Shown here: positions 1 through 64,000 of the stretch, one piece after another
Numbering within the stretch: position 1 is the first letter of the stretch
How the letters are laid out: each line of letters starts with the position of its first letter
Source: Pseudonocardia hydrocarbonoxydans
GTDB lineage: Bacteria; Actinomycetota; Actinomycetes; Mycobacteriales; Pseudonocardiaceae
DNA: 64,000 nt
NCBI RefSeq assembly: GCF_006539565.1
Contig: NZ_BJNG01000016.1
Span: 124,001-188,000 of the forward strand
Reading direction: 5' to 3'
Program-made: the position numbers and the translations under genes
The notes under the pieces: model-generated
What the model was told of the DNA's origin: nothing
Seen by the model: only the letters and a program-made list of their open reading frames with translations
Databases searched by the model: none

Positions 1-853
1 CCGTCTCCGGTCGCACCGCCCGGGCCGGCCCGGACAGCGCCGCGCGGGCCGCGCCCGCCAGCGCCCCCGCCGTCGGGAATCGCTGCGCCGGGTCCTTGGC
101 CATCCCGCGCGCGACGACGGCGTCGAGCCCGGCAGGCACCGGGCCCAGCATCGACGGCCGCAGCGTCGACGGCCGGGGCGGGGCCAGGTTGAGGTGCGCG
201 TTCATCAGGGCGGGCAGCTCGTCGCCGGCGAACGGCTTGCGGGCCGTCAGCGCCTCGTGCAGCAGGCAGGCCAGCGCGTAGACGTCGGCCCGGGCGTCGA
301 CGTCGCGGCCCAGGAACCGCTCGGGGGCCATGTAGTCGAGCGTGCCCAGGGTGGTGCCGGTGGCGGTCAGGGTCGAGGAGGTGGCGTCGCGGGCGATCCC
401 GAAGTCGCCGAGGTAGGCGAACCGGCCCCGCCGCGTCAGGAACACGTTGGCCGGCTTGACGTCGCGGTGCACCAGCCCGGCCTCGTGCGCCGCGTCCAGC
501 GCGCTCGCCACCTGCTCCACCATCCGGACCGCGGCCTCGGCGTCGAGCGGCCCGTCGCGGCGCAGGACGTGGGCGAGGTCGTCGCCGTCGACCAGGCGCA
601 TGTCCAGGAACAGCTGGCCGTCGATCTCGCCGTGGCGGTGGATGGGGACGACGTGCGGGTCGGTGAGCTGGCTGGCGACCTTGGCCTCCCGGCGGAAACG
701 CTGCCGGTACTCCGGGTCCGCCGACAGCGCCTCGGGCAGCACCTTGAGCGCGACGGGCCGGTCCTGGTCGGTGTCGAACGCGCGGTAGACGCGGCCCATC
801 CCGCCCTGCCCGAGCAGCCCGTCGAGCCGGTACGGCCCGAACATCTCCCCCAC
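1..853 (-). CDS. Serine/threonine protein kinase (PknB-like), 3' end beyond the window
   Basis: The reverse strand encodes a Hanks-type kinase domain that phosphorylates Ser/Thr on target proteins. Visible motifs, in order: glycine loop [14 protein letters not shown], the VALK lysine, catalytic [12 protein letters not shown], metal-binding LGDFGIARD, and LDYMAPERF. The frame is still open at base 1, so any linker, membrane helix or sensor domain lies outside and the signal sensed cannot be judged. Two starts are possible: GTG at 853, preceded by AGGGTGA, or ATG at 844 with a purine run too close to it; I prefer the GTG. It begins 4 bases after the pgm stop codon, so it is probably co-transcribed with pgm, an unusual partner that could be a substrate (inference). 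Confidence 0.9.
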
Positions 854-857
854 GCCG

Positions 858-2483
<1,626 letters not shown>

Positions 2484-2746
2484 CGGGCGCTCCTTCACGT
2501 GCGGGGTTCGGGGACCACCCTGCCGTGTCGGGGACCGCGGCGCCGTACCGGTGGGCGATCGCACCCGGCCCGCGTCGACCTCGCGCCGGCGGCTCGCGGC
2601 TCGTCACTCGCGGCTCGTGGCTCGCCGCAGCGCTGGTGGCTCGTCGCACACGTCGAGGACCGTCGCACAGGGTGCAGCCTGTGCGACCGGCGACGAGCTG
2701 TGCGAGGGCGGGCCGGTGACGCCGTCGCCGGCCGGTGCGCGTCGCG
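2484..2746. repeat. Intergenic gap with TCGCACAGG-type repeats
   Basis: This 263-base gap upstream of pgm holds no convincing gene. It contains repeated GGCTCGTCGCACA-like words (for example around 2577-2650) and one perfect hairpin at 2662-2687. The same words recur in the gap at 21544-21864, so this looks like one copy of a dispersed intergenic repeat. The pgm promoter must also lie here, but I cannot pick out convincing boxes. Confidence 0.6.
2662..2687. repeat. Perfect hairpin, arms GTCGCACAGG / CCTGTGCGAC
   Basis: Ten-base arms that are exact reverse complements flank a 6-base loop. A near-identical hairpin with the same 9-base core arms and also a 6-base loop lies at 21763-21786. It could act as a terminator for the gene at 2747-3241, as a protein-binding site, or as a REP-like repeat. 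No T-run follows. Confidence 0.75.
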
Positions 2747-3241
2747 TCAGGCGGGGATGCGGCGCTGCTGCGGGATGCGGGCGTGCACCTCGGCCGGGGT
2801 GAGCGGGCGGCTGCTGTCGGTGGCCAGGTGGAAGTGGCCGCTGCGCGAGCGACCGCAGAGGTACGAGCGCAACGAGCGGGAGCCGAGCGCCTCCAGCTCG
2901 CGGGCGGCGCTCTCGGCGGCCTCGCGCGTGGAGTAGATGACCTTGCCGTCGGTGCCGCGGCCCTGGCGCAGGGCGACGACGCCCGCGATCTCGGCCTGGC
3001 TCGGGGTGCAGAACACGGGACGGCCGCTCTTGGTGAGCCGCGCGTGGCGGTGCAGGACCTCGCTGCGGGCCTCGTCCCGGATGCCCGCCGCGGTGCCCGG
3101 CTCGACGACCGCGAACGGCACCGGGGTGTGCCGGACGGGCGGGTGCGGGGTGCGCTGGGCGGGGATGTCGCGGGGGCTCGGAACGGCGCGGGGGCCACGC
3201 TGGGCGGGGATCGCGGTCCGTCCGGGGATGTCGGCGTGCAT
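2747..3241 (-). CDS. Conserved hypothetical protein with C-terminal C..GHFHL motif
   Basis: This 164-residue protein has a proline/arginine-rich, probably disordered N-terminal half. The compact C-terminal half contains the segments GRPVFCTPSQAEIAG, KVIYSTREAAESAARELEAL and LRSYLCGRSRSGHFHLATD. The pattern of a cysteine followed by a GHFHL-like run resembles small actinobacterial proteins of unknown function that may bind a metal or nucleic acid; this is only a resemblance. ATG at 3241 is preceded by GAGGAGG, which fixes the start. It is transcribed away from recC, so the 198-base gap between them must hold both promoters. Confidence 0.72.
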   Translation of the reverse strand: MHADIPGRTAIPAQRGPRAVPSPRDIPAQRTPHPPVRHTPVPFAVVEPGTAAGIRDEARSEVLHRHARLTKSGRPVFCTPSQAEIAGVVALRQGRGTDGKVIYSTREAAESAARELEALGSRSLRSYLCGRSRSGHFHLATDSSRPLTPAEVHARIPQQRRIPA

Positions 3242-3439
3242 CTCGGCCCTCCTCGAAGTCGTGGTGTGTTGTCCACCAGATCGCGTTCAGGACACTCTGC
3301 CGTTATCCGCGGGGCACCGGGATCGCTCGATCGTGTCGTCTCTCGCGGACGGTGACCGATCGTGATCGTCGCGGAGCCGCCCCCGGGACTGTCGGACCCC
3401 CGCTCTAGCGTGTGCCCATCCGATCGGGAGGGGGTCGCC

Positions 3440-6400
3440 GTGCTGCACGTCCATCGCGCCGAGCGCGCCGACACCCTCGCGGGCGCACTGGCCGAGGTCC
3501 TGCGCACCCCGCTCCCCGACCCGTTCGCCACCGAGGTCGTCGCCGTCCCGGCCCGGGGGGTCGAGCGCTGGCTGGCCCAGCGCCTGTCGCACCGCCTGGG
3601 CACCGACACCGGCGGCGGGGTGTGCGCGGGGGTGGCGTTCCCGTCGCCCGGCCGGGTGCTGGCCGACGCCGTGTGCGCGGCGGCCGGCGTCGCCCCCGCC
3701 GACGACCCGTGGCACCCCGAACGCGTCGTGTGGCCGCTGCTCGACGAGCTCGACGCCGCCGCCGGTGAGCCCTGGTGCCCCGACCTGCGCGCCCACCCGC
3801 GCTGGGCCACCGCCCGGCGCGTCGCCGGGCTGTTCGCCACCTACGCCGAGCACCGCCCCGCCATGGTCGACGGGTGGCGCGACGGTGCCGACGCCCCGGG
3901 CGACCTGTCGTGGCAGTCGGAGCTGTGGCGGCGGGTGCGGGCGCGGATCGGCGTCCCGGGCCCCGCCGAACGGCTGCGCACCGCCGCCGACGCGCTGCGC
4001 GCCGACCCCTCCCTCGCCGGTCTCCCGGCGCGGTTCTCGCTGTTCGGGCCCACGCGGCTGAGCACCGAGCAGCTCGTCCTGCTCGACGCGCTCGCCGCGC
4101 ACCGCGAGGTGCACCTGTGGCTGCCGCACCCCTCCCCCGCGCTGTGGGAGGCCGTCGCCCGGCGGGCGCCCGCCGAGGTGCCCACGCGGGCGGCCGACCC
4201 CACCGCCGGCGCCGTCGCGCACCCGCTGCTGTCGTCACTGGCGCGTGACGTGCGGGAGCTGCAGGTCCGGCTCGTCGGCGCGGCCCCCGGGTTCACCGAC
4301 CACCACCACCCGGCCCCCGATCCCCCGCCCACCCAGCTCGGCAGGCTGCAGCGGGCGCTGCGCGACGACGACGTCACCGACGTGGGAGCGGCCGACGGGT
4401 CGGTGCAGGTGCACGCCTGCCACGGCGCGCACCGGCAGGTCGAGGTGCTGCGCGAGGTCGTCGTCGGGCTGCTCGCCGCCGACCCCACGCTCGAGCCCCG
4501 CGACGTCCTGGTCATGTGCCCCGACATCGAGACCTTCGCCCCGCTGGTCTCCGCGGCGTTCGGCCTGGGCGAGCTGGGCGCCGCCGGGCACCCCGGGCAG
4601 CACCTGCGGGTGCGGCTGGCCGACCGCGCGCTGCGCCGGGTCAACCCGCTGCTCGACACCGTCGCCGCGCTGCTGGAGCTGGCCTCCGCCCGGCTCACGG
4701 CCTCGCAACTGCTCGACCTGCTGGCCTCCGAGCCGGTCCGCGCCCGCTTCCGGCTCGACGACGACGACATCGTGCGGATCCGCGAGCTGGTCGTGGCCTC
4801 CGGGGTGCGGTGGGGCCTCGACGCCGGGCACCGCACCCCGTTCCACCTCGGCGGGTTCGGGCAGAACACCTGGGCGGCCGGGCTCGACCGGCTGCTGCTC
4901 GGCGTCACGATGTCGGGCGACTGGCTGGGCACCGCGCTGCCGCTGGACGTGGAGTCCGGCGACGTCGAGCGGGTGGGGCGGCTCGCCGAGTTCGTGCACC
5001 GGCTCAGCGGCGTGCTGGCCCGGCTGCGCGCGCCGCAGCCGCTCGCGGACTGGGTCGACGCGCTGACCGCGGGCCTCGACGCGCTCACCGCCACCACCGC
5101 CGTCGACGAGTGGCAGACCGGCCAGGCCCGCGGGGAGCTGGCCGAGGCGCTGCGCACCGCGGGCCCGCAGGGGGCCACCACCGCGCTGGGGCCCGCCGAC
5201 GTCGCGGCCCTGCTCGACGAGCGGCTGCGCGGGCGCCCCAGCCGCGCCGGGTTCCGCACCGGCACCCTGACGGTCGCCACGCTGGTGCCGATGCGCTCGG
5301 TGCCGCACCGGGTCGTCTGCCTGCTCGGCCTCGACGACGGCGTGTTCCCCCGCGCGGGGGTCCCCGACGGCGACGACGTGCTCGCCCGCGCGCCGCTGGC
5401 CGGGGAGCGCGACGCCCGCAGCGAGGACCGCCAGCTCCTGCTCGACGCCGTGTGCGCGGCCACCGGTCACCTGGTGGTCGTGCACTCCGGGGCCGACGAG
5501 CGCACCGGCGCCCGCCGTCCGCCCGCGGTGCCGCTCGGGGAGCTGCTCGACGTGCTGGGCCCCTCGGTGGTCGTCCGGCACCCGCTGCAGCCCTTCGACG
5601 CGCGCAACTTCACCGCGGGCGCGCTCGGCGTCGCGCGGCCGTTCAGCTTCGACCGCGCCGAACGGGAGGGTGCACGGGCCGCCGTCGGGGTGAAGGCCCC
5701 GCCCGCGGCGTTCCTGGCCGCGCCCCTGCCCGCGCGCGACGAGGCGGTGGTCGCCCTCGAGGACCTCGTGGCGTTCGCCGAGCACCCGGTGCGGGCGTTC
5801 CTGCGGCAGCGCGTCGGCCTGTCGCTGTTCACCCGCGACGACGACCCCTCCGACGCCCTGCCCGTGGAGCTCGACGGGCTGGCGCAGTACGCGATCGGCG
5901 CCCGGCTGCTCGCCGACCGGCTCGGCGGGCGCGACGTCGCGCACTGCCGGGCCGCCGAGTGGCGCCGGGGCGACCTGCCGCCGGGTCCGCTCGGGGAGTC
6001 GCTGCTCACCCGCGTCCTCGACGGGGTGGAGCTGCTCACCGCCGCGGCGCAGCGGCTGCGGGTGGGCGAGCCGTCCTCGCGCGACGTCGACGTCGAGCTC
6101 GCCGACGGCACCCGCGTGGTCGGCACGCTCGACGGGCTGCACGACCGCACGCTGCTGCGCGTCGAGTACTCCCGGCTCAAGGCCGCGCAGCGGCTGCGGG
6201 CGTGGGTGCGGCTGCTCGCGCTCACCGCGGGCACCGGCGAGGGCTGGCAGGCGGTGAGCCTGGGTCGGTCCACCCGCGACGGGATCGCCAGGGCCACCCT
6301 CGCCCCGGTACCGCCCGAGCAGGCCCGCCACGAGCTGTCGCGCCTCGTCGCGCTGCGGCGCGACGGGTTGTGCGAGCCGCTGCCGCTGGCCACGCAGACC

Positions 6401-6646
6401 GGGGCCGAGTACGCGCGGCGCCGCCTCGGCGGGGCCGATCCCGACATCGCGCTGGTCGACGCGCTGCGCAGCTGGACCGGCGGGATCGGCGAGTGCACCG
6501 ACGCCGCCCACGAACGGGTCTGGGGTGCGGGGGCCGACCTGCCCCTCGGGGACGGCCGGTCGGGCGGCGAGCCCACGCGGTTCGGCGAGCTGGCGATGGG
6601 TCTGTGGACGCCGCTGCTGGCGCACGAGTCGGTGGACTTCCCGTGA
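3440..6646 (+). CDS. recC: Exodeoxyribonuclease V subunit gamma (RecC)
   Basis: RecC is the non-catalytic scaffold of RecBCD. It splits the duplex at a DNA end, feeds the strands to RecB and RecD, and recognises the Chi sequence. The 1068-residue product starts LHVHRAERADTLAGAL and has the family's N-terminal element VPARGVERWLAQRLSHRLG, a dead helicase-like core and the C-terminal PD-(D/E)XK-like region without an obvious active site. The open frame extends upstream to 3362, but GTG at 3440 has GGGAGGGGG in front of it and begins the conserved sequence. Its TGA stop overlaps the GTG of recB, so the subunits are translationally coupled in the order C-B-D. Confidence 0.95.
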   Translation: MLHVHRAERADTLAGALAEVLRTPLPDPFATEVVAVPARGVERWLAQRLSHRLGTDTGGGVCAGVAFPSPGRVLADAVCAAAGVAPADDPWHPERVVWPLLDELDAAAGEPWCPDLRAHPRWATARRVAGLFATYAEHRPAMVDGWRDGADAPGDLSWQSELWRRVRARIGVPGPAERLRTAADALRADPSLAGLPARFSLFGPTRLSTEQLVLLDALAAHREVHLWLPHPSPALWEAVARRAPAEVPTRAADPTAGAVAHPLLSSLARDVRELQVRLVGAAPGFTDHHHPAPDPPPTQLGRLQRALRDDDVTDVGAADGSVQVHACHGAHRQVEVLREVVVGLLAADPTLEPRDVLVMCPDIETFAPLVSAAFGLGELGAAGHPGQHLRVRLADRALRRVNPLLDTVAALLELASARLTASQLLDLLASEPVRARFRLDDDDIVRIRELVVASGVRWGLDAGHRTPFHLGGFGQNTWAAGLDRLLLGVTMSGDWLGTALPLDVESGDVERVGRLAEFVHRLSGVLARLRAPQPLADWVDALTAGLDALTATTAVDEWQTGQARGELAEALRTAGPQGATTALGPADVAALLDERLRGRPSRAGFRTGTLTVATLVPMRSVPHRVVCLLGLDDGVFPRAGVPDGDDVLARAPLAGERDARSEDRQLLLDAVCAATGHLVVVHSGADERTGARRPPAVPLGELLDVLGPSVVVRHPLQPFDARNFTAGALGVARPFSFDRAEREGARAAVGVKAPPAAFLAAPLPARDEAVVALEDLVAFAEHPVRAFLRQRVGLSLFTRDDDPSDALPVELDGLAQYAIGARLLADRLGGRDVAHCRAAEWRRGDLPPGPLGESLLTRVLDGVELLTAAAQRLRVGEPSSRDVDVELADGTRVVGTLDGLHDRTLLRVEYSRLKAAQRLRAWVRLLALTAGTGEGWQAVSLGRSTRDGIARATLAPVPPEQARHELSRLVALRRDGLCEPLPLATQTGAEYARRRLGGADPDIALVDALRSWTGGIGECTDAAHERVWGAGADLPLGDGRSGGEPTRFGELAMGLWTPLLAHESVDFP

Positions 6647-9600
6647 GCGCAGTCCTGGCCCCGTCGCCGTTCGTCGTCACCGGACCGCTGCCCACCGGCA
6701 CCACCGTGCTGGAGGCCAGCGCCGGCACCGGCAAGACGTTCACGATCGCCGCGCTCGCCGCCCGCTACGTCGCCGAGGGCCGGGCCACGCTGCCCGAGCT
6801 GATGCTGGTCACCTTCGGCCGCGAGGCCACCACGGAGCTGCGCGAACGCGTGCGCGACCGGCTGGTCTCGGCCCAGCGCGGGCTGGCCGACCCGGCGGCG
6901 GCGCGGGCGGGCGACGACGCGGTGCTGGCGCTGCTGGCCGACGCCCCGGAGGCGGAGATCGCGGCCCGCCGCGCCCGGCTCACCCGCGCGCTGGCCGGGT
7001 TCGACGCCGCCACGATCGCCACCACCCACCAGTTCTGCCAGCAGATGCTCGCCGGGCTCGGGGTGGCCGGCGACACCGACCCGGCCGCGGAGTTCGTCGA
7101 GTCGATCGAGGACCTGATCTCCGAGGTCGTCGACGACTTCTACGTGCGCAAGTACGGCGCCCGCGGGGCGGGCAACCCGGCGTTCGGGCGCGTCGAGGCC
7201 GGGAAGCTCGCGCGGGCCGCCGTGCTCGACGGCCAGGCCCGCCTCGAACCCGCCGACGCCCCCGACGGCTCCCCCGCCCAGGTGCGCCACCGGTTCGCCA
7301 CCGCGGTGCGCGGCGAGGTCGCGCGCCGCAAGCGGGAGCGGCGCCTCTACACCTACGACGACATGCTCACCCGCCTGTCGGCGGCCCTGCGCGACGCCGA
7401 CGGCACCGCCGCCCGGCGGCTGCGCGCCCGCTACGGCGTGGTGCTGGTCGACGAGTTCCAGGACACCGACCCGGTCCAGTGGCACATCCTGCGCACGGCG
7501 TTCCACGGGCACACCACCCTCGTGCTGATCGGCGACCCCAAGCAGGCGATCTACGCCTTCCGGGGCGCCGACGTCGTCAGCTACCTCGACGCCACCACCA
7601 CCGCCGACCGGCACGCCACGCTGGGCCGCAACCACCGCAGCGACGCCCCGCTGCTGCACGCGCTCGACGCCCTGTTCGACGGCGCCGCGCTCGGCGACGA
7701 CCGGATCCGGGTGCACCCCGTCGAGGCGGCGCACCCCGCCCCGCGGCTCGCGGGCGCGCCCGTCGACACGCCGCTGCGGATCCGGGTGCTCGGCCGCGAC
7801 GGGCTGCCGCAGTCCGGGCGGCGCCTCGCGCTGGCCGCACCCGCGCGCGCCCGCGTCGCGCGCGACTGCGCCGCGGAGATCGCGGCCCTGCTGGCGAGCC
7901 CGGCCCGGCTCGACGGGCGGCCGGTGCAGCCCGGTGACGTCGCGGTGCTGGTGCGCACCAACGAGCAGGCGTCGGTGGTGCGGGCGGCGCTGACGCGGGT
8001 CGGCGTGCCCGCGGTGTCCTCGGGCACGGCGAGCGTGTTCGGCACCCCGGTCGCCGGGGAGTGGCTCACGCTGCTGGAGGCGTGCGCGCAGCCGCGCGCG
8101 TTCCGGGTGCGGGCCGCGGCGCTCACCTGCTTCGTCGGCGCCACCGCGGAGCAGCTGTGCGCGCCGGACGCCGACGACCTGCTCGACCGGCTCGGCGGCA
8201 CCCTGCGCGACTGGGCCGCGGTGCTGCACCGGGGCGGGATCGCGGCGCTGCTCGAGGCCGTCACCGGCACCGCCTGGCAGGGTCGGGGGCTGCCCGAGCG
8301 GATCCTCGCCACCGCCGACGGCGAGCGCACCCTCACCGACCTGCGCCACGTCGCCCAGTCCCTGCACGCGGCGGCCGTCGCGCAGCACCTCGGGCCGTCG
8401 GCGCTGGTCGACTGGCTGCGCCACCGCATCGCCGACGCCGCGGCCGACGTGGGCGCCGAGCGCAGCAGGCGCCTGGAGTCCGACGCCGCCGCCGTGCAGA
8501 TCATCACCGTGCACCGCAGCAAGGGGCTGGAGTTCCCGGTCGTGCACGTGCCCTTCGCCTGGGACCGCTTCGTCGGCGACCCGCCGTTCCCGCTGCTGCA
8601 CGACGAGGGCGGCGCGCGGGTGCTCGACGTCGGCGGCCCCACGGGAGGGTCGTGGGCCGCGCACTGCGCGCGGCACCGCGCGGAGGAGGCGGGCGAGGAC
8701 CTGCGGCTGCTCTACGTGGCGCTGACCCGCGCCCGCAGCCAGGTCGTCACCTGGTGGGTGCCGGCCACGACCGTCGCGTCCTCGCCGCTGCACCGGGTGC
8801 TGTTCGGCCGCGGTTCCGGGGGCACGCTCGCCGAGTCCTACTCGGTGCCCGCCGACCGCGTCGTGCTGGACGCGCTGGGCGCGCTGGCGTCGTCGACCAC
8901 CGCGGTGGAGGCGGTCGGGCCGGCCGCCGACCCGGTGTTCGCCCCCCGGGAACGGGCCGTCGCGGAGCCCGCGGTCGCGGCGTTCGACCGCGTGCTCGAC
9001 ACCGCGTGGCGGCGCACCTCCTACACCGCGCTCACGGCCACCGCGGGCCACCATGCCCCGGTCGCGCTCACCGAACCCGAGCAGACCGGCACCGACGACG
9101 AACCCGAGTTCGACCCGTCCGACGACCCGGTGGGCCCGGCCGAGCCGTCCCCGATGGCCGCGCTGCCGCTCGGGGCGGCGTTCGGCACGCTGGTGCACTC
9201 GGTGTTCGAGGCGGCCGACCTCACCGCGCCCGACCTCGCCGCCGAGCTCACCGCGCACGCCGCGGAGCAGCTCGCGTACCGGCCGGTCCCCGGGCTCGAC
9301 GCCGCGACCCTCGGCGCCGCGCTGCTGCCCTCCGTGCGGACCCCCCTCGGCCCGCTCGCCGACGGGCTGCGGCTGGCCGACATCGCCCCGCGCGACCGCC
9401 TCGCCGAGCTCGACTTCGAGCTCCCGCTGGCCGGTGGCGACGACGCGGCGGGCCCCCCGCTCACCCTCGACGCGCTGGTCCCGCTGCTGCGCGCGCACCT
9501 GCCCGCCGCCGACCCGCTGCACGCCTACGCCGACGACCTCGCCGCGCTCGACCCGTCCCCGCTGCGCGGCTACCTCACCGGCAGCATCGACGCCGTGCTG

Positions 9601-9960
9601 CGCCTGCCCTCGGGCCGGTTCGCGATCGTCGACTACAAGACCAACTGGCTCGGCGCCCCGGCCGAGCCGCTCACCGCCGCGCACTACACCCCGGCGCGGC
9701 TGGCGACGGCGATGCGCGGGGCCCACTACCCGTTGCAGGCGCTGCTCTACGGGGTGGCGCTGCACCGGTACCTGCGCTGGCGGCTGCCCGGCTACGAGCC
9801 GCGCCGGCACCTCGGCGGGGTGCTGTACCTGTTCGTCCGCGGCATGTGCGGGCCCGACACGCCCGTCGTCGACGGGATGCCGTGCGGGGTGTTCGGCTGG
9901 GCCCCGCCGCCGGAGCTGACGACCGAGCTGTCCGCGCTGCTGGAACGGGGCACGCCGTGA
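6643..9960 (+). CDS. recB: Exodeoxyribonuclease V subunit beta, helicase-nuclease (RecB)
   Basis: RecB is the 3'-5' superfamily 1A helicase and the only nuclease of RecBCD, and it loads RecA after Chi. The 1105-residue product shows Walker A EASAGTGKTFTIAAL at the N-terminus, motif II VVLVDEFQDTDPVQWH, motif III GDPKQAIYAFRGADV, motif V TVHRSKGLEFPVV and motif VI LLYVALTRARSQV. At the C-terminus is the RecB nuclease motif, with Asp983 in GSIDAV and Asp997/Lys999 in IVDYKTNWLG, so the nuclease looks intact. The GTG start overlaps the recC stop and the TGA stop overlaps the recD GTG. The length is slightly short of the E. coli protein, as usual in actinobacteria. Confidence 0.96.
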   Translation: MSAVLAPSPFVVTGPLPTGTTVLEASAGTGKTFTIAALAARYVAEGRATLPELMLVTFGREATTELRERVRDRLVSAQRGLADPAAARAGDDAVLALLADAPEAEIAARRARLTRALAGFDAATIATTHQFCQQMLAGLGVAGDTDPAAEFVESIEDLISEVVDDFYVRKYGARGAGNPAFGRVEAGKLARAAVLDGQARLEPADAPDGSPAQVRHRFATAVRGEVARRKRERRLYTYDDMLTRLSAALRDADGTAARRLRARYGVVLVDEFQDTDPVQWHILRTAFHGHTTLVLIGDPKQAIYAFRGADVVSYLDATTTADRHATLGRNHRSDAPLLHALDALFDGAALGDDRIRVHPVEAAHPAPRLAGAPVDTPLRIRVLGRDGLPQSGRRLALAAPARARVARDCAAEIAALLASPARLDGRPVQPGDVAVLVRTNEQASVVRAALTRVGVPAVSSGTASVFGTPVAGEWLTLLEACAQPRAFRVRAAALTCFVGATAEQLCAPDADDLLDRLGGTLRDWAAVLHRGGIAALLEAVTGTAWQGRGLPERILATADGERTLTDLRHVAQSLHAAAVAQHLGPSALVDWLRHRIADAAADVGAERSRRLESDAAAVQIITVHRSKGLEFPVVHVPFAWDRFVGDPPFPLLHDEGGARVLDVGGPTGGSWAAHCARHRAEEAGEDLRLLYVALTRARSQVVTWWVPATTVASSPLHRVLFGRGSGGTLAESYSVPADRVVLDALGALASSTTAVEAVGPAADPVFAPRERAVAEPAVAAFDRVLDTAWRRTSYTALTATAGHHAPVALTEPEQTGTDDEPEFDPSDDPVGPAEPSPMAALPLGAAFGTLVHSVFEAADLTAPDLAAELTAHAAEQLAYRPVPGLDAATLGAALLPSVRTPLGPLADGLRLADIAPRDRLAELDFELPLAGGDDAAGPPLTLDALVPLLRAHLPAADPLHAYADDLAALDPSPLRGYLTGSIDAVLRLPSGRFAIVDYKTNWLGAPAEPLTAAHYTPARLATAMRGAHYPLQALLYGVALHRYLRWRLPGYEPRRHLGGVLYLFVRGMCGPDTPVVDGMPCGVFGWAPPPELTTELSALLERGTP

Positions 9961-11804
9961 CCGCCGCACCCGGTGTCGAGACCGATCCGCACGACGCGCG
10001 GTTCGTCCACGGCGGAGACGGCCTGCTCGCCGCGTTCAACGCGGCCGGCGTGCTCGACGCCGCCGACGTGCACACCGCCGAGCGGGTCGGCGGGCTCGGC
10101 GGCGAGCCCGACGAGGCGGTGCTGCTCGCGCTCGCGCTGGCCGTGCGGGCGGTGCGGCTGGGGTCGGTGTGCGTCGACCTCGCCGCGGCCGACCGCACGG
10201 TGCTGGGCGAGGGCGACGAGCTCGTCGACGTCTCGGCGCTGCCGTGGCCCGAACCCGGCCCATGGCACGACGCCTGCCTGCGCAGCCCGCTGGTGGCCGA
10301 CGGCGCACAGGCGCCGGCCGGTCGGCCGCTGCGGATGGTGGCGGGACAGCTCTACCTGGAGCGGTACTGGCGCGAGGAGGAGCTGGTGCGCCTCGCACTG
10401 CGCGAGCGGGCCGCCGCCGCGCCGCCGCCGCACGACCTCGACGCCCTGCGCACCGGGCTCGACGCACTGTTCCCCGACCCCCGCGCGCTGCGCCAGCGCC
10501 AGGCCGCCGCGGTGGCCTCGCTGCGGCGGGTCACCGTGCTGGCCGGCGGGCCGGGCACCGGCAAGACCACCACCGTCGCCGCGCTGCTGCGGCTGCTGCT
10601 CGCGCAGCCCGGCCCGCCGCTGCGGGTCGCCCTGGCCGCACCCACCGGCAAGGCGGCCGCGCGGCTGCAGGAGGCCGTCAGCGGCGACCTGCCCCCGGAG
10701 AGCCGCGGGCGGGTCGCCGAGGCGTCCACGCTGCACCGGCTGCTGGGCTGGCGCCCCGGCGGCGGGTCCGGGGTGTTCCGGCACCACCGCGCGCAGCGGC
10801 TGCCGTTCGACGTCGTGGTGGTCGACGAGACCTCGATGGTGTCGCTCACGATGATGGCGCGGTTGCTCGACGCCGTCCGCCCGGACGCGCGGCTGGTGCT
10901 CGTCGGCGACCCCGACCAGCTCGCGTCGGTGGAGGCCGGTGCGGTGCTGGGCGACCTCGCCCGCGCCGCCGGGCGGCCCGAACCCGCCCTCGACGCCGCC
11001 CTGGCCGCGCTGGGCCTGCCCACCGGGGTCGTGCACGGCGTCGTCACCCTCGACCACACCTGGCGCTTCGACGGCGCGATCGCCGACCTGGCCCGCGCGG
11101 TCCAGCGGGGCGACGCCGACGCCGCGGTCGCCGTGCTGCGCCGGGGCGACCCGCAGCTCGCCTTCGCCGAGACCGCATCGGGCGCCGCGACCGCCGGGGG
11201 CGGCGACACCGACGGGACGAGGGCCGACGTCGTCGCGGCCGGCCGGGCGCTGGCCGACGCGGCGCGGGCGGGCGACGTCGACGCCGCGGTCGCCGGTCTC
11301 GACGCCCACCGGGTGCTGTGCGCGCACCGGCGCGGACCCTACGGGGTGGCGCGCTGGACCGCCGACGTCGACCGGTGGCTGCGCGGGCCGGGCCGCGACG
11401 CCCGCGAGGCGTGGTACCCGGGCCGCGCGGTGCTCGTCACCACCAACGACTACGACGCGGGCCTGTTCAACGGCGACACCGGCGTCGCCGTCGAGACCCC
11501 CGACGGCCTGCGCGTCGCGTTCGCCCGCGGCGGGCCGCCCACGCTGTTCGCCCCGTCACGGCTCTCCGAGGTCACCGGCGTGCACGCGATGACCGTGCAC
11601 CGCGGGCAGGGCAGCCAGTTCCGGCGGGTCACCGTCGTACTGCCCCCCGCGGAGTCGCCGCTGCTCACCCGGGAGCTGCTCTACACCGCCGTCACCCGGG
11701 CCCGGGAGTTCGTGCGGGTCGTCGGGTCGGAGGAGGCCGTCCGGGCCGCGGTGGGCCGCCCGGTCGCCCGCGCGAGCGGGCTGCGGCACCGGCTGGACTC
11801 CTGA
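9957..11804 (+). CDS. recD: Exodeoxyribonuclease V subunit alpha, 5'-3' helicase (RecD)
   Basis: RecD is the 5'-3' superfamily 1B helicase motor of RecBCD. The 615-residue product contains Walker A AGGPGTGKTTTVAALLRLLL (Lys203), motif II VVVDETSMVSLTMMARLL, motif III VLVGDPDQLASVEAGAVLGDL-type residues, and the C-terminal 2B/SH3-region motif MTVHRGQGSQFRRV followed by LLYTAVTRAREFVRVVG. The N-terminal domain that docks on RecC is present. The GTG start lies inside the last codons of recB with a 4-base overlap. The gene ends 112 bases before the convergent HEAT-like gene; that gap has short CCCGGG inverted repeats but no convincing strong terminator. Confidence 0.95.
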   Translation: MTAAPGVETDPHDARFVHGGDGLLAAFNAAGVLDAADVHTAERVGGLGGEPDEAVLLALALAVRAVRLGSVCVDLAAADRTVLGEGDELVDVSALPWPEPGPWHDACLRSPLVADGAQAPAGRPLRMVAGQLYLERYWREEELVRLALRERAAAAPPPHDLDALRTGLDALFPDPRALRQRQAAAVASLRRVTVLAGGPGTGKTTTVAALLRLLLAQPGPPLRVALAAPTGKAAARLQEAVSGDLPPESRGRVAEASTLHRLLGWRPGGGSGVFRHHRAQRLPFDVVVVDETSMVSLTMMARLLDAVRPDARLVLVGDPDQLASVEAGAVLGDLARAAGRPEPALDAALAALGLPTGVVHGVVTLDHTWRFDGAIADLARAVQRGDADAAVAVLRRGDPQLAFAETASGAATAGGGDTDGTRADVVAAGRALADAARAGDVDAAVAGLDAHRVLCAHRRGPYGVARWTADVDRWLRGPGRDAREAWYPGRAVLVTTNDYDAGLFNGDTGVAVETPDGLRVAFARGGPPTLFAPSRLSEVTGVHAMTVHRGQGSQFRRVTVVLPPAESPLLTRELLYTAVTRAREFVRVVGSEEAVRAAVGRPVARASGLRHRLDS

Positions 11805-11916
11805 CCCTCACCACCCGGCGGTGCCGATCCCGGGCCCGTCCCGGGCGACCACTCGCCCCCGGCCGCCGGCCGGCCCGGGCCTGCTCGCCGGGGGTCCGGG
11901 ACGCACGTCGGGTCCC

Positions 11917-14900
11917 TCACTCCGGCGCCGTGACGACCCCGTTCGCGGCGGCCCCTACGTCGGGGTCGGGGTGGGCGCGCAGGGCGTCGAGCCGCCGCAG
12001 CCAGCCCGCCGCCCACCCGGTGGCCGGACCGACCGCCGCCACCAGCGCGACGGCGAGCAGCCCGGCACCCGGGCCGTCGACGGCGGCCGCCGCGTCGACC
12101 CCTGCGGCGGCGTCGGCGGGCTCCCAGCCGGTGGTGTCGATCCCCGGGCCCGCGGCGAGCGCGGCCACCGGGCGGTCGGCGACGAGCCCGGCCAGTGCCA
12201 CCAGGTCGGGGACCAGGCCCGGCCCGGGGCCCACCAGCACGGCGAGCAGGCGGGCCGCGGCGGGCACCGTCTCCGGGTCGGCGGCCAGAAGGGCGGCGAC
12301 CTCCCGCACCGGGCCGGGGGTGCGCCGCGCGACCGTGCCCTGCGCGGCCAGCCCGTCGACGATCCGGGCCAGCCGTTGCCCCGCCGGGCGGTCGCGCCGT
12401 GCCCCGGGCGCCGGTCCGGGCACGGGGGCGGCGGCGTGCAGCGTCGCGACGGCCACCGGCACCAGGTCCGGCAGGACCGTCCAGACGTCGGGGCGCAGCG
12501 CCGTGGCGGCGGCGGCCCGCCAGGTGGCGGTGCCGCGCAGGTCGGTGAGCGCGGTGAGCAGGGCGTCGCGGGCGCCCGGGTCCCACGGCACCCAGTCCCC
12601 GACGGCGGCGAGCGCCGCGCGGGCGACGTCCGGCTCGGGATGCGCGACGACCCTGCGGACGAGCCCGGCGTGGCGCGCACGCAGGGCGGGCGCGGTGCGG
12701 GCGGGCGACGCGGCGAGCACGGCGAGTGCGAGGTGCCGGTCGCCGTCACCGGCCCGCGCGAACACCTCGAGGACGCGGTCGTCGGCGAGCCAGGGGCGCA
12801 GCGCCGACAGGACGGCGAGCCGCACGTCGCGGTGCTCCCCCGGCCGGGCCCATGCGGCGAGGAGCGTGTCGAGGGCGCCGTCGGGGCGGAACACCCGCTG
12901 CCAGCGCGCCAGCTCCTTGCGCGCCGTCACCTTCACCGGCACCTCCGGGACGGCGAGCAGCTCCGCGAGGCGGGCGGGCGCGACGTCGCGGGCGCACCGC
13001 GCGGCGGCGGGCAGGGCGACCCGGGCGCGGTCGGTGCCGATCTCGGGCAGCAGCCGCGCCAGGCCCTCCTCCGGTGCCCCGGCCCGGCCGAGCGCGGTGA
13101 GGGCCGCTTCCGCGACGAGCACGTCGGGATCGGCCGTCAGGTCGTCGACGCCGGTGGGGTCCAGCTCCGCGAGCCGGGCCGCGAGCCGGGCGCGGCGGTG
13201 GCGCACCAGCCCGGGATCGGCGAGCGCCGCCCGCAGCAGCCCCCGGTAGGTCTCGATCTGTGCCGGGCTCCAGCGCCGCAGGTCGCGGGCCCGCAGCTCG
13301 GGCAGCCACCACGCACCCCGGGTGCCGAACCGCCCGCGCAGCCGCCGGCCGGCCCGGTCGAGCACCCGTGCGGGGCGCCGGCGCACCAGCACGGCCAGCA
13401 CCGGCGGCAGCGTGATCGCCGAACGGTCCCGGGCGACGAGCTCCTCGGCGCGTGCGAGCCGGGTGCCCGGCGCGTCGAGCCAGGCCGCCACGGCGCGGCG
13501 CTGCACCCGGTCGTCGCGGACGGTGGTGGCCTCGGCGAGCAACTCCTGCAGCTCCGGGATGCCTCGGGCCCGCCTGCCCAGCCCGGTGGCCAGGCCGAGC
13601 ACCGCGGTCGGCTCACCGCGGCGCAGCGCGTCCCGCAGCCGCGGCAGCACCCGGGCGACGACGGCCCGCTCCTGCCCGCGCGGGAGCGCGCGCAGCGCCG
13701 GTCCCAGCAGGGCGTCGTGACGCCAGGCCCCCAGCCGGTCGATCGCGTCGAGCGCCCACCCGGCGACGGCCGACCCGTCCGGCCAGGGGTGCCCGAGCAG
13801 CCCGAACGCCACGCGGTGCAGCGCCGCCCGCGACGCTGCGGAGGTGTCGCCGGCGTCGACGGCGGCGGTGACCAGGGCGTCGAGCGCGGGCAGCACCGCG
13901 GCCTCGACGAGGGCGGGGCGGACCCGCGCGAGCGCGGCGAGCAGCCGGGCGCGCACCGGGTCCTGCTCGTGGGCGACACGGCGCAGCCCGGTGAGCACGG
14001 CGGTGAGGGTGCCCGGGTCGCCGGTGGCGGCGCCGGCACGCACCAGCAGCTCGTACCCGGCGGCGCGCCGCTCGGCGTCGGCGCTGCGGGTGGCCTCCTC
14101 CAGGACCGGCCGCGCATCGACGAACGGCAGCGACGCGCTCACCCGCAGCGTCGCCGCCGGGTCGTCGCGCACGGCCGGGAGGTCGAGCATCCGCCGGGCC
14201 TCGGCGTGGCGGCGGGCGTGCGGCAGCCGGGCCAGCTCGGCGTCGGACAGCACGTCGAGGGACCGGTCGCGCCCGGCGTGCGCGAGGTCGTACACCGCCT
14301 CGCGGCGGCGCGGCGGGAGGGCGTGCAGGACGGTGCGCAGCAGCCGCACGTCGGGGCCCGACTCCCGCAGCAGCGCACCGAGCTCGGCGTCGGGCAGCGC
14401 GGTGAGCCGGACGCGGGCCGAGCGGCCGGGCAGCCGCGTGGCGAGCTGCCCGACCCGCTCCGGTTCGGCGCGGACGAGCGCGGCCGCCCGCCCGGCGTCG
14501 ACGGCGAGCAACCGGTGCAGCCCGTGCAGCAGCACGGGCGGCAGCGGGCCGGTGAGCAGGCGTTCGGCGAGGTCGAGCACCACGTCGGGCCGCCGCCGCA
14601 GGAGCGCGCCGAGCAGCCCGGCCGACCCCTCCCACCACGATCGCCGCCGCTCGGGCCCGCGCTCCGCCAGCTCCGCACGCGCGTGGGCGGCGACCGCCTC
14701 GGCGTGCCGTCCGACCAGCGCACCCCAGCTCGTGACGGCGTGCGCGAGGCCCGGCAGCGCACCCGCGACCACGTCGGGCGAGCACCCGGGCAGCACCGCG
14801 GCGGCCTCGCCGTCCCCCCACCGCTCCCGCACCGCCGGGAGCAGCGCGTCGGCGACGTCCTCGTGACCCCCACGGCGCAGCCGCGCCGCGACGCGCGCAC

Positions 14901-15210
14901 GGTCGGCGAGCGAGCCGTGCGCGGCGACGGCGGCCAGCGCGGCCCCGGGCAGCGCGGCGGCGCGCAGCGCCCGTGCCCGGACACCGGGGTGGGGCGACCC
15001 GGTGGCCGCGGCGAGGTGTGCGGAGTCGCCGCAGGCCACCGCCATCGTGACCGCCAGGCCCGCCGCGTGGGCGTCGCCCGCGCCGAGCTCGGCCAAGAGG
15101 CGGGCCCGGGTGCCGGCGTCGGCGGACCGGGCCGTCGCCACGACGCGGCGCAGCCGCTCGTCGGGGTCGAGCCGGTCGACGTCGGCGAGCAGCCGGGCGG
15201 CGGCACTCAT
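11917..15210 (-). CDS. Large HEAT-like alpha-helical repeat protein coupled to the NurA-like gene
   Basis: This 1097-residue protein has no recognisable catalytic motif. It is built almost entirely of alanine/leucine/arginine-rich helical pairs, such as HPGVRARALRAAALPGA and PEPDVARAALAAVGDWV. The DPxVRxxA-type spacing is typical of HEAT/armadillo solenoids, which act as binding scaffolds. There is no signal peptide or membrane helix, so it is cytoplasmic. ATG at 15210 overlaps the stop of the NurA-like gene (ATGA), making it the last gene of a coupled sbcD-sbcC-nurA-like operon. A role as accessory or scaffold of that DNA-end complex is inferred from context only. It could instead be a general solenoid regulator. 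A much longer open frame upstream is rejected because it runs antisense-shifted through the NurA-like gene. Confidence 0.82.
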   Translation of the reverse strand: MSAAARLLADVDRLDPDERLRRVVATARSADAGTRARLLAELGAGDAHAAGLAVTMAVACGDSAHLAAATGSPHPGVRARALRAAALPGAALAAVAAHGSLADRARVAARLRRGGHEDVADALLPAVRERWGDGEAAAVLPGCSPDVVAGALPGLAHAVTSWGALVGRHAEAVAAHARAELAERGPERRRSWWEGSAGLLGALLRRRPDVVLDLAERLLTGPLPPVLLHGLHRLLAVDAGRAAALVRAEPERVGQLATRLPGRSARVRLTALPDAELGALLRESGPDVRLLRTVLHALPPRRREAVYDLAHAGRDRSLDVLSDAELARLPHARRHAEARRMLDLPAVRDDPAATLRVSASLPFVDARPVLEEATRSADAERRAAGYELLVRAGAATGDPGTLTAVLTGLRRVAHEQDPVRARLLAALARVRPALVEAAVLPALDALVTAAVDAGDTSAASRAALHRVAFGLLGHPWPDGSAVAGWALDAIDRLGAWRHDALLGPALRALPRGQERAVVARVLPRLRDALRRGEPTAVLGLATGLGRRARGIPELQELLAEATTVRDDRVQRRAVAAWLDAPGTRLARAEELVARDRSAITLPPVLAVLVRRRPARVLDRAGRRLRGRFGTRGAWWLPELRARDLRRWSPAQIETYRGLLRAALADPGLVRHRRARLAARLAELDPTGVDDLTADPDVLVAEAALTALGRAGAPEEGLARLLPEIGTDRARVALPAAARCARDVAPARLAELLAVPEVPVKVTARKELARWQRVFRPDGALDTLLAAWARPGEHRDVRLAVLSALRPWLADDRVLEVFARAGDGDRHLALAVLAASPARTAPALRARHAGLVRRVVAHPEPDVARAALAAVGDWVPWDPGARDALLTALTDLRGTATWRAAAATALRPDVWTVLPDLVPVAVATLHAAAPVPGPAPGARRDRPAGQRLARIVDGLAAQGTVARRTPGPVREVAALLAADPETVPAAARLLAVLVGPGPGLVPDLVALAGLVADRPVAALAAGPGIDTTGWEPADAAAGVDAAAAVDGPGAGLLAVALVAAVGPATGWAAGWLRRLDALRAHPDPDVGAAANGVVTAPE

Positions 15211-16184
15211 GCCGGGGCCGGCACGCCCGCGGCCCGGCGCAGCGCCCGGTAGAGCAGCGCGGGCTCGCCCAGGCGCCGGCGCAGCGCACGCTCCAGGCCG
15301 GCGATCGGGTAGAGGTTCTGCGGCGCGCGGGAGTCCTTGTAGGCGACCGAGGCGAACCGCGGGAGCGTGACCTGGCTCAGGTCGGCCAGCGCCACCGCCA
15401 GCTCGACGGGCACCTCGCCGCCGCACTCGATCCGTACGATCCCCGCCCACGGCGCGCCCGCCGGACCGGGCAGCCGCAGGTACCAGGTGTGGCGGTGCAG
15501 CGCGCGGTCGCTCTCGGGCTGCTCCAGCCGGAACACCGGCGTGCGGCGGCCCGGGCCCAGCGCGGCGACGACCCCGCCGAGCGCGGGCGGCAGGTAGGTG
15601 CGCGCGTGCGTCTTGACCAGCCCGATCGCCCGCGGCAGGTGGAGGCGGCCGAGCGCCCCGTCGACGACGACCAGGTCGTCGTCGCCGCCGTGCGCGTCGC
15701 GGACCGCCGCGGCGACCAGCAGCTCGGTCTCCTGCATCCGCGTCTGCACCGCGACGCTCAGCGCCACGCCGGGGTCCTGACCCGGGCGGCCGGGCTCGAC
15801 GCGGGTGCAGGCGTAGGTGCCCGCCGGGGTGACGACGTCGGCCCCGTCGGCCGAGCTGGTGACCAGCGAGCGGCGCACCCGCGCCTCCACCAGGTGCGCG
15901 CCGTCGTCGTCGCAGCAGCACACGACGCCGGCCGCGTAGGACGCGCACAGCGCCGGTGACGCCGTGCCGTCGCCCTCGTCGACCCACACCTGCGCGTCGG
16001 TGCGCCGGACCCCGTCGACGAACAGCACCCGCGACGGCGCGACCAGGCCGGGCTGCGGCTCGACCGGCCCCCAGTCGTCGGCGGCCCGCTCCAGCCCGAC
16101 CACCGCCTCGACCCGCGAGGGCTCCAGGTCGGTGCCGACACTGGTGCCGTAGGACGGGTCCCACGGGTCGACGGTGAACTTCAC
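15207..16184 (-). CDS. nurA: NurA-like 5'-3' nuclease candidate
   Basis: The 325-residue product matches the layout of NurA, the nuclease partner of the HerA translocase that resects DNA ends. An early acidic strand VLFVDGVRRTDAQVWV (Asp57) resembles NurA motif I (hhDGSxR). A second strand DLVVVDGALGRL (Asp175) resembles the hhxDGxL motif. These are followed by IGLVKTHARTYLP (Lys191) and a C-terminal YKDSRAPQNLYPIAGLERAL segment. The histidine often seen near the C-terminus of archaeal NurA is not obvious, so the assignment is provisional. The GTG start overlaps the sbcC stop and the TGA overlaps the next gene's ATG. Being encoded between Rad50-like and HEAT-like genes, with a HerA-like gene nearby, strongly supports a DNA-end role. 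Confidence 0.68.
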   Translation of the reverse strand: MKFTVDPWDPSYGTSVGTDLEPSRVEAVVGLERAADDWGPVEPQPGLVAPSRVLFVDGVRRTDAQVWVDEGDGTASPALCASYAAGVVCCCDDDGAHLVEARVRRSLVTSSADGADVVTPAGTYACTRVEPGRPGQDPGVALSVAVQTRMQETELLVAAAVRDAHGGDDDLVVVDGALGRLHLPRAIGLVKTHARTYLPPALGGVVAALGPGRRTPVFRLEQPESDRALHRHTWYLRLPGPAGAPWAGIVRIECGGEVPVELAVALADLSQVTLPRFASVAYKDSRAPQNLYPIAGLERALRRRLGEPALLYRALRRAAGVPAPA

Positions 16185-19100
16185 AGGTTCTCCCGCGCGA
16201 CCGACGACGTGCGCTGGTCGCGTGCCACCCGGAACCGGACCGGTACCCGCTCGGCCAGCGCCGGGACGTGCGTGACGACCCCGACCATCCGGTCGCCGCG
16301 GGCCGCGAGGTTCTCCAGGGTGCTCGCGACGACCTCCAGGTTGGCCTCGTCGAGCGTGCCGAACCCCTCGTCGAGGAAGATCGACTCCAGGCGGGCCGCG
16401 CCGCGCGCCGCGAGCCCGGACATCTGCGCCGACAGCGCCAGCGCCAGCGCCAGGCTGGCCTGGAACGTCTCCCCGCCGGAGAGGGTCTTCACCGGGCGGC
16501 GCGCGTCGGCGTCGGCGTGGTCGATCACCAGGAACTCGCCGTGGTCGTGGGTGAGGGCGAACTGCCCGCCCGACAGCTCGGCGAGGCTCCGGGAGGCGTC
16601 GGCGACCAGCGCGTCGAGCGCGGAGGCCACCAGCCAGCGGGGGAACCCGTCGGAGCGCAGGAGCCCGCCGAGCATCTTCGCGACCTGCCCCGCCTCCTCG
16701 GCGGCGTCGCGGTCGGCGGCGAGACCCGCCGCGGTGGCCCGGCGCTCGGCCAGCCGCGCGAGCACCCCCCTGGCCCGCTCGACGGCCGCGGCCACCGTGG
16801 GGCGCGCCGCCCCCGCGTCGGGCCGGGGGTCGGTCGCGGCGCCGGCCGCGGACGGCGGGCGGGACGGCCCGGTCCCGGCGGGCAGCAGTACCAGGTCGTG
16901 GGCCGCCAGGTCGTCGACGATCGCGCGGACGGCGGCGTCCCGCGTCTCCCGGGCGGTGCGGGCGGCGGCGTCGGCCGCGGTCCAGGCGGTACGCCGGTCG
17001 GCGGCGGCCGCGGACGCCCAGCCCGCGAGCACGCCCCAGGCGGCGCCCAGGTCGTCGCCGGTGACGGCGGGGGCACCGAGGGGCACCAGCGGGTCGCGCG
17101 CCGCGCGCAGCGCCGACCAGGCCGCCCCGACCTCCTCGGCCACCTGCGCGGCGTCACGTTCCGCCGCGCGCAGGGCCGTGCGGGCCCCGCGCAGCGCGGC
17201 GTCGGAGGAGCGGGCGGCCTCATCCAGCGCGGTGCGGCGCTGCAGCGCGCGGGCGGCGTCGGCGTCGGAGGGGGCTCCCTGCAGCGCCGCGCGCAGCTCG
17301 CCGAGGCGCGCCTGCACGCCGTCGACGGCCCCGCGGGCCTCCTGCTCGGCGCGGGCCGCGGCGGTCTCCTCGGCGCGCCGGTCGGTGGCGGCGCGGTCGG
17401 CGGCGTGCAGCGCGCTCCCCGCGGCGTCGGCCTCCCCCTCCGCCGCGGCGACGGCGGCCCGGGCGTCGCCCAGCGCGGCGTCGCGGTCGGCGGCCTGCCC
17501 GGACGCCCAGGTGACCAGCGCCGTCCAGCCGGTGACGACGTCGTCGTCGGGGACCGCGGGGGCCCCGAACGGCACGAGCGGATCGCGGGCGGCGCGCAGC
17601 GCGGCGGCCGCGCCCCGGGTGTCGGCCCCAACGGCCTCGACCTCGCGCGCCTCGGCCTCGCGGGCACGGCGCGCGGTGCGGACCGCGGCGTCGGCGTCGC
17701 GGACCGCGCGCTCGGCCTCGTCGAGCGCGGCGAGGCGGTCCTCGACGGTGGCGGCGTCGGGCTCCGGGCGCAGGCGGGCCACGGCGGCGTCCAGCCGGTC
17801 GGCCTCGGCCGCGGCACGCGCCGCCGCCGCGGCGAGCGCCGCCTCCTCGGCCCGGGCGGCCTCGTGCGCCGCCGCCGCGGCCGTGACGGCCTCCTCGGCC
17901 CCCGGGTCGGCGGGGGCCCCGGCCGGCGGCAGCGCGGCCACCGCCTGCGCGCACACCGGGCACGGCTCCCCCACGGCGAGCGCGGGGCGCAGGGCCGCGG
18001 CCAGGTCGGCCCGCTGGCCCTCGGCCCGGCGGGCCTCGGCGTGGTCGAGCGCGTGCCGGGCCGTCCGCACCCGCTCGGCGGCGGCCGCGACGGCCCGTTC
18101 GGCGTCGGCCCGGGTCGTGGCCGCCACCTGCTGCTCCGCGGCGAGCGCCGCGCGTTCGGCGTGCTCACGGCGCGCCTGCTCCAGCGGGCCGCGCGCGGGG
18201 GCCGCGTCGAGCGCCTCACGGGCGCGGGCGTCGACCGCCTCGGCGGCGGCGAGCGCGGCGTCGGCCTCGGCCAGCGCCGCGGCGGCGGCGCTGCGGCGCC
18301 GGCCCAGCGCGTCGAGCCCGGCCGGGACCGCGAGGGCGCGCAGGCCGTCGCGTTCGGCGATCAGGCGGCGGACGGTGTCGGCCGCCGCGGCCGCGGCCGT
18401 GGCGGCGGCGTCGCGGGCGGCGCGGGCGGCGTCGAGCGCGGTGCGGGCGTCGGCGGCGTCGCGGGCGGCCGTGTCGTAGACGGCGAGCGCCTTGGCGTGC
18501 CGGTCGCGCAGGCCCGGCAGGTCGCCGGTGAGCGCGGCGAGCTCGGCGTGCCGGGTGCGGGCGAGCTCCAGCGGCCCGCGCTCCGGCGCCGCGGCCAGTG
18601 CGTCGCGGGCCGCGGTGTCGGCCTGCTCGGCCGAGGAGTGGGCGGCGCCGGCCGCGGTGAGGGCCGCGGCGGTGGCGGCACGGCGGGCGTCGAGACCGGC
18701 GAGGTCGTCGGGAGCGGTGAGCGCCGCGAGCACGGTGCCCTCGGCGCGGATCCGCGCGGCGTCGGCCTCGGCCTCGGCCTGGGCCGCGGCGGCCGCCTCG
18801 ACCTGCGGCACCAGCGCGTCGACCCGCCCGGCCAGCGCCACCAGCGCCTCGACGCGCTCCCGCGCGGCCGCCTCGGCCTCCGCCGTGGCGTCGGCGTAGC
18901 CGCCGAGCTGCTCGGCCAGCACCTCGGCGCGCTGGCGCTGCGCGGCGGACTCGCTGTTGGCCTCCCGCGCGATCTGGTCGTAGAGGCCGAGCCCGAGGAT
19001 GCGCACCAGCTTCTCCTGGCGCTTGCGGGGCTCGGTGTGCAGGAACTCCGCGAAATCGCCCTGGGGCAGCACGACGCAGGTCGTGAAGTCGCCGAAGGGC

Positions 19101-19528
19101 AGCCCCAGCAGCTCCTCCACCGCCGTGGTGACGCCGCCGGCGCCGTCGGCCAGCGGCTCGGTCTCCTCGTCGACGCCCGCCGTGCCCGACGGGTCACGCA
19201 GCCGCTCCAGCCGCGCCGAGCGCACCGACACCGACCCCGACGCGGCCCGGCGCAGCTCCCGCGCGGCCACGTAGCGCGCCCCGCCGACGTCGAACACCAG
19301 CTTGACCGTGCCCCGCCCGGCCGTCGGCGCCAGCGCCAGCGCCACCGTGCGCTGGTTGTCCCAGCGGGGCACCGAGCCGTAGAGGGCGAAGGTGATCGCG
19401 TCGATGATCGTGGACTTGCCCGACCCGGTGGGCCCGACCAGCGCGAAGTACTCCGCGTCGGCGAAGTCGACGACCGTGGGCTCGCGGAACGCGGCGAACC
19501 CGTCGAGCTCCAGGCGGACCGGCCTCAC
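16181..19528 (-). CDS. sbcC: SbcC / Rad50-like SMC-family ATPase
   Basis: SbcC pairs with SbcD as an ATP-driven nuclease complex that opens hairpins and blocked DNA ends. The 1115-residue product has Walker A ALVGPTGSGKSTIIDAITFA near the N-terminus. Long alanine/glutamate/arginine-rich coiled coils flank a zinc-hook GEPCPVCAQ (Cys523 and Cys526) at mid-protein. The C-terminal half holds signature VKTLSGGETFQASLALALA and Walker B LESIFLDEGFGTLDEANL. All ATPase parts look intact. The GTG start overlaps the sbcD stop (GTGA), and its own stop overlaps the GTG of the NurA-like gene. The longer upstream frame is rejected because it overlaps sbcD out of frame. Confidence 0.95.
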   Translation of the reverse strand: MRPVRLELDGFAAFREPTVVDFADAEYFALVGPTGSGKSTIIDAITFALYGSVPRWDNQRTVALALAPTAGRGTVKLVFDVGGARYVAARELRRAASGSVSVRSARLERLRDPSGTAGVDEETEPLADGAGGVTTAVEELLGLPFGDFTTCVVLPQGDFAEFLHTEPRKRQEKLVRILGLGLYDQIAREANSESAAQRQRAEVLAEQLGGYADATAEAEAAARERVEALVALAGRVDALVPQVEAAAAAQAEAEADAARIRAEGTVLAALTAPDDLAGLDARRAATAAALTAAGAAHSSAEQADTAARDALAAAPERGPLELARTRHAELAALTGDLPGLRDRHAKALAVYDTAARDAADARTALDAARAARDAAATAAAAAADTVRRLIAERDGLRALAVPAGLDALGRRRSAAAAALAEADAALAAAEAVDARAREALDAAPARGPLEQARREHAERAALAAEQQVAATTRADAERAVAAAAERVRTARHALDHAEARRAEGQRADLAAALRPALAVGEPCPVCAQAVAALPPAGAPADPGAEEAVTAAAAAHEAARAEEAALAAAAARAAAEADRLDAAVARLRPEPDAATVEDRLAALDEAERAVRDADAAVRTARRAREAEAREVEAVGADTRGAAAALRAARDPLVPFGAPAVPDDDVVTGWTALVTWASGQAADRDAALGDARAAVAAAEGEADAAGSALHAADRAATDRRAEETAAARAEQEARGAVDGVQARLGELRAALQGAPSDADAARALQRRTALDEAARSSDAALRGARTALRAAERDAAQVAEEVGAAWSALRAARDPLVPLGAPAVTGDDLGAAWGVLAGWASAAAADRRTAWTAADAAARTARETRDAAVRAIVDDLAAHDLVLLPAGTGPSRPPSAAGAATDPRPDAGAARPTVAAAVERARGVLARLAERRATAAGLAADRDAAEEAGQVAKMLGGLLRSDGFPRWLVASALDALVADASRSLAELSGGQFALTHDHGEFLVIDHADADARRPVKTLSGGETFQASLALALALSAQMSGLAARGAARLESIFLDEGFGTLDEANLEVVASTLENLAARGDRMVGVVTHVPALAERVPVRFRVARDQRTSSVARENL

Positions 19529-20679
19529 GTCGAGATCCGGTCGTGCAGCGTGCGGAACAGCGACTCGACCCGCGGGTCGGCGACCCCGCGCGTGCCCAGG
19601 TACTCCGAGAACAGCTCGGCCGGGCTCCGCTCGGCACCCCCGCCAGAGGGCCGCGACGCCTCGGGGACGGCCGCGAACTCCGGGTCGATCCGCACCTCCA
19701 GCGCGTTCGGCAGCACCGCCGTCACCTCCTCCCGCAGCCCGGCCCGCGCGGGCTCGGTCACCCACACCCTCAGCCAGTCGTCGCCGACGGTCTCAGACAG
19801 CACCGACAGTTCCGCGACGGTGCCGCGCACGGTGCGCAGCCGGCGCCCCGAGGTGACCGGGATGTCGGTGATCCGCGCGGGCGTCGACGGGGTGGCCTCG
19901 ACCAGGCAGACGACCGGCTCGTTCTCCTGCTCCCCGAAGTCGACGGCCAGCGGCGCCCCCGAGTAGTGGACGGGGCACGGTGCCTCCATCCGCTGGCGGC
20001 GGTGCAGGTGTCCGAGCGCCACGTAGTGCGCCTCGATCGGGAAGATGCTCGCGGGCACCGCGTACTCGAAGATCGACTGGGCGGTGCGCTCGCCGCCGCC
20101 GAAGCGGCCGTTGAGCACGGTCAGGTGGGCCATGACGAGGTTGACCCCGCCGTCGTCGAACCCGGCGGTGAGGGAGGCGAGGACGTCGCGCAGGTTCTGG
20201 TCGTAGGCGTTCGTGTTCTCCCCGGCGGTGCGCGCGACCAGCTCGGCGGCGCGCACGGCGTAGCGCTGCGACAGGAACGGCAGCACGGCGACGGTGACGC
20301 GCTCGCCCGTCGACCGCGCGGTGAACCGCACGACCCCGCCCTTCTCCGCGGTGCGCACCTCGCCGACGAGGGTGATCCCGGCCTCCTGCGCGAGCGGGCG
20401 GTAGGCGTCGAGGGCGCGGGCGTGGTCGTGGTTGCCGGCGATGGCGACGACCTGCGTGCCCTCCTTCGCCAGCCCCATCAGCGTGCGCACGACCAGCCGC
20501 TGCGCCTCCGCGGAGGGGGCCGCGGTGTCGTAGAGGTCGCCCGCGACGAGCACCGCGTCGACCTGCTGCTCCCGGGAGATCGCGACGATCTCGCGCAGCA
20601 CCTGCTCCTGCTCGTCGAGCCGGGAGCGGCCCTTCAGCGTCTTGCCGACGTGCCAGTCCGCCGTGTGCAGGAAGCGCAT
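19525..20679 (-). CDS. sbcD: SbcD / Mre11-like exonuclease subunit
   Basis: This is the calcineurin-like metallophosphoesterase nuclease of the SbcCD complex. The 384-residue product starts MRFLHTADWHVG, giving the DxH metal ligands Asp8 and His10. Further motifs are VAGDLYD (Asp48), IAGNHDH (Asn83, His84, Asp85), VMAHLTV and ALGHLHRRQ, so the two-metal site is complete. The C-terminal capping region follows. The ATG at 20679 starts the conserved sequence; the longer open frame upstream is antisense to the VOC gene's promoter region. It is the first gene of a four-gene operon in which every junction is a 4-base overlap. The 93-base gap to the divergent VOC gene must hold the operon promoter. 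Confidence 0.96.
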   Translation of the reverse strand: MRFLHTADWHVGKTLKGRSRLDEQEQVLREIVAISREQQVDAVLVAGDLYDTAAPSAEAQRLVVRTLMGLAKEGTQVVAIAGNHDHARALDAYRPLAQEAGITLVGEVRTAEKGGVVRFTARSTGERVTVAVLPFLSQRYAVRAAELVARTAGENTNAYDQNLRDVLASLTAGFDDGGVNLVMAHLTVLNGRFGGGERTAQSIFEYAVPASIFPIEAHYVALGHLHRRQRMEAPCPVHYSGAPLAVDFGEQENEPVVCLVEATPSTPARITDIPVTSGRRLRTVRGTVAELSVLSETVGDDWLRVWVTEPARAGLREEVTAVLPNALEVRIDPEFAAVPEASRPSGGGAERSPAELFSEYLGTRGVADPRVESLFRTLHDRIST

Positions 20680-20772
20680 GGGGCGACGATCGCACCCTTC
20701 GGCCGACGCGTTCTGTCGGGGGTCGGTGCCACTCTGTCCGCCGTCGCCCGTCCCCGACCGAGGGAGTCCCCG

Positions 20773-21543
20773 ATGCCCACCCGTGACACCGCATGGCCGG
20801 CCGGCACGCCGTGCTGGGTCGATCTCGCAGTCCCCGACCTGCCCGCCGCCACCGCCTTCTACGGCGCGGTGCTGGGGTGGGAGTTCGTCGACACCGGGGA
20901 GGAGTTCGGCCACTACACGCTCGCGCAGGTCGGCGGCCGCAGCGCCGCCGCGATCGCTCCCGTCCAGCCCGGTCAGCCATCCGGATCGACGCTGTACCTG
21001 GCCAGCGACGACGTCGACGCCACCGCGAAGCTGGTGGCCGAGCACGGTGGCACGGTCGCCGTCGAGCCGTTCGACGTGTCCGGCATGGGAAGGATGGCCG
21101 TCGCGCTCGACGCGTCCGGCGCCGCGTTCGGCATCTGGCAGCAGGCCGGGATGATCGGGGCGGAGGTCTACAACGAACCCGGCTCGCTGATCTGGGAGGA
21201 CGCCCGCCTCACCGACGCCGCGGCCGGCCAGGCCTTCTACGCCGCGGTGTTCGGCCACACCTTCGGCGCCGTGCCCGGCGCGCCCGACGACTACGTGACC
21301 TTCGCCGTCGACGGCGAGGTCGTCGGCGGCATGGGCGGCATGATGGGCGCCCCCGAGGGCACGCCCAGCCACTGGCTGCCCTACTTCATGGTGTCCGACG
21401 TCGACGCCGCGCTGGCCGCGGTCGGCTCGGGCGGCGGCACGGTGCTGATGGAGGCCACCGACACCCCGTTCGGCCGGATGGGCATCGCGACGGACCCCTT
21501 CGGCGCCACCTTCGCCCTGCACGGCGGGATGCCGGCCGCCTGA
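20773..21543 (+). CDS. Two-domain VOC (glyoxalase/bleomycin-resistance fold) protein
   Basis: The 256-residue protein carries two VOC domains. The first is about residues 10-125 (PCWVDLAVPDLPAATAFYGA ... MAVALDASGAAFGIWQ) and the second about 135-255 (SLIWEDARLTDAAAGQAFYA ... GRMGIATDPFGATFALH). It resembles the actinobacterial Cfp30B-like antigen/hydroxylase group, whose substrate is uncertain. Each domain ends in the usual DPxGAxFxL-type strand, but the metal ligands cannot be assigned with confidence. ATG at 20773 follows GAGGGAG at normal spacing. It is transcribed opposite to its neighbours and splits the HerA-like gene from the sbcD operon; nothing ties it functionally to DNA repair. 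Confidence 0.88.
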   Translation: MPTRDTAWPAGTPCWVDLAVPDLPAATAFYGAVLGWEFVDTGEEFGHYTLAQVGGRSAAAIAPVQPGQPSGSTLYLASDDVDATAKLVAEHGGTVAVEPFDVSGMGRMAVALDASGAAFGIWQQAGMIGAEVYNEPGSLIWEDARLTDAAAGQAFYAAVFGHTFGAVPGAPDDYVTFAVDGEVVGGMGGMMGAPEGTPSHWLPYFMVSDVDAALAAVGSGGGTVLMEATDTPFGRMGIATDPFGATFALHGGMPAA

Positions 21544-21864
21544 CCGCCGCACCGAGCCCGGGCGCGGGCCGGAACCGCCCACGGCGCGGCTCGTCGCACA
21601 CCTCGGCGCTCGTCGCACAGGTCGCGGCTCGTCGCACAGGTTGCGGCACGTACGACCGACCTGACGATGTGCGAGCACGGGCGGCGGGTGAGCGCGGGCA
21701 CCGGGAGGACGAACCGGCGCGCTCGCGCACACGTTCCCGCTGGTCGCACGTGCTCCGGTCCCTCGCACAGGTTCCACCCTGTGCGACCAGCCGCATCCCG
21801 TGCGACGAGCGCCGAGGTGGGCGCGGACACCGTCCACCCCGGTGCACCGGCGGGTGCGCGCGCG
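21544..21864. repeat. Intergenic repeat cluster of TCGCACAGG words
   Basis: This 321-base gap between the convergent VOC and HerA-like genes has no credible gene. CTCGTCGCACA words occur three times in direct order in 21588-21642. Further GTCGCAC/GTGCGAC words follow, and a hairpin lies at 21763-21786. The pattern matches the gap at 2484-2746, 19 kb away. It may be a REP-like family with terminator activity at this convergent junction. Confidence 0.65.
21763..21786. repeat. Hairpin, arms TCGCACAGG / CCTGTGCGA
   Basis: Nine-base perfect arms surround a 6-base loop, matching the arms of the hairpin at 2662-2687 but with a different loop sequence. Conservation of stem but not loop suggests the structure matters. 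It lies between convergent genes, where a bidirectional terminator would be expected. Confidence 0.72.
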
Positions 21865-23592
21865 TCAGAAGGGGGCGTCGTCGTCCACGCCGGACGGGAG
21901 GCGGGCGAAGGGGTCGCGCGGCGCGTGGCCGTTCGACCCGGCCGGGGTCCCCGCGCTCTCCGAGAGCCTCGTCGCCCAGGCCGGGAACGGGAACTCCACG
22001 GCCAGCGGCACCGGGATCTCCGGCTGCGAGACGAACATCGTGCCCGGTTTGGCGAGCACCGCCCGGGCCCGCTGCGACGGGGGGAGGAAGCCGTACTCGG
22101 GCCGGCCGGCCTCGGCGGGGTCGAGCCGCCCGACCACCTTGATCGAGGAGTTCGACACGATCCGCCGCTCGACCTCGCTCGCGGTCTGCTGCGCGCCGAT
22201 GAGGATGATGCCGAGCGACCGCCCGCGCTCGGCGATGTCGAGCAGCACCTCCTTGATCGGCGAGGACCCCTCCCGCGGGGCGTACTTGTTCAGCTCGTCG
22301 ATCATGGTGAACAGCAGCCCCGCCGCCCCGGCCTGCTCCTTGCGCGCGGTCTCCGCCGCCAGCACCACGCCGACGACGAACCGCTGCGCACGCTCGGGGA
22401 GGTTGTGCAGGTCGACGACCGTGACCTGCTGGTTCTCGGTGCTCACCCGCCGCCCCGGCGCGTCGGCGAGGTCGCCGCGGACGATCGTGCGCAGCGGCTT
22501 GAGCGAGGAGCGCAGCCGGCGCAGGAAGGCGTTGATCGTGCCGATGCCGGTGACGGGCCCGGCCCAGTCGCGGCGGGCGTCCTCGTCGGCGAGGCGGTCG
22601 GCCACGAACTCGACGAGCGCGTCGTAGCTGCGCAGCGTCTGTCCTTCCACGGTGACCGCGCCGTCGGCGGCGGGGGTGGCGATCCGCCGCAGCCGGGCCG
22701 CGACCTGGTGGATGACCATCGTGTACTGGTTGCGCTCGTCCTCGGCGTCGGCGAAGACGTAGGGCAGCAGCTCCCCGGAGCAGAACTCGGCCAGCGTCCA
22801 CCAGAACGCCGACACCCCGCTCGTGCGGCCGGTGACGTACGGGCGGCCGGACGGGTCGTCGGGGGTGGGCGGGGCGAAGAAGCCGGCGGAGGAGAAGGGC
22901 GCGGCGGGCAGGTCGAGGCGGGCGTAGCGGGTGCGCTGCTCGTCGTCGAGCCGGGCGTTGGCGTGGTCGAGGAACAGCAGGTCCTCGCCCTTGACGCTGA
23001 ACACCAGCGCCTTCGCGTTCACCGCCCGCCGCCCGAGCACCCCGGACCGGAAGATCGAGTAGAGCAGGAACAGCGCGAAGCTGGTCTTCGTCGCCACCCC
23101 GGAGATGCCGCTGATCGAGACGTGCCCGCCGCGGGTGCCGTCGAGGAACTCCAGGTTGACGTAGATCGGCTCGCCGTCGCGGCCGAGGCCGACGGGCACC
23201 TTCTGGTCCATCTTGTCGAAGTACAGCGCCTGGGCGCGCTCCAGCCCGGTGGCCCGGCGCACCGCCGCCCCGGGCACCGGCGGCACGTAGACCTCGGGCT
23301 CGACCCGCGTCGTCGTGACCTCGGCGATCTCCTGGACCTGCGCGGGGAGCACGCCGTCGTCGATGAGGAAGACGTCGGAGCCGTACTGGGCGCCCTCGTG
23401 CCGCGCCCGCACCTCGGTGACGACGCCGGAGGTCGTCACGGCGCCGTGCCCGGCCACCGACCGCTGGGTGAGGACCACGTCGTCGAGCTGCAGGTACTCC
23501 CCCGGACGCAACGCCACCGAGAACTGCAGCGGCGTGGAGTCCTCGGTGCCGACGACGAGACCGACGGACGGCGCGGGGGGCGGGGACGACAC
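21865..23592 (-). CDS. herA: HerA-like DNA translocase ATPase
   Basis: This 575-residue P-loop ATPase has the HerA/FtsK-type layout. An N-terminal beta-barrel-like region (about 1-140) carries SVALRPGEYLQLDDVVL. A variant Walker A, ISGISGVATKTSFALF (Lys169), has threonine replacing the usual glycine before the lysine. Walker B is LLFTMIDELNKYAPREG (Asp432, Glu433). The C-terminal stretch IILIGAQQTASEVERRIVSN is typical of HerA, where it contains the polar and arginine-finger residues. HerA hexamers pump DNA for the NurA nuclease during end resection. The GTG start at 23592 opens the recognisable sequence. The gene lies upstream of sbcD on the same strand, separated by the VOC gene and a repeat cluster, so it probably has its own promoter. 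Pairing with the NurA-like gene is inferred. Confidence 0.82.
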   Translation of the reverse strand: MSSPPPAPSVGLVVGTEDSTPLQFSVALRPGEYLQLDDVVLTQRSVAGHGAVTTSGVVTEVRARHEGAQYGSDVFLIDDGVLPAQVQEIAEVTTTRVEPEVYVPPVPGAAVRRATGLERAQALYFDKMDQKVPVGLGRDGEPIYVNLEFLDGTRGGHVSISGISGVATKTSFALFLLYSIFRSGVLGRRAVNAKALVFSVKGEDLLFLDHANARLDDEQRTRYARLDLPAAPFSSAGFFAPPTPDDPSGRPYVTGRTSGVSAFWWTLAEFCSGELLPYVFADAEDERNQYTMVIHQVAARLRRIATPAADGAVTVEGQTLRSYDALVEFVADRLADEDARRDWAGPVTGIGTINAFLRRLRSSLKPLRTIVRGDLADAPGRRVSTENQQVTVVDLHNLPERAQRFVVGVVLAAETARKEQAGAAGLLFTMIDELNKYAPREGSSPIKEVLLDIAERGRSLGIILIGAQQTASEVERRIVSNSSIKVVGRLDPAEAGRPEYGFLPPSQRARAVLAKPGTMFVSQPEIPVPLAVEFPFPAWATRLSESAGTPAGSNGHAPRDPFARLPSGVDDDAPF

Positions 23593-23667
23593 GCGGCGAG
23601 CCTAGAGCCCCTCGACCCCTGCTCCCCCGCCCCCTACTGTCGGCCTTCCACGACGGGGAGGACGACG

Positions 23668-24252
23668 ATGACCGAGCCCAGGTTCGATCTCGGCTGGATG
23701 GACGACGTCATCCGGGGCCTGCACTCGCTGACCGGCGACCAGGTGCCCGCGCTGGAGATCACCCTGCTCGACGCGGTCGTCGACTGGCTGTTCTCCCCGC
23801 AGAACCCGCAGAACGCGAACCCCGAGGCCGGCTACGACGAGTCGCACGCGGGCACACTGGTCTCGACGATGTTCACCGCCGTCGACACCTCCCGGACGTT
23901 CCTGCCGCGGCAGGAGCCCGCCGTCACCGACGCGATCACCGCGGCCCGCACCCGCATCGTCGACGGGGCGCACGAGCTGTCCGCGCAGGGTCCGGAGGGG
24001 ATCTCGATCCTGGTGTCGCGGGCGATGCCCGCGGTGCTCGCCGAGCTGGGCAACAACTCCGGCGAGAAGGCCAAGCAGGCCCACGGCGTGTTCGTCTACC
24101 TGCTCTACACCCTCGCGCTGGGCACCCGCACCGAGCACGACACGGTCGTCATGGACGGGGTGGTCGAGGCGTTCGTCGGGTGGGACGGCGTGCTGCGCGG
24201 CGGGTACGTGCTGCCGTGGCGCCCGCTGCCGCCCTCGGACGAGCCCGCCTAG
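23668..24252 (+). CDS. Conserved hypothetical protein, 194 residues
   Basis: I do not recognise this family. The protein is soluble and mixed in composition, beginning MTEPRFDLGWMDDVIRGLHS, and has an asparagine-rich stretch SPQNPQNANPEAGYDESHAG and a helical C-terminal half. There is no signal peptide or membrane helix. ATG at 23668 follows GGGGAGGACGACG, an acceptable ribosome-binding site. It diverges from the HerA-like gene with a 75-base gap. Its TAG stop shares the CTAG tetranucleotide with the stop of the opposite ADP-ribosylglycohydrolase gene, leaving no spacer between the convergent genes. Confidence 0.8.
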   Translation: MTEPRFDLGWMDDVIRGLHSLTGDQVPALEITLLDAVVDWLFSPQNPQNANPEAGYDESHAGTLVSTMFTAVDTSRTFLPRQEPAVTDAITAARTRIVDGAHELSAQGPEGISILVSRAMPAVLAELGNNSGEKAKQAHGVFVYLLYTLALGTRTEHDTVVMDGVVEAFVGWDGVLRGGYVLPWRPLPPSDEPA

Positions 24253-25133
24253 CCTCCCGCCATCGCCACGAGGTCGTCCCCGCGCAACCCCGGCCACCCG
24301 TGCACGGCCCGCCGCCACTCCACCGGCACGGCCGACGCCCCGTACCGCGCCCCGAGCAGCGCCCCGGCGATCGCCGCGACCGTGTCGGTGTCGCCGCCCC
24401 CGCGCACCGCGGCCTGCAGGCCGTCGACCAGGGAGTCGGTGTGCGCGATCGCCGACCACGCCGCCTGCAGCGCCGAGACCACCCAGCCGTTGGTGGCGGC
24501 GAACGCGGACGGCTCGCGGCGCTCCGCCTCGTCGAGCCACCCGGCCCAGGCGGGGTCGACGTGCGGCAGCCCGACCCGGACGTCGAGCTCGCCGGTGCGC
24601 ACGGCGTGCGCGATCGCCAGGCACCACAGCACGCAGGCGTCGCCGGCCTGGCGGTCGTGGTGGGTCAGCGCGGAGACGGCCCGGGCCGCCTCGGCCACCC
24701 CGTCCGGCACGAGCGCGACCGGCCCGGTGCGCATCAGCGAGCCGTTGCCCGCGCTGCGCCCGGTCCGCGCGTGCACCCGCGTCGCGTGCTCGCGCAGGCG
24801 GGCGGCGGCCCCGGCCCGTGGGATGCCGTGCAGCGGGCCCAGCACCGCCGCGGTCTGGATGCCGACGTCGGGCGGCCCGGTGGCGTGCCAGGCCAGGAAC
24901 CCGTGGGCGACGGCGTCGAGCGCGGCCTCGGTGCGCAGGTCACCGGGCACCCGCGCGATGACGCACGCCATCTCGGTGTCGTCGCTCCACTGCCCGGGCG
25001 CGTAGTTGCCCAGCCCGCCGCCGAGCATCTCCGCGCGCTCCCCCAGCGCCCGGGCGCCCGCCTCGTACGGGACGCCGAGCGCGTCGCCGCAGGCCGCGCC
25101 CAGCAGCACCCCGGCCGGGCGGTCCGCGCTCAC
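24249..25133 (-). CDS. ADP-ribosylglycohydrolase (DraG/ARH family)
   Basis: Members of this family remove ADP-ribose from proteins, nucleic acids or small molecules using two magnesium ions. The 294-residue product shows the family motifs: N-terminal GAACGDALGVPYEAG, metal ligands GQWSDDTEMA, central SAGNGSLMRTGPVAL and C-terminal GGDTDTVAAIAGALLGARYG. All expected acidic metal ligands are present, so the enzyme looks active. The GTG start overlaps the stop of the ARPP-1 gene (GTGA), so the two are co-translated. Known family neighbourhoods link ARPP-1 to ADP-ribose handling. The substrate cannot be read from the sequence. Confidence 0.92.
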   Translation of the reverse strand: MSADRPAGVLLGAACGDALGVPYEAGARALGERAEMLGGGLGNYAPGQWSDDTEMACVIARVPGDLRTEAALDAVAHGFLAWHATGPPDVGIQTAAVLGPLHGIPRAGAAARLREHATRVHARTGRSAGNGSLMRTGPVALVPDGVAEAARAVSALTHHDRQAGDACVLWCLAIAHAVRTGELDVRVGLPHVDPAWAGWLDEAERREPSAFAATNGWVVSALQAAWSAIAHTDSLVDGLQAAVRGGGDTDTVAAIAGALLGARYGASAVPVEWRRAVHGWPGLRGDDLVAMAGG

Positions 25134-25867
25134 GCCGCCGCCCGCTCGTTGACCGCCACCGTGTGCACGGCGCGACCGTGCCAGTGCAGCACCGCCACGC
25201 GCGACCCCGGATCGGCGGCGAACCGGCGCGCGTGCCGGCCCAGGGTGGGCACCGGGCGCCGGCCCAGGGCGTCCAGCGCGGCCGCGTGCAGCAGCCCGTC
25301 CCAGACGGCGGCGAGCGTCGAGGGGGCGTCGAACACCTCCAGCAGCACCGGGCGCCCGGCGATCCCGACCAGCACCCCGCACTGGAACGGCAGCGGCGCC
25401 AGGCCCCTGACCAGCGCGGACGCCGCGGTATCGAGGTGGCGGACGGTCTCGAACAGCGACTCGCCCTCGCCGTAGCCCGCCACCCGCTCCCACACCTCCC
25501 GCTGCCCCCGCGCCGTCCGCACCGCGAGCGGCGCCCGGCGCCCGCCGCGCGAGTGCACCGCGGCACCGGACCACCGGGCCCGCTCCACGCACCGCACCGC
25601 CAGCGCCACCGACGCCCCCGGCTCCACCAGCACCGACCGCGCCGCCACCCGGTCCTGCCGACCCCCCGCCAGCAGCTCCCCCTCCAGCACCAGCGCGGGC
25701 CGCTCCCCCGGGTTGTGCACGACCAGCTCCCCGACCACGGCGTCCGCCCGCTCCGCGACGAGCACCCCGCCGAGCGCGTACCCGGTGTCGGCGACCGCGG
25801 CCCCGTTGAACACGGGGAAGACCGTCAGCGCACCCCGCACGACCGGGTTGCCCACGTGGACGTCCAT
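25130..25867 (-). CDS. ARPP-1 domain protein (DUF6569-like)
   Basis: The 245-residue product matches the ARPP-1 pattern (ADP-ribosylglycohydrolase-associated domain). A start LTVFPVFNGAAVADTGYALG is followed by VGELVVHNPGERPALVLEGE, the signature LLAGGRQDRVAARSVLV, and ALAVRCVERARWSG. The biochemical role of the family is unsettled; it occurs next to ADP-ribose-processing enzymes, as here. ATG at 25867 has AGGAGG eight bases upstream and is preferred to the GTG at 25876. It is the first gene of a two-gene unit with the glycohydrolase. It lies just downstream of the two palindromes at 25885-25928, which likely repress it. Confidence 0.85.
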   Translation of the reverse strand: MDVHVGNPVVRGALTVFPVFNGAAVADTGYALGGVLVAERADAVVGELVVHNPGERPALVLEGELLAGGRQDRVAARSVLVEPGASVALAVRCVERARWSGAAVHSRGGRRAPLAVRTARGQREVWERVAGYGEGESLFETVRHLDTAASALVRGLAPLPFQCGVLVGIAGRPVLLEVFDAPSTLAAVWDGLLHAAALDALGRRPVPTLGRHARRFAADPGSRVAVLHWHGRAVHTVAVNERAAA

Positions 25868-25884
25868 CCCGACCACCTCCTCGA

Positions 25885-25904
25885 TTAGCGCGACCTCGCG
25901 CTAA
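25885..25904. promoter_or_regulatory. Palindromic operator 1, probable NrtR site
   Basis: A perfect inverted repeat TTAGCGCGA-CC-TCGCGCTAA lies in the divergent promoter between the ARPP-1 and NrtR-type genes. The local A/T content is high for this genome. Placement and symmetry fit a dimeric repressor, most simply the adjacent NrtR protein (inference). Confidence 0.72.
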
Positions 25905-25908
25905 CCAA

Positions 25909-25928
25909 TAAGAGCACATGTGCGCTAA
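25909..25928. promoter_or_regulatory. Palindromic operator 2, probable NrtR site
   Basis: A second, imperfect copy, TAAGAGCACATGTGCGCTAA, has a perfect GCACATGTGC core and ends like operator 1. The centres of the two sites are 24 bases apart, suggesting two dimers side by side. It lies 10 bases before the preferred NrtR start, so binding would also shut off the regulator's own gene. Confidence 0.65.
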
Positions 25929-25938
25929 CTTGTCGAGC

Positions 25939-26559
25939 ATGACCTGGCGCGACCCCTCCGGCCGGACCCTGGCCGACTACCCGCACCCCTCGGTGGCCGT
26001 CGACGTCGCCCTGCTCACCGTCGTCGACGACCGGCTGTGCGTCCTGCTGCACGAGGGTCGCGCGCTGCCCGGCACGTTCCTGCGCATCGACGAGACGCTG
26101 CGCGCCGCCGCGCTGCGGGTGCTGCGCGAGAAGGCCGGGGTCACCGGCGAGGAACCGCGCCAGCTCGCCGTGTTCGACGACCCCGCCCGCGACGACCGCG
26201 GCCGCGTGCTGTCCGTGGCGCACGTCGACCTGGTGCCCGCGCCGCGCCTGACGCGGCCGGTCACCCCGGTCGACGCGCTGCCGCCGCTGGCCTACGACCA
26301 CACCACGATCGTCGAGGCCGCCGTCGCCTGGGCGCGCGACGCCCACCGCGACCGACCCGACCCCCGCGGCCTGCTCGACGAGGGGTTCACCCTGCTGGAG
26401 CTGCAGCGACTGCACGAGGCGGTGCACGGCGGACCGCTGCCCAAGGACGCGTTCCGGCGCCGGATGCAGGAGCACCTGATCGACACGGGCACACTGAGCC
26501 GCGGCACGGTCGGCAAGCCCGCTCGCGTCTTCCGCCGCGCACCCCGGGAGCACTCATGA
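25939..26559 (+). CDS. nrtR: NrtR-type Nudix transcriptional regulator
   Basis: NrtR proteins sense ADP-ribose or related NAD metabolites through a Nudix-like domain and bind DNA through a winged helix. The 206-residue product has the N-terminal Nudix fold (VAVDVALLTVVDDRLCVLLH), a decayed Nudix box GTFLRIDETLRAAALRVLRE lacking the catalytic REXXEE, and a C-terminal helix-turn-helix region (LLELQRLHEAVHGGPLPKDA, then FRRRMQEHL). The decayed box indicates a sensor, not a hydrolase. ATG at 25939 is chosen over the in-frame ATG at 25918, which lies inside operator 2. No clear ribosome-binding site precedes it, so the transcript may be leaderless. It overlaps the NYN gene by 4 bases. Confidence 0.88.
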   Translation: MTWRDPSGRTLADYPHPSVAVDVALLTVVDDRLCVLLHEGRALPGTFLRIDETLRAAALRVLREKAGVTGEEPRQLAVFDDPARDDRGRVLSVAHVDLVPAPRLTRPVTPVDALPPLAYDHTTIVEAAVAWARDAHRDRPDPRGLLDEGFTLLELQRLHEAVHGGPLPKDAFRRRMQEHLIDTGTLSRGTVGKPARVFRRAPREHS

Positions 26560-27656
26560 CCAACGACGACGAACGCATCGCCCTGTTCCTCGACTACGAG
26601 AACCTGGCCATCGGCGCCCGCGACGGCCTCGGCGTCATGCCGTTCGACTTCGGGCCCATCGCCGACGCGCTGGCCGAGCGCGGGCGGGTCGTCGCGCGCC
26701 GGGCGTACGCCGACTGGTCGTCCTTCGACGAGGACCGCCGCCTGCTCGCCCGCGCCCAGGTCGAGCTGATCGAGATCCCGCAGCGGCTCGGGGCGTCGCG
26801 CAAGAACGCGGCCGACATCAAGATGGTCGTCGACGCGATCGAGATGGCCTTCGAGCGCAGCTTCGTCACCACGTTCGCGATCTGCACCGGCGACTCCGAC
26901 TTCACCCCGCTGGTCCACAAGCTGCGCGAGCTCGACAAGCGCGTCATCGGCATCGGCGTGCAGTCCTCGACGTCGGCCCTGCTGCCCCCGGCGTGCGACG
27001 AGTTCCTGTTCTACGACCGGCTGCCCGGCGTCGAGCCCTCGCAGGCCCCGCGGCGCCCGGCCCGGCGCGGCGGCCGCCCCGCCGCCGTCCCCGCGCCCGT
27101 CGAGCCGGTAGTGGAGGCCGCCGAGCCGGAGATCGTCGTCGAGGAGCCCGCGGCGCCGGTGGAGGACCGCGAGGTCGGCCCGATCGTCACCAGCACGCTG
27201 GCCGGCCTGCAGCGCCACGCCGACGGGCCCGTGCTCGCGTCCCGGCTCAAGCGCGCGATCCTGCGCAAGGACCCCACCTTCGACGAGGCCGACCACGGCT
27301 TCCGCGCCTTCGGCGAGCTGCTGCGCCACCTGGAGAGCGGCGGTGTCATCGAGCTGAAGAAGGGCTCCGCGCAGGGCGACCCCGAGGTGTCCTTCCCGCA
27401 CGACGCCTCCGCCGACGACGACGCGTTCCGGCTGCTGGTCGAGGTCGTCCGCGGGCTGCAGGGCCCGCGGTTCCGCCCGCAGCTCAGCGGCCTCAAGGAC
27501 CAGCTGCGCAAGCGCGAGCCCGGGTTCAGCGAGAAGCGCTACGGGTTCAACACGTTCCTGTCCTTCGCCAAGGCCGCCCGCGCCCGCAACCTGCTCTCCA
27601 TGGACTGGGACGAGGACACCGGCGACTACCTGCTCCGCGTCCCCGAGGAGCTCTAG
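26556..27656 (+). CDS. NYN-domain ribonuclease with two LOTUS (OST-HTH) domains
   Basis: The 366-residue protein has an N-terminal NYN (PIN-like) nuclease domain of about 1-150 residues. Its acidic site includes Asp13 in ALFLDYENLA, Asp87 and Asp93 in ADIKMVVDAIEM, and Asp113/Asp115 in ICTGDSDFTPLV. A Pro/Glu/Ala linker follows, then two LOTUS-type winged helices at about 210-270 (LASRLKRAILRKDPTFDEA) and 285-360 (FRPQLSGLKDQLRKREPGF), which in other proteins bind RNA, often G-rich or structured. The predicted role is RNA cleavage or decay in the cytoplasm. ATG overlaps the NrtR stop, so the nuclease is co-expressed with an ADP-ribose-type sensor. Its TAG stop shares CTAG with the convergent helicase gene. 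Confidence 0.9.
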   Translation: MTNDDERIALFLDYENLAIGARDGLGVMPFDFGPIADALAERGRVVARRAYADWSSFDEDRRLLARAQVELIEIPQRLGASRKNAADIKMVVDAIEMAFERSFVTTFAICTGDSDFTPLVHKLRELDKRVIGIGVQSSTSALLPPACDEFLFYDRLPGVEPSQAPRRPARRGGRPAAVPAPVEPVVEAAEPEIVVEEPAAPVEDREVGPIVTSTLAGLQRHADGPVLASRLKRAILRKDPTFDEADHGFRAFGELLRHLESGGVIELKKGSAQGDPEVSFPHDASADDDAFRLLVEVVRGLQGPRFRPQLSGLKDQLRKREPGFSEKRYGFNTFLSFAKAARARNLLSMDWDEDTGDYLLRVPEEL

Positions 27657-30600
27657 CCCGTCGACGGCAGGCGCGAGCGGTGCCGCAGGGCCGCCCGCCG
27701 TCGCTGGAACTCCGCCATCAGGTCCTCGCGCGCGGCGGTCTCGGCCCGCACCCAGTGCGCCGTCCGCCCCGCGCCGCGCCGCTCCAGGGCCCGCTCATCG
27801 ACGAGCGCGTCGAGCAGCGCGAGCGCGGTGTCGGCGTCGACGCCGAGCAGGTTGCGCACGGCGGCCGGGGTGAGCGGCCGGTCGCGGACGACGTCGAGCA
27901 GGGTGGCGCGCCGGGCGGGGTCGGTGGCGCGCGCGGGCGCCTCGGCGAACAGGTCGACCTCCGCCGCCGGCCCGCGCGGGGGCTCGGTGGCCGGGACCGG
28001 GACGGGCTCGTCGGGCCGGACGGGACCGGGTGCGTCCGACGGTGCCGGCGGTCCCGGCTCGGCGAACAGCGCGGGCGGGTCGACGAGGTGCAGGGCGGGG
28101 TAGGCCCCCGGCCCGGCCCGGTCGTCCCCGGACCCGATCGGTGCCGGCTCGACGGGCGACGGCGCGGGGACCTCGCGCAGCGCGTGCCGGCCGGGCCCGT
28201 CGGCGGGGACCCGCGGCCCGGGCATCCGCACCGTCGCCCCCGCCTCCTCAGCAGGGGCGGGCACGATCCCGACCGCCGTCGTGGCCGGCTCGACCGGCGG
28301 GGCGCCGGTGGCCGGCGTCGTCACCTCGACGGGCGCACCGCCCGGCTCCGCGGGGCCGCCCTCGACCGCCCGGTCCGGGGACTCGCCGACGGCCGCGTCG
28401 ACCGCGGGCCCGACGCCCGGGGCCCCGGCGGGACCCGCCGACCCCACGGCCCCGATCCCCGGGACCGTCGTCCCCGGACCCGCGGCGGCCACCGTCGCCA
28501 CCAGCCGGGTGTCGTCCGCCGGCCCATCCCGGTCGGCGGGCGGGAGATCGGCGACCCGCGGGCGGGAGATCGACCCGCGTGGGTGGGGGGCGGGGGTGAC
28601 GGCGGTCAGGGCCTCGGTCTCGGGCTGGAACGCCCTCCACTCCCCGTCGACGAGCTCCCCGAGCGGTGCGATCCCGCGCTCCGCCAGCGCGGCCCACACC
28701 GGGGCGAGGGCAGCGTCGCGGTCGAGCAGGTGCACCGACTCGCGGACCCGCACGAACGTCCAGCCGCACCGGGCCAGCTCCTGCTCTCGGGCCAGGTCGG
28801 CGGCGCGCTGGTCGGGCGTGGTGCGGAACGCCTCGCCGTCGCACTCCACCGCGACGACCCCGCCCGCGCCGGTGACGACGAGGTCGACGCGGCGCCCGTG
28901 CACCGTCACCTGCGGGAGGACGTGGTAGCCGCGCCCGGCCAGGTCGAGGAACACGGCCTGCTCGAACAGCGAGTCGAAACGGTCGTCGCGCCGGTCGGCC
29001 CGCACCCCGGACGGCACCGGCGCCGGGTCCGCGGCGTGGGCGAGGACGTGGTCGAGCAGCGAGCGCCGCACGTCGCCGGGCGGGAGCTCCGCGGGCGGCG
29101 CGCCGTGCATGACCCACAGCTGGTCACGGGCACGGGAGGCGGCGAGGACGTAGTCCTGCGCGGGCGCCGGGGCGCCCACCGCCAGGATCACGACGTCGCG
29201 CTCGTCGCCGCGGAAGTCCTGCGGGGTGCCGACCCTCAGCCGCAGCCGCGCCCACGCCGGGGGCGCGACCCGCGCCGTCAGCGCCGCGGTGATCTCCTGC
29301 ACCCGTGCGCGCCCGGCGGGGACGACGACCCCGAGGCTGCGCCCGGCGTAGGCCGGGTCACCGGCACAGGCGGCGACGGTCGCGACGAGCACCCGCACCT
29401 CGTCGCCCGGGCCGCCCGGCACGTGGGTGGCCCGCAGCTCGGGCAGCCCGCCCGCGACGGGGCGGCGCAGCGGTGCGGGCGGGTCGTCGCGGCCGGGCGC
29501 CCACGCGGCGATCCCGGGCAGCCCGCGGAACTGGTCGCGCAGCCGCACGACCGGCCCGAAGCGGGTGCGCAGCATCGAGAACAGGCTGCTCCCCGGGCCG
29601 AGGGCCGCGCGCAGGTAGCCCGGCACGTCGGGCAGCGCGGCGTCGAGGACGGGCGCGGGGGCGGCCGGGGCGGGGCACTGGCCGTCGTCGCCGACGACCA
29701 CCACGCGCGGGGCGAGCCACAGCAGGAACGCGCACGACGGGTCGAGGCGGGTGGCCTCGTCGACGATCACGACGTCGAACGAGTCGGGCCGGTGCGCGAG
29801 GGTCTCCAGCAGCTCCGGGACCGGCAGGACCCAGGCCGGCACCGCCGAGAGCGCCACCGCCATGGCCTCGCGGGCGCTGCGGCGCAACGCCTCGGCGGTC
29901 TCGCCGGTGCCGGCGCGGGCCCGGGCGACGGCGTGCCGGTAGGCCGCCAGTGCCTGGGCCTGACCGGTGTCGATGCGGCCCAGGCAGGCGCGCCGGGCGC
30001 GGGCGACGGCGAGGTCGGCGTCGAGCGAGGCCAGCGTCGCGCTCGCGACGGCCAGCTCGGCGTCCAGCCGCGGCCCCTCGTCGGCCCCGGGCTGCCGCGC
30101 CGTCCAGGTGGCCGCGACGGCCCGCGCCCACGCCGGGCCCCAGCGCTGCGGGTCGGGGGCGAACCCGCCGGCCAGCGCGTCGGCCAGGGCCGGGGACGCG
30201 GCGCGAACGCGGCCGAGCAGGTCGTCGGCGCGCAGCTGCGCGCGGTGCTCGCGGCGGGCGGTCTCCAGCGCGTGTCCGGCCGCGGTGTGCGCGGCGGGGT
30301 CCAGGGCGCCCAGCGCGTCGAGCAGGGGTGCGTGCTCGGGCATCCGCCGCTCGGGCGGCACCGCCTCCACCACCGCGGCCGCGGCGGCGACCTCCGCGCG
30401 GGCCAGGCGCGCCGCGCGGGCGGGCCGCGCGAGGGTGGCCAGCCGCGCGACCCGCTCCAGCTCGTCGATCGATCCCAGCGGCGGCCGCGCCTGCGGCGCC
30501 AGCTCGACCAGCACCCGTCCCACGGCCCCGACGGCGGCGTGCAGCCGCTCGACGACACCGCAGGCGTGCCGCAGGTCCAGCAGGTCCTCCACGGCGTGCG

Positions 30601-32738
30601 GCCCGTCGGGGATCCCGGTCCGCAGCGGGGTGAACGCCGCGTCGACGCGCTGCGCGATCGCGCGGACCGCGAGGTGGTGGACGGCGGTGCGCGCGGCGTC
30701 ACCGGTGCGCGGCGGCAAGCCCTCGACGAGGACGGCGGCGCCGAGCCGCTCGGCGGCCCGCTGCTCGGGACCGCGCAGGACGCGCTTGAGCGCGGCACCC
30801 CGGTCGAGGTGGTCGGCGAACCGCTCCAGCACGCGGGTGGCGGCGGGCTCGTCGACGCCGGGCGCCACCTCCACCGGGGCCCCGACGCGGCGGGCGTGCT
30901 CGACGGCGGCGTCGACGGCGTCGAGCTCGGCCAGCGCGTCGAGCCAGGTGCGCGAGGGGCCCGAGGCCAGCAGCGCGTCGGCGTGGGACCGCGCCCAGCC
31001 GGACGGGTCGGACAGTGCCCGCAGCGCGGCCGCGGCCTCGCCCACCTCGACGGCCAGCTCCTCCAGCACGGCCAGCGACGCGGGCGGCAGCTCGCCCAGC
31101 GCGGTGACCAGCGCGTCGTCGGGGCCCGGACGGACGCGCGGGCCGCGGCCGATCGTGGCGACGAGCCGGGCGAAGCCCTCCGCCGACAGCGGGGCGGGTA
31201 CGGGGAGGCGGTCGCGGCGCGCGGTGGCGCGGGGTCTGCTCGCGCAGCAGGTCGAGCAGCTCGGCGAACTCGGCGTCGTCGACGGGCGGGTCGCCCGCGA
31301 CGTCGCCGGTGACCCAGCCGTCGCGCTCCTGTGTGGCGAGCAGCGCGCGGGCGACCTGGACGGGGGTGCCGCCGAAGCCCGGCGCGATCTCCGGGTAGAC
31401 GCGCGCCTCGGCCTCGCGCAGCAGCCCGATGCGGGTCCGCAGGTCGTCGCGGGTGCGCAGGGCGTCGGCCCGGCGCGCGGTGAGGTCGGCGATCCGGCGG
31501 TCGGCGTGGACCGGGTCGTACTCGGTGCGCTCCCCGGCCAGCCGGGCGACCGCGTCGCCGTCGTCGGGCCCGACGCACAGCTCGCGCAGGCCGGCGGGCA
31601 CGCGGTCGCGCAGCACCCGCAGCGAGCCGGCGTCGCCGCTGGTGACGAGCACCCGCCGGCCGTCGGCGAGCAGCGCCCCGAGCAGGGCCGCGGCGGCGTG
31701 GGTCTTGCCGGTGCCGGGCGGGCCCTCGATCACGACCCCGGTGTCGTCCCCGACGGCGGCGACGGCCCGGACCTGGTCGTCGGTGGCGGGCAGCGGGAGC
31801 AGCGGGGCGTCGAGGACGGCGCCGGCGCCGCTGCGCCGCAGCCATGCCGCGCGCTGCGCCGGGGGCACCTCGCGCACGAGCTGCACGAGCCCGAGCGGCA
31901 GGGGGCGGGCGGTGTCGCGGACGTGGCGGTCGATCTCGTCCCAGCACCGGTGCAGCGCCACCGCGCCGGTGCGGCGCACGACCAGCGCGGGCGCCGTGGC
32001 CAGCACCGGGTCCGGCCCCGAGGGCCGCGCCCAGCCCGGGTCGACCGCGCAGGCGGGCCCGCCCCACCCCGCCAGGATCTCGACGGCGTCGGTCACCAGC
32101 GCACACGTCCCCGGGTCGGACGGTGCGGGGGTGCGGGCGTCCTCCCAGGACGGCGGCCCGGTGACGGTGCAGACGATGTCACCGGTGCCGGGCTCGGTGC
32201 GGACCGCCACCGGCTGGCCCAGCACGTGGACGTGCGTGCCGGCGTCGGGCAGGTGCAGCAGCCCGGCGGCGAGCACCAGCTCCCGGCCGGGCGCGTCGGC
32301 GAGGCGGGCCAGCTCGGTCAGGCGGTCGGCGAGGCGCTCCTGACGGCGGCGGGCGCGCTCGCGGTGGGCCCACGGGCGCCAGGCCGCCGTCCAGGCGTCG
32401 TGCGCGTCGCGGACCCCGGGGGCGTCGACCAGGAAGGCGAGCTGCCCGTGCAGCGGGCCGCGGTCACGCAGCGCGGGCGGCTCCAGGTCGGCACCCGGCG
32501 GCTCGACCCACCCCGCCACCGCGGGCGGCACCGGCGGGGCCGGGGCCGGGGCGGGGCGGCGCAACCGCAGGACCTCCGGGCCGGTCCCGACCGGGCAGCC
32601 CAGCTCGTCGAGCCACAGCACGGCGTCGTGGGCGTCGACGTGGGCGACGGGCGGGCGCGCCGCCGGGGCGAGGGCGCGCAGCGCGCCGACCAGGCGGACC
32701 ACCTGGTCGCGCACCTGCGCATCCCACTCCGGCTGCAT
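27653..32738 (-). pseudogene. Superfamily 1 helicase fused to a Vsr/MTES-type endonuclease, split by an apparent frameshift
   Basis: The 5' part (32738 to about 31234, roughly 500 residues) has Walker A IEGPPGTGKTHAAAALL near residue 335. The 3' part (about 31230 to 27653) has motif II VVIVDEATRLDPS, the helicase motif TPQDFRGDERDVVILAVG, then a PD-(D/E)XK-type nuclease FEQAVFLDLAGRGYHVLPQ ... VDLVV ... VAVECDG, a proline-rich linker and a C-terminal winged helix. The frames join if one base is removed from the G4 run at 31231-31234 (plus strand), giving REQTRATARRDRLPVPAP. The intact protein would be about 1695 residues. Similar helicase-nuclease fusions are typical of phage-defence and DNA-processing loci. 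ATG at 32738 follows GGGGGACGGG. Either a sequencing error or a real inactivating mutation. Confidence 0.8.
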
Positions 32739-32825
32739 CCCGTCCCCCGTTCGCCGCACCGCGCTCACGTCGCGTGATCGTTAATCACCCCAACGGGTGA
32801 CCGGCAGCCGGGTTACGGCCGGAAT

Positions 32826-33869
32826 TCAGGCGATCGTCGAGGCGTCGATCACGAAGCGGTACCGGACGTCGCTGCCGACCACCCGCTCGTAGGCCTCGTC
32901 GATCCGCGACGCGTCGATCACCTCGATCTCGGCACCCAGGCCGTGCGCGGCGCAGAAGTCGAGCATCTCCTGGGTCTCGCGGATGCCGCCGATCTTCGAG
33001 CCGGCCCAGCTGCGCCGCATCGGGATCAGCGCGAACGCCGGGACCTGCAGCGGCTCGGCGGGGGCTCCGACATTGACCAGCGTGCCGTCGAGGCCGAGCA
33101 GCGAGAGGTAGCGGTCCATCGGCAGCGGGGCCGACACCGTGTTGACGATCAGGTCGAACGACCCGGCGAGCTGCTCGAACGTGGCGTCGTCGGAGGTGGC
33201 GAAGTAGTGGTCGGCGCCGAAGCGGCGGCCGTCCTCCTCCTTCGACAGCGTCTGCGACAGGACCGTCACCTCGGCCCCGAGCGCGTGCGCGATCTTGACG
33301 CCCATGTGGCCGAGCCCGCCGAGCCCGACGATCGCGACCTTCTTGCCCGGCCCCGCGCCCCAGTGGTTCAACGGCGAGTACAGGGTGATGCCCGCGCACA
33401 GCAGCGGCGCGGCCTCGTCGAGCCCGATGCCCTCGGGGATGCCGAGCACGTAGTTCTCGTCGACGACGATCTTCTCGGAGTAGCCGCCGTCGGTCGGCTT
33501 CCCGTCGAGCACGCCGCCGTAGGTGCCGACGTTGCCCTTCAGGCAGTACTGCTCCTCACCGGCGAGGCAGTTCACGCACTCGCGGCAGGAGTCGACCATG
33601 CAGCCGACGCCGACCCGGTCGCCCACCCGGTACTTCGTGACCTCGGGCCCGACCTCGGACACGATCCCGGCGATCTCGTGGCCGGGCACCAGCGGGTAGG
33701 TGCCCTCGCCCCACTCGTCGCGGGCGGTGTGGATGTCGGAGTGGCAGATGCCGGCGAACTTGATGTCGATCATCACGTCGGCCGGCTTCAGGTCGCGGCG
33801 CTCGATCGTGGTCTTCTCGAACGGGGCCTTCGCGGCGGGGGTGGCGTAGGCGTGGACGGTGGTGCTCAC
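32826..33869 (-). CDS. Zinc-dependent NAD(P) alcohol dehydrogenase (cinnamyl-alcohol dehydrogenase type)
   Basis: This 347-residue medium-chain dehydrogenase interconverts alcohols and aldehydes with NAD(P)H. Catalytic zinc ligands are visible in [12 protein letters not shown] and [13 protein letters not shown], and the structural zinc cysteines in [18 protein letters not shown]. The nucleotide-binding loop is [21 protein letters not shown]. Sequence and size match the broad-range YahK/AdhC aldehyde reductase group, so the preferred substrate is uncertain. GTG at 33869 is preceded by GAGGAG. It is probably a single-gene unit; the 87-base gap to the helicase gene downstream and the 102-base gap upstream contain nothing further that I recognise. 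Confidence 0.95.
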
Positions 33870-33971
33870 AGTGGCTCCTCACGTGGATCCGGGCGGCGCG
33901 TCACGTCGTCGGGTGCGCACGCCCTCATGTGTCGGATGCCCCGATCATGTCGTGCACAACCGTCATCCGGG

Positions 33972-34868
33972 TCACGTCGTCGGGACACCCGGCCGGGTCC
34001 GCAGCTGCACCACCACGAGCGCGGCGACGGCCGCGGCCCCCAGCACCGCGACGCCGACCATCAGCGGCCAGCCGGAGTCGGGGGCCAGCAGGGCGCGGTC
34101 GTCGGTCTGCCAGGGCCACAGCGCCCGCAGCGCGCCGATCAGGATCCCGGTCATCAGCGCCAGCACGGTGCGGCGGTGGTGCTCCAGGAGCCATTCCAGG
34201 CCCTTCACGAAGAACGCCAGCCCCAGCACCGCGCCGAGCATGAAGGTGCCCACGTAGGCGAGGTCACGGTCGTCGACGGCGCGCAGGGTCGGCTCGTAGA
34301 GGCCCATCGCGAGCAGCAGGAACGACCCCGACAGCCCCGGCAGCACCAGCGCACAGACCGCCAGCGCCGCCGCGGGCGCGACCAGCCACAGCGGCGGGTC
34401 GTCGAGGTCGCCCGGCGGCAGCCCGGTGACCAGCCCCGTCGCCACCGCCCCGGCGACGACCAGCGCCCACTCCCGCACCCCGCGCAGGCCGCCGAGGTCC
34501 AGCAACGGCACCGCGACCGACGCCGCGACCATGCCGAAGAACAGCGCCGAGGTGCCGACGGGGTGCGCCTCGATCAGCGGGGGCAACAGCCGCGCGGCCA
34601 CCAGCACCGCGGCCACCATCCCGGTCAGCACGGCCAGCACGAGCCCCCACTCGACGCGCCCGACCTCGGCCCGCGCGCGGGCCCAGCCCAGGCCGCGCGG
34701 CACGTCGGAGGTGGCGCGGGCCGCGGAGACCAGGTGCGAGGCGGCGGCGATCAGCCGCTCGTAGACGCCGACGACCAGCGCGACGGTGCCGCCGCTGACG
34801 CCGGGCACCACCTCGACCGAGCCGATGGCGACGCCACGCAGGACATGGGTGGGGCGAAAGGACGACAC
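33972..34868 (-). CDS. DUF368 membrane protein, probable polyprenyl-phosphate transporter
   Basis: The 298-residue integral membrane protein has about eight to nine hydrophobic segments. It has the DUF368 hallmarks VLRGVAIGSVEVVPGVSGGT near the N-terminus and the second, related repeat CALVLPGLSGSFLLLAMG, each with a PGxSG loop. DUF368 proteins have been reported to recycle undecaprenyl phosphate across the cytoplasmic membrane for cell-wall synthesis; application here rests on family membership. GTG at 34868 begins the conserved region, but its ribosome-binding site is weak, so the start is less certain. It diverges from the TerD gene across 64 bases. Confidence 0.88.
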   Translation of the reverse strand: MSSFRPTHVLRGVAIGSVEVVPGVSGGTVALVVGVYERLIAAASHLVSAARATSDVPRGLGWARARAEVGRVEWGLVLAVLTGMVAAVLVAARLLPPLIEAHPVGTSALFFGMVAASVAVPLLDLGGLRGVREWALVVAGAVATGLVTGLPPGDLDDPPLWLVAPAAALAVCALVLPGLSGSFLLLAMGLYEPTLRAVDDRDLAYVGTFMLGAVLGLAFFVKGLEWLLEHHRRTVLALMTGILIGALRALWPWQTDDRALLAPDSGWPLMVGVAVLGAAAVAALVVVQLRTRPGVPTT

Positions 34869-34932
34869 GCGTCCGAAATTTACCGCTGCGTCCGATCCAC
34901 TCCGGCGACAGGGCGGCCCGTAACCTGTCGCC

Positions 34933-35505
34933 GTGCAGCTGACGAAGGGCGCCAACCTGGCCCTCCCCGCGTCCCGCACCGTCTCGGTGACCTGCACCTG
35001 GACGCCCCGCCCCGGGCTCGAGGCCGACCTGTCCGCGCTGCTGCTCGCCGGCGGCCGCGTCCGCGGCGACTCCGACTTCGTCTTCTACAACCAGCCCGCC
35101 TCCGCCGGGCGGCAGGTCGTCCATGCCGGTCGCCGCACGGCCGCCGGGGTGACCGACCGGATCGACGTCGACCTCGCCGCCGTCGACGACGCGGTGGACA
35201 CCGTCGCGTTCGCGGTCAGCGTCGACGGCGGCCCGGTGGCCGGGCTCGGGCCGGTGCGCGCGGCCGTGGTGTCCGGGTCGGGCGAGCCACTGGCCGCGTT
35301 CACGATGGACGGGCTGAGCACCGAGACCGCGGCCGTCGTCGTCGAGCTCTACCGGCGCGGGGCGCAGTGGAAGGTGCGGGCCGTCGGTCAGGGCTACCAC
35401 GACGGGCTGGCCGGGCTGGCGCGCGACTTCGGCGTCGACGTCGTCGACGAACCGCCCGGGACCGACTGGCGTCACCCGCCCGTCCCCGCCGGATACGAGC
35501 TGTAG
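34933..35505 (+). CDS. TerD-family stress / tellurium-resistance protein
   Basis: The 190-residue TerD fold is recognisable from the start MQLTKGANLALP, the calcium-binding segment RGDSDFVFYNQPAS, and GLSTETAAVVVELYRRGAQWKVRAVGQGY. TerD proteins bind calcium and are linked to tellurite, oxidative and phage stress in bacteria; the precise activity is unknown. GTG at 34933 starts the conserved sequence. It leads a compact unit with the DUF4236 gene (8-base gap) and the helix-turn-helix gene (overlap), suggesting one operon. The in-frame extension upstream has no conserved residues. Confidence 0.93.
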   Translation: MQLTKGANLALPASRTVSVTCTWTPRPGLEADLSALLLAGGRVRGDSDFVFYNQPASAGRQVVHAGRRTAAGVTDRIDVDLAAVDDAVDTVAFAVSVDGGPVAGLGPVRAAVVSGSGEPLAAFTMDGLSTETAAVVVELYRRGAQWKVRAVGQGYHDGLAGLARDFGVDVVDEPPGTDWRHPPVPAGYEL

Positions 35506-35513
35506 GGGGCACC

Positions 35514-36527
35514 GTGGGCTTCTGGCTGCACAAGAGCATCAAGATCCTGCCCGGCGTGCACGTGACGGTGGGCAACGGCGGCGTCAGCTACTCCGTCGGG
35601 CCCCGCAACATGCGGCTCACGCGGCACCCGGGCGGGCGGATCAGCACCAGCGTCGGGTCGGCGCGGATGGGGTTGATGCACTCGACGACGCTGCGCGAGG
35701 CCAGGTCGCGGCGGCCCGCGCCGCCCCCGGCCCCTGCCCCACCGCCGACCACCCCGCCACCGCTCGACGCACCCACGTCCGCACCCACCCCCTTCCCGGT
35801 CGACCCGCCCGCCTGGGAACGCGACCTCCTCGACGCCATGCGCACCGGCCGCTACGCCGCCGTCGCCCGCACCCACGGCCGGACCGATCCCACCCTGCGC
35901 CTGCTGGCCGCCGCGCTCGACGGCCTCGGCGAGCCCGACCCCGTCCGCGCCCGGGAGCTGCTCGGCTGGGTCACCGCGCAGGGCACGACGGCGCTGCACC
36001 ACCACCCGTTCACCACCCGCCACCTCGCCGACCGGACCTGGCCGGTGCCGATCGCCTACGGCGCCACCGCCTACCTCGGCATCACCACCGACGTCGTGCT
36101 GCTCGCCGTCGCCGAGCTGCACCAGGCCGCGGGCGACCTCGACGCCGCGATCTGGACCGTCGAGCAGGCCGAGCCGACCGCCCCCGCCGCCCTGTCGCTC
36201 ACCGAGCTGTACGGGGAGGCGGGCCGGTACTCCGAGGTCGTCGACCTGACCGAGGGCACCGTCAACGCCGACGACGCCACCGCTCTGCTGCTGGTCTTCC
36301 GCGGCCGCGCGCTCGCCGCGCTCGGCCGCCCCGACGCCGCCCGCGACGCGCTGGAGGAAGCCCTGCGCGTCCCGCAGCGCGCGTCCTCGGTGCGCCACCG
36401 CGCCCTGCTGGAACGTGCTCGCCTCGCCCAGGGTGACCCGGCGGCGGCCCGCCGCGACCTGGAGACGATCCGGGCCGCCGACCCCGGCTTCCCCGGCCTG
36501 GCCGACGCACTGGCGCAGCTCCGATGA
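35514..36527 (+). CDS. DUF4236 N-terminal domain with TPR-like C-terminus
   Basis: The first ~45 residues (GFWLHKSIKILPGVHVTVGN, then GGVSYSVGPR) match DUF4236, a short beta-rich domain found at the start of many bacterial proteins of unknown role. A proline-rich linker (about 65-100) follows, then helical repeats of about 105-335 resembling TPRs, for example LTELYGEAGRYSEVVDLTEG and LVFRGRALAALGRPDAARDA. The total is 337 residues. GTG at 35514 follows AGGGGGC. The gene is sandwiched between TerD and a DNA-binding protein, so it is probably a scaffold or adaptor in a stress-related unit (inference). No membrane segment is visible. Confidence 0.85.
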   Translation: MGFWLHKSIKILPGVHVTVGNGGVSYSVGPRNMRLTRHPGGRISTSVGSARMGLMHSTTLREARSRRPAPPPAPAPPPTTPPPLDAPTSAPTPFPVDPPAWERDLLDAMRTGRYAAVARTHGRTDPTLRLLAAALDGLGEPDPVRARELLGWVTAQGTTALHHHPFTTRHLADRTWPVPIAYGATAYLGITTDVVLLAVAELHQAAGDLDAAIWTVEQAEPTAPAALSLTELYGEAGRYSEVVDLTEGTVNADDATALLLVFRGRALAALGRPDAARDALEEALRVPQRASSVRHRALLERARLAQGDPAAARRDLETIRAADPGFPGLADALAQLR

Positions 36528-36880
36528 GCTGGACCGCGCAGGAGTGCGCCGACGCGTGGGGCGTCAAGCTCGCGACCTGGCACGGTTACGTCTCCCGCGG
36601 CCAGGCCCCCGCCCCGCTGCCCGACGGCCGGACCTGGGACCCCGACGCCGTCCGCACCTTCCCCCGCCCCGGCGTCGGCCGGTCCCGGGCCGGGGCCACG
36701 CCGCAGGCCCAGGCCCTGCTCGCCGAGATGGCGGAGGTCGCCGCCGGGATCGAGGAGCTGCGGGCCCGGCAGCGGGAGTTGCTCGTGGCCGGGAAGCGGG
36801 AGGGTCTGGAGGTCGTGGCGATGGCCCGGGCCCTGGGCATCTCCCGGCAGACCGCGGCGGGCTGGCTGCGGGACGCCTGA
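36524..36880 (+). CDS. Small double helix-turn-helix DNA-binding protein
   Basis: The 118-residue protein has an excisionase/AlpA-like N-terminal helix-turn-helix (TAQECADAWGVKLATWHGYV ... TWDPDAVRTFPRP), a short linker, and a C-terminal helix-turn-helix VVAMARALGISRQTAAGWL. Two DNA-binding segments in so small a protein suggest a regulator or a nucleoid-binding factor. The ATG overlaps the stop of the DUF4236 gene (ATGA). It may regulate the TerD unit, but no operator was identified. Confidence 0.82.
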   Translation: MSWTAQECADAWGVKLATWHGYVSRGQAPAPLPDGRTWDPDAVRTFPRPGVGRSRAGATPQAQALLAEMAEVAAGIEELRARQRELLVAGKREGLEVVAMARALGISRQTAAGWLRDA

Positions 36881-36940
36881 CCGGCCGGGCGCGACCGCCC
36901 GCCTCACGCTCGGGAGGTACTGACGGCGTCGCGAACGCGG

Positions 36941-37010
36941 CCGCCGTCGACCGCTGAGCGCCAGGCCGCGCACCTTCGGTCCCCACGCGCACCCTCGATG
37001 GTGCGCGGCG
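36941..37010. repeat. Direct repeat copy 1 with terminal hairpin
   Basis: Imperfect copy sharing CCGTCGACCGCTG and GCGCACCCTCGATGGTGCGC with copy 2. The terminal hairpin has 7-base arms and a 6-base loop. Confidence 0.65.
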
Positions 37011-37121
37011 GATGGCGAGGTGCGCGGCGGGTCGGAAGGCACGCGCCTCGCCGAGCGGGTCCGCGACTGGGAGAACGGCGCCCGCCGGGGACGGAAGGTG
37101 CGCGCCGGCCGCAGCGCCCGC

Positions 37122-37192
37122 CCGCCGTCGACCGCTGCGCGCCCGGCCACGCGCACCGTCGCGCCCCGCGCGCACCCTCGATGGTGCGCGGC
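37122..37192. repeat. Direct repeat copy 2 with terminal hairpin
   Basis: Second copy, about 181 bases from the first, with the identical hairpin and the same 5' word. The interior differs by several substitutions, so the duplication is not recent. Confidence 0.65.
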
Positions 37193-37491
37193 GGGCCGCA
37201 CGGTGCGCGCCGGGCCGGACGTCGCGCAGGTGGGTGCGCCGGATCGGACGGGTGCACCGGGACGCAGGGTGCGGCCTCCGGGTGAGGTTGTCCCGGTTGG
37301 GCCGCGCCTCGATCCCGGGCCTGCCCGTCGATCTCCGCAGCCCGCCAGACCGGGCGCGGCAGCCGCACGCGACGCCCCGTCGGACTCGGCTCGGGTCGTC
37401 CGCTTCACTGGGGTCATCGGTGAGGTGCGGTCTGATCGATCCGGGACCGCCCGATCACCGACGGACCCACCCGGCCGATCAATGGAGTCGC

Positions 37492-38649
37492 ATGGACCCG
37501 CACGTACGCCCCGCTGTCGTCGTTCCCGTCGACGGCCGACCGGTGCATCCCGCGGCCAATCCGTGGGAGTCGCTCGCCCGGGGCGAGGGGATGCTCGTGA
37601 GCTGGTCCGACGGTCCGGTGCCCGCTGAACGCTCGTGGGGCGCCCCGCTCCGGGCGTCCAGTGCTCTCGGCCGACAGCTCGCCGATATCGCCGCGCGGAC
37701 GGGTTCTTCCGCCCAGGCGAGCCGGATCTTCCGGATGGAGCTTCCGGTGGGGTACGGCGTGGACGACCTGGTCAGGACAGTCGGCGGTGGCGTCAGCAGC
37801 GCGGTCCGCGGCGCAGGCGGACGGATCGTCGGCCAGGCGAGGCTCGTCCCGATGTCCCCGGCGCGGATGGCGGCCGGACTCAACCCGGCGGCCCTCGGGT
37901 TGATGGCCGTCCTGGTCGTGGCCGAGATGGCCGGCGGCGACGAGCAGGAACGCCGGCTCGACGCCATTCGCGACGGCGTCGACCGGCTCAACGCCAGGTT
38001 CGACATGGACGACGACGCCCGCCTGCACACCGCCGAACAGGCCATCCGCCAATCCCATGCCGCCCTGCTCGACGGGGCGACCATCCCGGAGAGCATCGGG
38101 TTGGGCACCGCGATGAGCAACCTCCAGGTCATCCGGCACCGGTCCGTGACGCTGCTGACGGGATGGGAGCGGGTCGTCGCCGGGCTCGGTCCGGCGGACG
38201 TCTCAGGTTCCACCGTGCGCGAGGCACTGGGCGCCGTCGGGTCGCTCGGCTGGGACTCCTTTCCGAGCGCTGTCCGCACCGCGTACCTCTCCCTGAACCT
38301 GGACGCTCGGCGGATCATGCTGACGACAGCCGAGGCGCAGCTGCGCAACCCGGGGATGGCCCTCGCCGCGTTCCGTGAGGGCGTGGAGGCCGACCTCGCC
38401 GTCCGGCGCGCCGAGCTGCGACGGCTAAGGGCGTTGTTCGTCCGCCTGTCCACCGTGCCACTGGGCACCTCCGGCTGGGCGCTGCCCAATGTCGTGGCCG
38501 ACAGCGCCGCCGAGAACGCCCGGACCCAGGTGCTGTTCGCGACGTTGGCCACCGCACTCAGCTCCGGCGACACACCGGCCCACCCGGCCGTGGTGGAGGC
38601 CGAACTGCGGTCCGACGGCACCGTCCAGCTCCTGCGTCCCGCCCAGTGA
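37492..38649 (+). CDS. Hypothetical protein, 385 residues, no recognised family
   Basis: I do not recognise this protein. It begins MDPHVRPAVVVPVDGRPVHP and has a moderately hydrophobic stretch LNPAALGLMAVLVVAEMAGG around residues 125-145. A charged helical segment EQERRLDAIRDGVDRLNARF follows, then a mostly helical C-terminal half. That layout could be a membrane-associated or coiled-coil protein, but no motif points to an activity. ATG at 37492 has GGAG six bases upstream. Its third positions are somewhat less G/C-biased than the neighbours, and it sits beside a repeat-rich gap and a defence-type gene, so this may be accessory DNA. The 138-base gap after it shows no clear feature. Confidence 0.75.
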   Translation: MDPHVRPAVVVPVDGRPVHPAANPWESLARGEGMLVSWSDGPVPAERSWGAPLRASSALGRQLADIAARTGSSAQASRIFRMELPVGYGVDDLVRTVGGGVSSAVRGAGGRIVGQARLVPMSPARMAAGLNPAALGLMAVLVVAEMAGGDEQERRLDAIRDGVDRLNARFDMDDDARLHTAEQAIRQSHAALLDGATIPESIGLGTAMSNLQVIRHRSVTLLTGWERVVAGLGPADVSGSTVREALGAVGSLGWDSFPSAVRTAYLSLNLDARRIMLTTAEAQLRNPGMALAAFREGVEADLAVRRAELRRLRALFVRLSTVPLGTSGWALPNVVADSAAENARTQVLFATLATALSSGDTPAHPAVVEAELRSDGTVQLLRPAQ

Positions 38650-38787
38650 CCGACGTCGACGGCCCAGCCCGGTAGCTGCGCCGCCGTGCAGAGCCGGGTG
38701 CGGAAGAACAGATCACGAGGACCCGTCAGCTCCGCGTCAAAGAGGTCGAGCGCTCGACGGGTGTCGAGCAGAGAGGAGCATCTGGAG

Positions 38788-41043
38788 TCATCCGTTGGTC
38801 GGAGCCTCTCCCGTCGGGTTCACGACGCCCGCGTCCCGCAACCGTTGCCGGGCCGTAGCCAGCTCCCCCGGCGTGAACGAGCCGGCGAACTCCAGCGCGA
38901 CCGCCTCGACGGCCAGGTCGAGCCGCTGCTCGTCCCACAACCGCCGGAACCCGTCGCTCGGGGTCGGCGCGTTGAGGATCCGGCGCACGGCGTCGAGGGC
39001 ACCCAGGTCGTGGATCATCCTCCGCAGGCCGACGGGGTTGTAGCCCAGCTCCACCCGACACAGCTCGATGCTCCGGAACAGGGCACTCTCCAGTGTGCCG
39101 TCCGCCAGACTCTGCTCGGCGAACCCGCCCGTCGCCTCCCGCTCCCCCGACGCCACCTCCCCGAGCCGCCGGACGTAGCCGCGCAGCGCGTCGACCGAGG
39201 TGAACACCTCGCAGCCCAGCTCCGTCAGCCGGGGGATGTCGGCCTCCTCCGGATCCAGCTCCAGCACCACCGGCTTGCCCTGCCCCACCTGCAGTCCACC
39301 GGCCCAGAACGCCTCGGCGACGGCGAGCACCCGCCCGGTCTCGGCGTCGGTGATCTCCTCGTCCAGCGACGGTGTCGCGAAACCGAGGGCCTCCAACTCG
39401 GCCACCAGTGCGGCGACCTCGGCGGCGCGGGGGTCCGGCTCGGCCGCTTCCGCGGTGACGGCCACGGGCGCGAGGAGCCGCTCCGCCGGCAGGACACCGG
39501 CCATCAGGTCGCCGAGGAAGTCGTTGGCCGCGGCGGCGAGCAGCTTGCGGCGGGCGGCGAGGAACTTGGGGTAGGAGTCCAGGCGCCACGGGCCGTCCGG
39601 GATCCACTGCGCGGCGCGGGCGTCCGCGTCGAGCGTCGGCAGGTACTCGCCGGGTTCCCGTCCGGACAGCGCGGTGGCGCTCGACGGCGTGACGAACGCG
39701 TAGTTCGCCACCGAGTTGACCTCGGCGCGGGAGTACCCGAGCGTGGCCAGCGCGGCGCGCGGGAAGATCTCGTGCACCTCGATCGCGCCGGTGTCCTGCC
39801 CGAGCGCCCGGCCGGTGACCAGGTCACGAGCTCCGGCGGCGCGGCTCACCAGGTACAGCAGCGGGTAGGAGCGCGAGCCGCGGCCTGCACCCTCGAAGTC
39901 CTGCGGATCGATCGTCAGCCGGCCCTTGCGGGTGCGGCGCAGCGCCGCGACCAGGCCGTCGACACCCTCGCGGTCGACCGTCTCCAGGTCCTTGGCCAGC
40001 ATCGTCTCCGTGGAGCCGGTGAAGCGGCCACGGACGGCGGCGTGCACGAACCAGCACAGCGCCCGGTCGGCCTCGGCCGCGTCGGTGAACCGGCCGCCGC
40101 GGGCGTGCAGGGCCCGGGCCAGCACCGGGAGGGCGTACTTGCCGAACAGCACGCGGTCGTGGTCGAGACCCAGCCGCGAGGAGACCAGGTCCAGCAGGTG
40201 GTCGATGTTGTGGAGGCTCTTCATGAGCGCGTCGGAGAACTCGGCGGCCGTCACGTTCTCCAGCGCGGAGAACGGCGCCCGCCCGGTCGCCACGGCGTTG
40301 ACGGTGCGCAGCAGCCAGTCGGGGGCGAAGCGCAGGTCGCGGTCGGCGGCCCAGCGGTCGAGGTTGCGACGCATCGTCGGGCGCGCGTCGGCCCACTCGG
40401 AGCAGATCCGGGCCAGCGCCAGGTCTCCCTTGGACAGCTTCGTGCCACCGGAGTTGACGCGGTTGAAGATGTCGACGACGACGTCGACGGTCTTGTCGGT
40501 GCCGGTGATCGCCTCGACGTGGAACACGCGCTCCAGCACGTTGCGCAGCAGCTGGACGCGGTCGACGTACTCGGCGAACCGGGGCTGGGTGTCGGGGTGG
40601 GCGGCGAGCGCCGAGTAGACCGGCCCGGTGCCGTCGAGGAACAGCGCGGTGACGTCGATCCAGCGCGGGTCGTCCTTCATCTTCACCGGGCCGTAGAACT
40701 CGAAGGCCTCGGTCTCGACGTTGAACCGCAGCCCGCGGAACGCCTCCGGGTCGCCCTCGAAGAACGCGGGCGGTCGGCCGCGGACGACGCCGTAGAGCGT
40801 CGTGACCCGCTGCTGGCCGTCGAGCAGCAGGGACCTGGTGCCGGAGACGCCGGAGCTTCCCCGCACGGCCTGACCTGCGGTGTCGGTCTCCCACACCAGC
40901 AGCGCGCCGACCGGATACCCCTTGTAGAGCGACCGCATCAGGCCGCGCACCTGGTCGCGGTTCCACACGTACCCGCGCTGGAACTCCGGCAGGAGCATCG
41001 TCCCGCCGTCGATCTGGTCCAGGATCGCGCTCAACTTCGCCAT
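38788..41043 (-). CDS. DUF262 protein with HNH-like C-terminal region (GmrSD-like)
   Basis: The 751-residue protein starts with a DUF262 domain: LPEFQRGYVWNRDQVRGLMR, YPVGALLVWE and the hallmark LLLDGQQRVTTLYG. This ParB-like fold is found in type IV restriction (GmrSD) and other anti-phage proteins. Around residues 440-480 IEVHEIFPRAAL ... VANYAFVTPSSATALSG resembles the HNH-type H-I-FP...N...N pattern, with glutamate in place of the second histidine, so nuclease activity is doubtful. Near the C-terminus, the tail (about 590-750) resembles nothing I know. ATG at 41043 starts the conserved sequence. The gene stands alone between convergent and same-strand neighbours. A defence role is an inference from family. 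Confidence 0.82.
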   Translation of the reverse strand: MAKLSAILDQIDGGTMLLPEFQRGYVWNRDQVRGLMRSLYKGYPVGALLVWETDTAGQAVRGSSGVSGTRSLLLDGQQRVTTLYGVVRGRPPAFFEGDPEAFRGLRFNVETEAFEFYGPVKMKDDPRWIDVTALFLDGTGPVYSALAAHPDTQPRFAEYVDRVQLLRNVLERVFHVEAITGTDKTVDVVVDIFNRVNSGGTKLSKGDLALARICSEWADARPTMRRNLDRWAADRDLRFAPDWLLRTVNAVATGRAPFSALENVTAAEFSDALMKSLHNIDHLLDLVSSRLGLDHDRVLFGKYALPVLARALHARGGRFTDAAEADRALCWFVHAAVRGRFTGSTETMLAKDLETVDREGVDGLVAALRRTRKGRLTIDPQDFEGAGRGSRSYPLLYLVSRAAGARDLVTGRALGQDTGAIEVHEIFPRAALATLGYSRAEVNSVANYAFVTPSSATALSGREPGEYLPTLDADARAAQWIPDGPWRLDSYPKFLAARRKLLAAAANDFLGDLMAGVLPAERLLAPVAVTAEAAEPDPRAAEVAALVAELEALGFATPSLDEEITDAETGRVLAVAEAFWAGGLQVGQGKPVVLELDPEEADIPRLTELGCEVFTSVDALRGYVRRLGEVASGEREATGGFAEQSLADGTLESALFRSIELCRVELGYNPVGLRRMIHDLGALDAVRRILNAPTPSDGFRRLWDEQRLDLAVEAVALEFAGSFTPGELATARQRLRDAGVVNPTGEAPTNG

Positions 41044-41103
41044 GCAGTGGTTTCCCCCCGACGTGCCGTGCTCCCCCCTGCATCGGCCTCGCAAAAGGCG
41101 ACG

Positions 41104-42024
41104 TTACGGACGCAGCACCAGGTTCCCCACCTTCCGCCCCGAGTCCACCCGCCGGTGCGCCTCGACGATCCCGTCCAGCCCCACGACCTCCTCCACCACC
41201 ACCTCCAGCTCCCCCTTCGCCACCCGCCCCAGCAGCAGGGCGAAGTCCTCCGCCCGCTCCGGTGTGACGCCCGCCCGCACCCGCCGCCGCGGCAGCACGG
41301 TCTCCCCCAGGCTCGCGACGGCCAGCGTCAGCACCCCGTCGTCGGTCAGCAGCCGCCGCCCGGTGGCCGGGGTGAGCGTGCCGACGGCGTCGAGGACGTG
41401 GTCGAACCGCCCGGTCAGCGGGGTGGTCGTGTGGTCGACGACGTGCGCCGCGCCCAGCCGGGTGGCCAGTGCGGCGTTCGCGCCCCGGGTGACGGCGGTG
41501 ACGGTCGCGCCGGCGTGGGCCGCGACCTGCACGGCGCTGGTGCCGACCGCCCCGGACGCGCCGACGACCAGCACCGACTGCCCGCGGCGCACGTCGCGCA
41601 GCAGGTGCAGCGCGGTGGTGCCGCCGAACAGCACCCCGGCGGCGTCGTCGTGGGACACCTCGGACGGCTTGCGGACCACCCGCGCCGCCGGGGCCGCGAC
41701 GAGCTCGGCGTGCGCGCCCATCCGCGCCCCGGTCATGCCGCACACCTCCTCTCCCACGGCGAACCCGCCGCCCGCGACCTCGACGACGCCGGAGAACACC
41801 ACCCCCAGCACCGGTCGCCGCGGCGCCCGGAGCCCGAGCGCGAGCCGGGCCGGCACGCCGAACCCCCGCGGGAAGCGGGCGCCGCGGATCCGGGCGTCCC
41901 CGGAGTTGACGGTGGTGGCGACGACCCGCACCAGCACGTCTCCGCGGCGCGCGACGGGCGCGGGCACGTCGACGACGCGCACGACCTCCGGCGGTCCGTA
42001 CCGGGTCACGACGGCTGCCCTCAT
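41104..42024 (-). CDS. NADPH:quinone oxidoreductase-like MDR protein
   Basis: The 306-residue zinc-free medium-chain reductase has an N-terminal GroES-like fold (MRAAVVTRYGPPEVVRVVDV) and a Rossmann segment SVLVVGASGAVGTSAVQVAA. It ends with the family's IVEAHRRVDSGRKVGNLVL. It most likely reduces quinones or enones with NADPH; the true substrate is unknown. ATG at 42024 follows GGAGACATC. It diverges from a TetR-type gene across 73 bases carrying two CTTAC-N4-GTAAG sites, so it is probably the regulator's main target. Confidence 0.92.
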   Translation of the reverse strand: MRAAVVTRYGPPEVVRVVDVPAPVARRGDVLVRVVATTVNSGDARIRGARFPRGFGVPARLALGLRAPRRPVLGVVFSGVVEVAGGGFAVGEEVCGMTGARMGAHAELVAAPAARVVRKPSEVSHDDAAGVLFGGTTALHLLRDVRRGQSVLVVGASGAVGTSAVQVAAHAGATVTAVTRGANAALATRLGAAHVVDHTTTPLTGRFDHVLDAVGTLTPATGRRLLTDDGVLTLAVASLGETVLPRRRVRAGVTPERAEDFALLLGRVAKGELEVVVEEVVGLDGIVEAHRRVDSGRKVGNLVLRP

Positions 42025-42032
42025 GATGTCTC

Positions 42033-42046
42033 CTTACGCCTGTAAG
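42033..42046. promoter_or_regulatory. TetR-type operator, copy 1
   Basis: Inverted repeat CTTAC-GCCT-GTAAG lies 8 bases upstream of the oxidoreductase start. It shares both arms exactly with copy 2. Confidence 0.75.
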
Positions 42047-42066
42047 TCCGTGGGGAGGACGGTAGC

Positions 42067-42080
42067 CTTACAGTCGTAAG
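42067..42080. promoter_or_regulatory. TetR-type operator, copy 2
   Basis: Inverted repeat CTTAC-AGTC-GTAAG; the centre is 34 bases from copy 1. It lies just upstream of the AAGGAGG of the TetR gene, placing one site at each divergent promoter. Confidence 0.75.
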
Positions 42081-42097
42081 CCCGCAAGGAGGTTCCC

Positions 42098-42745
42098 GTG
42101 CCCCGACCCGCCCTGACCCGCGACCGCGTCGTCGACGCCGCGGTCCGCGTCGCCGACCGCGGCGGCCTCGCGCACGTCAGCATGCGCAACGTGGGCCGCG
42201 AGCTCGGCGTCGAGGCGATGTCGCTCTACCACCACGTCGCCGGGAAGGACGCCCTGCTCGACGCGCTCGCCGACCGCGTCTACGGCGAGATCGCGCTGCC
42301 CGCGCCCGACCTGCCGTGGCGCCCGGCGATGGCCGACCGGGCCGCCTCGGCCCGCGCCGTGCTGGCCGCGCACCCGTGGGCGCTGGGCCTCATCGAGTCG
42401 CGGCGCGACCCCGGCCCCGCGCTGCTGCGCCACCACGACACCGTGCTGGGTTGCCTGCGCCGCAACGGGTTCAGCGTCGCACTCGCCGCCCACGCGTTCT
42501 CCGTGATCGACGCCTACGTCTACGGATTCGTACTCACCGAGGTCAATCTCCCGTTCTCCCCCGGCGAGGGGGCGGACGCGTTCGTCGACACGCTCGGCCT
42601 GCCCGTCGAGGAGTTCCCGCACCTGGCCGAGATGATGGCCGAGCAGGTGCGGGGCCACGACTACTCCTACGCCGACGAGTTCGGCCCCGGCCTCGACCTC
42701 ATCCTCGACGGGCTCGCCGCCCGGCTCGCGGCCGCGCCGACGTAG
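42098..42745 (+). CDS. TetR/AcrR-family repressor
   Basis: The 215-residue regulator has an N-terminal helix-turn-helix, DRVVDAAVRVADRGGLAHVS then MRNVGRELGVEAMSLYHHV, and a C-terminal ligand-binding half (about 80-205) of the TetR_C type seen in tetracycline-repressor-like proteins. GTG at 42098 has AAGGAGG at ideal spacing. Two CTTAC-N4-GTAAG palindromes in the divergent promoter are the likely operators, so it should repress itself and the oxidoreductase and respond to a ligand of that enzyme. The aminotransferase gene starts 10 bases after its stop and may be read through. Confidence 0.93.
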   Translation: MPRPALTRDRVVDAAVRVADRGGLAHVSMRNVGRELGVEAMSLYHHVAGKDALLDALADRVYGEIALPAPDLPWRPAMADRAASARAVLAAHPWALGLIESRRDPGPALLRHHDTVLGCLRRNGFSVALAAHAFSVIDAYVYGFVLTEVNLPFSPGEGADAFVDTLGLPVEEFPHLAEMMAEQVRGHDYSYADEFGPGLDLILDGLAARLAAAPT

Positions 42746-42755
42746 GGTCCCGATC

Positions 42756-43535
42756 GTGGACGAACTGGCCTCGGTCGACGGTGTGGTCGGCCCGGCGGGG
42801 ACGATGACGATCCCCGTCACCGACGAGGGACTGCTGCGCGGCGACGGGGTGTTCGAGGTCGCCCGGCTCTACGGCGGCCGCCCCTTCGCCTGGGACGAGC
42901 ACCTGGCACGGCTGAGCCGGTCGGCGGCCAACGTGCACCTGGAGTTCGACCTCGACGCCGCCCGTGCCGAGGTCGAGGCCCTGCTGGAGCGGGCCGGCGC
43001 CGTCGACGGGACGGTGCGCCTGCTGATCACCCGCGGCGGGCGGCGGGTGGTGCTGCTCGCGCCGCTGCCCGACACCGCGCCCACGATCGCGCTCGCGACC
43101 GTCGAGTACGCGCCCTCGCGGGTGCTCGACGCGGTGAAGTCGCTGTCCTACGCCGCCAACATGCACGCCACGCGGCTGGCCCGGGAGACGGGTGCGGGCG
43201 AGGCACTGCTGGTCACCCCCGACGGGCGGGTCCTGGAGGGCCCCACCTCGGCGTTCTTCTACGCCCTCGGCGGCCGCCTGCACACCCCGCCGCTGCGCGA
43301 CCACGTACTCGACTCGATCACCCGCCGGCACGTCCTCGCCGTCACCGGGGCGACGGAGCGCGGCCTCGCGCTGCACGAGCTCGACGGCCTGGACGAGGCG
43401 TTCCTCGCCTCCACCACCCGCGAGGTGCAGCCGGTCTCGGCGATCGACGGCCGGGGGCTGCCCGCCGCGCCGGGCCCGCTCACCGCCGCCGCGGCCGACG
43501 GCTTCCGCCGCCGCGTGGCCGACCTGCTCAGCTGA
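42756..43535 (+). CDS. Class IV aminotransferase / aminodeoxychorismate lyase-like
   Basis: The 259-residue PLP enzyme has the fold-type IV pattern: DEGLLRGDGVFEVARLYGG near the N-terminus, the probable PLP lysine Lys128 in AVKSLSYAANM, EALLVTPDGRVLEGPTSAFF, and a C-terminal FLASTTREVQPVSAIDG. This fits 4-amino-4-deoxychorismate lyase (folate pathway) or a branched-chain or D-amino-acid aminotransferase; the sequence alone does not decide. GTG at 42756 is 10 bases after the TetR stop. The 3' end overlaps the convergent SRPBCC gene by 8 bases. Confidence 0.9.
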   Translation: MDELASVDGVVGPAGTMTIPVTDEGLLRGDGVFEVARLYGGRPFAWDEHLARLSRSAANVHLEFDLDAARAEVEALLERAGAVDGTVRLLITRGGRRVVLLAPLPDTAPTIALATVEYAPSRVLDAVKSLSYAANMHATRLARETGAGEALLVTPDGRVLEGPTSAFFYALGGRLHTPPLRDHVLDSITRRHVLAVTGATERGLALHELDGLDEAFLASTTREVQPVSAIDGRGLPAAPGPLTAAAADGFRRRVADLLS

Positions 43536-44010
43536 CCAGCGCGTCGATCTGGTTGATCGCGCTCGACGCCCCCTCGACGACACCCATGTCGAGCACCTGC
43601 TGCAGCGCGTCGGCCGTGGCGTAGGTGCTGACGTAGGTCGCGCGCGTGCCGCCGTCACGGGCGGCGAAGCGGAACTCGTTGCGCGACACCGGCATCTCGG
43701 TGTTCGGGGTGAAGTCCAGGTGGGCGAAGCCGTCGTCGAAGGTGAAGCCCGCGGGCTCGTCGACGGTGGCGATCTCCCAGTACCCGGCGAACTTCTCGCC
43801 CTCCGGAGAGGTCATGTAGTAGGTCATCCGGCCGCCGGGGCGCAGGTCGTGGTCGACGACGGTGGCCGGGTAGGTCGGCGGGCCCCAGACGCGCTCGAGC
43901 TGGCGCGGGTCGGCGTAGACCTGCCAGATGCGCTCCGGCGGGGCCGCGAAGTCCGCGACGATCGTCAGGGTCAGGGCGTCCATGTCGTGGGTGACGTCGG
44001 TGACGGGCAT
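43528..44010 (-). CDS. SRPBCC / AHSA1-like protein
   Basis: The 160-residue START-like fold is seen in ALTLTIVADFAAPPERIWQV and YADPRQLERVWGPPTYPATV, then DLRPGGRMTYYMTSPEGEKF and the C-terminal helix ALQQVLDMGVVEGASSAINQ. Such proteins bind small hydrophobic ligands in a deep pocket and are often paired with ArsR regulators, as here. ATG at 44010 follows GAGGAGC. It is the second gene of an ArsR-SRPBCC pair with a 16-base gap and is presumably repressed from the operator at 44367-44390. Confidence 0.92.
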   Translation of the reverse strand: MPVTDVTHDMDALTLTIVADFAAPPERIWQVYADPRQLERVWGPPTYPATVVDHDLRPGGRMTYYMTSPEGEKFAGYWEIATVDEPAGFTFDDGFAHLDFTPNTEMPVSRNEFRFAARDGGTRATYVSTYATADALQQVLDMGVVEGASSAINQIDALVS

Positions 44011-44026
44011 GTCGGTGCTCCTCTGC

Positions 44027-44359
44027 TCAGGATGGTTCTTCGGCGATCAGTTCGTCGATCCGGGCGATGCGGCCGCGCCAGACCTGCTCCAGCTCGGTGA
44101 GCATCGAGCCCACCGACCGCACGGCCGCGACGTCACCGCTGGCCAGCTGCTCGCGGCCGTTGCGCCGCTTGGTGAGCAGGCCGGCGCGCTCCAGCACGGC
44201 GACGTGTTTCTGCACCGCGGCGAAGCTCATGTCGTAGCCCGCCGCCAGTGCGGAGACCGAGTGCTCCCCGGCCAGCACGCGGCGCATGATGTCGCGCCTC
44301 GTGCGGTCGGCGAGCGCGTGGAACAGGGCGTCCGCCCGGTCCTCGTCGTCCTCGGCCAT
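44027..44359 (-). CDS. ArsR-family winged-helix repressor
   Basis: The 110-residue regulator has the ArsR helix-turn-helix: ALFHALADRTRRDIMRRVLA, HSVSALAAGYDMSFAAVQKH then VAVLERAGLLTKRRNGRE. It lacks the CxC metal-binding cysteines of true arsenic sensors, matching the subgroup that controls SRPBCC partners. ATG at 44359 is preferred; it has no ribosome-binding site and lies 7 bases from the operator palindrome, so the mRNA may be nearly leaderless. Autorepression is likely. It is co-transcribed with the SRPBCC gene. Confidence 0.92.
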   Translation of the reverse strand: MAEDDEDRADALFHALADRTRRDIMRRVLAGEHSVSALAAGYDMSFAAVQKHVAVLERAGLLTKRRNGREQLASGDVAAVRSVGSMLTELEQVWRGRIARIDELIAEEPS

Positions 44360-44366
44360 GCGACAA

Positions 44367-44390
44367 ACATACAACCAATCAGTTGTATGT
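44367..44390. promoter_or_regulatory. ArsR operator palindrome
   Basis: Nine-base perfect arms ACATACAAC / GTTGTATGT flank a 6-base centre in a strikingly A/T-rich patch between the divergent ArsR and PH-domain genes. Length and placement fit an ArsR dimer site covering both promoters. Confidence 0.8.
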
Positions 44391-44401
44391 CAAGATGCCC
44401 C

Positions 44402-44779
44402 ATGGGCTTCCTCGACGGAATCATGGGCAACGCCTCGCGCATGGACCCGGCCGCGGCCGCGCAGGAGTACGGGCGGCTGCTGGGCCAGGGCGAGCAGGTG
44501 CACGCCGCGTACCTCCTGGTGCGCGACGCGTTCCTGTTCACCGACCGGCGCCTGATCCTGGTCGACAAGCAGGGGCTGACCGGGAAGAAGATCGAGTACC
44601 ACACGGTCCCCTACCGCGCGATCACGCACTTCAGCGTCGAGACCGCCGGCACGTTCGACCTCGACGCCGAGCTCAAGATCTGGCTCTCCGGCAGCGCCGC
44701 GCCGATCGCGAAGCAGTTCGGCAAGGGTGTCGACGTCTACGAGGTGCAGGCCCTGCTGAGCCACTTCGTGGCGCGCTGA
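44402..44779 (+). CDS. Bacterial PH-domain protein (bPH/YvbH-like)
   Basis: The 125-residue product is a single PH-like domain: VHAAYLLVRDAFLFTDRRLI, then LVDKQGLTGKKIEYHTVPYR, AITHFSVETAGTFDLDAELK and a C-terminal amphipathic helix VDVYEVQALLSHFV. The family occurs singly in bacteria, assembles into rings in known structures and has no settled role. ATG at 44402 begins the conserved sequence only 11 bases downstream of the ArsR operator, so expression may also depend on that repressor and translation may be leaderless. Confidence 0.9.
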   Translation: MGFLDGIMGNASRMDPAAAAQEYGRLLGQGEQVHAAYLLVRDAFLFTDRRLILVDKQGLTGKKIEYHTVPYRAITHFSVETAGTFDLDAELKIWLSGSAAPIAKQFGKGVDVYEVQALLSHFVAR

Positions 44780-44792
44780 CCCGGGCACTCCG

Positions 44793-44816
44793 GTGAGCGT
44801 TCCGCGGAACGCTCAC
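44793..44816. terminator. Perfect 24-base palindrome between convergent genes
   Basis: Arms GTGAGCGTTCCG and CGGAACGCTCAC meet without a spacer. It lies in the 45-base gap between the PH-domain gene and the PLD-helicase gene, so it probably ends both transcripts. There is no T-run on either side, as is common in this GC-rich group. Confidence 0.72.
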
Positions 44817-44824
44817 GGCGGTCG

Positions 44825-47800
44825 CTACGACGCCACCACCGACGCCGTCCGGAACACCTCCGCCGGCATGGTCCGGTCCAACGACCAGGTGATCGCGATC
44901 GGCCGCTCCCCGGTGTGCTCGACGTAGCGGCACAACCCCAGGCACAGGAACGGAGCCGGGCCCAGGTCGTCGGTCGGCGTCTCCCGCACGAACAGGGCCA
45001 CGTGGGAGGTCCCGGTCAGGTACCGCTGCCCCGGCCCCGACGCCACCGTGGTGGCGTTGGGCGACTCCCAGTGGAACCGGTCCGGGCTCAGCGCGAAGTC
45101 GCGGTACATCGTCGTCGGGGAGAAGTCGCGCTCGGTCTTGCGCAGGTTGACCAGCAACGCGTCGGTCCCCGTCTCCGGCGCCCACGCCACCCCCTGCGCG
45201 TGGCCGTGCGCCTTGCGCGTCAGCGACGCCCAGCCCAGCGCGGCGAGGACCTCCTCACGGCGGTAGTGCGCGTGGCTGAGCAGCGGCACGTGCAACAACC
45301 CCTCCCCCAGCGGGCGCGGCACGTGCCGGGCACGGTCGAACGACAGCGCCACCAGCTCGCGGATCTCCGCGCACACCGCCGGGTGGCGGCGCAGGTGTGC
45401 CAGTCCGTCCTGGTAGGAGGCGTGGCCGCCGCGGTCGGGCCAGAGCAGGAAGAACAGCATCCGGGCGAGGCACTGCTCGCGGGTGGTGAGGTCGTCGTAG
45501 GCCGGGCTGTCCGGCCGGGTCAAGGCGGAGTAGACGAGCGCCCGCTCCCGGTCGTCGACGTGGGCGAACGCGACGGCCTTCTTCAGCAGTGCCGCCTCGT
45601 CCGGCCCGGCGGGAAGGGTGGGCAGGCCCGCGTCGCGCCGCAGCCCGGTCCACGAACCCGACCGGTACACGTCGACGAGCTCGCGCCCCGACTCCTCCAG
45701 GTAGCGGGCCAACGCGAGGTCGCCGTGCGATCGGACGTCCGCGACGAGGGCCCGGCGCGTGGTCCGCAGCTGCTGCTTCACGTTGTCGAGCACGATCCTC
45801 TCGACGACCCGGTCCAGCACAAGCTGCGATCCCGACGGGAGGAACGGGAAACCCCGCTCGATGTCGTCGACGAGCCCCTTGCGCGTGCTCCCGGTCAGCG
45901 CCCGGTATCGGACGTCGAACCGGAACTCCTGACGGTGCCGGCCGATGAAGTCCAGCACGGTGAGCACCGCCTTGCCGCGCGCCCGGCGCAGGCCGCGGCC
46001 GAGCTGCTGCAGGAACACCGTGGCGCTCTGCGTCGGGCGCAGGAACAGGACGGTGTCGATCTCGGGGAGGTCGAGGCCCTCGTTGAACAGGTCCGCCGAG
46101 AACAGGCAGTTGACCTCCAGGCTCCGCAGCCGGCGCAGCGCCTCGGCCCGCTCGGCCGGCGGCGTCGAGCCGTCGACGGCCAGGCTGGGAATCCCGGCCT
46201 TGACGAACGCCTCGGCCATGTACCGGGCGTGCGCCACCGAGACGCAGAAGCCCAACGCCCGCATCCGGCGCACGTCGGTGACCTTGTCCCGGGTCTCCCG
46301 CACGATCTTCATCGCCCGCGCGTCGTTGCCGGTGTACACCGCATCCAGCGACGCGACGTCGTAGGTGCCGCGCCTCCACTCGATCCCCTGCAGGTCGACG
46401 TCGTCGGCCACCCCGAAGTAGTGGAACGGCACGAGCAGGTCGGCGCTGAGCGCGTCCCACAGCCGCAGCTCGTAGGCGGTGCGGCCGCCGAACCGGTCGC
46501 GGACGTCGGTGCCATCGGTGCGCTCGGGGGTCGCGGTGAGACCGAGCAGCTCGCGGGGTGCGAGGTGGTCGAGCAGCCGTCGGTAGGTCGGCGCCTCGGC
46601 GTGGTGGAACTCGTCGACGACGACCACGTCGAAATGGTCGGCAGGCAGCCGCTCCACCCCGTAGGCCGCCAGTGACTGCACGCTCGCGAACACGTGCTCC
46701 CAGCGCTCCGGCCGCTCGCCACCGACGTACACCTCGCCGAACGCCCCGTCGGCCAGCACCTCCCGGTACATCCGGCGGGACTGCTCCAGGATCTCCCTGC
46801 GGTGCGCGACGAACAGCAGCCGGGCGCGGGGAAGGGAGTTCCGCAACCGCGCGTAGTCCAGCGCCGCCACGACGGTCTTGCCGGTGCCCGTGGCGGCCAC
46901 GACCAGGTTGCGGTGCCGGTCGTGCAGCGTCCGCTCCGCGTCGAGTGCGTCGAGGATCATGGTCTGGTGGGGGTGCGGTCGGACCTCCAGGCCCGACACC
47001 GGGGAGACGTCGATGCGGTCGCGACCCAGCGCGTCGCGCAGGCGGTCGTGATCACGGTCCGGGTCGTAGTCGACGAACCGCGGGTCGGCCCAGTAGCTGT
47101 CGAACGTCCCGGCGAACTTCCGCAGGAGGTCGGGCGTCGCCACCGACGACAGGCGCACGTTCCACTCCAGCCCGTCCACGAGCGCCGAGCGCGACAGGTT
47201 GCTGCTGCCGACGAACGCCGTGTCGAACCCGGAGTTCCGTCGGAACAGCCACGCCTTCGCGTGCAGCCGCGTCGTCGTGGTCTCGTAGCTGACCTTCACC
47301 TGCCCGCCGTAGCGCCGGACCAGCGCGTCGACGGCCCGCTGCTCGGTCGCGCCGACGTAGGTGGTCGTGATGACGCGGAACGGGACGCCCCGGCGCCGCA
47401 ACAGGTCGAGCTGGTCCTCCAGCACGCGGATCCCGGCCCAGCGGATGAACGCGCACAACAGGTCGACGCGGTCGGCGGATCCCAGCTCGGCACGCAGCTC
47501 GGCCATCAGCGACGGCTCGCCGTGCGCGTTGGTGAGCAGCGCCGCCGAGGACAGCGGGGTGACCGGGCGCTCCAGCCGGTGCACCCCCGGCGCGGTCTCC
47601 CGGCTGAGGGTCACGAGGTGCTCGGCGCTGCCGGCGATCCGCTCCTGCTCGGCGGCCACCCGTCCGAGCAGGTCGTCGACCAGCGCGAGTCGGCGCGCCG
47701 GGTCCCGTTCGGCGTCCAACGCCCGCTCGACGGCGGTCGCGACGTGCCGGGCCAACACGTGCGGCTCATCGGCCGGGTCGACGGCGGCGAAGCGCGGCGT

Positions 47801-47881
47801 CAGCTCCGGGGAGCGGGCGAGGTCGGCGTCGAGGGCCGCGGTCCGTAGGGACTCGTAGACACCCTCGGGCAGTGGCAGCAT
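44825..47881 (-). CDS. PLD nuclease - superfamily 2 helicase - DUF3427 fusion
   Basis: The 1018-residue protein combines three modules. Residues ~100-270 form a phospholipase-D-type nuclease with a single HxK motif, TTTRLHAKAWLFRRNS and TAFVGSSNLSRSALV. Residues ~305-650 are a DEAD/DEAH helicase: Walker A VVAATGTGKTVVAALDYARL, box VVVVDEFHHAEAPT, LLGLTATPERTDG and motif VI FLQQLGRGLRRARGK. The C-terminal ~350 residues match DUF3427 (YREFALSP-like MYRDFALSPDRFHWESPN). A one-HKD nuclease usually dimerises. Such fusions occur in defence islands and near restriction genes, but their substrate is unsettled. ATG at 47881; no partner gene is adjacent, and it diverges from the amine oxidase. Confidence 0.9.
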   Translation of the reverse strand: MLPLPEGVYESLRTAALDADLARSPELTPRFAAVDPADEPHVLARHVATAVERALDAERDPARRLALVDDLLGRVAAEQERIAGSAEHLVTLSRETAPGVHRLERPVTPLSSAALLTNAHGEPSLMAELRAELGSADRVDLLCAFIRWAGIRVLEDQLDLLRRRGVPFRVITTTYVGATEQRAVDALVRRYGGQVKVSYETTTTRLHAKAWLFRRNSGFDTAFVGSSNLSRSALVDGLEWNVRLSSVATPDLLRKFAGTFDSYWADPRFVDYDPDRDHDRLRDALGRDRIDVSPVSGLEVRPHPHQTMILDALDAERTLHDRHRNLVVAATGTGKTVVAALDYARLRNSLPRARLLFVAHRREILEQSRRMYREVLADGAFGEVYVGGERPERWEHVFASVQSLAAYGVERLPADHFDVVVVDEFHHAEAPTYRRLLDHLAPRELLGLTATPERTDGTDVRDRFGGRTAYELRLWDALSADLLVPFHYFGVADDVDLQGIEWRRGTYDVASLDAVYTGNDARAMKIVRETRDKVTDVRRMRALGFCVSVAHARYMAEAFVKAGIPSLAVDGSTPPAERAEALRRLRSLEVNCLFSADLFNEGLDLPEIDTVLFLRPTQSATVFLQQLGRGLRRARGKAVLTVLDFIGRHRQEFRFDVRYRALTGSTRKGLVDDIERGFPFLPSGSQLVLDRVVERIVLDNVKQQLRTTRRALVADVRSHGDLALARYLEESGRELVDVYRSGSWTGLRRDAGLPTLPAGPDEAALLKKAVAFAHVDDRERALVYSALTRPDSPAYDDLTTREQCLARMLFFLLWPDRGGHASYQDGLAHLRRHPAVCAEIRELVALSFDRARHVPRPLGEGLLHVPLLSHAHYRREEVLAALGWASLTRKAHGHAQGVAWAPETGTDALLVNLRKTERDFSPTTMYRDFALSPDRFHWESPNATTVASGPGQRYLTGTSHVALFVRETPTDDLGPAPFLCLGLCRYVEHTGERPIAITWSLDRTMPAEVFRTASVVAS

Positions 47882-47973
47882 CGTCGCGGACCCTAGCCGG
47901 CGGGCCCGCGATCGGCTCGACGCACGGCCGGCCGCCCCTTGCCGTCCCCTCCACCACTCACCAGGATTCCCCC

Positions 47974-49842
47974 GTGACCCACCCCCTGGACCCCCTCACC
48001 GCCGACGAGTTCCGCCACGCCGCCGCCCTGCTCCGCCGGGAGAAGGGGGTGGCCCGCCCGACGTGGCGGATCGCCGGGATCGAGCTGCGGGAGCCGTCCA
48101 AGGCCGCGGTGGCCGCCCACCGCGACGGCGACGAGGTCCCGCGCCGCGCCCGCGCCGTGGTCTGGGACACCACCACCGGCGTCCCCTACGTCGCGATGCT
48201 CGACCTCACCGGCGACTCGCTGGTCGCCTGGGACGCCCACCCCGACCGGCAGCCCAACGCCACCGTCGACGAGTGGCACGACTGCGACGAGGCCATGCGC
48301 GCGCACCCCGACGTCGTCGCGGCGCTGGCCGCCCGGGGGATCGACGACCCCTCGCTCGCGCTGGTCGACGTCTGGACCTACGGCGCCGCCCGCCTCCCGC
48401 AGGCCCACCGCGGGCGCCGCGTGGGCTGGTGCGACGTGTGGGTGCGCGACGCGCCCGACTCCAACCCCTACGCGCACCCGGTGGCCGGGCTGCGGCTGAT
48501 CGTCGACCTGAACACGATGGAACTGCTGGAGATCGTCGACCACGGCGACCCCGGCCGTCCCGACGTCCAGGGCGAGTACGCCCCCGCCCACGTCCCCGGC
48601 CACCGGGCCCGCACCGACCGGAAGCCGTTGGAGATCACCCAGCCCGAGGGCGTCTCCTTCTCCCTCGACGGCCATGCGCTCCGCTGGCAGAACTGGCGGC
48701 TGCGGATCGGGTTCACCCACCGCGAGGGCCTGGTCCTGCACCAGGTCGGGTGGCACGACGGGACCGCCACGAGGCCGATCGCGCACCGGCTGTCCTTCGC
48801 CGAGATGGTCGTCCCCTACCGCGACCCCACCCCGCAGCACGCCGACCGCACCGCCTTCGACATCGGCGAGTGGGGCCTGGGCTTCATGACGACGTCGCTG
48901 GAGCTGGGCTGCGACTGCCTCGGCGAGATCCGCTACCTCGACGCCGTCCTGCACGACACCGCGGGCGAGCCGCAGGAGATCCGCAACGCGATCTGCCTGC
49001 ACGAGGAGGACAACGGGGTCCTCTGGAAGCACGTCGACGGCCGGGCGGGCGCCGAGGTGCGACGGATGCGCCGCATGGTGATCTCCACCCACGTCACCGT
49101 GGCCAACTACGAGTACCTCGTCTACTGGCGCCTCTACGAGGACGGCTCGATCGAGTGCGAGGTGCGCGCCACCGGGATCATGGTGACGACCCCGTTCACC
49201 GGTGACGCCCCGCCCTACGGCGTGGTCGTCGACCGTGACACCTACGCCCCGATCCACCAGCACTTCATCGTCGCCCGGCTCGACATGGAGGTCGACGGTC
49301 CGGCGAACACCGTCGTCATGACGGAGGCCGCGCAGCCCCCGATCGGCCCCGACAACCCCGACGGTCTCGCGCTCGTGCTCCGCAACGAGCCGGTCACCGT
49401 GGAGGGCCCGCAGGACTACCGCTGGGAGACCCAGCGCGCCTGGAAGGTCACCAACCCCTCGCGCCCCAACGCCCACGGCACGCCCGTCGCCTACAAGCTC
49501 GTGCCCGGCGCGGCGATCCCGCCGATGCTCGACCCCGCCTCGTCGGTGTTCGCGCGGGCGCAGGCCATCGGGCACACGCTGTGGGTCACCCCGTTCGACG
49601 CCGACGAGCGCTGGCCCTGCGGCGAGTTCGTCAACCAGTCCGCCGTCGACGAGGGGCTGCCGGTGTGGACGGCGCGACAGCGGAGCGTGGAGGACGCCGA
49701 CGTCGTGCTCTGGTACGTCTTCGGCATCCACCACGTGCCCCGCGTCGAGGACTGGCCGGTGATGCCCGCCGACACGGTGAGCTTCTGGCTCAAGCCGGCG
49801 GGGTTCTTCGACGCCAACCCCGCCCTGGACGTCGCGCCCTGA
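47974..49842 (+). CDS. Copper-containing primary amine oxidase
   Basis: This enzyme oxidises primary amines to aldehydes with release of ammonia and hydrogen peroxide. The 622-residue product has the TPQ precursor Tyr379 in VANYEYLVYW, catalytic Asp296 in AFDIGEWGLG, and copper ligands His428 and His430 in PIHQHFIV plus a C-terminal His (586/587) in FGIHHVPRVEDWPVMP. All key residues are present. There is no signal peptide, so it is cytoplasmic like the Arthrobacter enzyme. GTG at 47974 has AGGA seven bases upstream. Nearby amine-type transporters and an aminobutyraldehyde dehydrogenase suggest an amine-catabolism theme, though they are not in one operon. Confidence 0.96.
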   Translation: MTHPLDPLTADEFRHAAALLRREKGVARPTWRIAGIELREPSKAAVAAHRDGDEVPRRARAVVWDTTTGVPYVAMLDLTGDSLVAWDAHPDRQPNATVDEWHDCDEAMRAHPDVVAALAARGIDDPSLALVDVWTYGAARLPQAHRGRRVGWCDVWVRDAPDSNPYAHPVAGLRLIVDLNTMELLEIVDHGDPGRPDVQGEYAPAHVPGHRARTDRKPLEITQPEGVSFSLDGHALRWQNWRLRIGFTHREGLVLHQVGWHDGTATRPIAHRLSFAEMVVPYRDPTPQHADRTAFDIGEWGLGFMTTSLELGCDCLGEIRYLDAVLHDTAGEPQEIRNAICLHEEDNGVLWKHVDGRAGAEVRRMRRMVISTHVTVANYEYLVYWRLYEDGSIECEVRATGIMVTTPFTGDAPPYGVVVDRDTYAPIHQHFIVARLDMEVDGPANTVVMTEAAQPPIGPDNPDGLALVLRNEPVTVEGPQDYRWETQRAWKVTNPSRPNAHGTPVAYKLVPGAAIPPMLDPASSVFARAQAIGHTLWVTPFDADERWPCGEFVNQSAVDEGLPVWTARQRSVEDADVVLWYVFGIHHVPRVEDWPVMPADTVSFWLKPAGFFDANPALDVAP

Positions 49843-49848
49843 CCCCGG

Positions 49849-50503
49849 TCAGCCGTCGTAGACGCGCTGCCAGCCGGCCAGCCGGTCCTCGGGACGGCGG
49901 ACGTCGCGCAACGCGTCGAGCGCGGCCTGCTGCGCGGGGGTCGCCGCGTGCCGGGCCTCGGCGCGCTCGGCCTCGGCCAGCTCGGCCGCGGCGCGGGCGC
50001 TGCCGGGGTCCTCGATCCGCACCGGCTCCGGCCGGCCGTCGGCGTCGACGGCGCCGTGTCCCGTCGCGTAGGGGTTGCCGTCGGGGAGCCGGCCGGTGAA
50101 GCGCCCGTAGGCACCCAGGGTCAGCAGCAGCCCGCCGGAGACCAGGCTGAACACCACGTTGGACATCCGGAACGCCAGCAGGTTGAGCGGGGTGCCCAGC
50201 ACGAGCACGTTCGCCACCCCGGAGAGCAGGAACGCCACGCCGACGACGGCGAGCACGGTCGAGGCCGTCCGCCCGCCGCGCAGGCCGCCGGCGATGAGCA
50301 GCGCCCCCACCACCAGCGACACCCAGGGACAGCAGGCCGTTGGAGGACAGCCCCAGCACCGGGGCGCCCGCGGTCGAGAACAACGGCAGGCCGTCCGCGA
50401 GGCCGAGACCGCCGAACACCCACAGGCCGAGTCCGAACAGCACCGCACCCGCGCGGTGGACCACGTCGAGCCGTCCTGCCGAATCGCGCCGAAGGTTGTT
50501 CAT
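49849..50503 (-). pseudogene. DUF4383 membrane protein with an apparent frameshift
   Basis: The 5' part (50503 to about 50328) reads MNNLRRDSAGRLDVVHRAGA ... LFSTAGAPVLGLSSNGLLS. After that the family sequence continues in another frame as WVSLVVGALLIAGGLRGG, NVLVLGTPLNLLAFRMSNVV and GRFTGRLPDGNP. Removing one base from the GGG at 50326-50328 (plus strand) restores one protein of about 217 residues with four membrane segments and a charged C-terminal tail ending in EDRLAGWQRVYDG. DUF4383 is an actinobacterial membrane family of unknown function. A sequencing error is the simplest reading, because both halves are otherwise intact. ATG at 50503 lacks a strong ribosome-binding site. Confidence 0.8.
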
Positions 50504-50610
50504 GAGGACAGGGTGCTCGCCTCGCGCGATGCCCGCCACTCGACCTCGGGCGGCGAGCCGATCACCGTGCGGTGCCGCAGCACCCTCGGTGGGGACCCGG
50601 CGCGCGCGGT

Positions 50611-51298
50611 TCAGGCGGGTCGGCGGGTGAGCAGCCCGGTCACCCCGACGACCAGCGCGAACAGCGGCCACACCAGCCCGGCGCTGTAGGGCAGGCCGAG
50701 CACCACCGTGGCCGCGGTCGACGCGGCGGCGAGCACGAGCGCGACCACGCCGACGCCCAGCGGCAGCACCCGGTCCCGCACGGCGAGCAGCCCGACGACG
50801 GTCATCACGGCCAGGCCCGGCAGGTAGGCGCCGAAGGCGGCCTGGTCGGCGAGCACGGCGAGGGTGACGGCGGCCTCCGGGGAGTAGAACGCGGAGTCGG
50901 TGCCGCCCGGCACCCCGCTCGCCGCGACGTAGCGGAGCAGGACCCCGATGGTCCCCGCGCACAGGAACGCGATCGACGTCCAGCGCAGCGCCTCCACCAG
51001 CCCCTCGCGGTGCGGCGCGTGCCGGGTGTGGAACCGGACGAGCCCGAGCAGGAACACCAGGGACGCGGCCAGAACCACGAGCGCCAGCGTGCCGCCGAGC
51101 TGCACGGCCACGGGCTCGGAGAGGCGATCGCGGAGGAACTCGGTGGTGGGCTCGGGCGGGCCGCCGAAGCTGTCCGGCGACATGGCCAGCAGGAACGTGG
51201 ACCCGGCGGCGGCCAGCCCGGACACGAGCGCGGCGGCGGGCCAAGGGGGTGCGCCGAGCCGGAACGGTGCCGGCGGGGGCGGGGGCGTGGGTGGTCAT
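50611..51298 (-). pseudogene. Hypothetical multi-pass membrane protein with an apparent N-terminal frameshift
   Basis: The main frame (to 50611) encodes about six membrane segments, for example LGGTLALVVLAASLVFLLGL and PLGVGVVALVLAAAS, and I do not recognise the family. The best start, ATG at 51298 with AGGAG five bases upstream, is in a different frame. Dropping one base from the G5 runs near 51275-51285 gives a continuous MTTHAPAPPAPFRLGAPPW that runs into ALVSGLAAAGSTFLLAMSP. Without that correction the only in-frame start is a GTG at 51225 with no ribosome-binding site. The total would be about 228 residues. It is probably a sequencing artefact and the gene is intact in the cell. Confidence 0.68.
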
Positions 51299-51418
51299 CG
51301 AGACTCCTGGGGGGGGTTCGTCCGGTATGTGACCCGAGCATCCCCACCCGTGGAGTCCGGCCCCAGGAGGACAGCGGGCCGGTCGACGGTGGTGCCAGCA
51401 CCACCCGGGGGTCCGGGA

Positions 51419-52627
51419 TCAGCCCCCCTCGCGCATCCCCCACGGCGAGCCGTAGGACGTCAGGAGGTCGAGGAAGGGCACCGCGTCGAACGCCTCCGGG
51501 CCGAGCACGCCCCGGCCGGACCACACCCCGGTCGCCAGCAGCTCCAGCGCCACCACCGGGTTGACGGCGGTCTGCCACACCACGGCCTGGCAGCCGTACT
51601 CGCGCATCGACCACGCGTTGTCGACGACGTGGTGCAGGTAGACCTGCCGCGGCGCGCCGTCGACGCCGGTCCCGCTCACCCACAGCCCGGCGCAGGTGCG
51701 CCCCGTCATCGTGGGCCCCAGGGTCGCCGGGTCGGGCAGGCAGGCGGCCACCACCTCCCGGGGCGACACCGACACCTCCCCCACCCGCACCGGGACCGTC
51801 GACGACAGGCCCAGCTCGTGCAACGTCCGCAGCACCCCGATCACGTGCGACCCGAGCCCGTACTTGAACGTCACCCGCTCCGCGGAGATCCACCGCGGCA
51901 TGAGGAGCACCTCCTCGTGCTCGACGTTCACGCACTCCAGCGGCCCGATGCCACCGGGAAAGTCGAACACCTCGGGCTCGCTGAAGGGCTCGGTGGTGAA
52001 CCAGCCGCGGTCGCGCTCCCACACCACGGGCGGGTTGAGGCACTCCTCGATCAGCGTCCAGATCGAGAACGGCGGGGCGAACCCGCGACCCGCGACGGCC
52101 AGGTCGGACCCGTCGCGGACGCCCAGCTCGTCGATGCGGGCGAACAGGTGGTCGGCGGCGAACCGGGCGAACACGTCCGACAGCCCCGGTTCCACCCCGA
52201 TGCCGACCAGCGCGAGCACCCCGGCGTCGGCGAAGGGGTCGTGCAGGGCGAACTGCTCGTCGCCGAGCTTGACGCCGCACCGCTCGTAGGGGGCGGCGGG
52301 GTGCGGCGCCGACATCGACATGGCCATGTCCAGATAGGTCACCCGCGCCGCCAGGCAGGCCCGGAACAACGGCATGACGAACCGCGGGTCGGTCGCGTTG
52401 AGCAGCGCGGTGCAGCCGTGCTCGGCCAGCACCGCCGCCACGGCGTCGGCATCGGCCGCGTCCAGCCGGGCCGCGACGAACCGGGCATCGCCCACCCGGT
52501 CGACGACCGCACGCGCCCGGGCGTGGTCGAAGTCGGCCACGACCAGCCGCTCCACGAACTCCCGCCGCGCCGCGATCGCGGCCACCGACCCACCCACCCC
52601 ACCGGCACCGATGAGCAGGATCCGCAC
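51419..52627 (-). CDS. Saccharopine dehydrogenase-family reductase
   Basis: The 402-residue NAD(P)-dependent enzyme begins with a Rossmann motif ILLIGAGGVGGSVAAIAARR. It has the family's substrate-side segments LLNATDPRFVMPLFRACLAA, VTYLDMAMSM and IGVEPGLSDVFARFAADHLF. This group includes saccharopine dehydrogenase and carboxynorspermidine synthase, so a lysine- or polyamine-related imine reduction is plausible, but the sequence does not decide. GTG at 52627 with GAGGTG four bases upstream is chosen over the longer frame. It diverges from the APC permease gene, whose presumed amine or amino-acid substrates could be related. Confidence 0.9.
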   Translation of the reverse strand: MRILLIGAGGVGGSVAAIAARREFVERLVVADFDHARARAVVDRVGDARFVAARLDAADADAVAAVLAEHGCTALLNATDPRFVMPLFRACLAARVTYLDMAMSMSAPHPAAPYERCGVKLGDEQFALHDPFADAGVLALVGIGVEPGLSDVFARFAADHLFARIDELGVRDGSDLAVAGRGFAPPFSIWTLIEECLNPPVVWERDRGWFTTEPFSEPEVFDFPGGIGPLECVNVEHEEVLLMPRWISAERVTFKYGLGSHVIGVLRTLHELGLSSTVPVRVGEVSVSPREVVAACLPDPATLGPTMTGRTCAGLWVSGTGVDGAPRQVYLHHVVDNAWSMREYGCQAVVWQTAVNPVVALELLATGVWSGRGVLGPEAFDAVPFLDLLTSYGSPWGMREGG

Positions 52628-52726
52628 GACGCACCTCGCTCCGGGAGAACGCAACGGCTACCGCGAGCAGCAAAGTAGCCGGAGTGGCTCTTGTGGGTGA
52701 ACCAGGACTGGTGGAATAACTCTCCG

Positions 52727-54214
52727 ATGAGTGCCGAACCCGCCGCCGCGCCGGAGGCACAGCTCAAGCCGGGCGCCATCTCGTTCCTCGACGCGCTGGT
52801 GATCGGCCTCGCGTCGACGTCGCCCGCGTACTCGCTCGCCGCGATCATCGGGCCCGTGGTGGCGCTCGTCGGCGTCTACGCGCCCGGCGTCCTGCTGGCG
52901 TCGTTCGTGCCCATGCTGCTGATCGCCTCCGCGTTCTACTACCTCAACCGCGTCGACCAGGACTGCGGCACCACGTTCTCCTGGGTCACGCGGGCGATGG
53001 GCCCGTGGCTCGGGTGGATCGGCGGCTGGGCCATCGCGATGACGGGCGTGCTGGTCACGGGCTCGCTGGCCGACACCGCCGTGCGCTTCTCGCTGCTCGC
53101 GCTGGGCCTGGACGACCTGGCGAGCACGAACGGCGTCGTCATCCCGATCGTCGTGGTCGTCGTGCTCGCGATGACGGCGCTGTGCGTGCTCGGCACCGAG
53201 ATCTCCGCGCGGTTCCAGAACGTCCTGATCCTCGTGCAGGTGCTGTCGCTGCTGGTGTTCGCGGTCGTCGCGCTGGTGCGGGCCTCCACCGGCGACACCC
53301 CCTTCGACGCCGAGACGCCGTCGTTCACCTGGCTCAACCCGTTCGCCGAGGGCGGCGCCGCGCTCACCGCGGGCCTGCTGCTCGGGGTGTTCGCCTACTG
53401 GGGCTGGGAGTCCGCGGTCAACCTCACCGAGGAGACCACCGACTCGGCCTCGACGCCGGGGCGCGCCGCGATCGTCTCCACCGTCGTGCTGCTGGTGACC
53501 TACCTGTCCGTCGCCTACGCGGTCGTCGCGTTCGCGGGCACCGGGTTCCTCGCCGACAACCAGGACCAGGCCGAGCTGATCTTCGCGCTGCTCGGCGAGG
53601 AGGTGCTCGGCGGCTGGGACTGGGTGCTGCTGGTCTCCGTGGCCACCGCCGCGCTCGCCTCCACCCAGACCACGATCATCCCCGCGTCGCGCACCGGGCT
53701 GTCGATGGCGCGCCGCGCCGCGCTGCCGAGGCGGCTCGCGCACATCCACCCGCGTTTCCGCACCCCGGACGTGTCGACCTGGACCGTCGCCGCCATCGCC
53801 ATCGGCTGGTACGTCCTGATCTACCTGATCAGCGAGAACGCCCTGTTCGACTCCCTCACCGCGCTGTCGCTGCTCATCGCGTTCTACTACTCCCTCACCG
53901 GCATCGCCTGCGCGGTCTACCACCGCAGGCAGCTGCTGCGCAGCGCGTCGAACCTGCTCCTGATCGGCGTCGGCCCGCTGCTCGGCTCCGCGCTGCTGAT
54001 CTACCTGCTGGTCCTGTCGGTCACCGACCTCAACGACCCCGAGGCCAGCTCGTCGGGCACCTCGTGGTTCGGCTTCGGGCCGCCGCTGGTGATCGGCGTC
54101 GGGATCTTCCTGGTCGGTATCGTCTTCATGATCGCGTGGCGGTTCCACGACGCGCGGTTCTGGCAGGAACGGCCCGGCGTCGCGCCGGAGCCGTCGGAGA
54201 CCGGGAAGGGCTGA
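52727..54214 (+). CDS. APC-superfamily amino acid / amine permease
   Basis: The 495-residue inner-membrane transporter has about 12 hydrophobic segments. It has the APC start GAISFLDALVIGLASTSPAY and the conserved FAYWGWESAVNLTEETTDSA in the middle. The family exchanges or co-transports amino acids and polyamines with protons; the substrate here is unknown. ATG at 52727 opens the recognisable sequence; its ribosome-binding site is weak (GGTGGA, 11 bases away), and a TTG or GTG about 33 bases upstream is possible. A universal stress protein gene follows within 5 bases, a common partner of APC permeases. Confidence 0.92.
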   Translation: MSAEPAAAPEAQLKPGAISFLDALVIGLASTSPAYSLAAIIGPVVALVGVYAPGVLLASFVPMLLIASAFYYLNRVDQDCGTTFSWVTRAMGPWLGWIGGWAIAMTGVLVTGSLADTAVRFSLLALGLDDLASTNGVVIPIVVVVVLAMTALCVLGTEISARFQNVLILVQVLSLLVFAVVALVRASTGDTPFDAETPSFTWLNPFAEGGAALTAGLLLGVFAYWGWESAVNLTEETTDSASTPGRAAIVSTVVLLVTYLSVAYAVVAFAGTGFLADNQDQAELIFALLGEEVLGGWDWVLLVSVATAALASTQTTIIPASRTGLSMARRAALPRRLAHIHPRFRTPDVSTWTVAAIAIGWYVLIYLISENALFDSLTALSLLIAFYYSLTGIACAVYHRRQLLRSASNLLLIGVGPLLGSALLIYLLVLSVTDLNDPEASSSGTSWFGFGPPLVIGVGIFLVGIVFMIAWRFHDARFWQERPGVAPEPSETGKG

Positions 54215-54219
54215 CGGAC

Positions 54220-54663
54220 GTGGCCAGTGGGAAGAGCATCGTGCTCGGTTACGACCGGTCGCCCGGTGCGCGGCGGGCCCTCGACATCGCGATCGAGCTG
54301 GCCGGCAGCTTCGACGTGCCGCTTGTGCTGGTGCACGGCATCGCCCCGCCGAGCACCGTCGGCGAGGAGGCCGACGAGGCCCGGGTGGCCCTCGACGAGC
54401 TCGACGAGCGGATCGCCGCACCGGCCGTCGCGGCCGCGGAGGCGGCGGGGGTGCGCGTCATCGTCGACGTCGTCGACTCCCGTCCCGCCCCGGCCCTGAT
54501 CGCGGCGGCCGAGGAGCACGACGCGCTCGTCATCGTGGTCGGCACCTGGAACGAGAGCCCGCTGCGCGGCGCCCTGCTCGGCTCGGTGTCGCACAAGCTG
54601 CTCCAGCTCTCCGCCCGCCCGGTGCTCTGCGTACCGGCCACGGCGCCGGTGGTGGAGGGATGA
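54220..54663 (+). CDS. Universal stress protein (UspA family)
   Basis: The 147-residue cytoplasmic protein has one Usp domain: SIVLGYDRSPGARRALDIAI at the N-terminus and VIVVGTWNESPLRGALLGSV, SHKLLQLSARPVLCVPA at the C-terminus. The usual G-2x-G-9x-G-S/T nucleotide-binding loop is only partly conserved (GTWNES), so ATP binding is uncertain. GTG at 54220 follows GAAGGG. It probably tunes the activity or stability of the permease encoded just upstream, as proposed for other permease-Usp pairs. It overlaps the next small gene by 4 bases. Confidence 0.92.
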   Translation: MASGKSIVLGYDRSPGARRALDIAIELAGSFDVPLVLVHGIAPPSTVGEEADEARVALDELDERIAAPAVAAAEAAGVRVIVDVVDSRPAPALIAAAEEHDALVIVVGTWNESPLRGALLGSVSHKLLQLSARPVLCVPATAPVVEG

Positions 54664-54941
54664 CGCCGGCCGCGGTGCTGGTGCTCGTCGCCGGGGTGGT
54701 CGTGGTGCTGGCCGTCGCCGCGGTCGCGTTCGCCCTCGACGCCCGGCGCCGGCGCGCCCGGCAGGCCCCCGCGGCCCCGCCCCGGCCCGCCCGCCAGGTC
54801 GAGCCGATCGACACCGCGCAGGCCCAGCAGGACCCGCCGACCGTCCTGCACCGCACCGCCCCCACCGACACCGGCGCCGAGGACCCGACGGTGGTCACGC
54901 CCGTTGGCGAGGAACCCGACGACGGCGCGCCCCGCCGCTGA
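54660..54941 (+). CDS. Small single-pass membrane protein
   Basis: The 93-residue protein has one N-terminal membrane helix (AAVLVLVAGVVVVLAVAAVA), then an arginine-rich stop-transfer run LDARRRRARQ and a disordered acidic/proline-rich cytoplasmic tail. The ATGA overlap with the Usp gene places it in the permease operon. No family is recognised; it may be an accessory or anchor protein for the permease-Usp pair (inference). The 150-base gap after it, before the BCCT gene, shows no clear element. Confidence 0.78.
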   Translation: MTPAAVLVLVAGVVVVLAVAAVAFALDARRRRARQAPAAPPRPARQVEPIDTAQAQQDPPTVLHRTAPTDTGAEDPTVVTPVGEEPDDGAPRR

Positions 54942-55091
54942 GCCGACCCGACCGGCGACGGCCGGCGACGTCAGCGGTGGACAAACGGGGCATACGTAGC
55001 CGATCCTGGCCCGGTCGACGTCACGCCGCGTCATTCCGTACGCCCGACGCAGACCCTGTCCGCGCGCGGCCGGCGTCGCGGATCGGAGTGC

Positions 55092-56774
55092 GTGGTCGTG
55101 GAGGATCTGGCTCGTCGGCTCGGGTTGCGGACCAACCCGCACATCTTCTTCTGGTCGGCGGGCCTGATGGTCGCCTTCCTCGTGCTGCTGCTGTCGTTCC
55201 CGGGCCCGATCGGGACGGCGTTCGGCGCCGGGCGGGAGTGGATCGTCACCAACCTCGGGTGGTTCTTCATCCTGGGGGTCACCACCTGGCTGGTGTTCCT
55301 GGCCTGGGTCGCCCTGAGCAAGTACGGGAACCTGCGGCTGGGCCACGACGCGGACACACCGGCGTACTCGAACCTGTCGTGGTTCGCGATGCTGTTCGCG
55401 GGCGGCATCGGCACCGTGCTGATGTTCTGGGGGGTGGCCGAGCCGATCTCGCACTTCTCCACCCCGCCCTACGCCGGCGTGGAGCCCTACAGCGTGCAGG
55501 CCTCGCAGGACGCGATGACGATCTCGCTGTACCACCTGAGCCTGCACACCTGGGCGATCTTCACCCTGCCCGGGCTGGCCTTCGGCTACTTCATCTACCG
55601 CTACGACCTGCCGATGCGGGTCTCCTCGGTGTTCTACCCCTTCCTCAAGGAGCGGATCCACGGCCCGATCGGCAAGACCATCGACGTCTTCGCCGTGCTC
55701 GGCACGCTGTTCGGGCTCGCCGTCTCCCTGGGCCTGGGCACCTCGCAGATCAACGCCGGGCTGACCGCGCTGACCGGCATCCCGGACGCGGTCTGGCCGA
55801 AGGTCCTCATCATCACCGCGCTGACGCTGGTCGCGACCGCGTCGATCGTGGCCGGGCTGGACAAGGGCGTGCGGCGGCTGTCCAACCTCAACATCCTCAT
55901 GGCCGTCGGGCTGATGATCTTCGTCCTGATCGCCGGGGACACCGTCTTCCTGCTGCGCCAGATCTTCGAGAGCGCCGGCCTCTACGCCCAGCAGATCGTC
56001 CCGCTGTCGTTCTGGAACGACTCCATGGCGCAGTTCACCGACGAGGGCGGCTGGGGCTGGCAGGGCGGCTGGACCGTCTTCTACTGGGCCTGGACGGTCA
56101 CCTGGGCCCCGTTCATGGGCGTGTTCCTCGCCCGCATCTCGCGCGGGCGCACCATCCGCCAGTTCGTCGGCGGCGTGCTCATCGCCCCGTCGCTGTTCAC
56201 CCTGGTCTGGTTCGTGATCTTCGGGTGGTCGGCGATGCAGATCGACGGGATCGGTGGGACCGGCGGGACCATCTCGGCGGCGGTCGCCGACAGCGTGCCG
56301 CTGGCGATGTTCGCCTTCTTCGACAACTTCCCGGCCGCGACGCTGATCTCGGGCATCGCGGTCGTCGTGGTCGCCCTGTTCTTCGCCACCTCGTCGGACT
56401 CGGCGTCGCTGGTCGTGGACATGCTGTGCTCGGGCACCGGCGAGGCGGGCCCCACCCGCCAGCGCGTGTTCTGGGGGCTGTCGGAGGGGGCGCTGGCCGC
56501 GTCGCTGATCATCATCGGCGGTACGGCAGGGCTCGAGGCGCTCCAGCAGGTCATCACGGTGATCGGCCTGCCGATCTTCCTGATGGTCTTCGCGATGATG
56601 TTCGCGATGATCGCCGGGCTGCGGCAGGAGGTGTTCCCGTCCGCACCGGTGCCCGCCGCGCCCGCCGTCAACGGGGACCGGCCACCCGGCACCCCGCCCA
56701 GCGGCACCCCGCCCGTCCCGGCGGCCCCCGCGGACGGTGCGGCCGACCGTACGTCGACCACACCGCGCGGCTGA
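55092..56774 (+). CDS. BCCT-family betaine/choline/carnitine transporter
   Basis: The 560-residue inner-membrane secondary transporter has about 12 membrane segments and the BCCT hallmarks. These include GIGTVLMFWGVAEPISHF, the signature region WTVFYWAWTVTWAPFMGVFL then ARISRGRTIRQFVGGVL, and ATSSDSASLVVDMLCSG. Substrates in this family are quaternary ammonium compounds such as glycine betaine, used for osmoprotection or as a carbon and nitrogen source. The C-terminal 45 residues are proline-rich and could be a regulatory tail. GTG at 55092 follows GGAG. A strong hairpin after the stop ends the transcript. Confidence 0.95.
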   Translation: MVVEDLARRLGLRTNPHIFFWSAGLMVAFLVLLLSFPGPIGTAFGAGREWIVTNLGWFFILGVTTWLVFLAWVALSKYGNLRLGHDADTPAYSNLSWFAMLFAGGIGTVLMFWGVAEPISHFSTPPYAGVEPYSVQASQDAMTISLYHLSLHTWAIFTLPGLAFGYFIYRYDLPMRVSSVFYPFLKERIHGPIGKTIDVFAVLGTLFGLAVSLGLGTSQINAGLTALTGIPDAVWPKVLIITALTLVATASIVAGLDKGVRRLSNLNILMAVGLMIFVLIAGDTVFLLRQIFESAGLYAQQIVPLSFWNDSMAQFTDEGGWGWQGGWTVFYWAWTVTWAPFMGVFLARISRGRTIRQFVGGVLIAPSLFTLVWFVIFGWSAMQIDGIGGTGGTISAAVADSVPLAMFAFFDNFPAATLISGIAVVVVALFFATSSDSASLVVDMLCSGTGEAGPTRQRVFWGLSEGALAASLIIIGGTAGLEALQQVITVIGLPIFLMVFAMMFAMIAGLRQEVFPSAPVPAAPAVNGDRPPGTPPSGTPPVPAAPADGAADRTSTTPRG

Positions 56775-56781
56775 CCCGGCG

Positions 56782-56814
56782 GCCCCGGGCCCGGCCGTGC
56801 GCCGGGCCCGGGGC
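56782..56814. terminator. Strong bidirectional hairpin terminator
   Basis: Fourteen-base perfect arms (GCCCCGGGCCCGGC and its complement) flank a 5-base loop in the 48-base gap between the convergent BCCT and htpG genes. It should form a very stable GC stem acting on both strands; there is no T-run. Confidence 0.82.
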
Positions 56815-56822
56815 ACCCGCAC

Positions 56823-58694
56823 CTATGCCGTCAGCGAGCGCTCCAACTGCGCCGCGAGTGCGGCGGCGAACGCCGCAGGGTCCGGCAGGTCGCCGCCCTC
56901 GGCCAGCAGCGCCGTGCCGTGCAGCAGCCGGGCCAGCCCGCGCAGCTCCTCGTCGCCCGGACGCTCGGTGTGCGCCCGGTTCAGGGCGAGGACCAGCGGG
57001 CTCTGCGGGTTGAGCTCCAGGATCCGCTTGACCTTCGGCGGCTCCTGCCCCATCGCGCGGTACATCTTCTCCAGCGTCGGGGTGAGGTCGCCGGGGTCGC
57101 CGACCAGGCACGCCGCCGACGTCGTCAGCCGGTGCGACAGGCGCACCTCCTTGACCTCGTCGGCCAGCGTCTCGCCCAGCCAGGTCAGCAGCCCGTCGAA
57201 ACCCTGCTTCGTCTCCTCGTCGAGGTCGTCGCCGCCCAGGTCGACGTCGCCCTTCGCGATCGAGGCCAGCGGCGTGCCGGCGAACTCCGGCACCATGTCG
57301 ACCCACACCTCGTCGACGGGGTCGGTGAGCAGCAGCACCTCGTAGCCCTTGGCGCGGAACGCCTCCATGTGCGGGGAGCCCTCCAGCGCGGCCCGCGAGT
57401 CGCCGGTGGCGTAGTAGATCGCGTCCTGGCCCTCGGGCATCCGGTCGACGTAGTCGCGCAGGGCCGTCGGCTTCTCGGGGTCGTGGGTGCCGGCGAACGA
57501 GCAGAGGTCGAGGATCGCCTGCCGGTTGTCGCCGTCGGAGAGCAGGCCCTCCTTGACCGCGCGGCCCATCCCGTCCCAGAAGGTGGCGTACTTCTCCGCG
57601 TCGGCGTCCATCATCGTGCGGATCGTGGAGAGCACCTTCTTGACCAGGCGCTTGCGGATCAGCTGGATCTGGCGGTCCTGCTGCAGGATCTCCCGCGACA
57701 CGTTGAGCGAGAGGTCGGCCGCGTCCACGACACCCTTGACGAACCGCAGGTACTCCGGGACCAGCGCCTCGCAGTCGTCCATGATGAACACGCGCCTGAC
57801 GTAGAGCTGCACGCCGCGGCGGGCGTCGCGCATGAACAGGTCCATCGGCGGGTGCGAGGGCAGGAACAGCAGCGCCTGGTACTCGAAGGTGCCCTCGGCG
57901 GAGAGCCGGATCGTCTCCAGCGGGTCCTGCCAGTCGTGGCTGACGTGCCGGTAGAACTCGGTGTACTCCTCCGCGGTCACGTCGCTCTGCGGGCGCGACC
58001 ACAGGGCCTTGCGCGAGTTGACCGTGTCCTCACCCATGCGGATCGGCCACGTGATGAAGTCCGAGTACCGCTTCACGAGCCCGCGCACGACCCCGTCGTC
58101 GGCGTAGTCGTGCAGCCCGTCCTCGGCGTCGACGGGCTTGAGGTGCAGGGTGATCGTGGTGCCCTGCGGGGCGTCCGGCTCGTCGGTGACGGTGTAGGTG
58201 CCCTCGCCCGCCGACTCCCACCGCACCCCGGCGTCCCCGCCGGCCCGGCGGGTCAGCATCTCGACGCGGTCGGCGACCATGAAGCTGGAGTAGAACCCGA
58301 CACCGAACTGGCCGATCAGCTCCGCCGAGGCCTCCGGCGAGGTGTCGCCGCCGTTCTCCTTCGCCGCCCGCAGCTGCGCGATCATCTCCGCGCTGCCGGA
58401 GCGGGCGATCGTGCCGATCAGCCCGACCACGTCCTCACGGCTCATCCCGATGCCGTTGTCGCGCACGGTCAGCGTGCGGGCCTGCGCGTCGGTGACGAGC
58501 TCGACGTGCAGGTCGGAGACGTCGACGTCGAGGTCCTTGTCGGTGTACGACGCCAGGCGCAGCTTGTCGAGCGCGTCGGAGGCGTTGGAGACCAGCTCGC
58601 GCAGGAAGACGTCCTTGTTCGAGTAGATCGAGTGGATCATCAGCTGCATCAGCTGGCGGGCTTCCGCCTGGAACTCGATGGTCTCGGTCGACAT
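56823..58694 (-). CDS. htpG: Molecular chaperone HtpG (Hsp90)
   Basis: The 623-residue cytoplasmic Hsp90 uses ATP to remodel client proteins. The N-terminal ATP pocket is seen in [31 protein letters not shown] and [16 protein letters not shown]. The middle domain catalytic segment includes [20 protein letters not shown], and a normal C-terminal dimerisation domain follows. Length is as expected. ATG at 58694 is preceded by TGGAG at rather short spacing. It is a single-gene unit; heat-shock control elements were looked for upstream but none was convincing. Confidence 0.96.
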
Positions 58695-58807
58695 GGCTCC
58701 AGAATATCGACGGGCCGGGGTGTAACCGGACGGCCCCGGCGGCCCTCCTCCTGGTGACGACGCCGGACGACCGGCGGAGACCACCCCACCAGCCCGAGGA
58801 GCCCACG

Positions 58808-59386
58808 ATGTCCGTCGCCACCCGCATCCGCCGCATCGCCCAGCTGACCCTCGGCGGGATCCTGGCCGCCGGCCTCATGGCCGGCCTCGCCACCCCCGCC
58901 TCCGCCGCCCCGCGTGACTGCGCGTACATGGGCTACGGCAGCTACGTCGACGGTCTCGCCCTCGACCACCGCGACGGGGAGGTCGTGCTCGCCAACGCGA
59001 TCAACGCCTACCGCGCCCAGCACGGCCTGCGCCCGCTGACCTACTCCCGCACGCTGGCCCGCCCGGCCATGTGGGCCAGCCTCGACAGCTTCAACCGCGG
59101 GTTCTCCCCCAGCAACCACATCGACACCCGCGGCATGAACGTCGCCCAGCGCGTCCAGTTCTGCTCGGGCTACACCGGCTACCTCGGTGAGATCAACTTC
59201 TGGGGCTACGGCTCCTCCCCCTCGTACAGTTCCCCCGAGGCCGCCCTGAACTGGTGGAAGAACTCCCCCGGCCACAACGCCCGGCTGCTCGACCCGAACG
59301 CCACCACGTTCGCCGTCGGCCAGGCCTACAACGGCTACCCGACGATCGACCGGGCCCACTACACCGTCGTCTTCGGCGACCACTGA
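58808..59386 (+). CDS. Secreted CAP-domain protein
   Basis: The 192-residue protein has a Sec signal peptide (RIRRIAQLTLGGILAAGLMA, then ATPASA with probable cleavage before APRD). The mature CAP/SCP domain shows VLANAINAYRAQHGLRPLTY at its start and ALNWWKNSPGHNARLLDPNA in the middle, the typical W..SPGHr pattern. Two cysteines of the mature part could pair. Bacterial CAP proteins are extracellular and mostly uncharacterised; some bind lipids or divalent metals. ATG at 58808 follows GAGGAG. A strong terminator follows the stop. Confidence 0.93.
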   Translation: MSVATRIRRIAQLTLGGILAAGLMAGLATPASAAPRDCAYMGYGSYVDGLALDHRDGEVVLANAINAYRAQHGLRPLTYSRTLARPAMWASLDSFNRGFSPSNHIDTRGMNVAQRVQFCSGYTGYLGEINFWGYGSSPSYSSPEAALNWWKNSPGHNARLLDPNATTFAVGQAYNGYPTIDRAHYTVVFGDH

Positions 59387-59395
59387 GCCGGCCGG

Positions 59396-59434
59396 CCGCG
59401 GCCCCGCCTGCCCCCGGGCAGTGCGGGGCCGCGG
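59396..59434 (+). terminator. Hairpin terminator after the CAP gene
   Basis: Twelve-base perfect arms CCGCGGCCCCGC / GCGGGGCCGCGG enclose a second nested stem CTGCCC-CC-GGGCAG. It starts 10 bases after the CAP stop codon. Confidence 0.82.
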
Positions 59435-59508
59435 TCGTGTGTGACGGCAGGGCATCCCTACCTGCACGGCCGATTGCCCGCGCCCCCGGACCTCACGAGA
59501 CTGGCGCG

Positions 59509-60955
59509 ATGTCCGACAAGACCCGGCTCCTGAACTTCGTCGACGGCGGGTTCACACCCCCCGCCGAGGGCGGCTGGTCCGACGTGGTCGACCCGGCCAC
59601 CGGCGAGGTCTACGCCACCGCCCCGCTGTCCACCGCCCCCGACGTCGACGCGGCGTTCGCCGCGGCGGCCCGCGCGTTCGGGCAGTGGCGGCGCACCACC
59701 CCCGGCGAGCGCATGGAGAAGCTGCTCGCCATGGCCGACGCCGTCGAGGCCGGGGCGGAGCGGCTGGTCGAGGCCGAGGCCCGCAACACCGGCAAGCCCC
59801 GTGGCCTCACGGCGTCGGAGGAGATCCCGCCGATGGTCGACCAGATCCGGTTCTTCGCCGGGGCGGCCCGGATGCTGGAGGGCAAGGCCAGCGCGGAGTA
59901 CATGCGCGGGTTCCAGTCGACGATCCGGCGCGAGCCGGTCGGGGTCGTCGGGTCGGTGGCGCCGTGGAACTACCCGATGATGATGGCGGTCTGGAAGTTC
60001 GCGCCCGCGCTGGCGGCGGGCAACACCATCGTCCTCAAGCCGAGCGACACCACGCCGGCGAGCGCGGTCCTGATGGCCGAGCTGTTCGCCGACATCCTCC
60101 CGCCCGGGGTGTTCAACGTCGTCTGCGGCGACCGCGGCACCGGTGCGCTGCTCACCGCGCACCCGACGCCCGCGATGGTGTCGATCACCGGCAGCACCCG
60201 GGCCGGCAAGGCGGTCGCGCAGGCCGCCGCGGCCGACGGTCAAGCGGACGCACCTGGAGCTGGGCGGCAAGGCGCCGTGCGTGGTGTTCGCCGACGCCGA
60301 CATCGCCGCGGCCGCCGAGGGCATCGCCGTCGCCGGGTACTTCAACGCCGGGCAGGACTGCACCGCCGCCACCCGCGTGCTGGTCGCCGAGTCGGTCCGG
60401 GGCGAGCTGGTCGAGGCGCTCGCCGAGCAGGCCGCGGGCGTGCGCCTGTCCCGCGACGAGGTGGCGGGCAGCGAGGACCTCTTCATCCCGCCGGTCAACA
60501 ACCCCACCCAGCTCGCGCACGTGTCCGGCCTGGTGGAGCGGGCCCCGTCGCACGCCACGGTGGTGTCCGGCGGCGGCGCGGCCGGGGGCGGCGGCTACTT
60601 CTACACCCCCACGCTCGTCGACGGCCTGCGCGCCGACGACGAGCTGGTCCGCACCGAGATCTTCGGCCCGGTGATCACGGTGCAGACCTTCGCCGACGAG
60701 GCCGAGGCGGTCGCGATGGCCAACGACACCGACTACGGCCTCGCCGCCAGCGTCTGGACCCGCGACCACGGCACCGCGCTGCGGGTGTCGGCGGCGATCG
60801 ACTCCGGCTGCGTCTGGGTCAACTGCCACATCCCACTGGTGGCGGAGATGCCGCACGGCGGGGTCAAGCAGTCCGGCTACGGCAAGGACCTGTCGGCGTA
60901 CTCGCTGGAGGACTACACCCGCGTCAAGCACGTCATGTCCTACGTCGGGGAGTAG
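59509..60955 (+). pseudogene. Gamma-aminobutyraldehyde dehydrogenase-like ALDH with an apparent frameshift
   Basis: The two parts, joined, make a 481-residue aldehyde dehydrogenase that oxidises aminoaldehydes from polyamine breakdown with NAD. The first part has VGVVGSVAPWNYPMMMAVWK and LKPSDTTPAS; the second has KRTHLELGGKAPCVVFADAD, catalytic Cys in GYFNAGQDCTAATRVLV, and MPHGGVKQSGYGKDLSAYSL. Ends and motifs resemble PatD/YdcW. The frame changes near 60238-60239, where dropping one G gives AAAADVKRTHLEL. ATG at 59509. Both halves keep normal codon use and conserved residues, so a sequencing error or very recent mutation is likely. It sits near an amine oxidase and amine-type transporters. 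Confidence 0.85.
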
Positions 60956-60965
60956 CGCCGCGGCG

Positions 60966-61080
60966 TGACAGGATGGCCGGTGTCCAGGTGACGGCGGTAC
61001 GAGGAAGCCGGTGCGAGTCCGGCGCGGTCCCGCCACTGTGATCCCCCCGCGGGGAGAGCCAGAGACTCACGTCGTCACCC
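60966..61080 (+). ncRNA. Cobalamin riboswitch
   Basis: The 5' leader of the importer operon has the conserved B12-riboswitch core: GAGGAAGCCGGTGCGAGTCC followed by GGTCCCGCCACTGTGA, and later AGCCAGAGACTCA. The closing stem is GGTGACG (60987-60993) with CGTCACC (61073-61079). The copy GTCACC at 61114-61119, beside the ribosome-binding site, could pair with the same 5' arm, suggesting a translational switch. High cobalamin should lower expression of the transporter below. Confidence 0.93.
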
Positions 61081-61120
61081 CTCCGTGATCCGGGGCGGAT
61101 ATCCCCGTGAGGAGTCACCC

Positions 61121-62257
61121 GTGCGTCTCGTCCCTGCCCTGCTCGCCGGGGTCGTCGTCCTGTCCGCCTGCGCCGCGGCCCCGCCCGCGGCGCCCGCCGC
61201 CTGCGTCCCGGGCACCGGCGGGCGCTCCACCGTCGAGCACGCCGAGAACTTCTCCCTGACCTACGCCGAGGGCTACCAGGTCCTCACGGTGGACCAGCCC
61301 TCCCCCGGCGCCGAGCCCGAGTCCTACGTGCTCGTCACCTGCGGCGCCACGCCCGAGCTGCCCCCCGAGCTGGCGTCGGCACAGCGGATCACGGTGCCGG
61401 TCGACAGCCTCTACTCCGGCTCCACCACGCACCTGCCCCTGCTGGTCGACCTCGGCCGCGTCGACGTCCTCACCGGCGTGGCGACGGCCGCGTTCGTCAG
61501 CTCGCCGGAGGTGCTCGCGGCGATCGACGCCGGGGCCGTGGCCGAGTACGCGCCCACCGAGCAGATCGACGTGGAGCGGGTCGTCACCGGGCGCCCGGAC
61601 GTCCTGATGACCGGCGGGTTCGACGACCCCGCCCACGCGACGCTGCGCCAGGCCGGCATCCCGGTCGTCGCCAACGCGGAGTACCTGGAGCCGACGCCGC
61701 TCGGCCGCGCCGAGTGGATCAAGGTGATGGCCGCGCTGACCGGCGACGAGCTGCGGGCGGCCGCGGTGTTCGACCAGGTCGAGGCGGCGTACACCGGGAC
61801 CGCGGCGCGGGCGGCGGGGGCGGAGCCGGTGCCCGTCCTCGCCGGGTCGCTGTTCCAGGGCACCTGGAGCGTCCCGGCCGGGGGCAGCTACCTGGGCCGC
61901 CTGCTCGACGACGCCGGGGGCGCGAACCCGTGGTCGGACGACCCGTCGACCAGCAGCCTGACGCTGGACTTCGAGACCGTCTACGCCACCGCCGGGCAGG
62001 CCCCGGTGTGGCTGGCCACCCAGGACTGGGCCGACCGGGCCGCCGCACTGGCCGCCGACCCCCGCTACGGCGAGCTGGCCGCGATGCGCGAGGGCCGGGT
62101 GTGGACGGCCAACCGCGCCATCGGGCCCGGCGGCGGCAACGACTTCTACGAGCGCGGGGTCACCCGCCCCGACCTGGTGCTGGCCGACCTGGTCGCGATC
62201 CTGCATCCCGAGCTCGCCCCGGCCCACGAGCAGACCTTCTACACCGAGCTCCGATGA
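61121..62257 (+). CDS. btuF: Periplasmic-type cobalamin/cobinamide-binding lipoprotein (BtuF-like)
   Basis: The 378-residue solute-binding protein of an ABC importer has a lipoprotein signal with lipobox LSAC (lipidated Cys17), so it is anchored outside the membrane. The body has the BtuF/FepB-type two-lobed pattern, with HLPLLVDLGRVDVLTGVATA, ERVVTGRPDVLMTGG, QGTWSVPAGGSYLGRLLDDA and the C-terminal RPDLVLADLVAILHPELAP. The riboswitch in its leader makes cobalamin or cobinamide the likely cargo, though the fold alone would also fit siderophores. GTG at 61121 has GAGGAG six bases upstream. Confidence 0.92.
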   Translation: MRLVPALLAGVVVLSACAAAPPAAPAACVPGTGGRSTVEHAENFSLTYAEGYQVLTVDQPSPGAEPESYVLVTCGATPELPPELASAQRITVPVDSLYSGSTTHLPLLVDLGRVDVLTGVATAAFVSSPEVLAAIDAGAVAEYAPTEQIDVERVVTGRPDVLMTGGFDDPAHATLRQAGIPVVANAEYLEPTPLGRAEWIKVMAALTGDELRAAAVFDQVEAAYTGTAARAAGAEPVPVLAGSLFQGTWSVPAGGSYLGRLLDDAGGANPWSDDPSTSSLTLDFETVYATAGQAPVWLATQDWADRAAALAADPRYGELAAMREGRVWTANRAIGPGGGNDFYERGVTRPDLVLADLVAILHPELAPAHEQTFYTELR

Positions 62258-62262
62258 CCCCA

Positions 62263-62355
62263 CCCGCGAGTCCCCCGTTTCCCGCGCGCGAGTCCCTCCG
62301 GATCCGGCCCCGAATCCGGCGGGGACTCGGGGCCGGGGAACGGGGGACTCGCGGG
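62263..62355. repeat. Nested inverted repeat between btuF and the permease gene
   Basis: Outer arms of 21 bases (62263-62283 and 62335-62355) pair with one mismatch. Inner arms carrying CGAGTCCC/GGGGACTCG (62289-62305, 62313-62329) pair again. The word GCGAGTCCC recurs in all arms. If read as codons, many third positions are A or T (CCA, AGT, TTT, CGA, GGA, GAA, ACT), unlike any gene here. It is probably a REP/BIME-like element or transcript-stabilising stem, not coding sequence. Confidence 0.75.
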
Positions 62356-62364
62356 AGGGGGGCG

Positions 62365-63381
62365 GTGGCGGTCGGGCTGCTGGGTGTGGGTGCCGTCGTC
62401 GCGCTGGTGCTGGCCGTCGCGGTGGGGCCGGTCGTCGTGTCGCCGTACGACACGGTGGCCGTGCTGCTCGGGCTCACCCCCGCCGACCCGGCCGCCCCCG
62501 TCCTGATCGGGACGGTGCGCGTGCCCCGGGCGCTCACCGCGGCGCTGGCCGGGGCCGCGCTGGGCGTCGCCGGGCTGCAGCTGCAGACGCTGTTCCGCAA
62601 CCCGCTGGCCGAGCCCTACGTGCTGGGGGTCAGCGCGGGGGCGAGCCTGGGCGTCGCGCTCGCCGTTGCCGGGACGGGCGGCGGGGCCGCGGGCACGTTC
62701 GCCGCCGGGCTCGCCGGGGCCGGGCGCGCCGGGACGGTCGTCGCCGCGGCGCTCGGGGCCGGGATCGTGCTCGGCGTCGTGCTGCTGCTCTCGCGCTGGG
62801 TGCGGTCGGGGGTGGTGCTGCTGATCGTCGGGGTGATGCTCGGGTCGCTGGCCACCGCGGCGGTGAGCCTGCTGCTCACGCTGGTCGACCCGCAGCGGGC
62901 GCAGCAGTTCGTCGTCTGGGGGCTGGGCAGCTTCTCCGGGACCTCGGGTGCCGACCTCGCCGTGTTCGCCCCGGTCGTCGCCGTCGGGCTGGTCGTGGCG
63001 CTGGCCGGGGCGAAGGCGCTCGACGCCCTGTTGCTCGGCGAGGACCACGCCCGCTCGGTCGGGGTGCGGATCGGGCGGGTGCGGCTGGTGGTCCTGGCGT
63101 CCTCGGCCGTGCTGGCCGGGGCGGTCACCGCCTACTGCGGGCCCGTGGCGTTCCTCGGGATGGCCGTCCCGCACCTCGCGCGCCTGGCCGTGGGCAGCTC
63201 CGGCCACCGGGTCCTGCTGCCCGCGGCGCTGCTCACCGGCGCGGGCGTCGCGCTGGCCTGCGCGGTCGCCGCGCACCTGCCGTGGCTGCCCGGGCCGGTG
63301 CCGGTCAACGTCATCACCTCCGTGGTCGGGGCGCCGGTCGTCATCACGGTGCTGATCCGCAGCCGGACGGTGAACGCGTGA
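62365..63381 (+). CDS. btuC: FecCD/BtuC-type ABC importer permease
   Basis: The 338-residue membrane subunit has nine to ten hydrophobic segments and the family landmarks VRVPRALTAALAGAALGVAG, LQLQTLFRNPLAEPYVLGVS and GPVAFLGMAVPHLARLAVGS. It forms the channel through which cobalamin-type ligand passes. The GTG at 62365 follows GGGAGGGGGG, giving the normal family length. An ATG at 62254 (ATGA with btuF) is in frame but would add 37 residues encoded entirely by the inverted repeat, so I reject it. The stop overlaps the ATPase gene's GTG (GTGA). Confidence 0.9.
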   Translation: MAVGLLGVGAVVALVLAVAVGPVVVSPYDTVAVLLGLTPADPAAPVLIGTVRVPRALTAALAGAALGVAGLQLQTLFRNPLAEPYVLGVSAGASLGVALAVAGTGGGAAGTFAAGLAGAGRAGTVVAAALGAGIVLGVVLLLSRWVRSGVVLLIVGVMLGSLATAAVSLLLTLVDPQRAQQFVVWGLGSFSGTSGADLAVFAPVVAVGLVVALAGAKALDALLLGEDHARSVGVRIGRVRLVVLASSAVLAGAVTAYCGPVAFLGMAVPHLARLAVGSSGHRVLLPAALLTGAGVALACAVAAHLPWLPGPVPVNVITSVVGAPVVITVLIRSRTVNA

Positions 63382-64000
63382 GCCTGCGCCTGCACGACCT
63401 CACCGTCGGGCACCGCCGTGGCCCCGCCGTGCTCACCGGCGTCACCCTCGACGCCCGGCCCGGCGAGCTGACGGCCCTGCTCGGGCCGAACGGGGCGGGC
63501 AAGTCGACGCTGCTGCGCACCGTCGCGGGCCTGCTCCCCGCCGTCTCCGGGACGGTCGCCCTCGACGGCGCCGACCTGCTCGCCCTCTCCCCCGCCGCCC
63601 GCGCCCGCCGCGTGGCGGTGGTGCTCACCGAGCGCGTCGATCCCGGCCTGCTGACGGCGTGGGAGCTCGTCGCGCTCGGCCGCCACCCGCACACCGGGGC
63701 CCGCGGCACGCTGCGCCCGGCCGACCACGCCGCCGTCGACGCCGCGCTGGTTGCGGTCCGCGCCTCGGGGTTCGCCGACCGGCGGGTCGGGCGCCTGTCC
63801 GACGGCGAGCGCCAGCGCGTACTGGTCGCCCGCGCGCTCGCCCAGGCCCCCGACCTGCTGCTCCTCGACGAGCCCACCGCGTTCCTCGACGCCCCCTCGC
63901 GCGTCTCGGTCACCGGGCTGCTGCGCCGGCTGGCGCGCGAGCGGGGCATCGTCGTGGTGGTCTCGACCCACGACGTGGAGCTCGCGCTGCGCGTCGCCGA
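63378..64000 (+). CDS. btuD: ABC importer ATP-binding protein (BtuD/FecE-type), 3' end beyond the window
   Basis: The visible ~207 residues are an ABC ATPase energising the importer. Walker A is LLGPNGAGKSTLLRTVAGLL, the signature is the variant LSDGERQRVLVARALAQ (aspartate replacing the second residue's glycine), Walker B is DLLLLDEPTAFLD and the switch histidine is VSTHDVELALRVA. GTG at 63378 overlaps the permease stop, so the three importer genes form one riboswitch-controlled operon. The frame is open at the right edge; perhaps 40-60 residues are missing. Confidence 0.93.
   Translation, partial: MSLRLHDLTVGHRRGPAVLTGVTLDARPGELTALLGPNGAGKSTLLRTVAGLLPAVSGTVALDGADLLALSPAARARRVAVVLTERVDPGLLTAWELVALGRHPHTGARGTLRPADHAAVDAALVAVRASGFADRRVGRLSDGERQRVLVARALAQAPDLLLLDEPTAFLDAPSRVSVTGLLRRLARERGIVVVVSTHDVELALRVA

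Follow-up and report, generated by a model that had tools for sequence, protein, structure and literature searches.

A herA-sbcD-sbcC-nurA module in Pseudonocardia hydrocarbonoxydans and other bacteria: a likely counterpart of the archaeal herA-mre11-rad50-nurA operon

The window, i.e. the whole stretch of 64,000 nucleotides of Pseudonocardia hydrocarbonoxydans that was analyzed, contains a run of four genes on the minus strand: sbcD (19525 to 20679), encoding an Mre11-like nuclease of 384 aa; sbcC (16181 to 19528), encoding a Rad50-like ATPase of 1115 aa with a central CxxC; the gene of a NurA nuclease of 325 aa (15207 to 16184); and that of a HEAT-like alpha-solenoid protein of 1097 aa (11917 to 15210). 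As the preliminary description of this DNA had stated, 4-base overlaps are present at all three junctions (sbcD/sbcC, sbcC/nurA and nurA/HEAT gene, the last one being ATGA). The gene of a HerA-type ATPase/translocase of 575 aa is located upstream (21865 to 23592). Its strand, its upstream position and the coordinates given earlier for herA and nurA are correct, but herA is not directly adjacent to sbcD: a plus-strand gene outside the module (20773 to 21543), encoding a KbpA-like glyoxalase/VOC protein of 256 aa (Pfam Glyoxalase, E 1.1e-18; NCBIfam KbpA, 126.5 bits for a cut-off of 250), separates them, so that the herA of the window is probably a transcription unit distinct from sbcD-sbcC-nurA-HEAT. 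Also outside the module, a complete plus-strand RecBCD operon (3362 to 11804; recC 3362-6646, recB 6643-9960, recD 9957-11804), recognized by Pfam Exonuc_V_gamma, RecC_C, UvrD-helicase and RecD_N, converges on the HEAT gene; it had previously gone unnoticed.

The proteins were compared with family profiles and solved structures. HerA aligns with Deinococcus HerA over residues 6-307 and 316-545 (chain 7f6d_B, 467.8 bits, E 4.5e-139); by its title, entry 7f6d describes the HerA-NurA complex of Deinococcus radiodurans. Besides Deinococcus, the only solved relatives at E<=1 are two HerA chains (E 0.15 and 0.26). The match to DUF87 is under the cut-off (11.4 bits for 23.2), that to the archaeal HerA model reaches 12.1 bits for a cut-off of 800, and PADLOC models named HerA give at most 19.5 bits, the best PADLOC score being 37.8 bits to mad8. 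The window HerA lacks the classical Walker A pattern, GxxGxGK[ST]; GISGVATKTS stands in its place, the same string as in Deinococcus HerA, and this unusual P-loop (G[IV]SGxATKTS) is present in 101 of the 101 operon HerAs longer than 500 aa.

The window NurA matches chain 7f6d_H in sequence (E 4.4e-22), and its AlphaFold2 (AF2) model matches 7f6d_G (E 3.3e-20, TM 0.67), which points to a NurA fold. Its score with Pfam NurA, 15 bits, misses the gathering score of 21; because both the sequence and the predicted fold find NurA, we read this protein as a divergent NurA branch. Two residues that we presume to be catalytic, D57 and D175, are invariant across 14 NurA sequences, and the first DG motif pattern is present in 69 of 77 operon NurAs. 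The NurA-like and HerA-like assignments proposed earlier are thus both supported.

SbcD and SbcC of the window are of bacterial type (TIGR00619, 195.7 bits for a cut-off of 77.65; TIGR00618, 236 bits, under its cut-off of 478.5). The phosphoesterase motifs, ABC ATPase halves and CxxC hook of SbcCD/Mre11-Rad50 are all present: DxHxG, GNHD and GHxH in 96/96 operon SbcDs (the stricter GDxxD in only 70), the central CxxC and LSGGE in the 78 operon SbcCs examined (the stricter G[PA]TGSGK[ST] in 53). The label "archaeal-style" given at first therefore holds for the gene set and not for the protein types, SbcD and SbcC being bacterial and HerA Deinococcus-like. With PADLOC, SbcC and SbcD matched only models of related families, no model matched NurA, and none of the module proteins matched a model of a known anti-phage system.

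The distribution of these genes was analyzed at three taxonomic levels. In the class, HerA (E<=1e-20) was found in 17 of 296 genomes, all included in the NurA set and all 17 with the order herA-sbcD-sbcC-nurA; at most seven NurA and four HerA candidates were scored per genome, so that distant relatives may be missed, and weak or partial NurA matches in four genomes (G229, G253, G311 and G342) were counted as negative. In the family, SbcD exceeds the cut-off in 54 of 60 genomes, that of the window included, and NurA is present in 3. In the genus (62 genomes, NurA of G368 and G369 being counted as negative), SbcD accompanies all 38 strong NurA carriers and 21 genomes have neither. For 10 of the 38 carriers NurA and SbcD are on different contigs, and all ten SbcD contigs end inside sbcC or sbcD; in the three genomes with SbcD only, the contig likewise ends in sbcC. 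Within the genus, no SbcD other than that of the module exceeds the cut-off, except for a second module in one genome (G403).

Order and strand are kept in 18 of 20 fetched loci, a set that leaves out the weak matches of G229 and G253; the remaining two have a NurA fragment only or a weak match. Among 80 named loci, the top-ranked 80 out of 546 or more relatives, a selection that may leave out genomes near that of the window, 56 have all four genes and 21 run off the available sequence; the other three (L095, L104, L142) do not show the full set, but each of these genomes contains NurA. The 18 and the 80 make up 98 operon loci; five genomes belong to both sets and a Streptomyces strain occurs twice, which leaves 91 distinct HerA cores. 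The gap between herA and sbcD exceeds 300 bp in 24 of 77 named loci, 20 of them from Pseudonocardia or Pseudonocardiales; genes were called with a simple GC-frame script, and since gene ends were assigned automatically in this comparison, a small number of unusual gaps stem from misplaced starts or frames. In Micromonospora, the gene downstream of nurA is on the same strand in all 13 loci where one was scored, within 50 bp in 12.

Native actinobacterial SbcCD belong to the same protein families, but in the SbcD tree the operon SbcDs form a clade apart from 32 native SbcDs of the family (support 98/87, from a bootstrap that had yet to converge; the long plasmid rows L179 and L181 fall elsewhere). 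Both kinds are carried by two genomes (G030 and G031). The four genes are present or absent together, in a fixed order, with an SbcD lineage separate from the native one: herA-sbcD-sbcC-nurA is a real module. Since a NurA fold, a HerA relative and joint travel were all found, the earlier grouping stands for these four genes; it is not supported for the HEAT gene.

A second, permuted order, nurA-herA-sbcD-sbcC, was found on plasmids of Cyanobacteria and Chloroflexota and also in G403, where it is the second copy and a SngC-like gene lies upstream and an integrase on the other side. The cyanobacterial plasmid was typed as conjugative, and the module of the Chloroflexota plasmid is beside HEPN, TIR and ImmA genes. 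A Streptomyces plasmid carries the module beside TIGR02680/TIGR02678/DUF2397 genes, which we take to be Wadjet. The search for a clean empty site was negative: in six regions of non-carriers, the genes that follow recD have no match in the flanks of the window. There is no sign in the genus that RecBCD and the module replace each other, RecC being present in 33/38 carriers and 22/24 other genomes.

These observations make it likely that HerA, SbcD, SbcC and NurA constitute one horizontally transferable module for DNA-end processing, equivalent in bacteria to the archaeal herA-mre11-rad50-nurA operon. SbcCD would recognize and open DNA ends that are blocked or form hairpins, after which the HerA ring would take over and pump the duplex into the NurA dimer, which would cut it. 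As the module is the only SbcCD in the genus of the window, it most likely performs chromosomal end processing there, alongside RecBCD. Two features were counted toward repair, the status as sole SbcCD and the nearby recBCD; the patchy distribution, the transfer, the plasmid copies and the Shango genes found next to some modules were counted toward destruction of foreign DNA. Counted against a single module were the split-off herA of the window, the 24/77 loci with gaps above 300 bp and the stricter motifs that are not universal.

Defence neighbours and plasmid copies also suit foreign-DNA destruction, and they were counted against end processing together with the argument of a 2026 mBio paper that archaeal HerA-NurA may degrade viral DNA rather than perform resection (PMC12977600). 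The main role of the module could instead be defence against phages or plasmids: it would seek out and degrade the linear or replicating DNA of invaders, as other HerA-nuclease defence pairs do. To this reading we give a real but somewhat less than even chance. It fits the patchy distribution (NurA in 3/60 family and HerA in 17/296 class genomes), the plasmid copies and their neighbours, the flanks of the permuted copy in G403, and a HerA remnant found behind SngC in another genome (G070). Shango genes are beside the module in 3 of the 98 loci; 0.008 would be expected from the presence of SngA in 6/296 genomes, and 0.38 if SngA were universal. Compared with none of the 32 control loci, this count does not differ significantly, and the Fisher and Poisson figures ignore shared ancestry. 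Shango was absent from the other 95 loci and from all eight further module loci searched, and three of five strong SngA loci are without the module. The fixed setting in Micromonospora and the sole SbcD of the genus also argue against a primary defence role. Counted in favour of defence, on the other hand, was a match of the AF2 model of NurA to a chain of entry 8wfd (E 2.9e-6), from the defence system TdpAB. PADLOC found 58 families among 81 neighbour genes of 21 loci, versus 1 and 8 in two control sets of 79 genes, for loci picked for their long flanks with at most four genes each and a second control taken at chosen round-number positions; these counts were set aside as proof of defence because 30 of the 58 families come from three genes of a single locus (L117).

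A bolder version, which we hold only tentatively, makes the module a mobile immune system: SbcCD would sense the exposed or hairpin ends, or the replication intermediates, of invading DNA and load HerA-NurA to degrade it, in a unit with at least two gene orders, repeatedly paired with Shango and kept by Pseudonocardia as its sole SbcCD. If true, the archaeal operon would be recast as defence-derived too.

The HEAT gene was proposed initially as an added solenoid component of the machine, which is not borne out. Its protein has no family at E<=1 in Pfam, NCBIfam or PADLOC. The AF2 model is almost entirely alpha (pLDDT 85.4, pTM 0.45) and its best matches are HEAT proteins with a TM of about 0.2; given these low values, the model suggests the class of superhelical helix-pair folds and not a subfamily. 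Six of the 62 genus genomes contain the gene, versus 38 with NurA. In four of these six it is linked to the module, adjoining nurA in three, G354 and G378 among them, and lying upstream of HerA in G375; it is unlinked in G355 and G395. The available sequence of the 98 operon loci, of which 58 extend at least 3 kb beyond nurA, contains no match to the protein, and no relative was confirmed in the viral contigs searched. The solenoid protein is therefore a recent accessory, perhaps a scaffold, and not a core or conserved fifth subunit: an obligate five-part complex, as the ATGA overlap and the linked cases might suggest, is highly improbable in view of the 98 loci, the genus counts and the unlinked cases. 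It is equally improbable that SbcCD merely clusters by chance or operon convenience with genes unrelated to it, the products having no function in common: SbcD alone is indeed widespread, but the genes co-occur in 17/17 class and 38/38 genus genomes and recur in a second order in other phyla.

The transferable end-processing module was finally compared with published systems. In Sulfolobus islandicus, herA, mre11, rad50 and nurA form one operon and all four are essential (PMC4351679); the actinobacterial module has the same four functions, the comparison being of gene content irrespective of archaeal physical order, but it is absent from many relatives, its SbcD and SbcC are of bacterial type and its HerA is far from the archaeal model. 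Four genes in one cluster, as in archaea, were found across the loci, the herA of the window being set apart by the opposite-strand gene. Deinococcus HerA and NurA, a known complex (PMC9960219), are the closest solved homologues, but publications present the Deinococcus/Thermus set as a two-gene operon or duet (PMC9960219, PMC12977600, PMC5448004). The Sir2-HerA and HerA-DUF4297 defence systems likewise combine a HerA-family ring with a nuclease partner (PMC12977600), but these partners differ from NurA, and the PADLOC HerA models score low on the window HerA, as given above. In the portions of the literature searched, no description of the actinobacterial module was found. Besides the archaeal operon, a single bacterial case is in print: in Oceanithermus profundus (Thermales), sbcD and sbcC are reported downstream of hepA (PMC5448004), the nearest published bacterial precedent found. 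Whether HerA-NurA with Mre11-Rad50 serves viral DNA degradation or end resection is disputed (PMC12977600); presence or absence among close relatives, plasmids and occasional Shango neighbours make the question testable in bacteria more easily than in hyperthermophiles. A set known as an operon of heat-loving archaea is thus one unit in many soil bacteria and on certain plasmids of bacteria, with anti-virus genes next to it in some cases.

The sbcD (19525-20679), sbcC (16181-19528), 325-aa (15207-16184) and 1097-aa (11917-15210) genes all lie on the minus strand and are joined at each junction by 4-base overlaps, as stated in the preliminary description. This description had also placed a HerA-like gene just upstream: HerA (21865-23592) is indeed found upstream of sbcD on the same strand, but it is not its direct neighbour, since a KbpA-like gene of glyoxalase fold (20773-21543, plus strand) stands between them. 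On the plus strand, a complete recC-recB-recD operon (3362-11804) converges on the far end of the block. Such KbpA-like genes also turn up around herA-sbcD-sbcC-nurA in Pseudonocardia loci (15 operon loci with a match), and at shifting places: before HerA, in the HerA/SbcD gap or in the SbcC/NurA gap. Several genes upstream of HerA were also recorded. ADP-ribosylglycohydrolase and ARPP-1 genes (24249-25876, minus strand, 4-base overlap) adjoin a NYN and OST-HTH protein (26556-27656), a block also present upstream of HerA in locus L083. A 1138-aa protein (27653-31069, minus strand), which carries an MTES_1575 REase domain and weakly matches helicases, fits the candidate defence models PDC-S37 and Hhe, and a defence-like GmrSD_N protein (38788-41043, minus strand), encoded 15 kb from HerA, resembles HEC-05 and PDC-M55C.

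SbcD and SbcC of the window are of bacterial type. The 325-aa protein scores 15 bits against Pfam NurA, under the cut-off of 21; its proposed NurA identity is backed by a match (E 4.4e-22) to NurA in the solved HerA-NurA complex of Deinococcus and by its AF2 model (pLDDT 80.8), whose best fold match is the same complex (TM 0.67), followed by Thermotoga TM1739 and a chain of 8wfd, TdpAB. HerA was likewise correctly named, with a match to Deinococcus HerA at E 4.5e-139. The operon copies of SbcC, SbcD and NurA retain their core motifs, stricter patterns not being universal; in the operon HerAs the P-loop is unusual yet invariant.

HerA, SbcD, SbcC and NurA constitute one module, whose genes travel together as had been anticipated. 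HerA (E up to 1e-20) was detected in 17 of the 296 class genomes, each of them among the 21 genomes that gave a NurA match; the remaining 4 matches are partial or weak. The sequence around NurA was retrieved for 20 loci (16 other class carriers, two genomes of the family sample, G030 and G031, and two weak ones): in 18, herA, sbcD, sbcC and nurA follow each other in this order on a single strand, an arrangement absent from the two weak-NurA loci. By HerA alignment, 80 loci of named genomes were taken, the best 80 of at least 546 relatives. They are distributed as follows: in 56 cases all four genes are present in this order, in 21 cases the sequence ends before the full set, and in 3 cases (L095, L104, L142) no full set is visible. 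NurA was present in all 10 checked genomes of awkward loci, including these three. Within the genus, NurA is strong in 38 of 62 genomes and weak in 2, SbcD is over the cut-off in 41, including all 38 strong-NurA carriers, and 21 genomes have neither. Of the 38 carriers, 28 have SbcD and NurA on a single contig; for the 10 remaining ones, the contig with SbcD stops inside sbcC or sbcD, and the 3 genomes with SbcD and without NurA have HerA and an sbcC truncated at a contig end. Since all these cases end at contig breaks, no genus genome was seen to keep SbcCD without HerA and NurA. Such breaks inside sbcC or sbcD concern 13 draft genomes (L265-L274, L258-L260); assembly thus readily divides the module.

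The 1097-aa protein, which had been proposed as an added part of the complex, is accessory. Profile search (Pfam, NCBIfam, PADLOC) found no family for it; it is predicted to be an alpha-solenoid (AF2 model, pLDDT 85.4, pTM 0.45), and among solved folds it comes closest, at low TM, to HEAT proteins (CAND1, karyopherins and others). Its gene was found in 6 of the 62 genus genomes. Three of these have it directly after nurA (that of the window, G354, G378) and one upstream of HerA (G375), while in G355 and G395 it lies at other sites; no match was obtained in the 98 operon loci, 58 of which extend at least 3 kb beyond nurA. This rarity indicates that its place beside nurA is probably recent. Four Streptomyces records (L119, L121, L130, L176), two of which come from the same strain, have a different gene downstream of nurA; it codes for a helicase with "helicase associated" domains, the Pfam domains being seen for L176.

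Native SbcD, the other kind in the family, lies outside the module. SbcD is over the cut-off in 54 of the 60 family genomes, including the 5.29-Mb genome of the window, and G030 and G031 each carry a native copy plus the module. A tree built from 67 SbcDs unites the operon SbcDs of actinobacteria and one cyanobacterial plasmid copy in a single clade (98/87), from which 32 native family SbcDs are set apart (100/99). The SbcCD of the module is thus distinct from the native one. The nearest relatives of the window's SbcD are Pseudonocardia, and members of its family are scattered within the clade (L033 with L034; L117 with L122; Pseudonocardia), the pattern expected from transfer. Two plasmid SbcDs (L179, L181) are placed elsewhere on long branches, and those of L214 and L217 branch beside the clade. 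The latter are second SbcDs of the family genomes G045 and G022, with no HerA or NurA match within 8-10 kb.

A HerA relative was identified in 6 plasmid records, one of 11.85 Mb; SbcD and an SbcC-like gene adjoin it in 5 of them, the latter gene in L179 being based solely on annotation as SMC family ATPase. The Nostoc record stops inside herA, which nurA precedes. The order nurA-herA-sbcD-sbcC characterizes the Sphaerospermopsis, Chlorohelix and Aulosira plasmids (NurA on one of the three rests on a weak match), and also a second, divergent module which the genus genome G403 contains besides its main one (identity: HerA 42%, NurA 33%). In Marinitoga camini virus 1 (L182), an annotated HerA adjoins a nuclease "associated with Rad50/Mre11 complex"; no SbcCD was found in the 10 kb examined.

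In homologues, a HerA ring is modelled as driving duplex DNA towards a NurA dimer (PMC5448004), and a Mre11-HerA interaction is described for Sulfolobus (PMC2288612). In the module, SbcCD would prepare DNA ends, which HerA-NurA would then degrade processively; the product may serve recombination or destruction.

A role in repair is favoured by the module's SbcD being the sole one over the cut-off in the genus, bar the second module of G403, and by a same-strand gene after nurA in 13/13 Micromonospora loci (spermidine-synthase-like in L147). Repair is also favoured by the closeness of RecC, found no more than 15 kb from NurA in 18 of the 38 genus carriers, although RecBCD occurs regardless of the module (RecC in 33/38 carriers and 22/24 non-carriers). 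Patchy distribution, transfer, plasmid copies and neighbouring genes argue instead for defence. Genes of the defence system Shango (SngA, SngC) stand beside the module in 3 of the 98 operon loci, which represent 91 distinct HerA cores. The three are L117, L038 and L131, SngC stopping about 15 bp before HerA in L117; Shango genes are absent beside 8 further module loci and in 32 control loci, and 3/98 versus 0/32 is not significant alone. Because SngA is rare (6/296 class genomes), three adjacencies are far above the expectation of 0.008 (or 0.38, were SngA present in all genomes), although general clustering of defence genes could account for part of this excess. The class sample contains five strong SngA loci: one with the module, one with a HerA remnant and three with neither. 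The remnant (residues 8-81; L264 of G070, 15764-15987) follows SngC after about 250 bases, in two fragments that overlap, and represents a decayed Shango-HerA junction. Defence is also favoured by what flanks the second G403 module (L256, G403:C65): an SMC-like ATPase and a SngC-like helicase-exonuclease are encoded upstream of it, and a phage-type integrase at its opposite end. With PADLOC, 81 neighbour genes (21 loci) matched 58 families, 30 of them via three L117 genes. Two control sets of 79 genes each gave 1 family (genes flanking native SbcD) and 8 families (genes at arbitrary sites of carrier genomes).

Neither the actinobacterial module nor its plasmid forms nor the Shango genes beside it turned up in our literature search, which had most subscription papers and preprints outside its reach. 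The archaeal operon (PMC4351679) and the nurA-herA pair of Deinococcus-Thermus (PMC9960219, PMC12977600, PMC5448004) are already known. In Oceanithermus profundus, sbcD and sbcC are reported downstream of hepA (PMC5448004), so at least one earlier notice of the bacterial arrangement exists.
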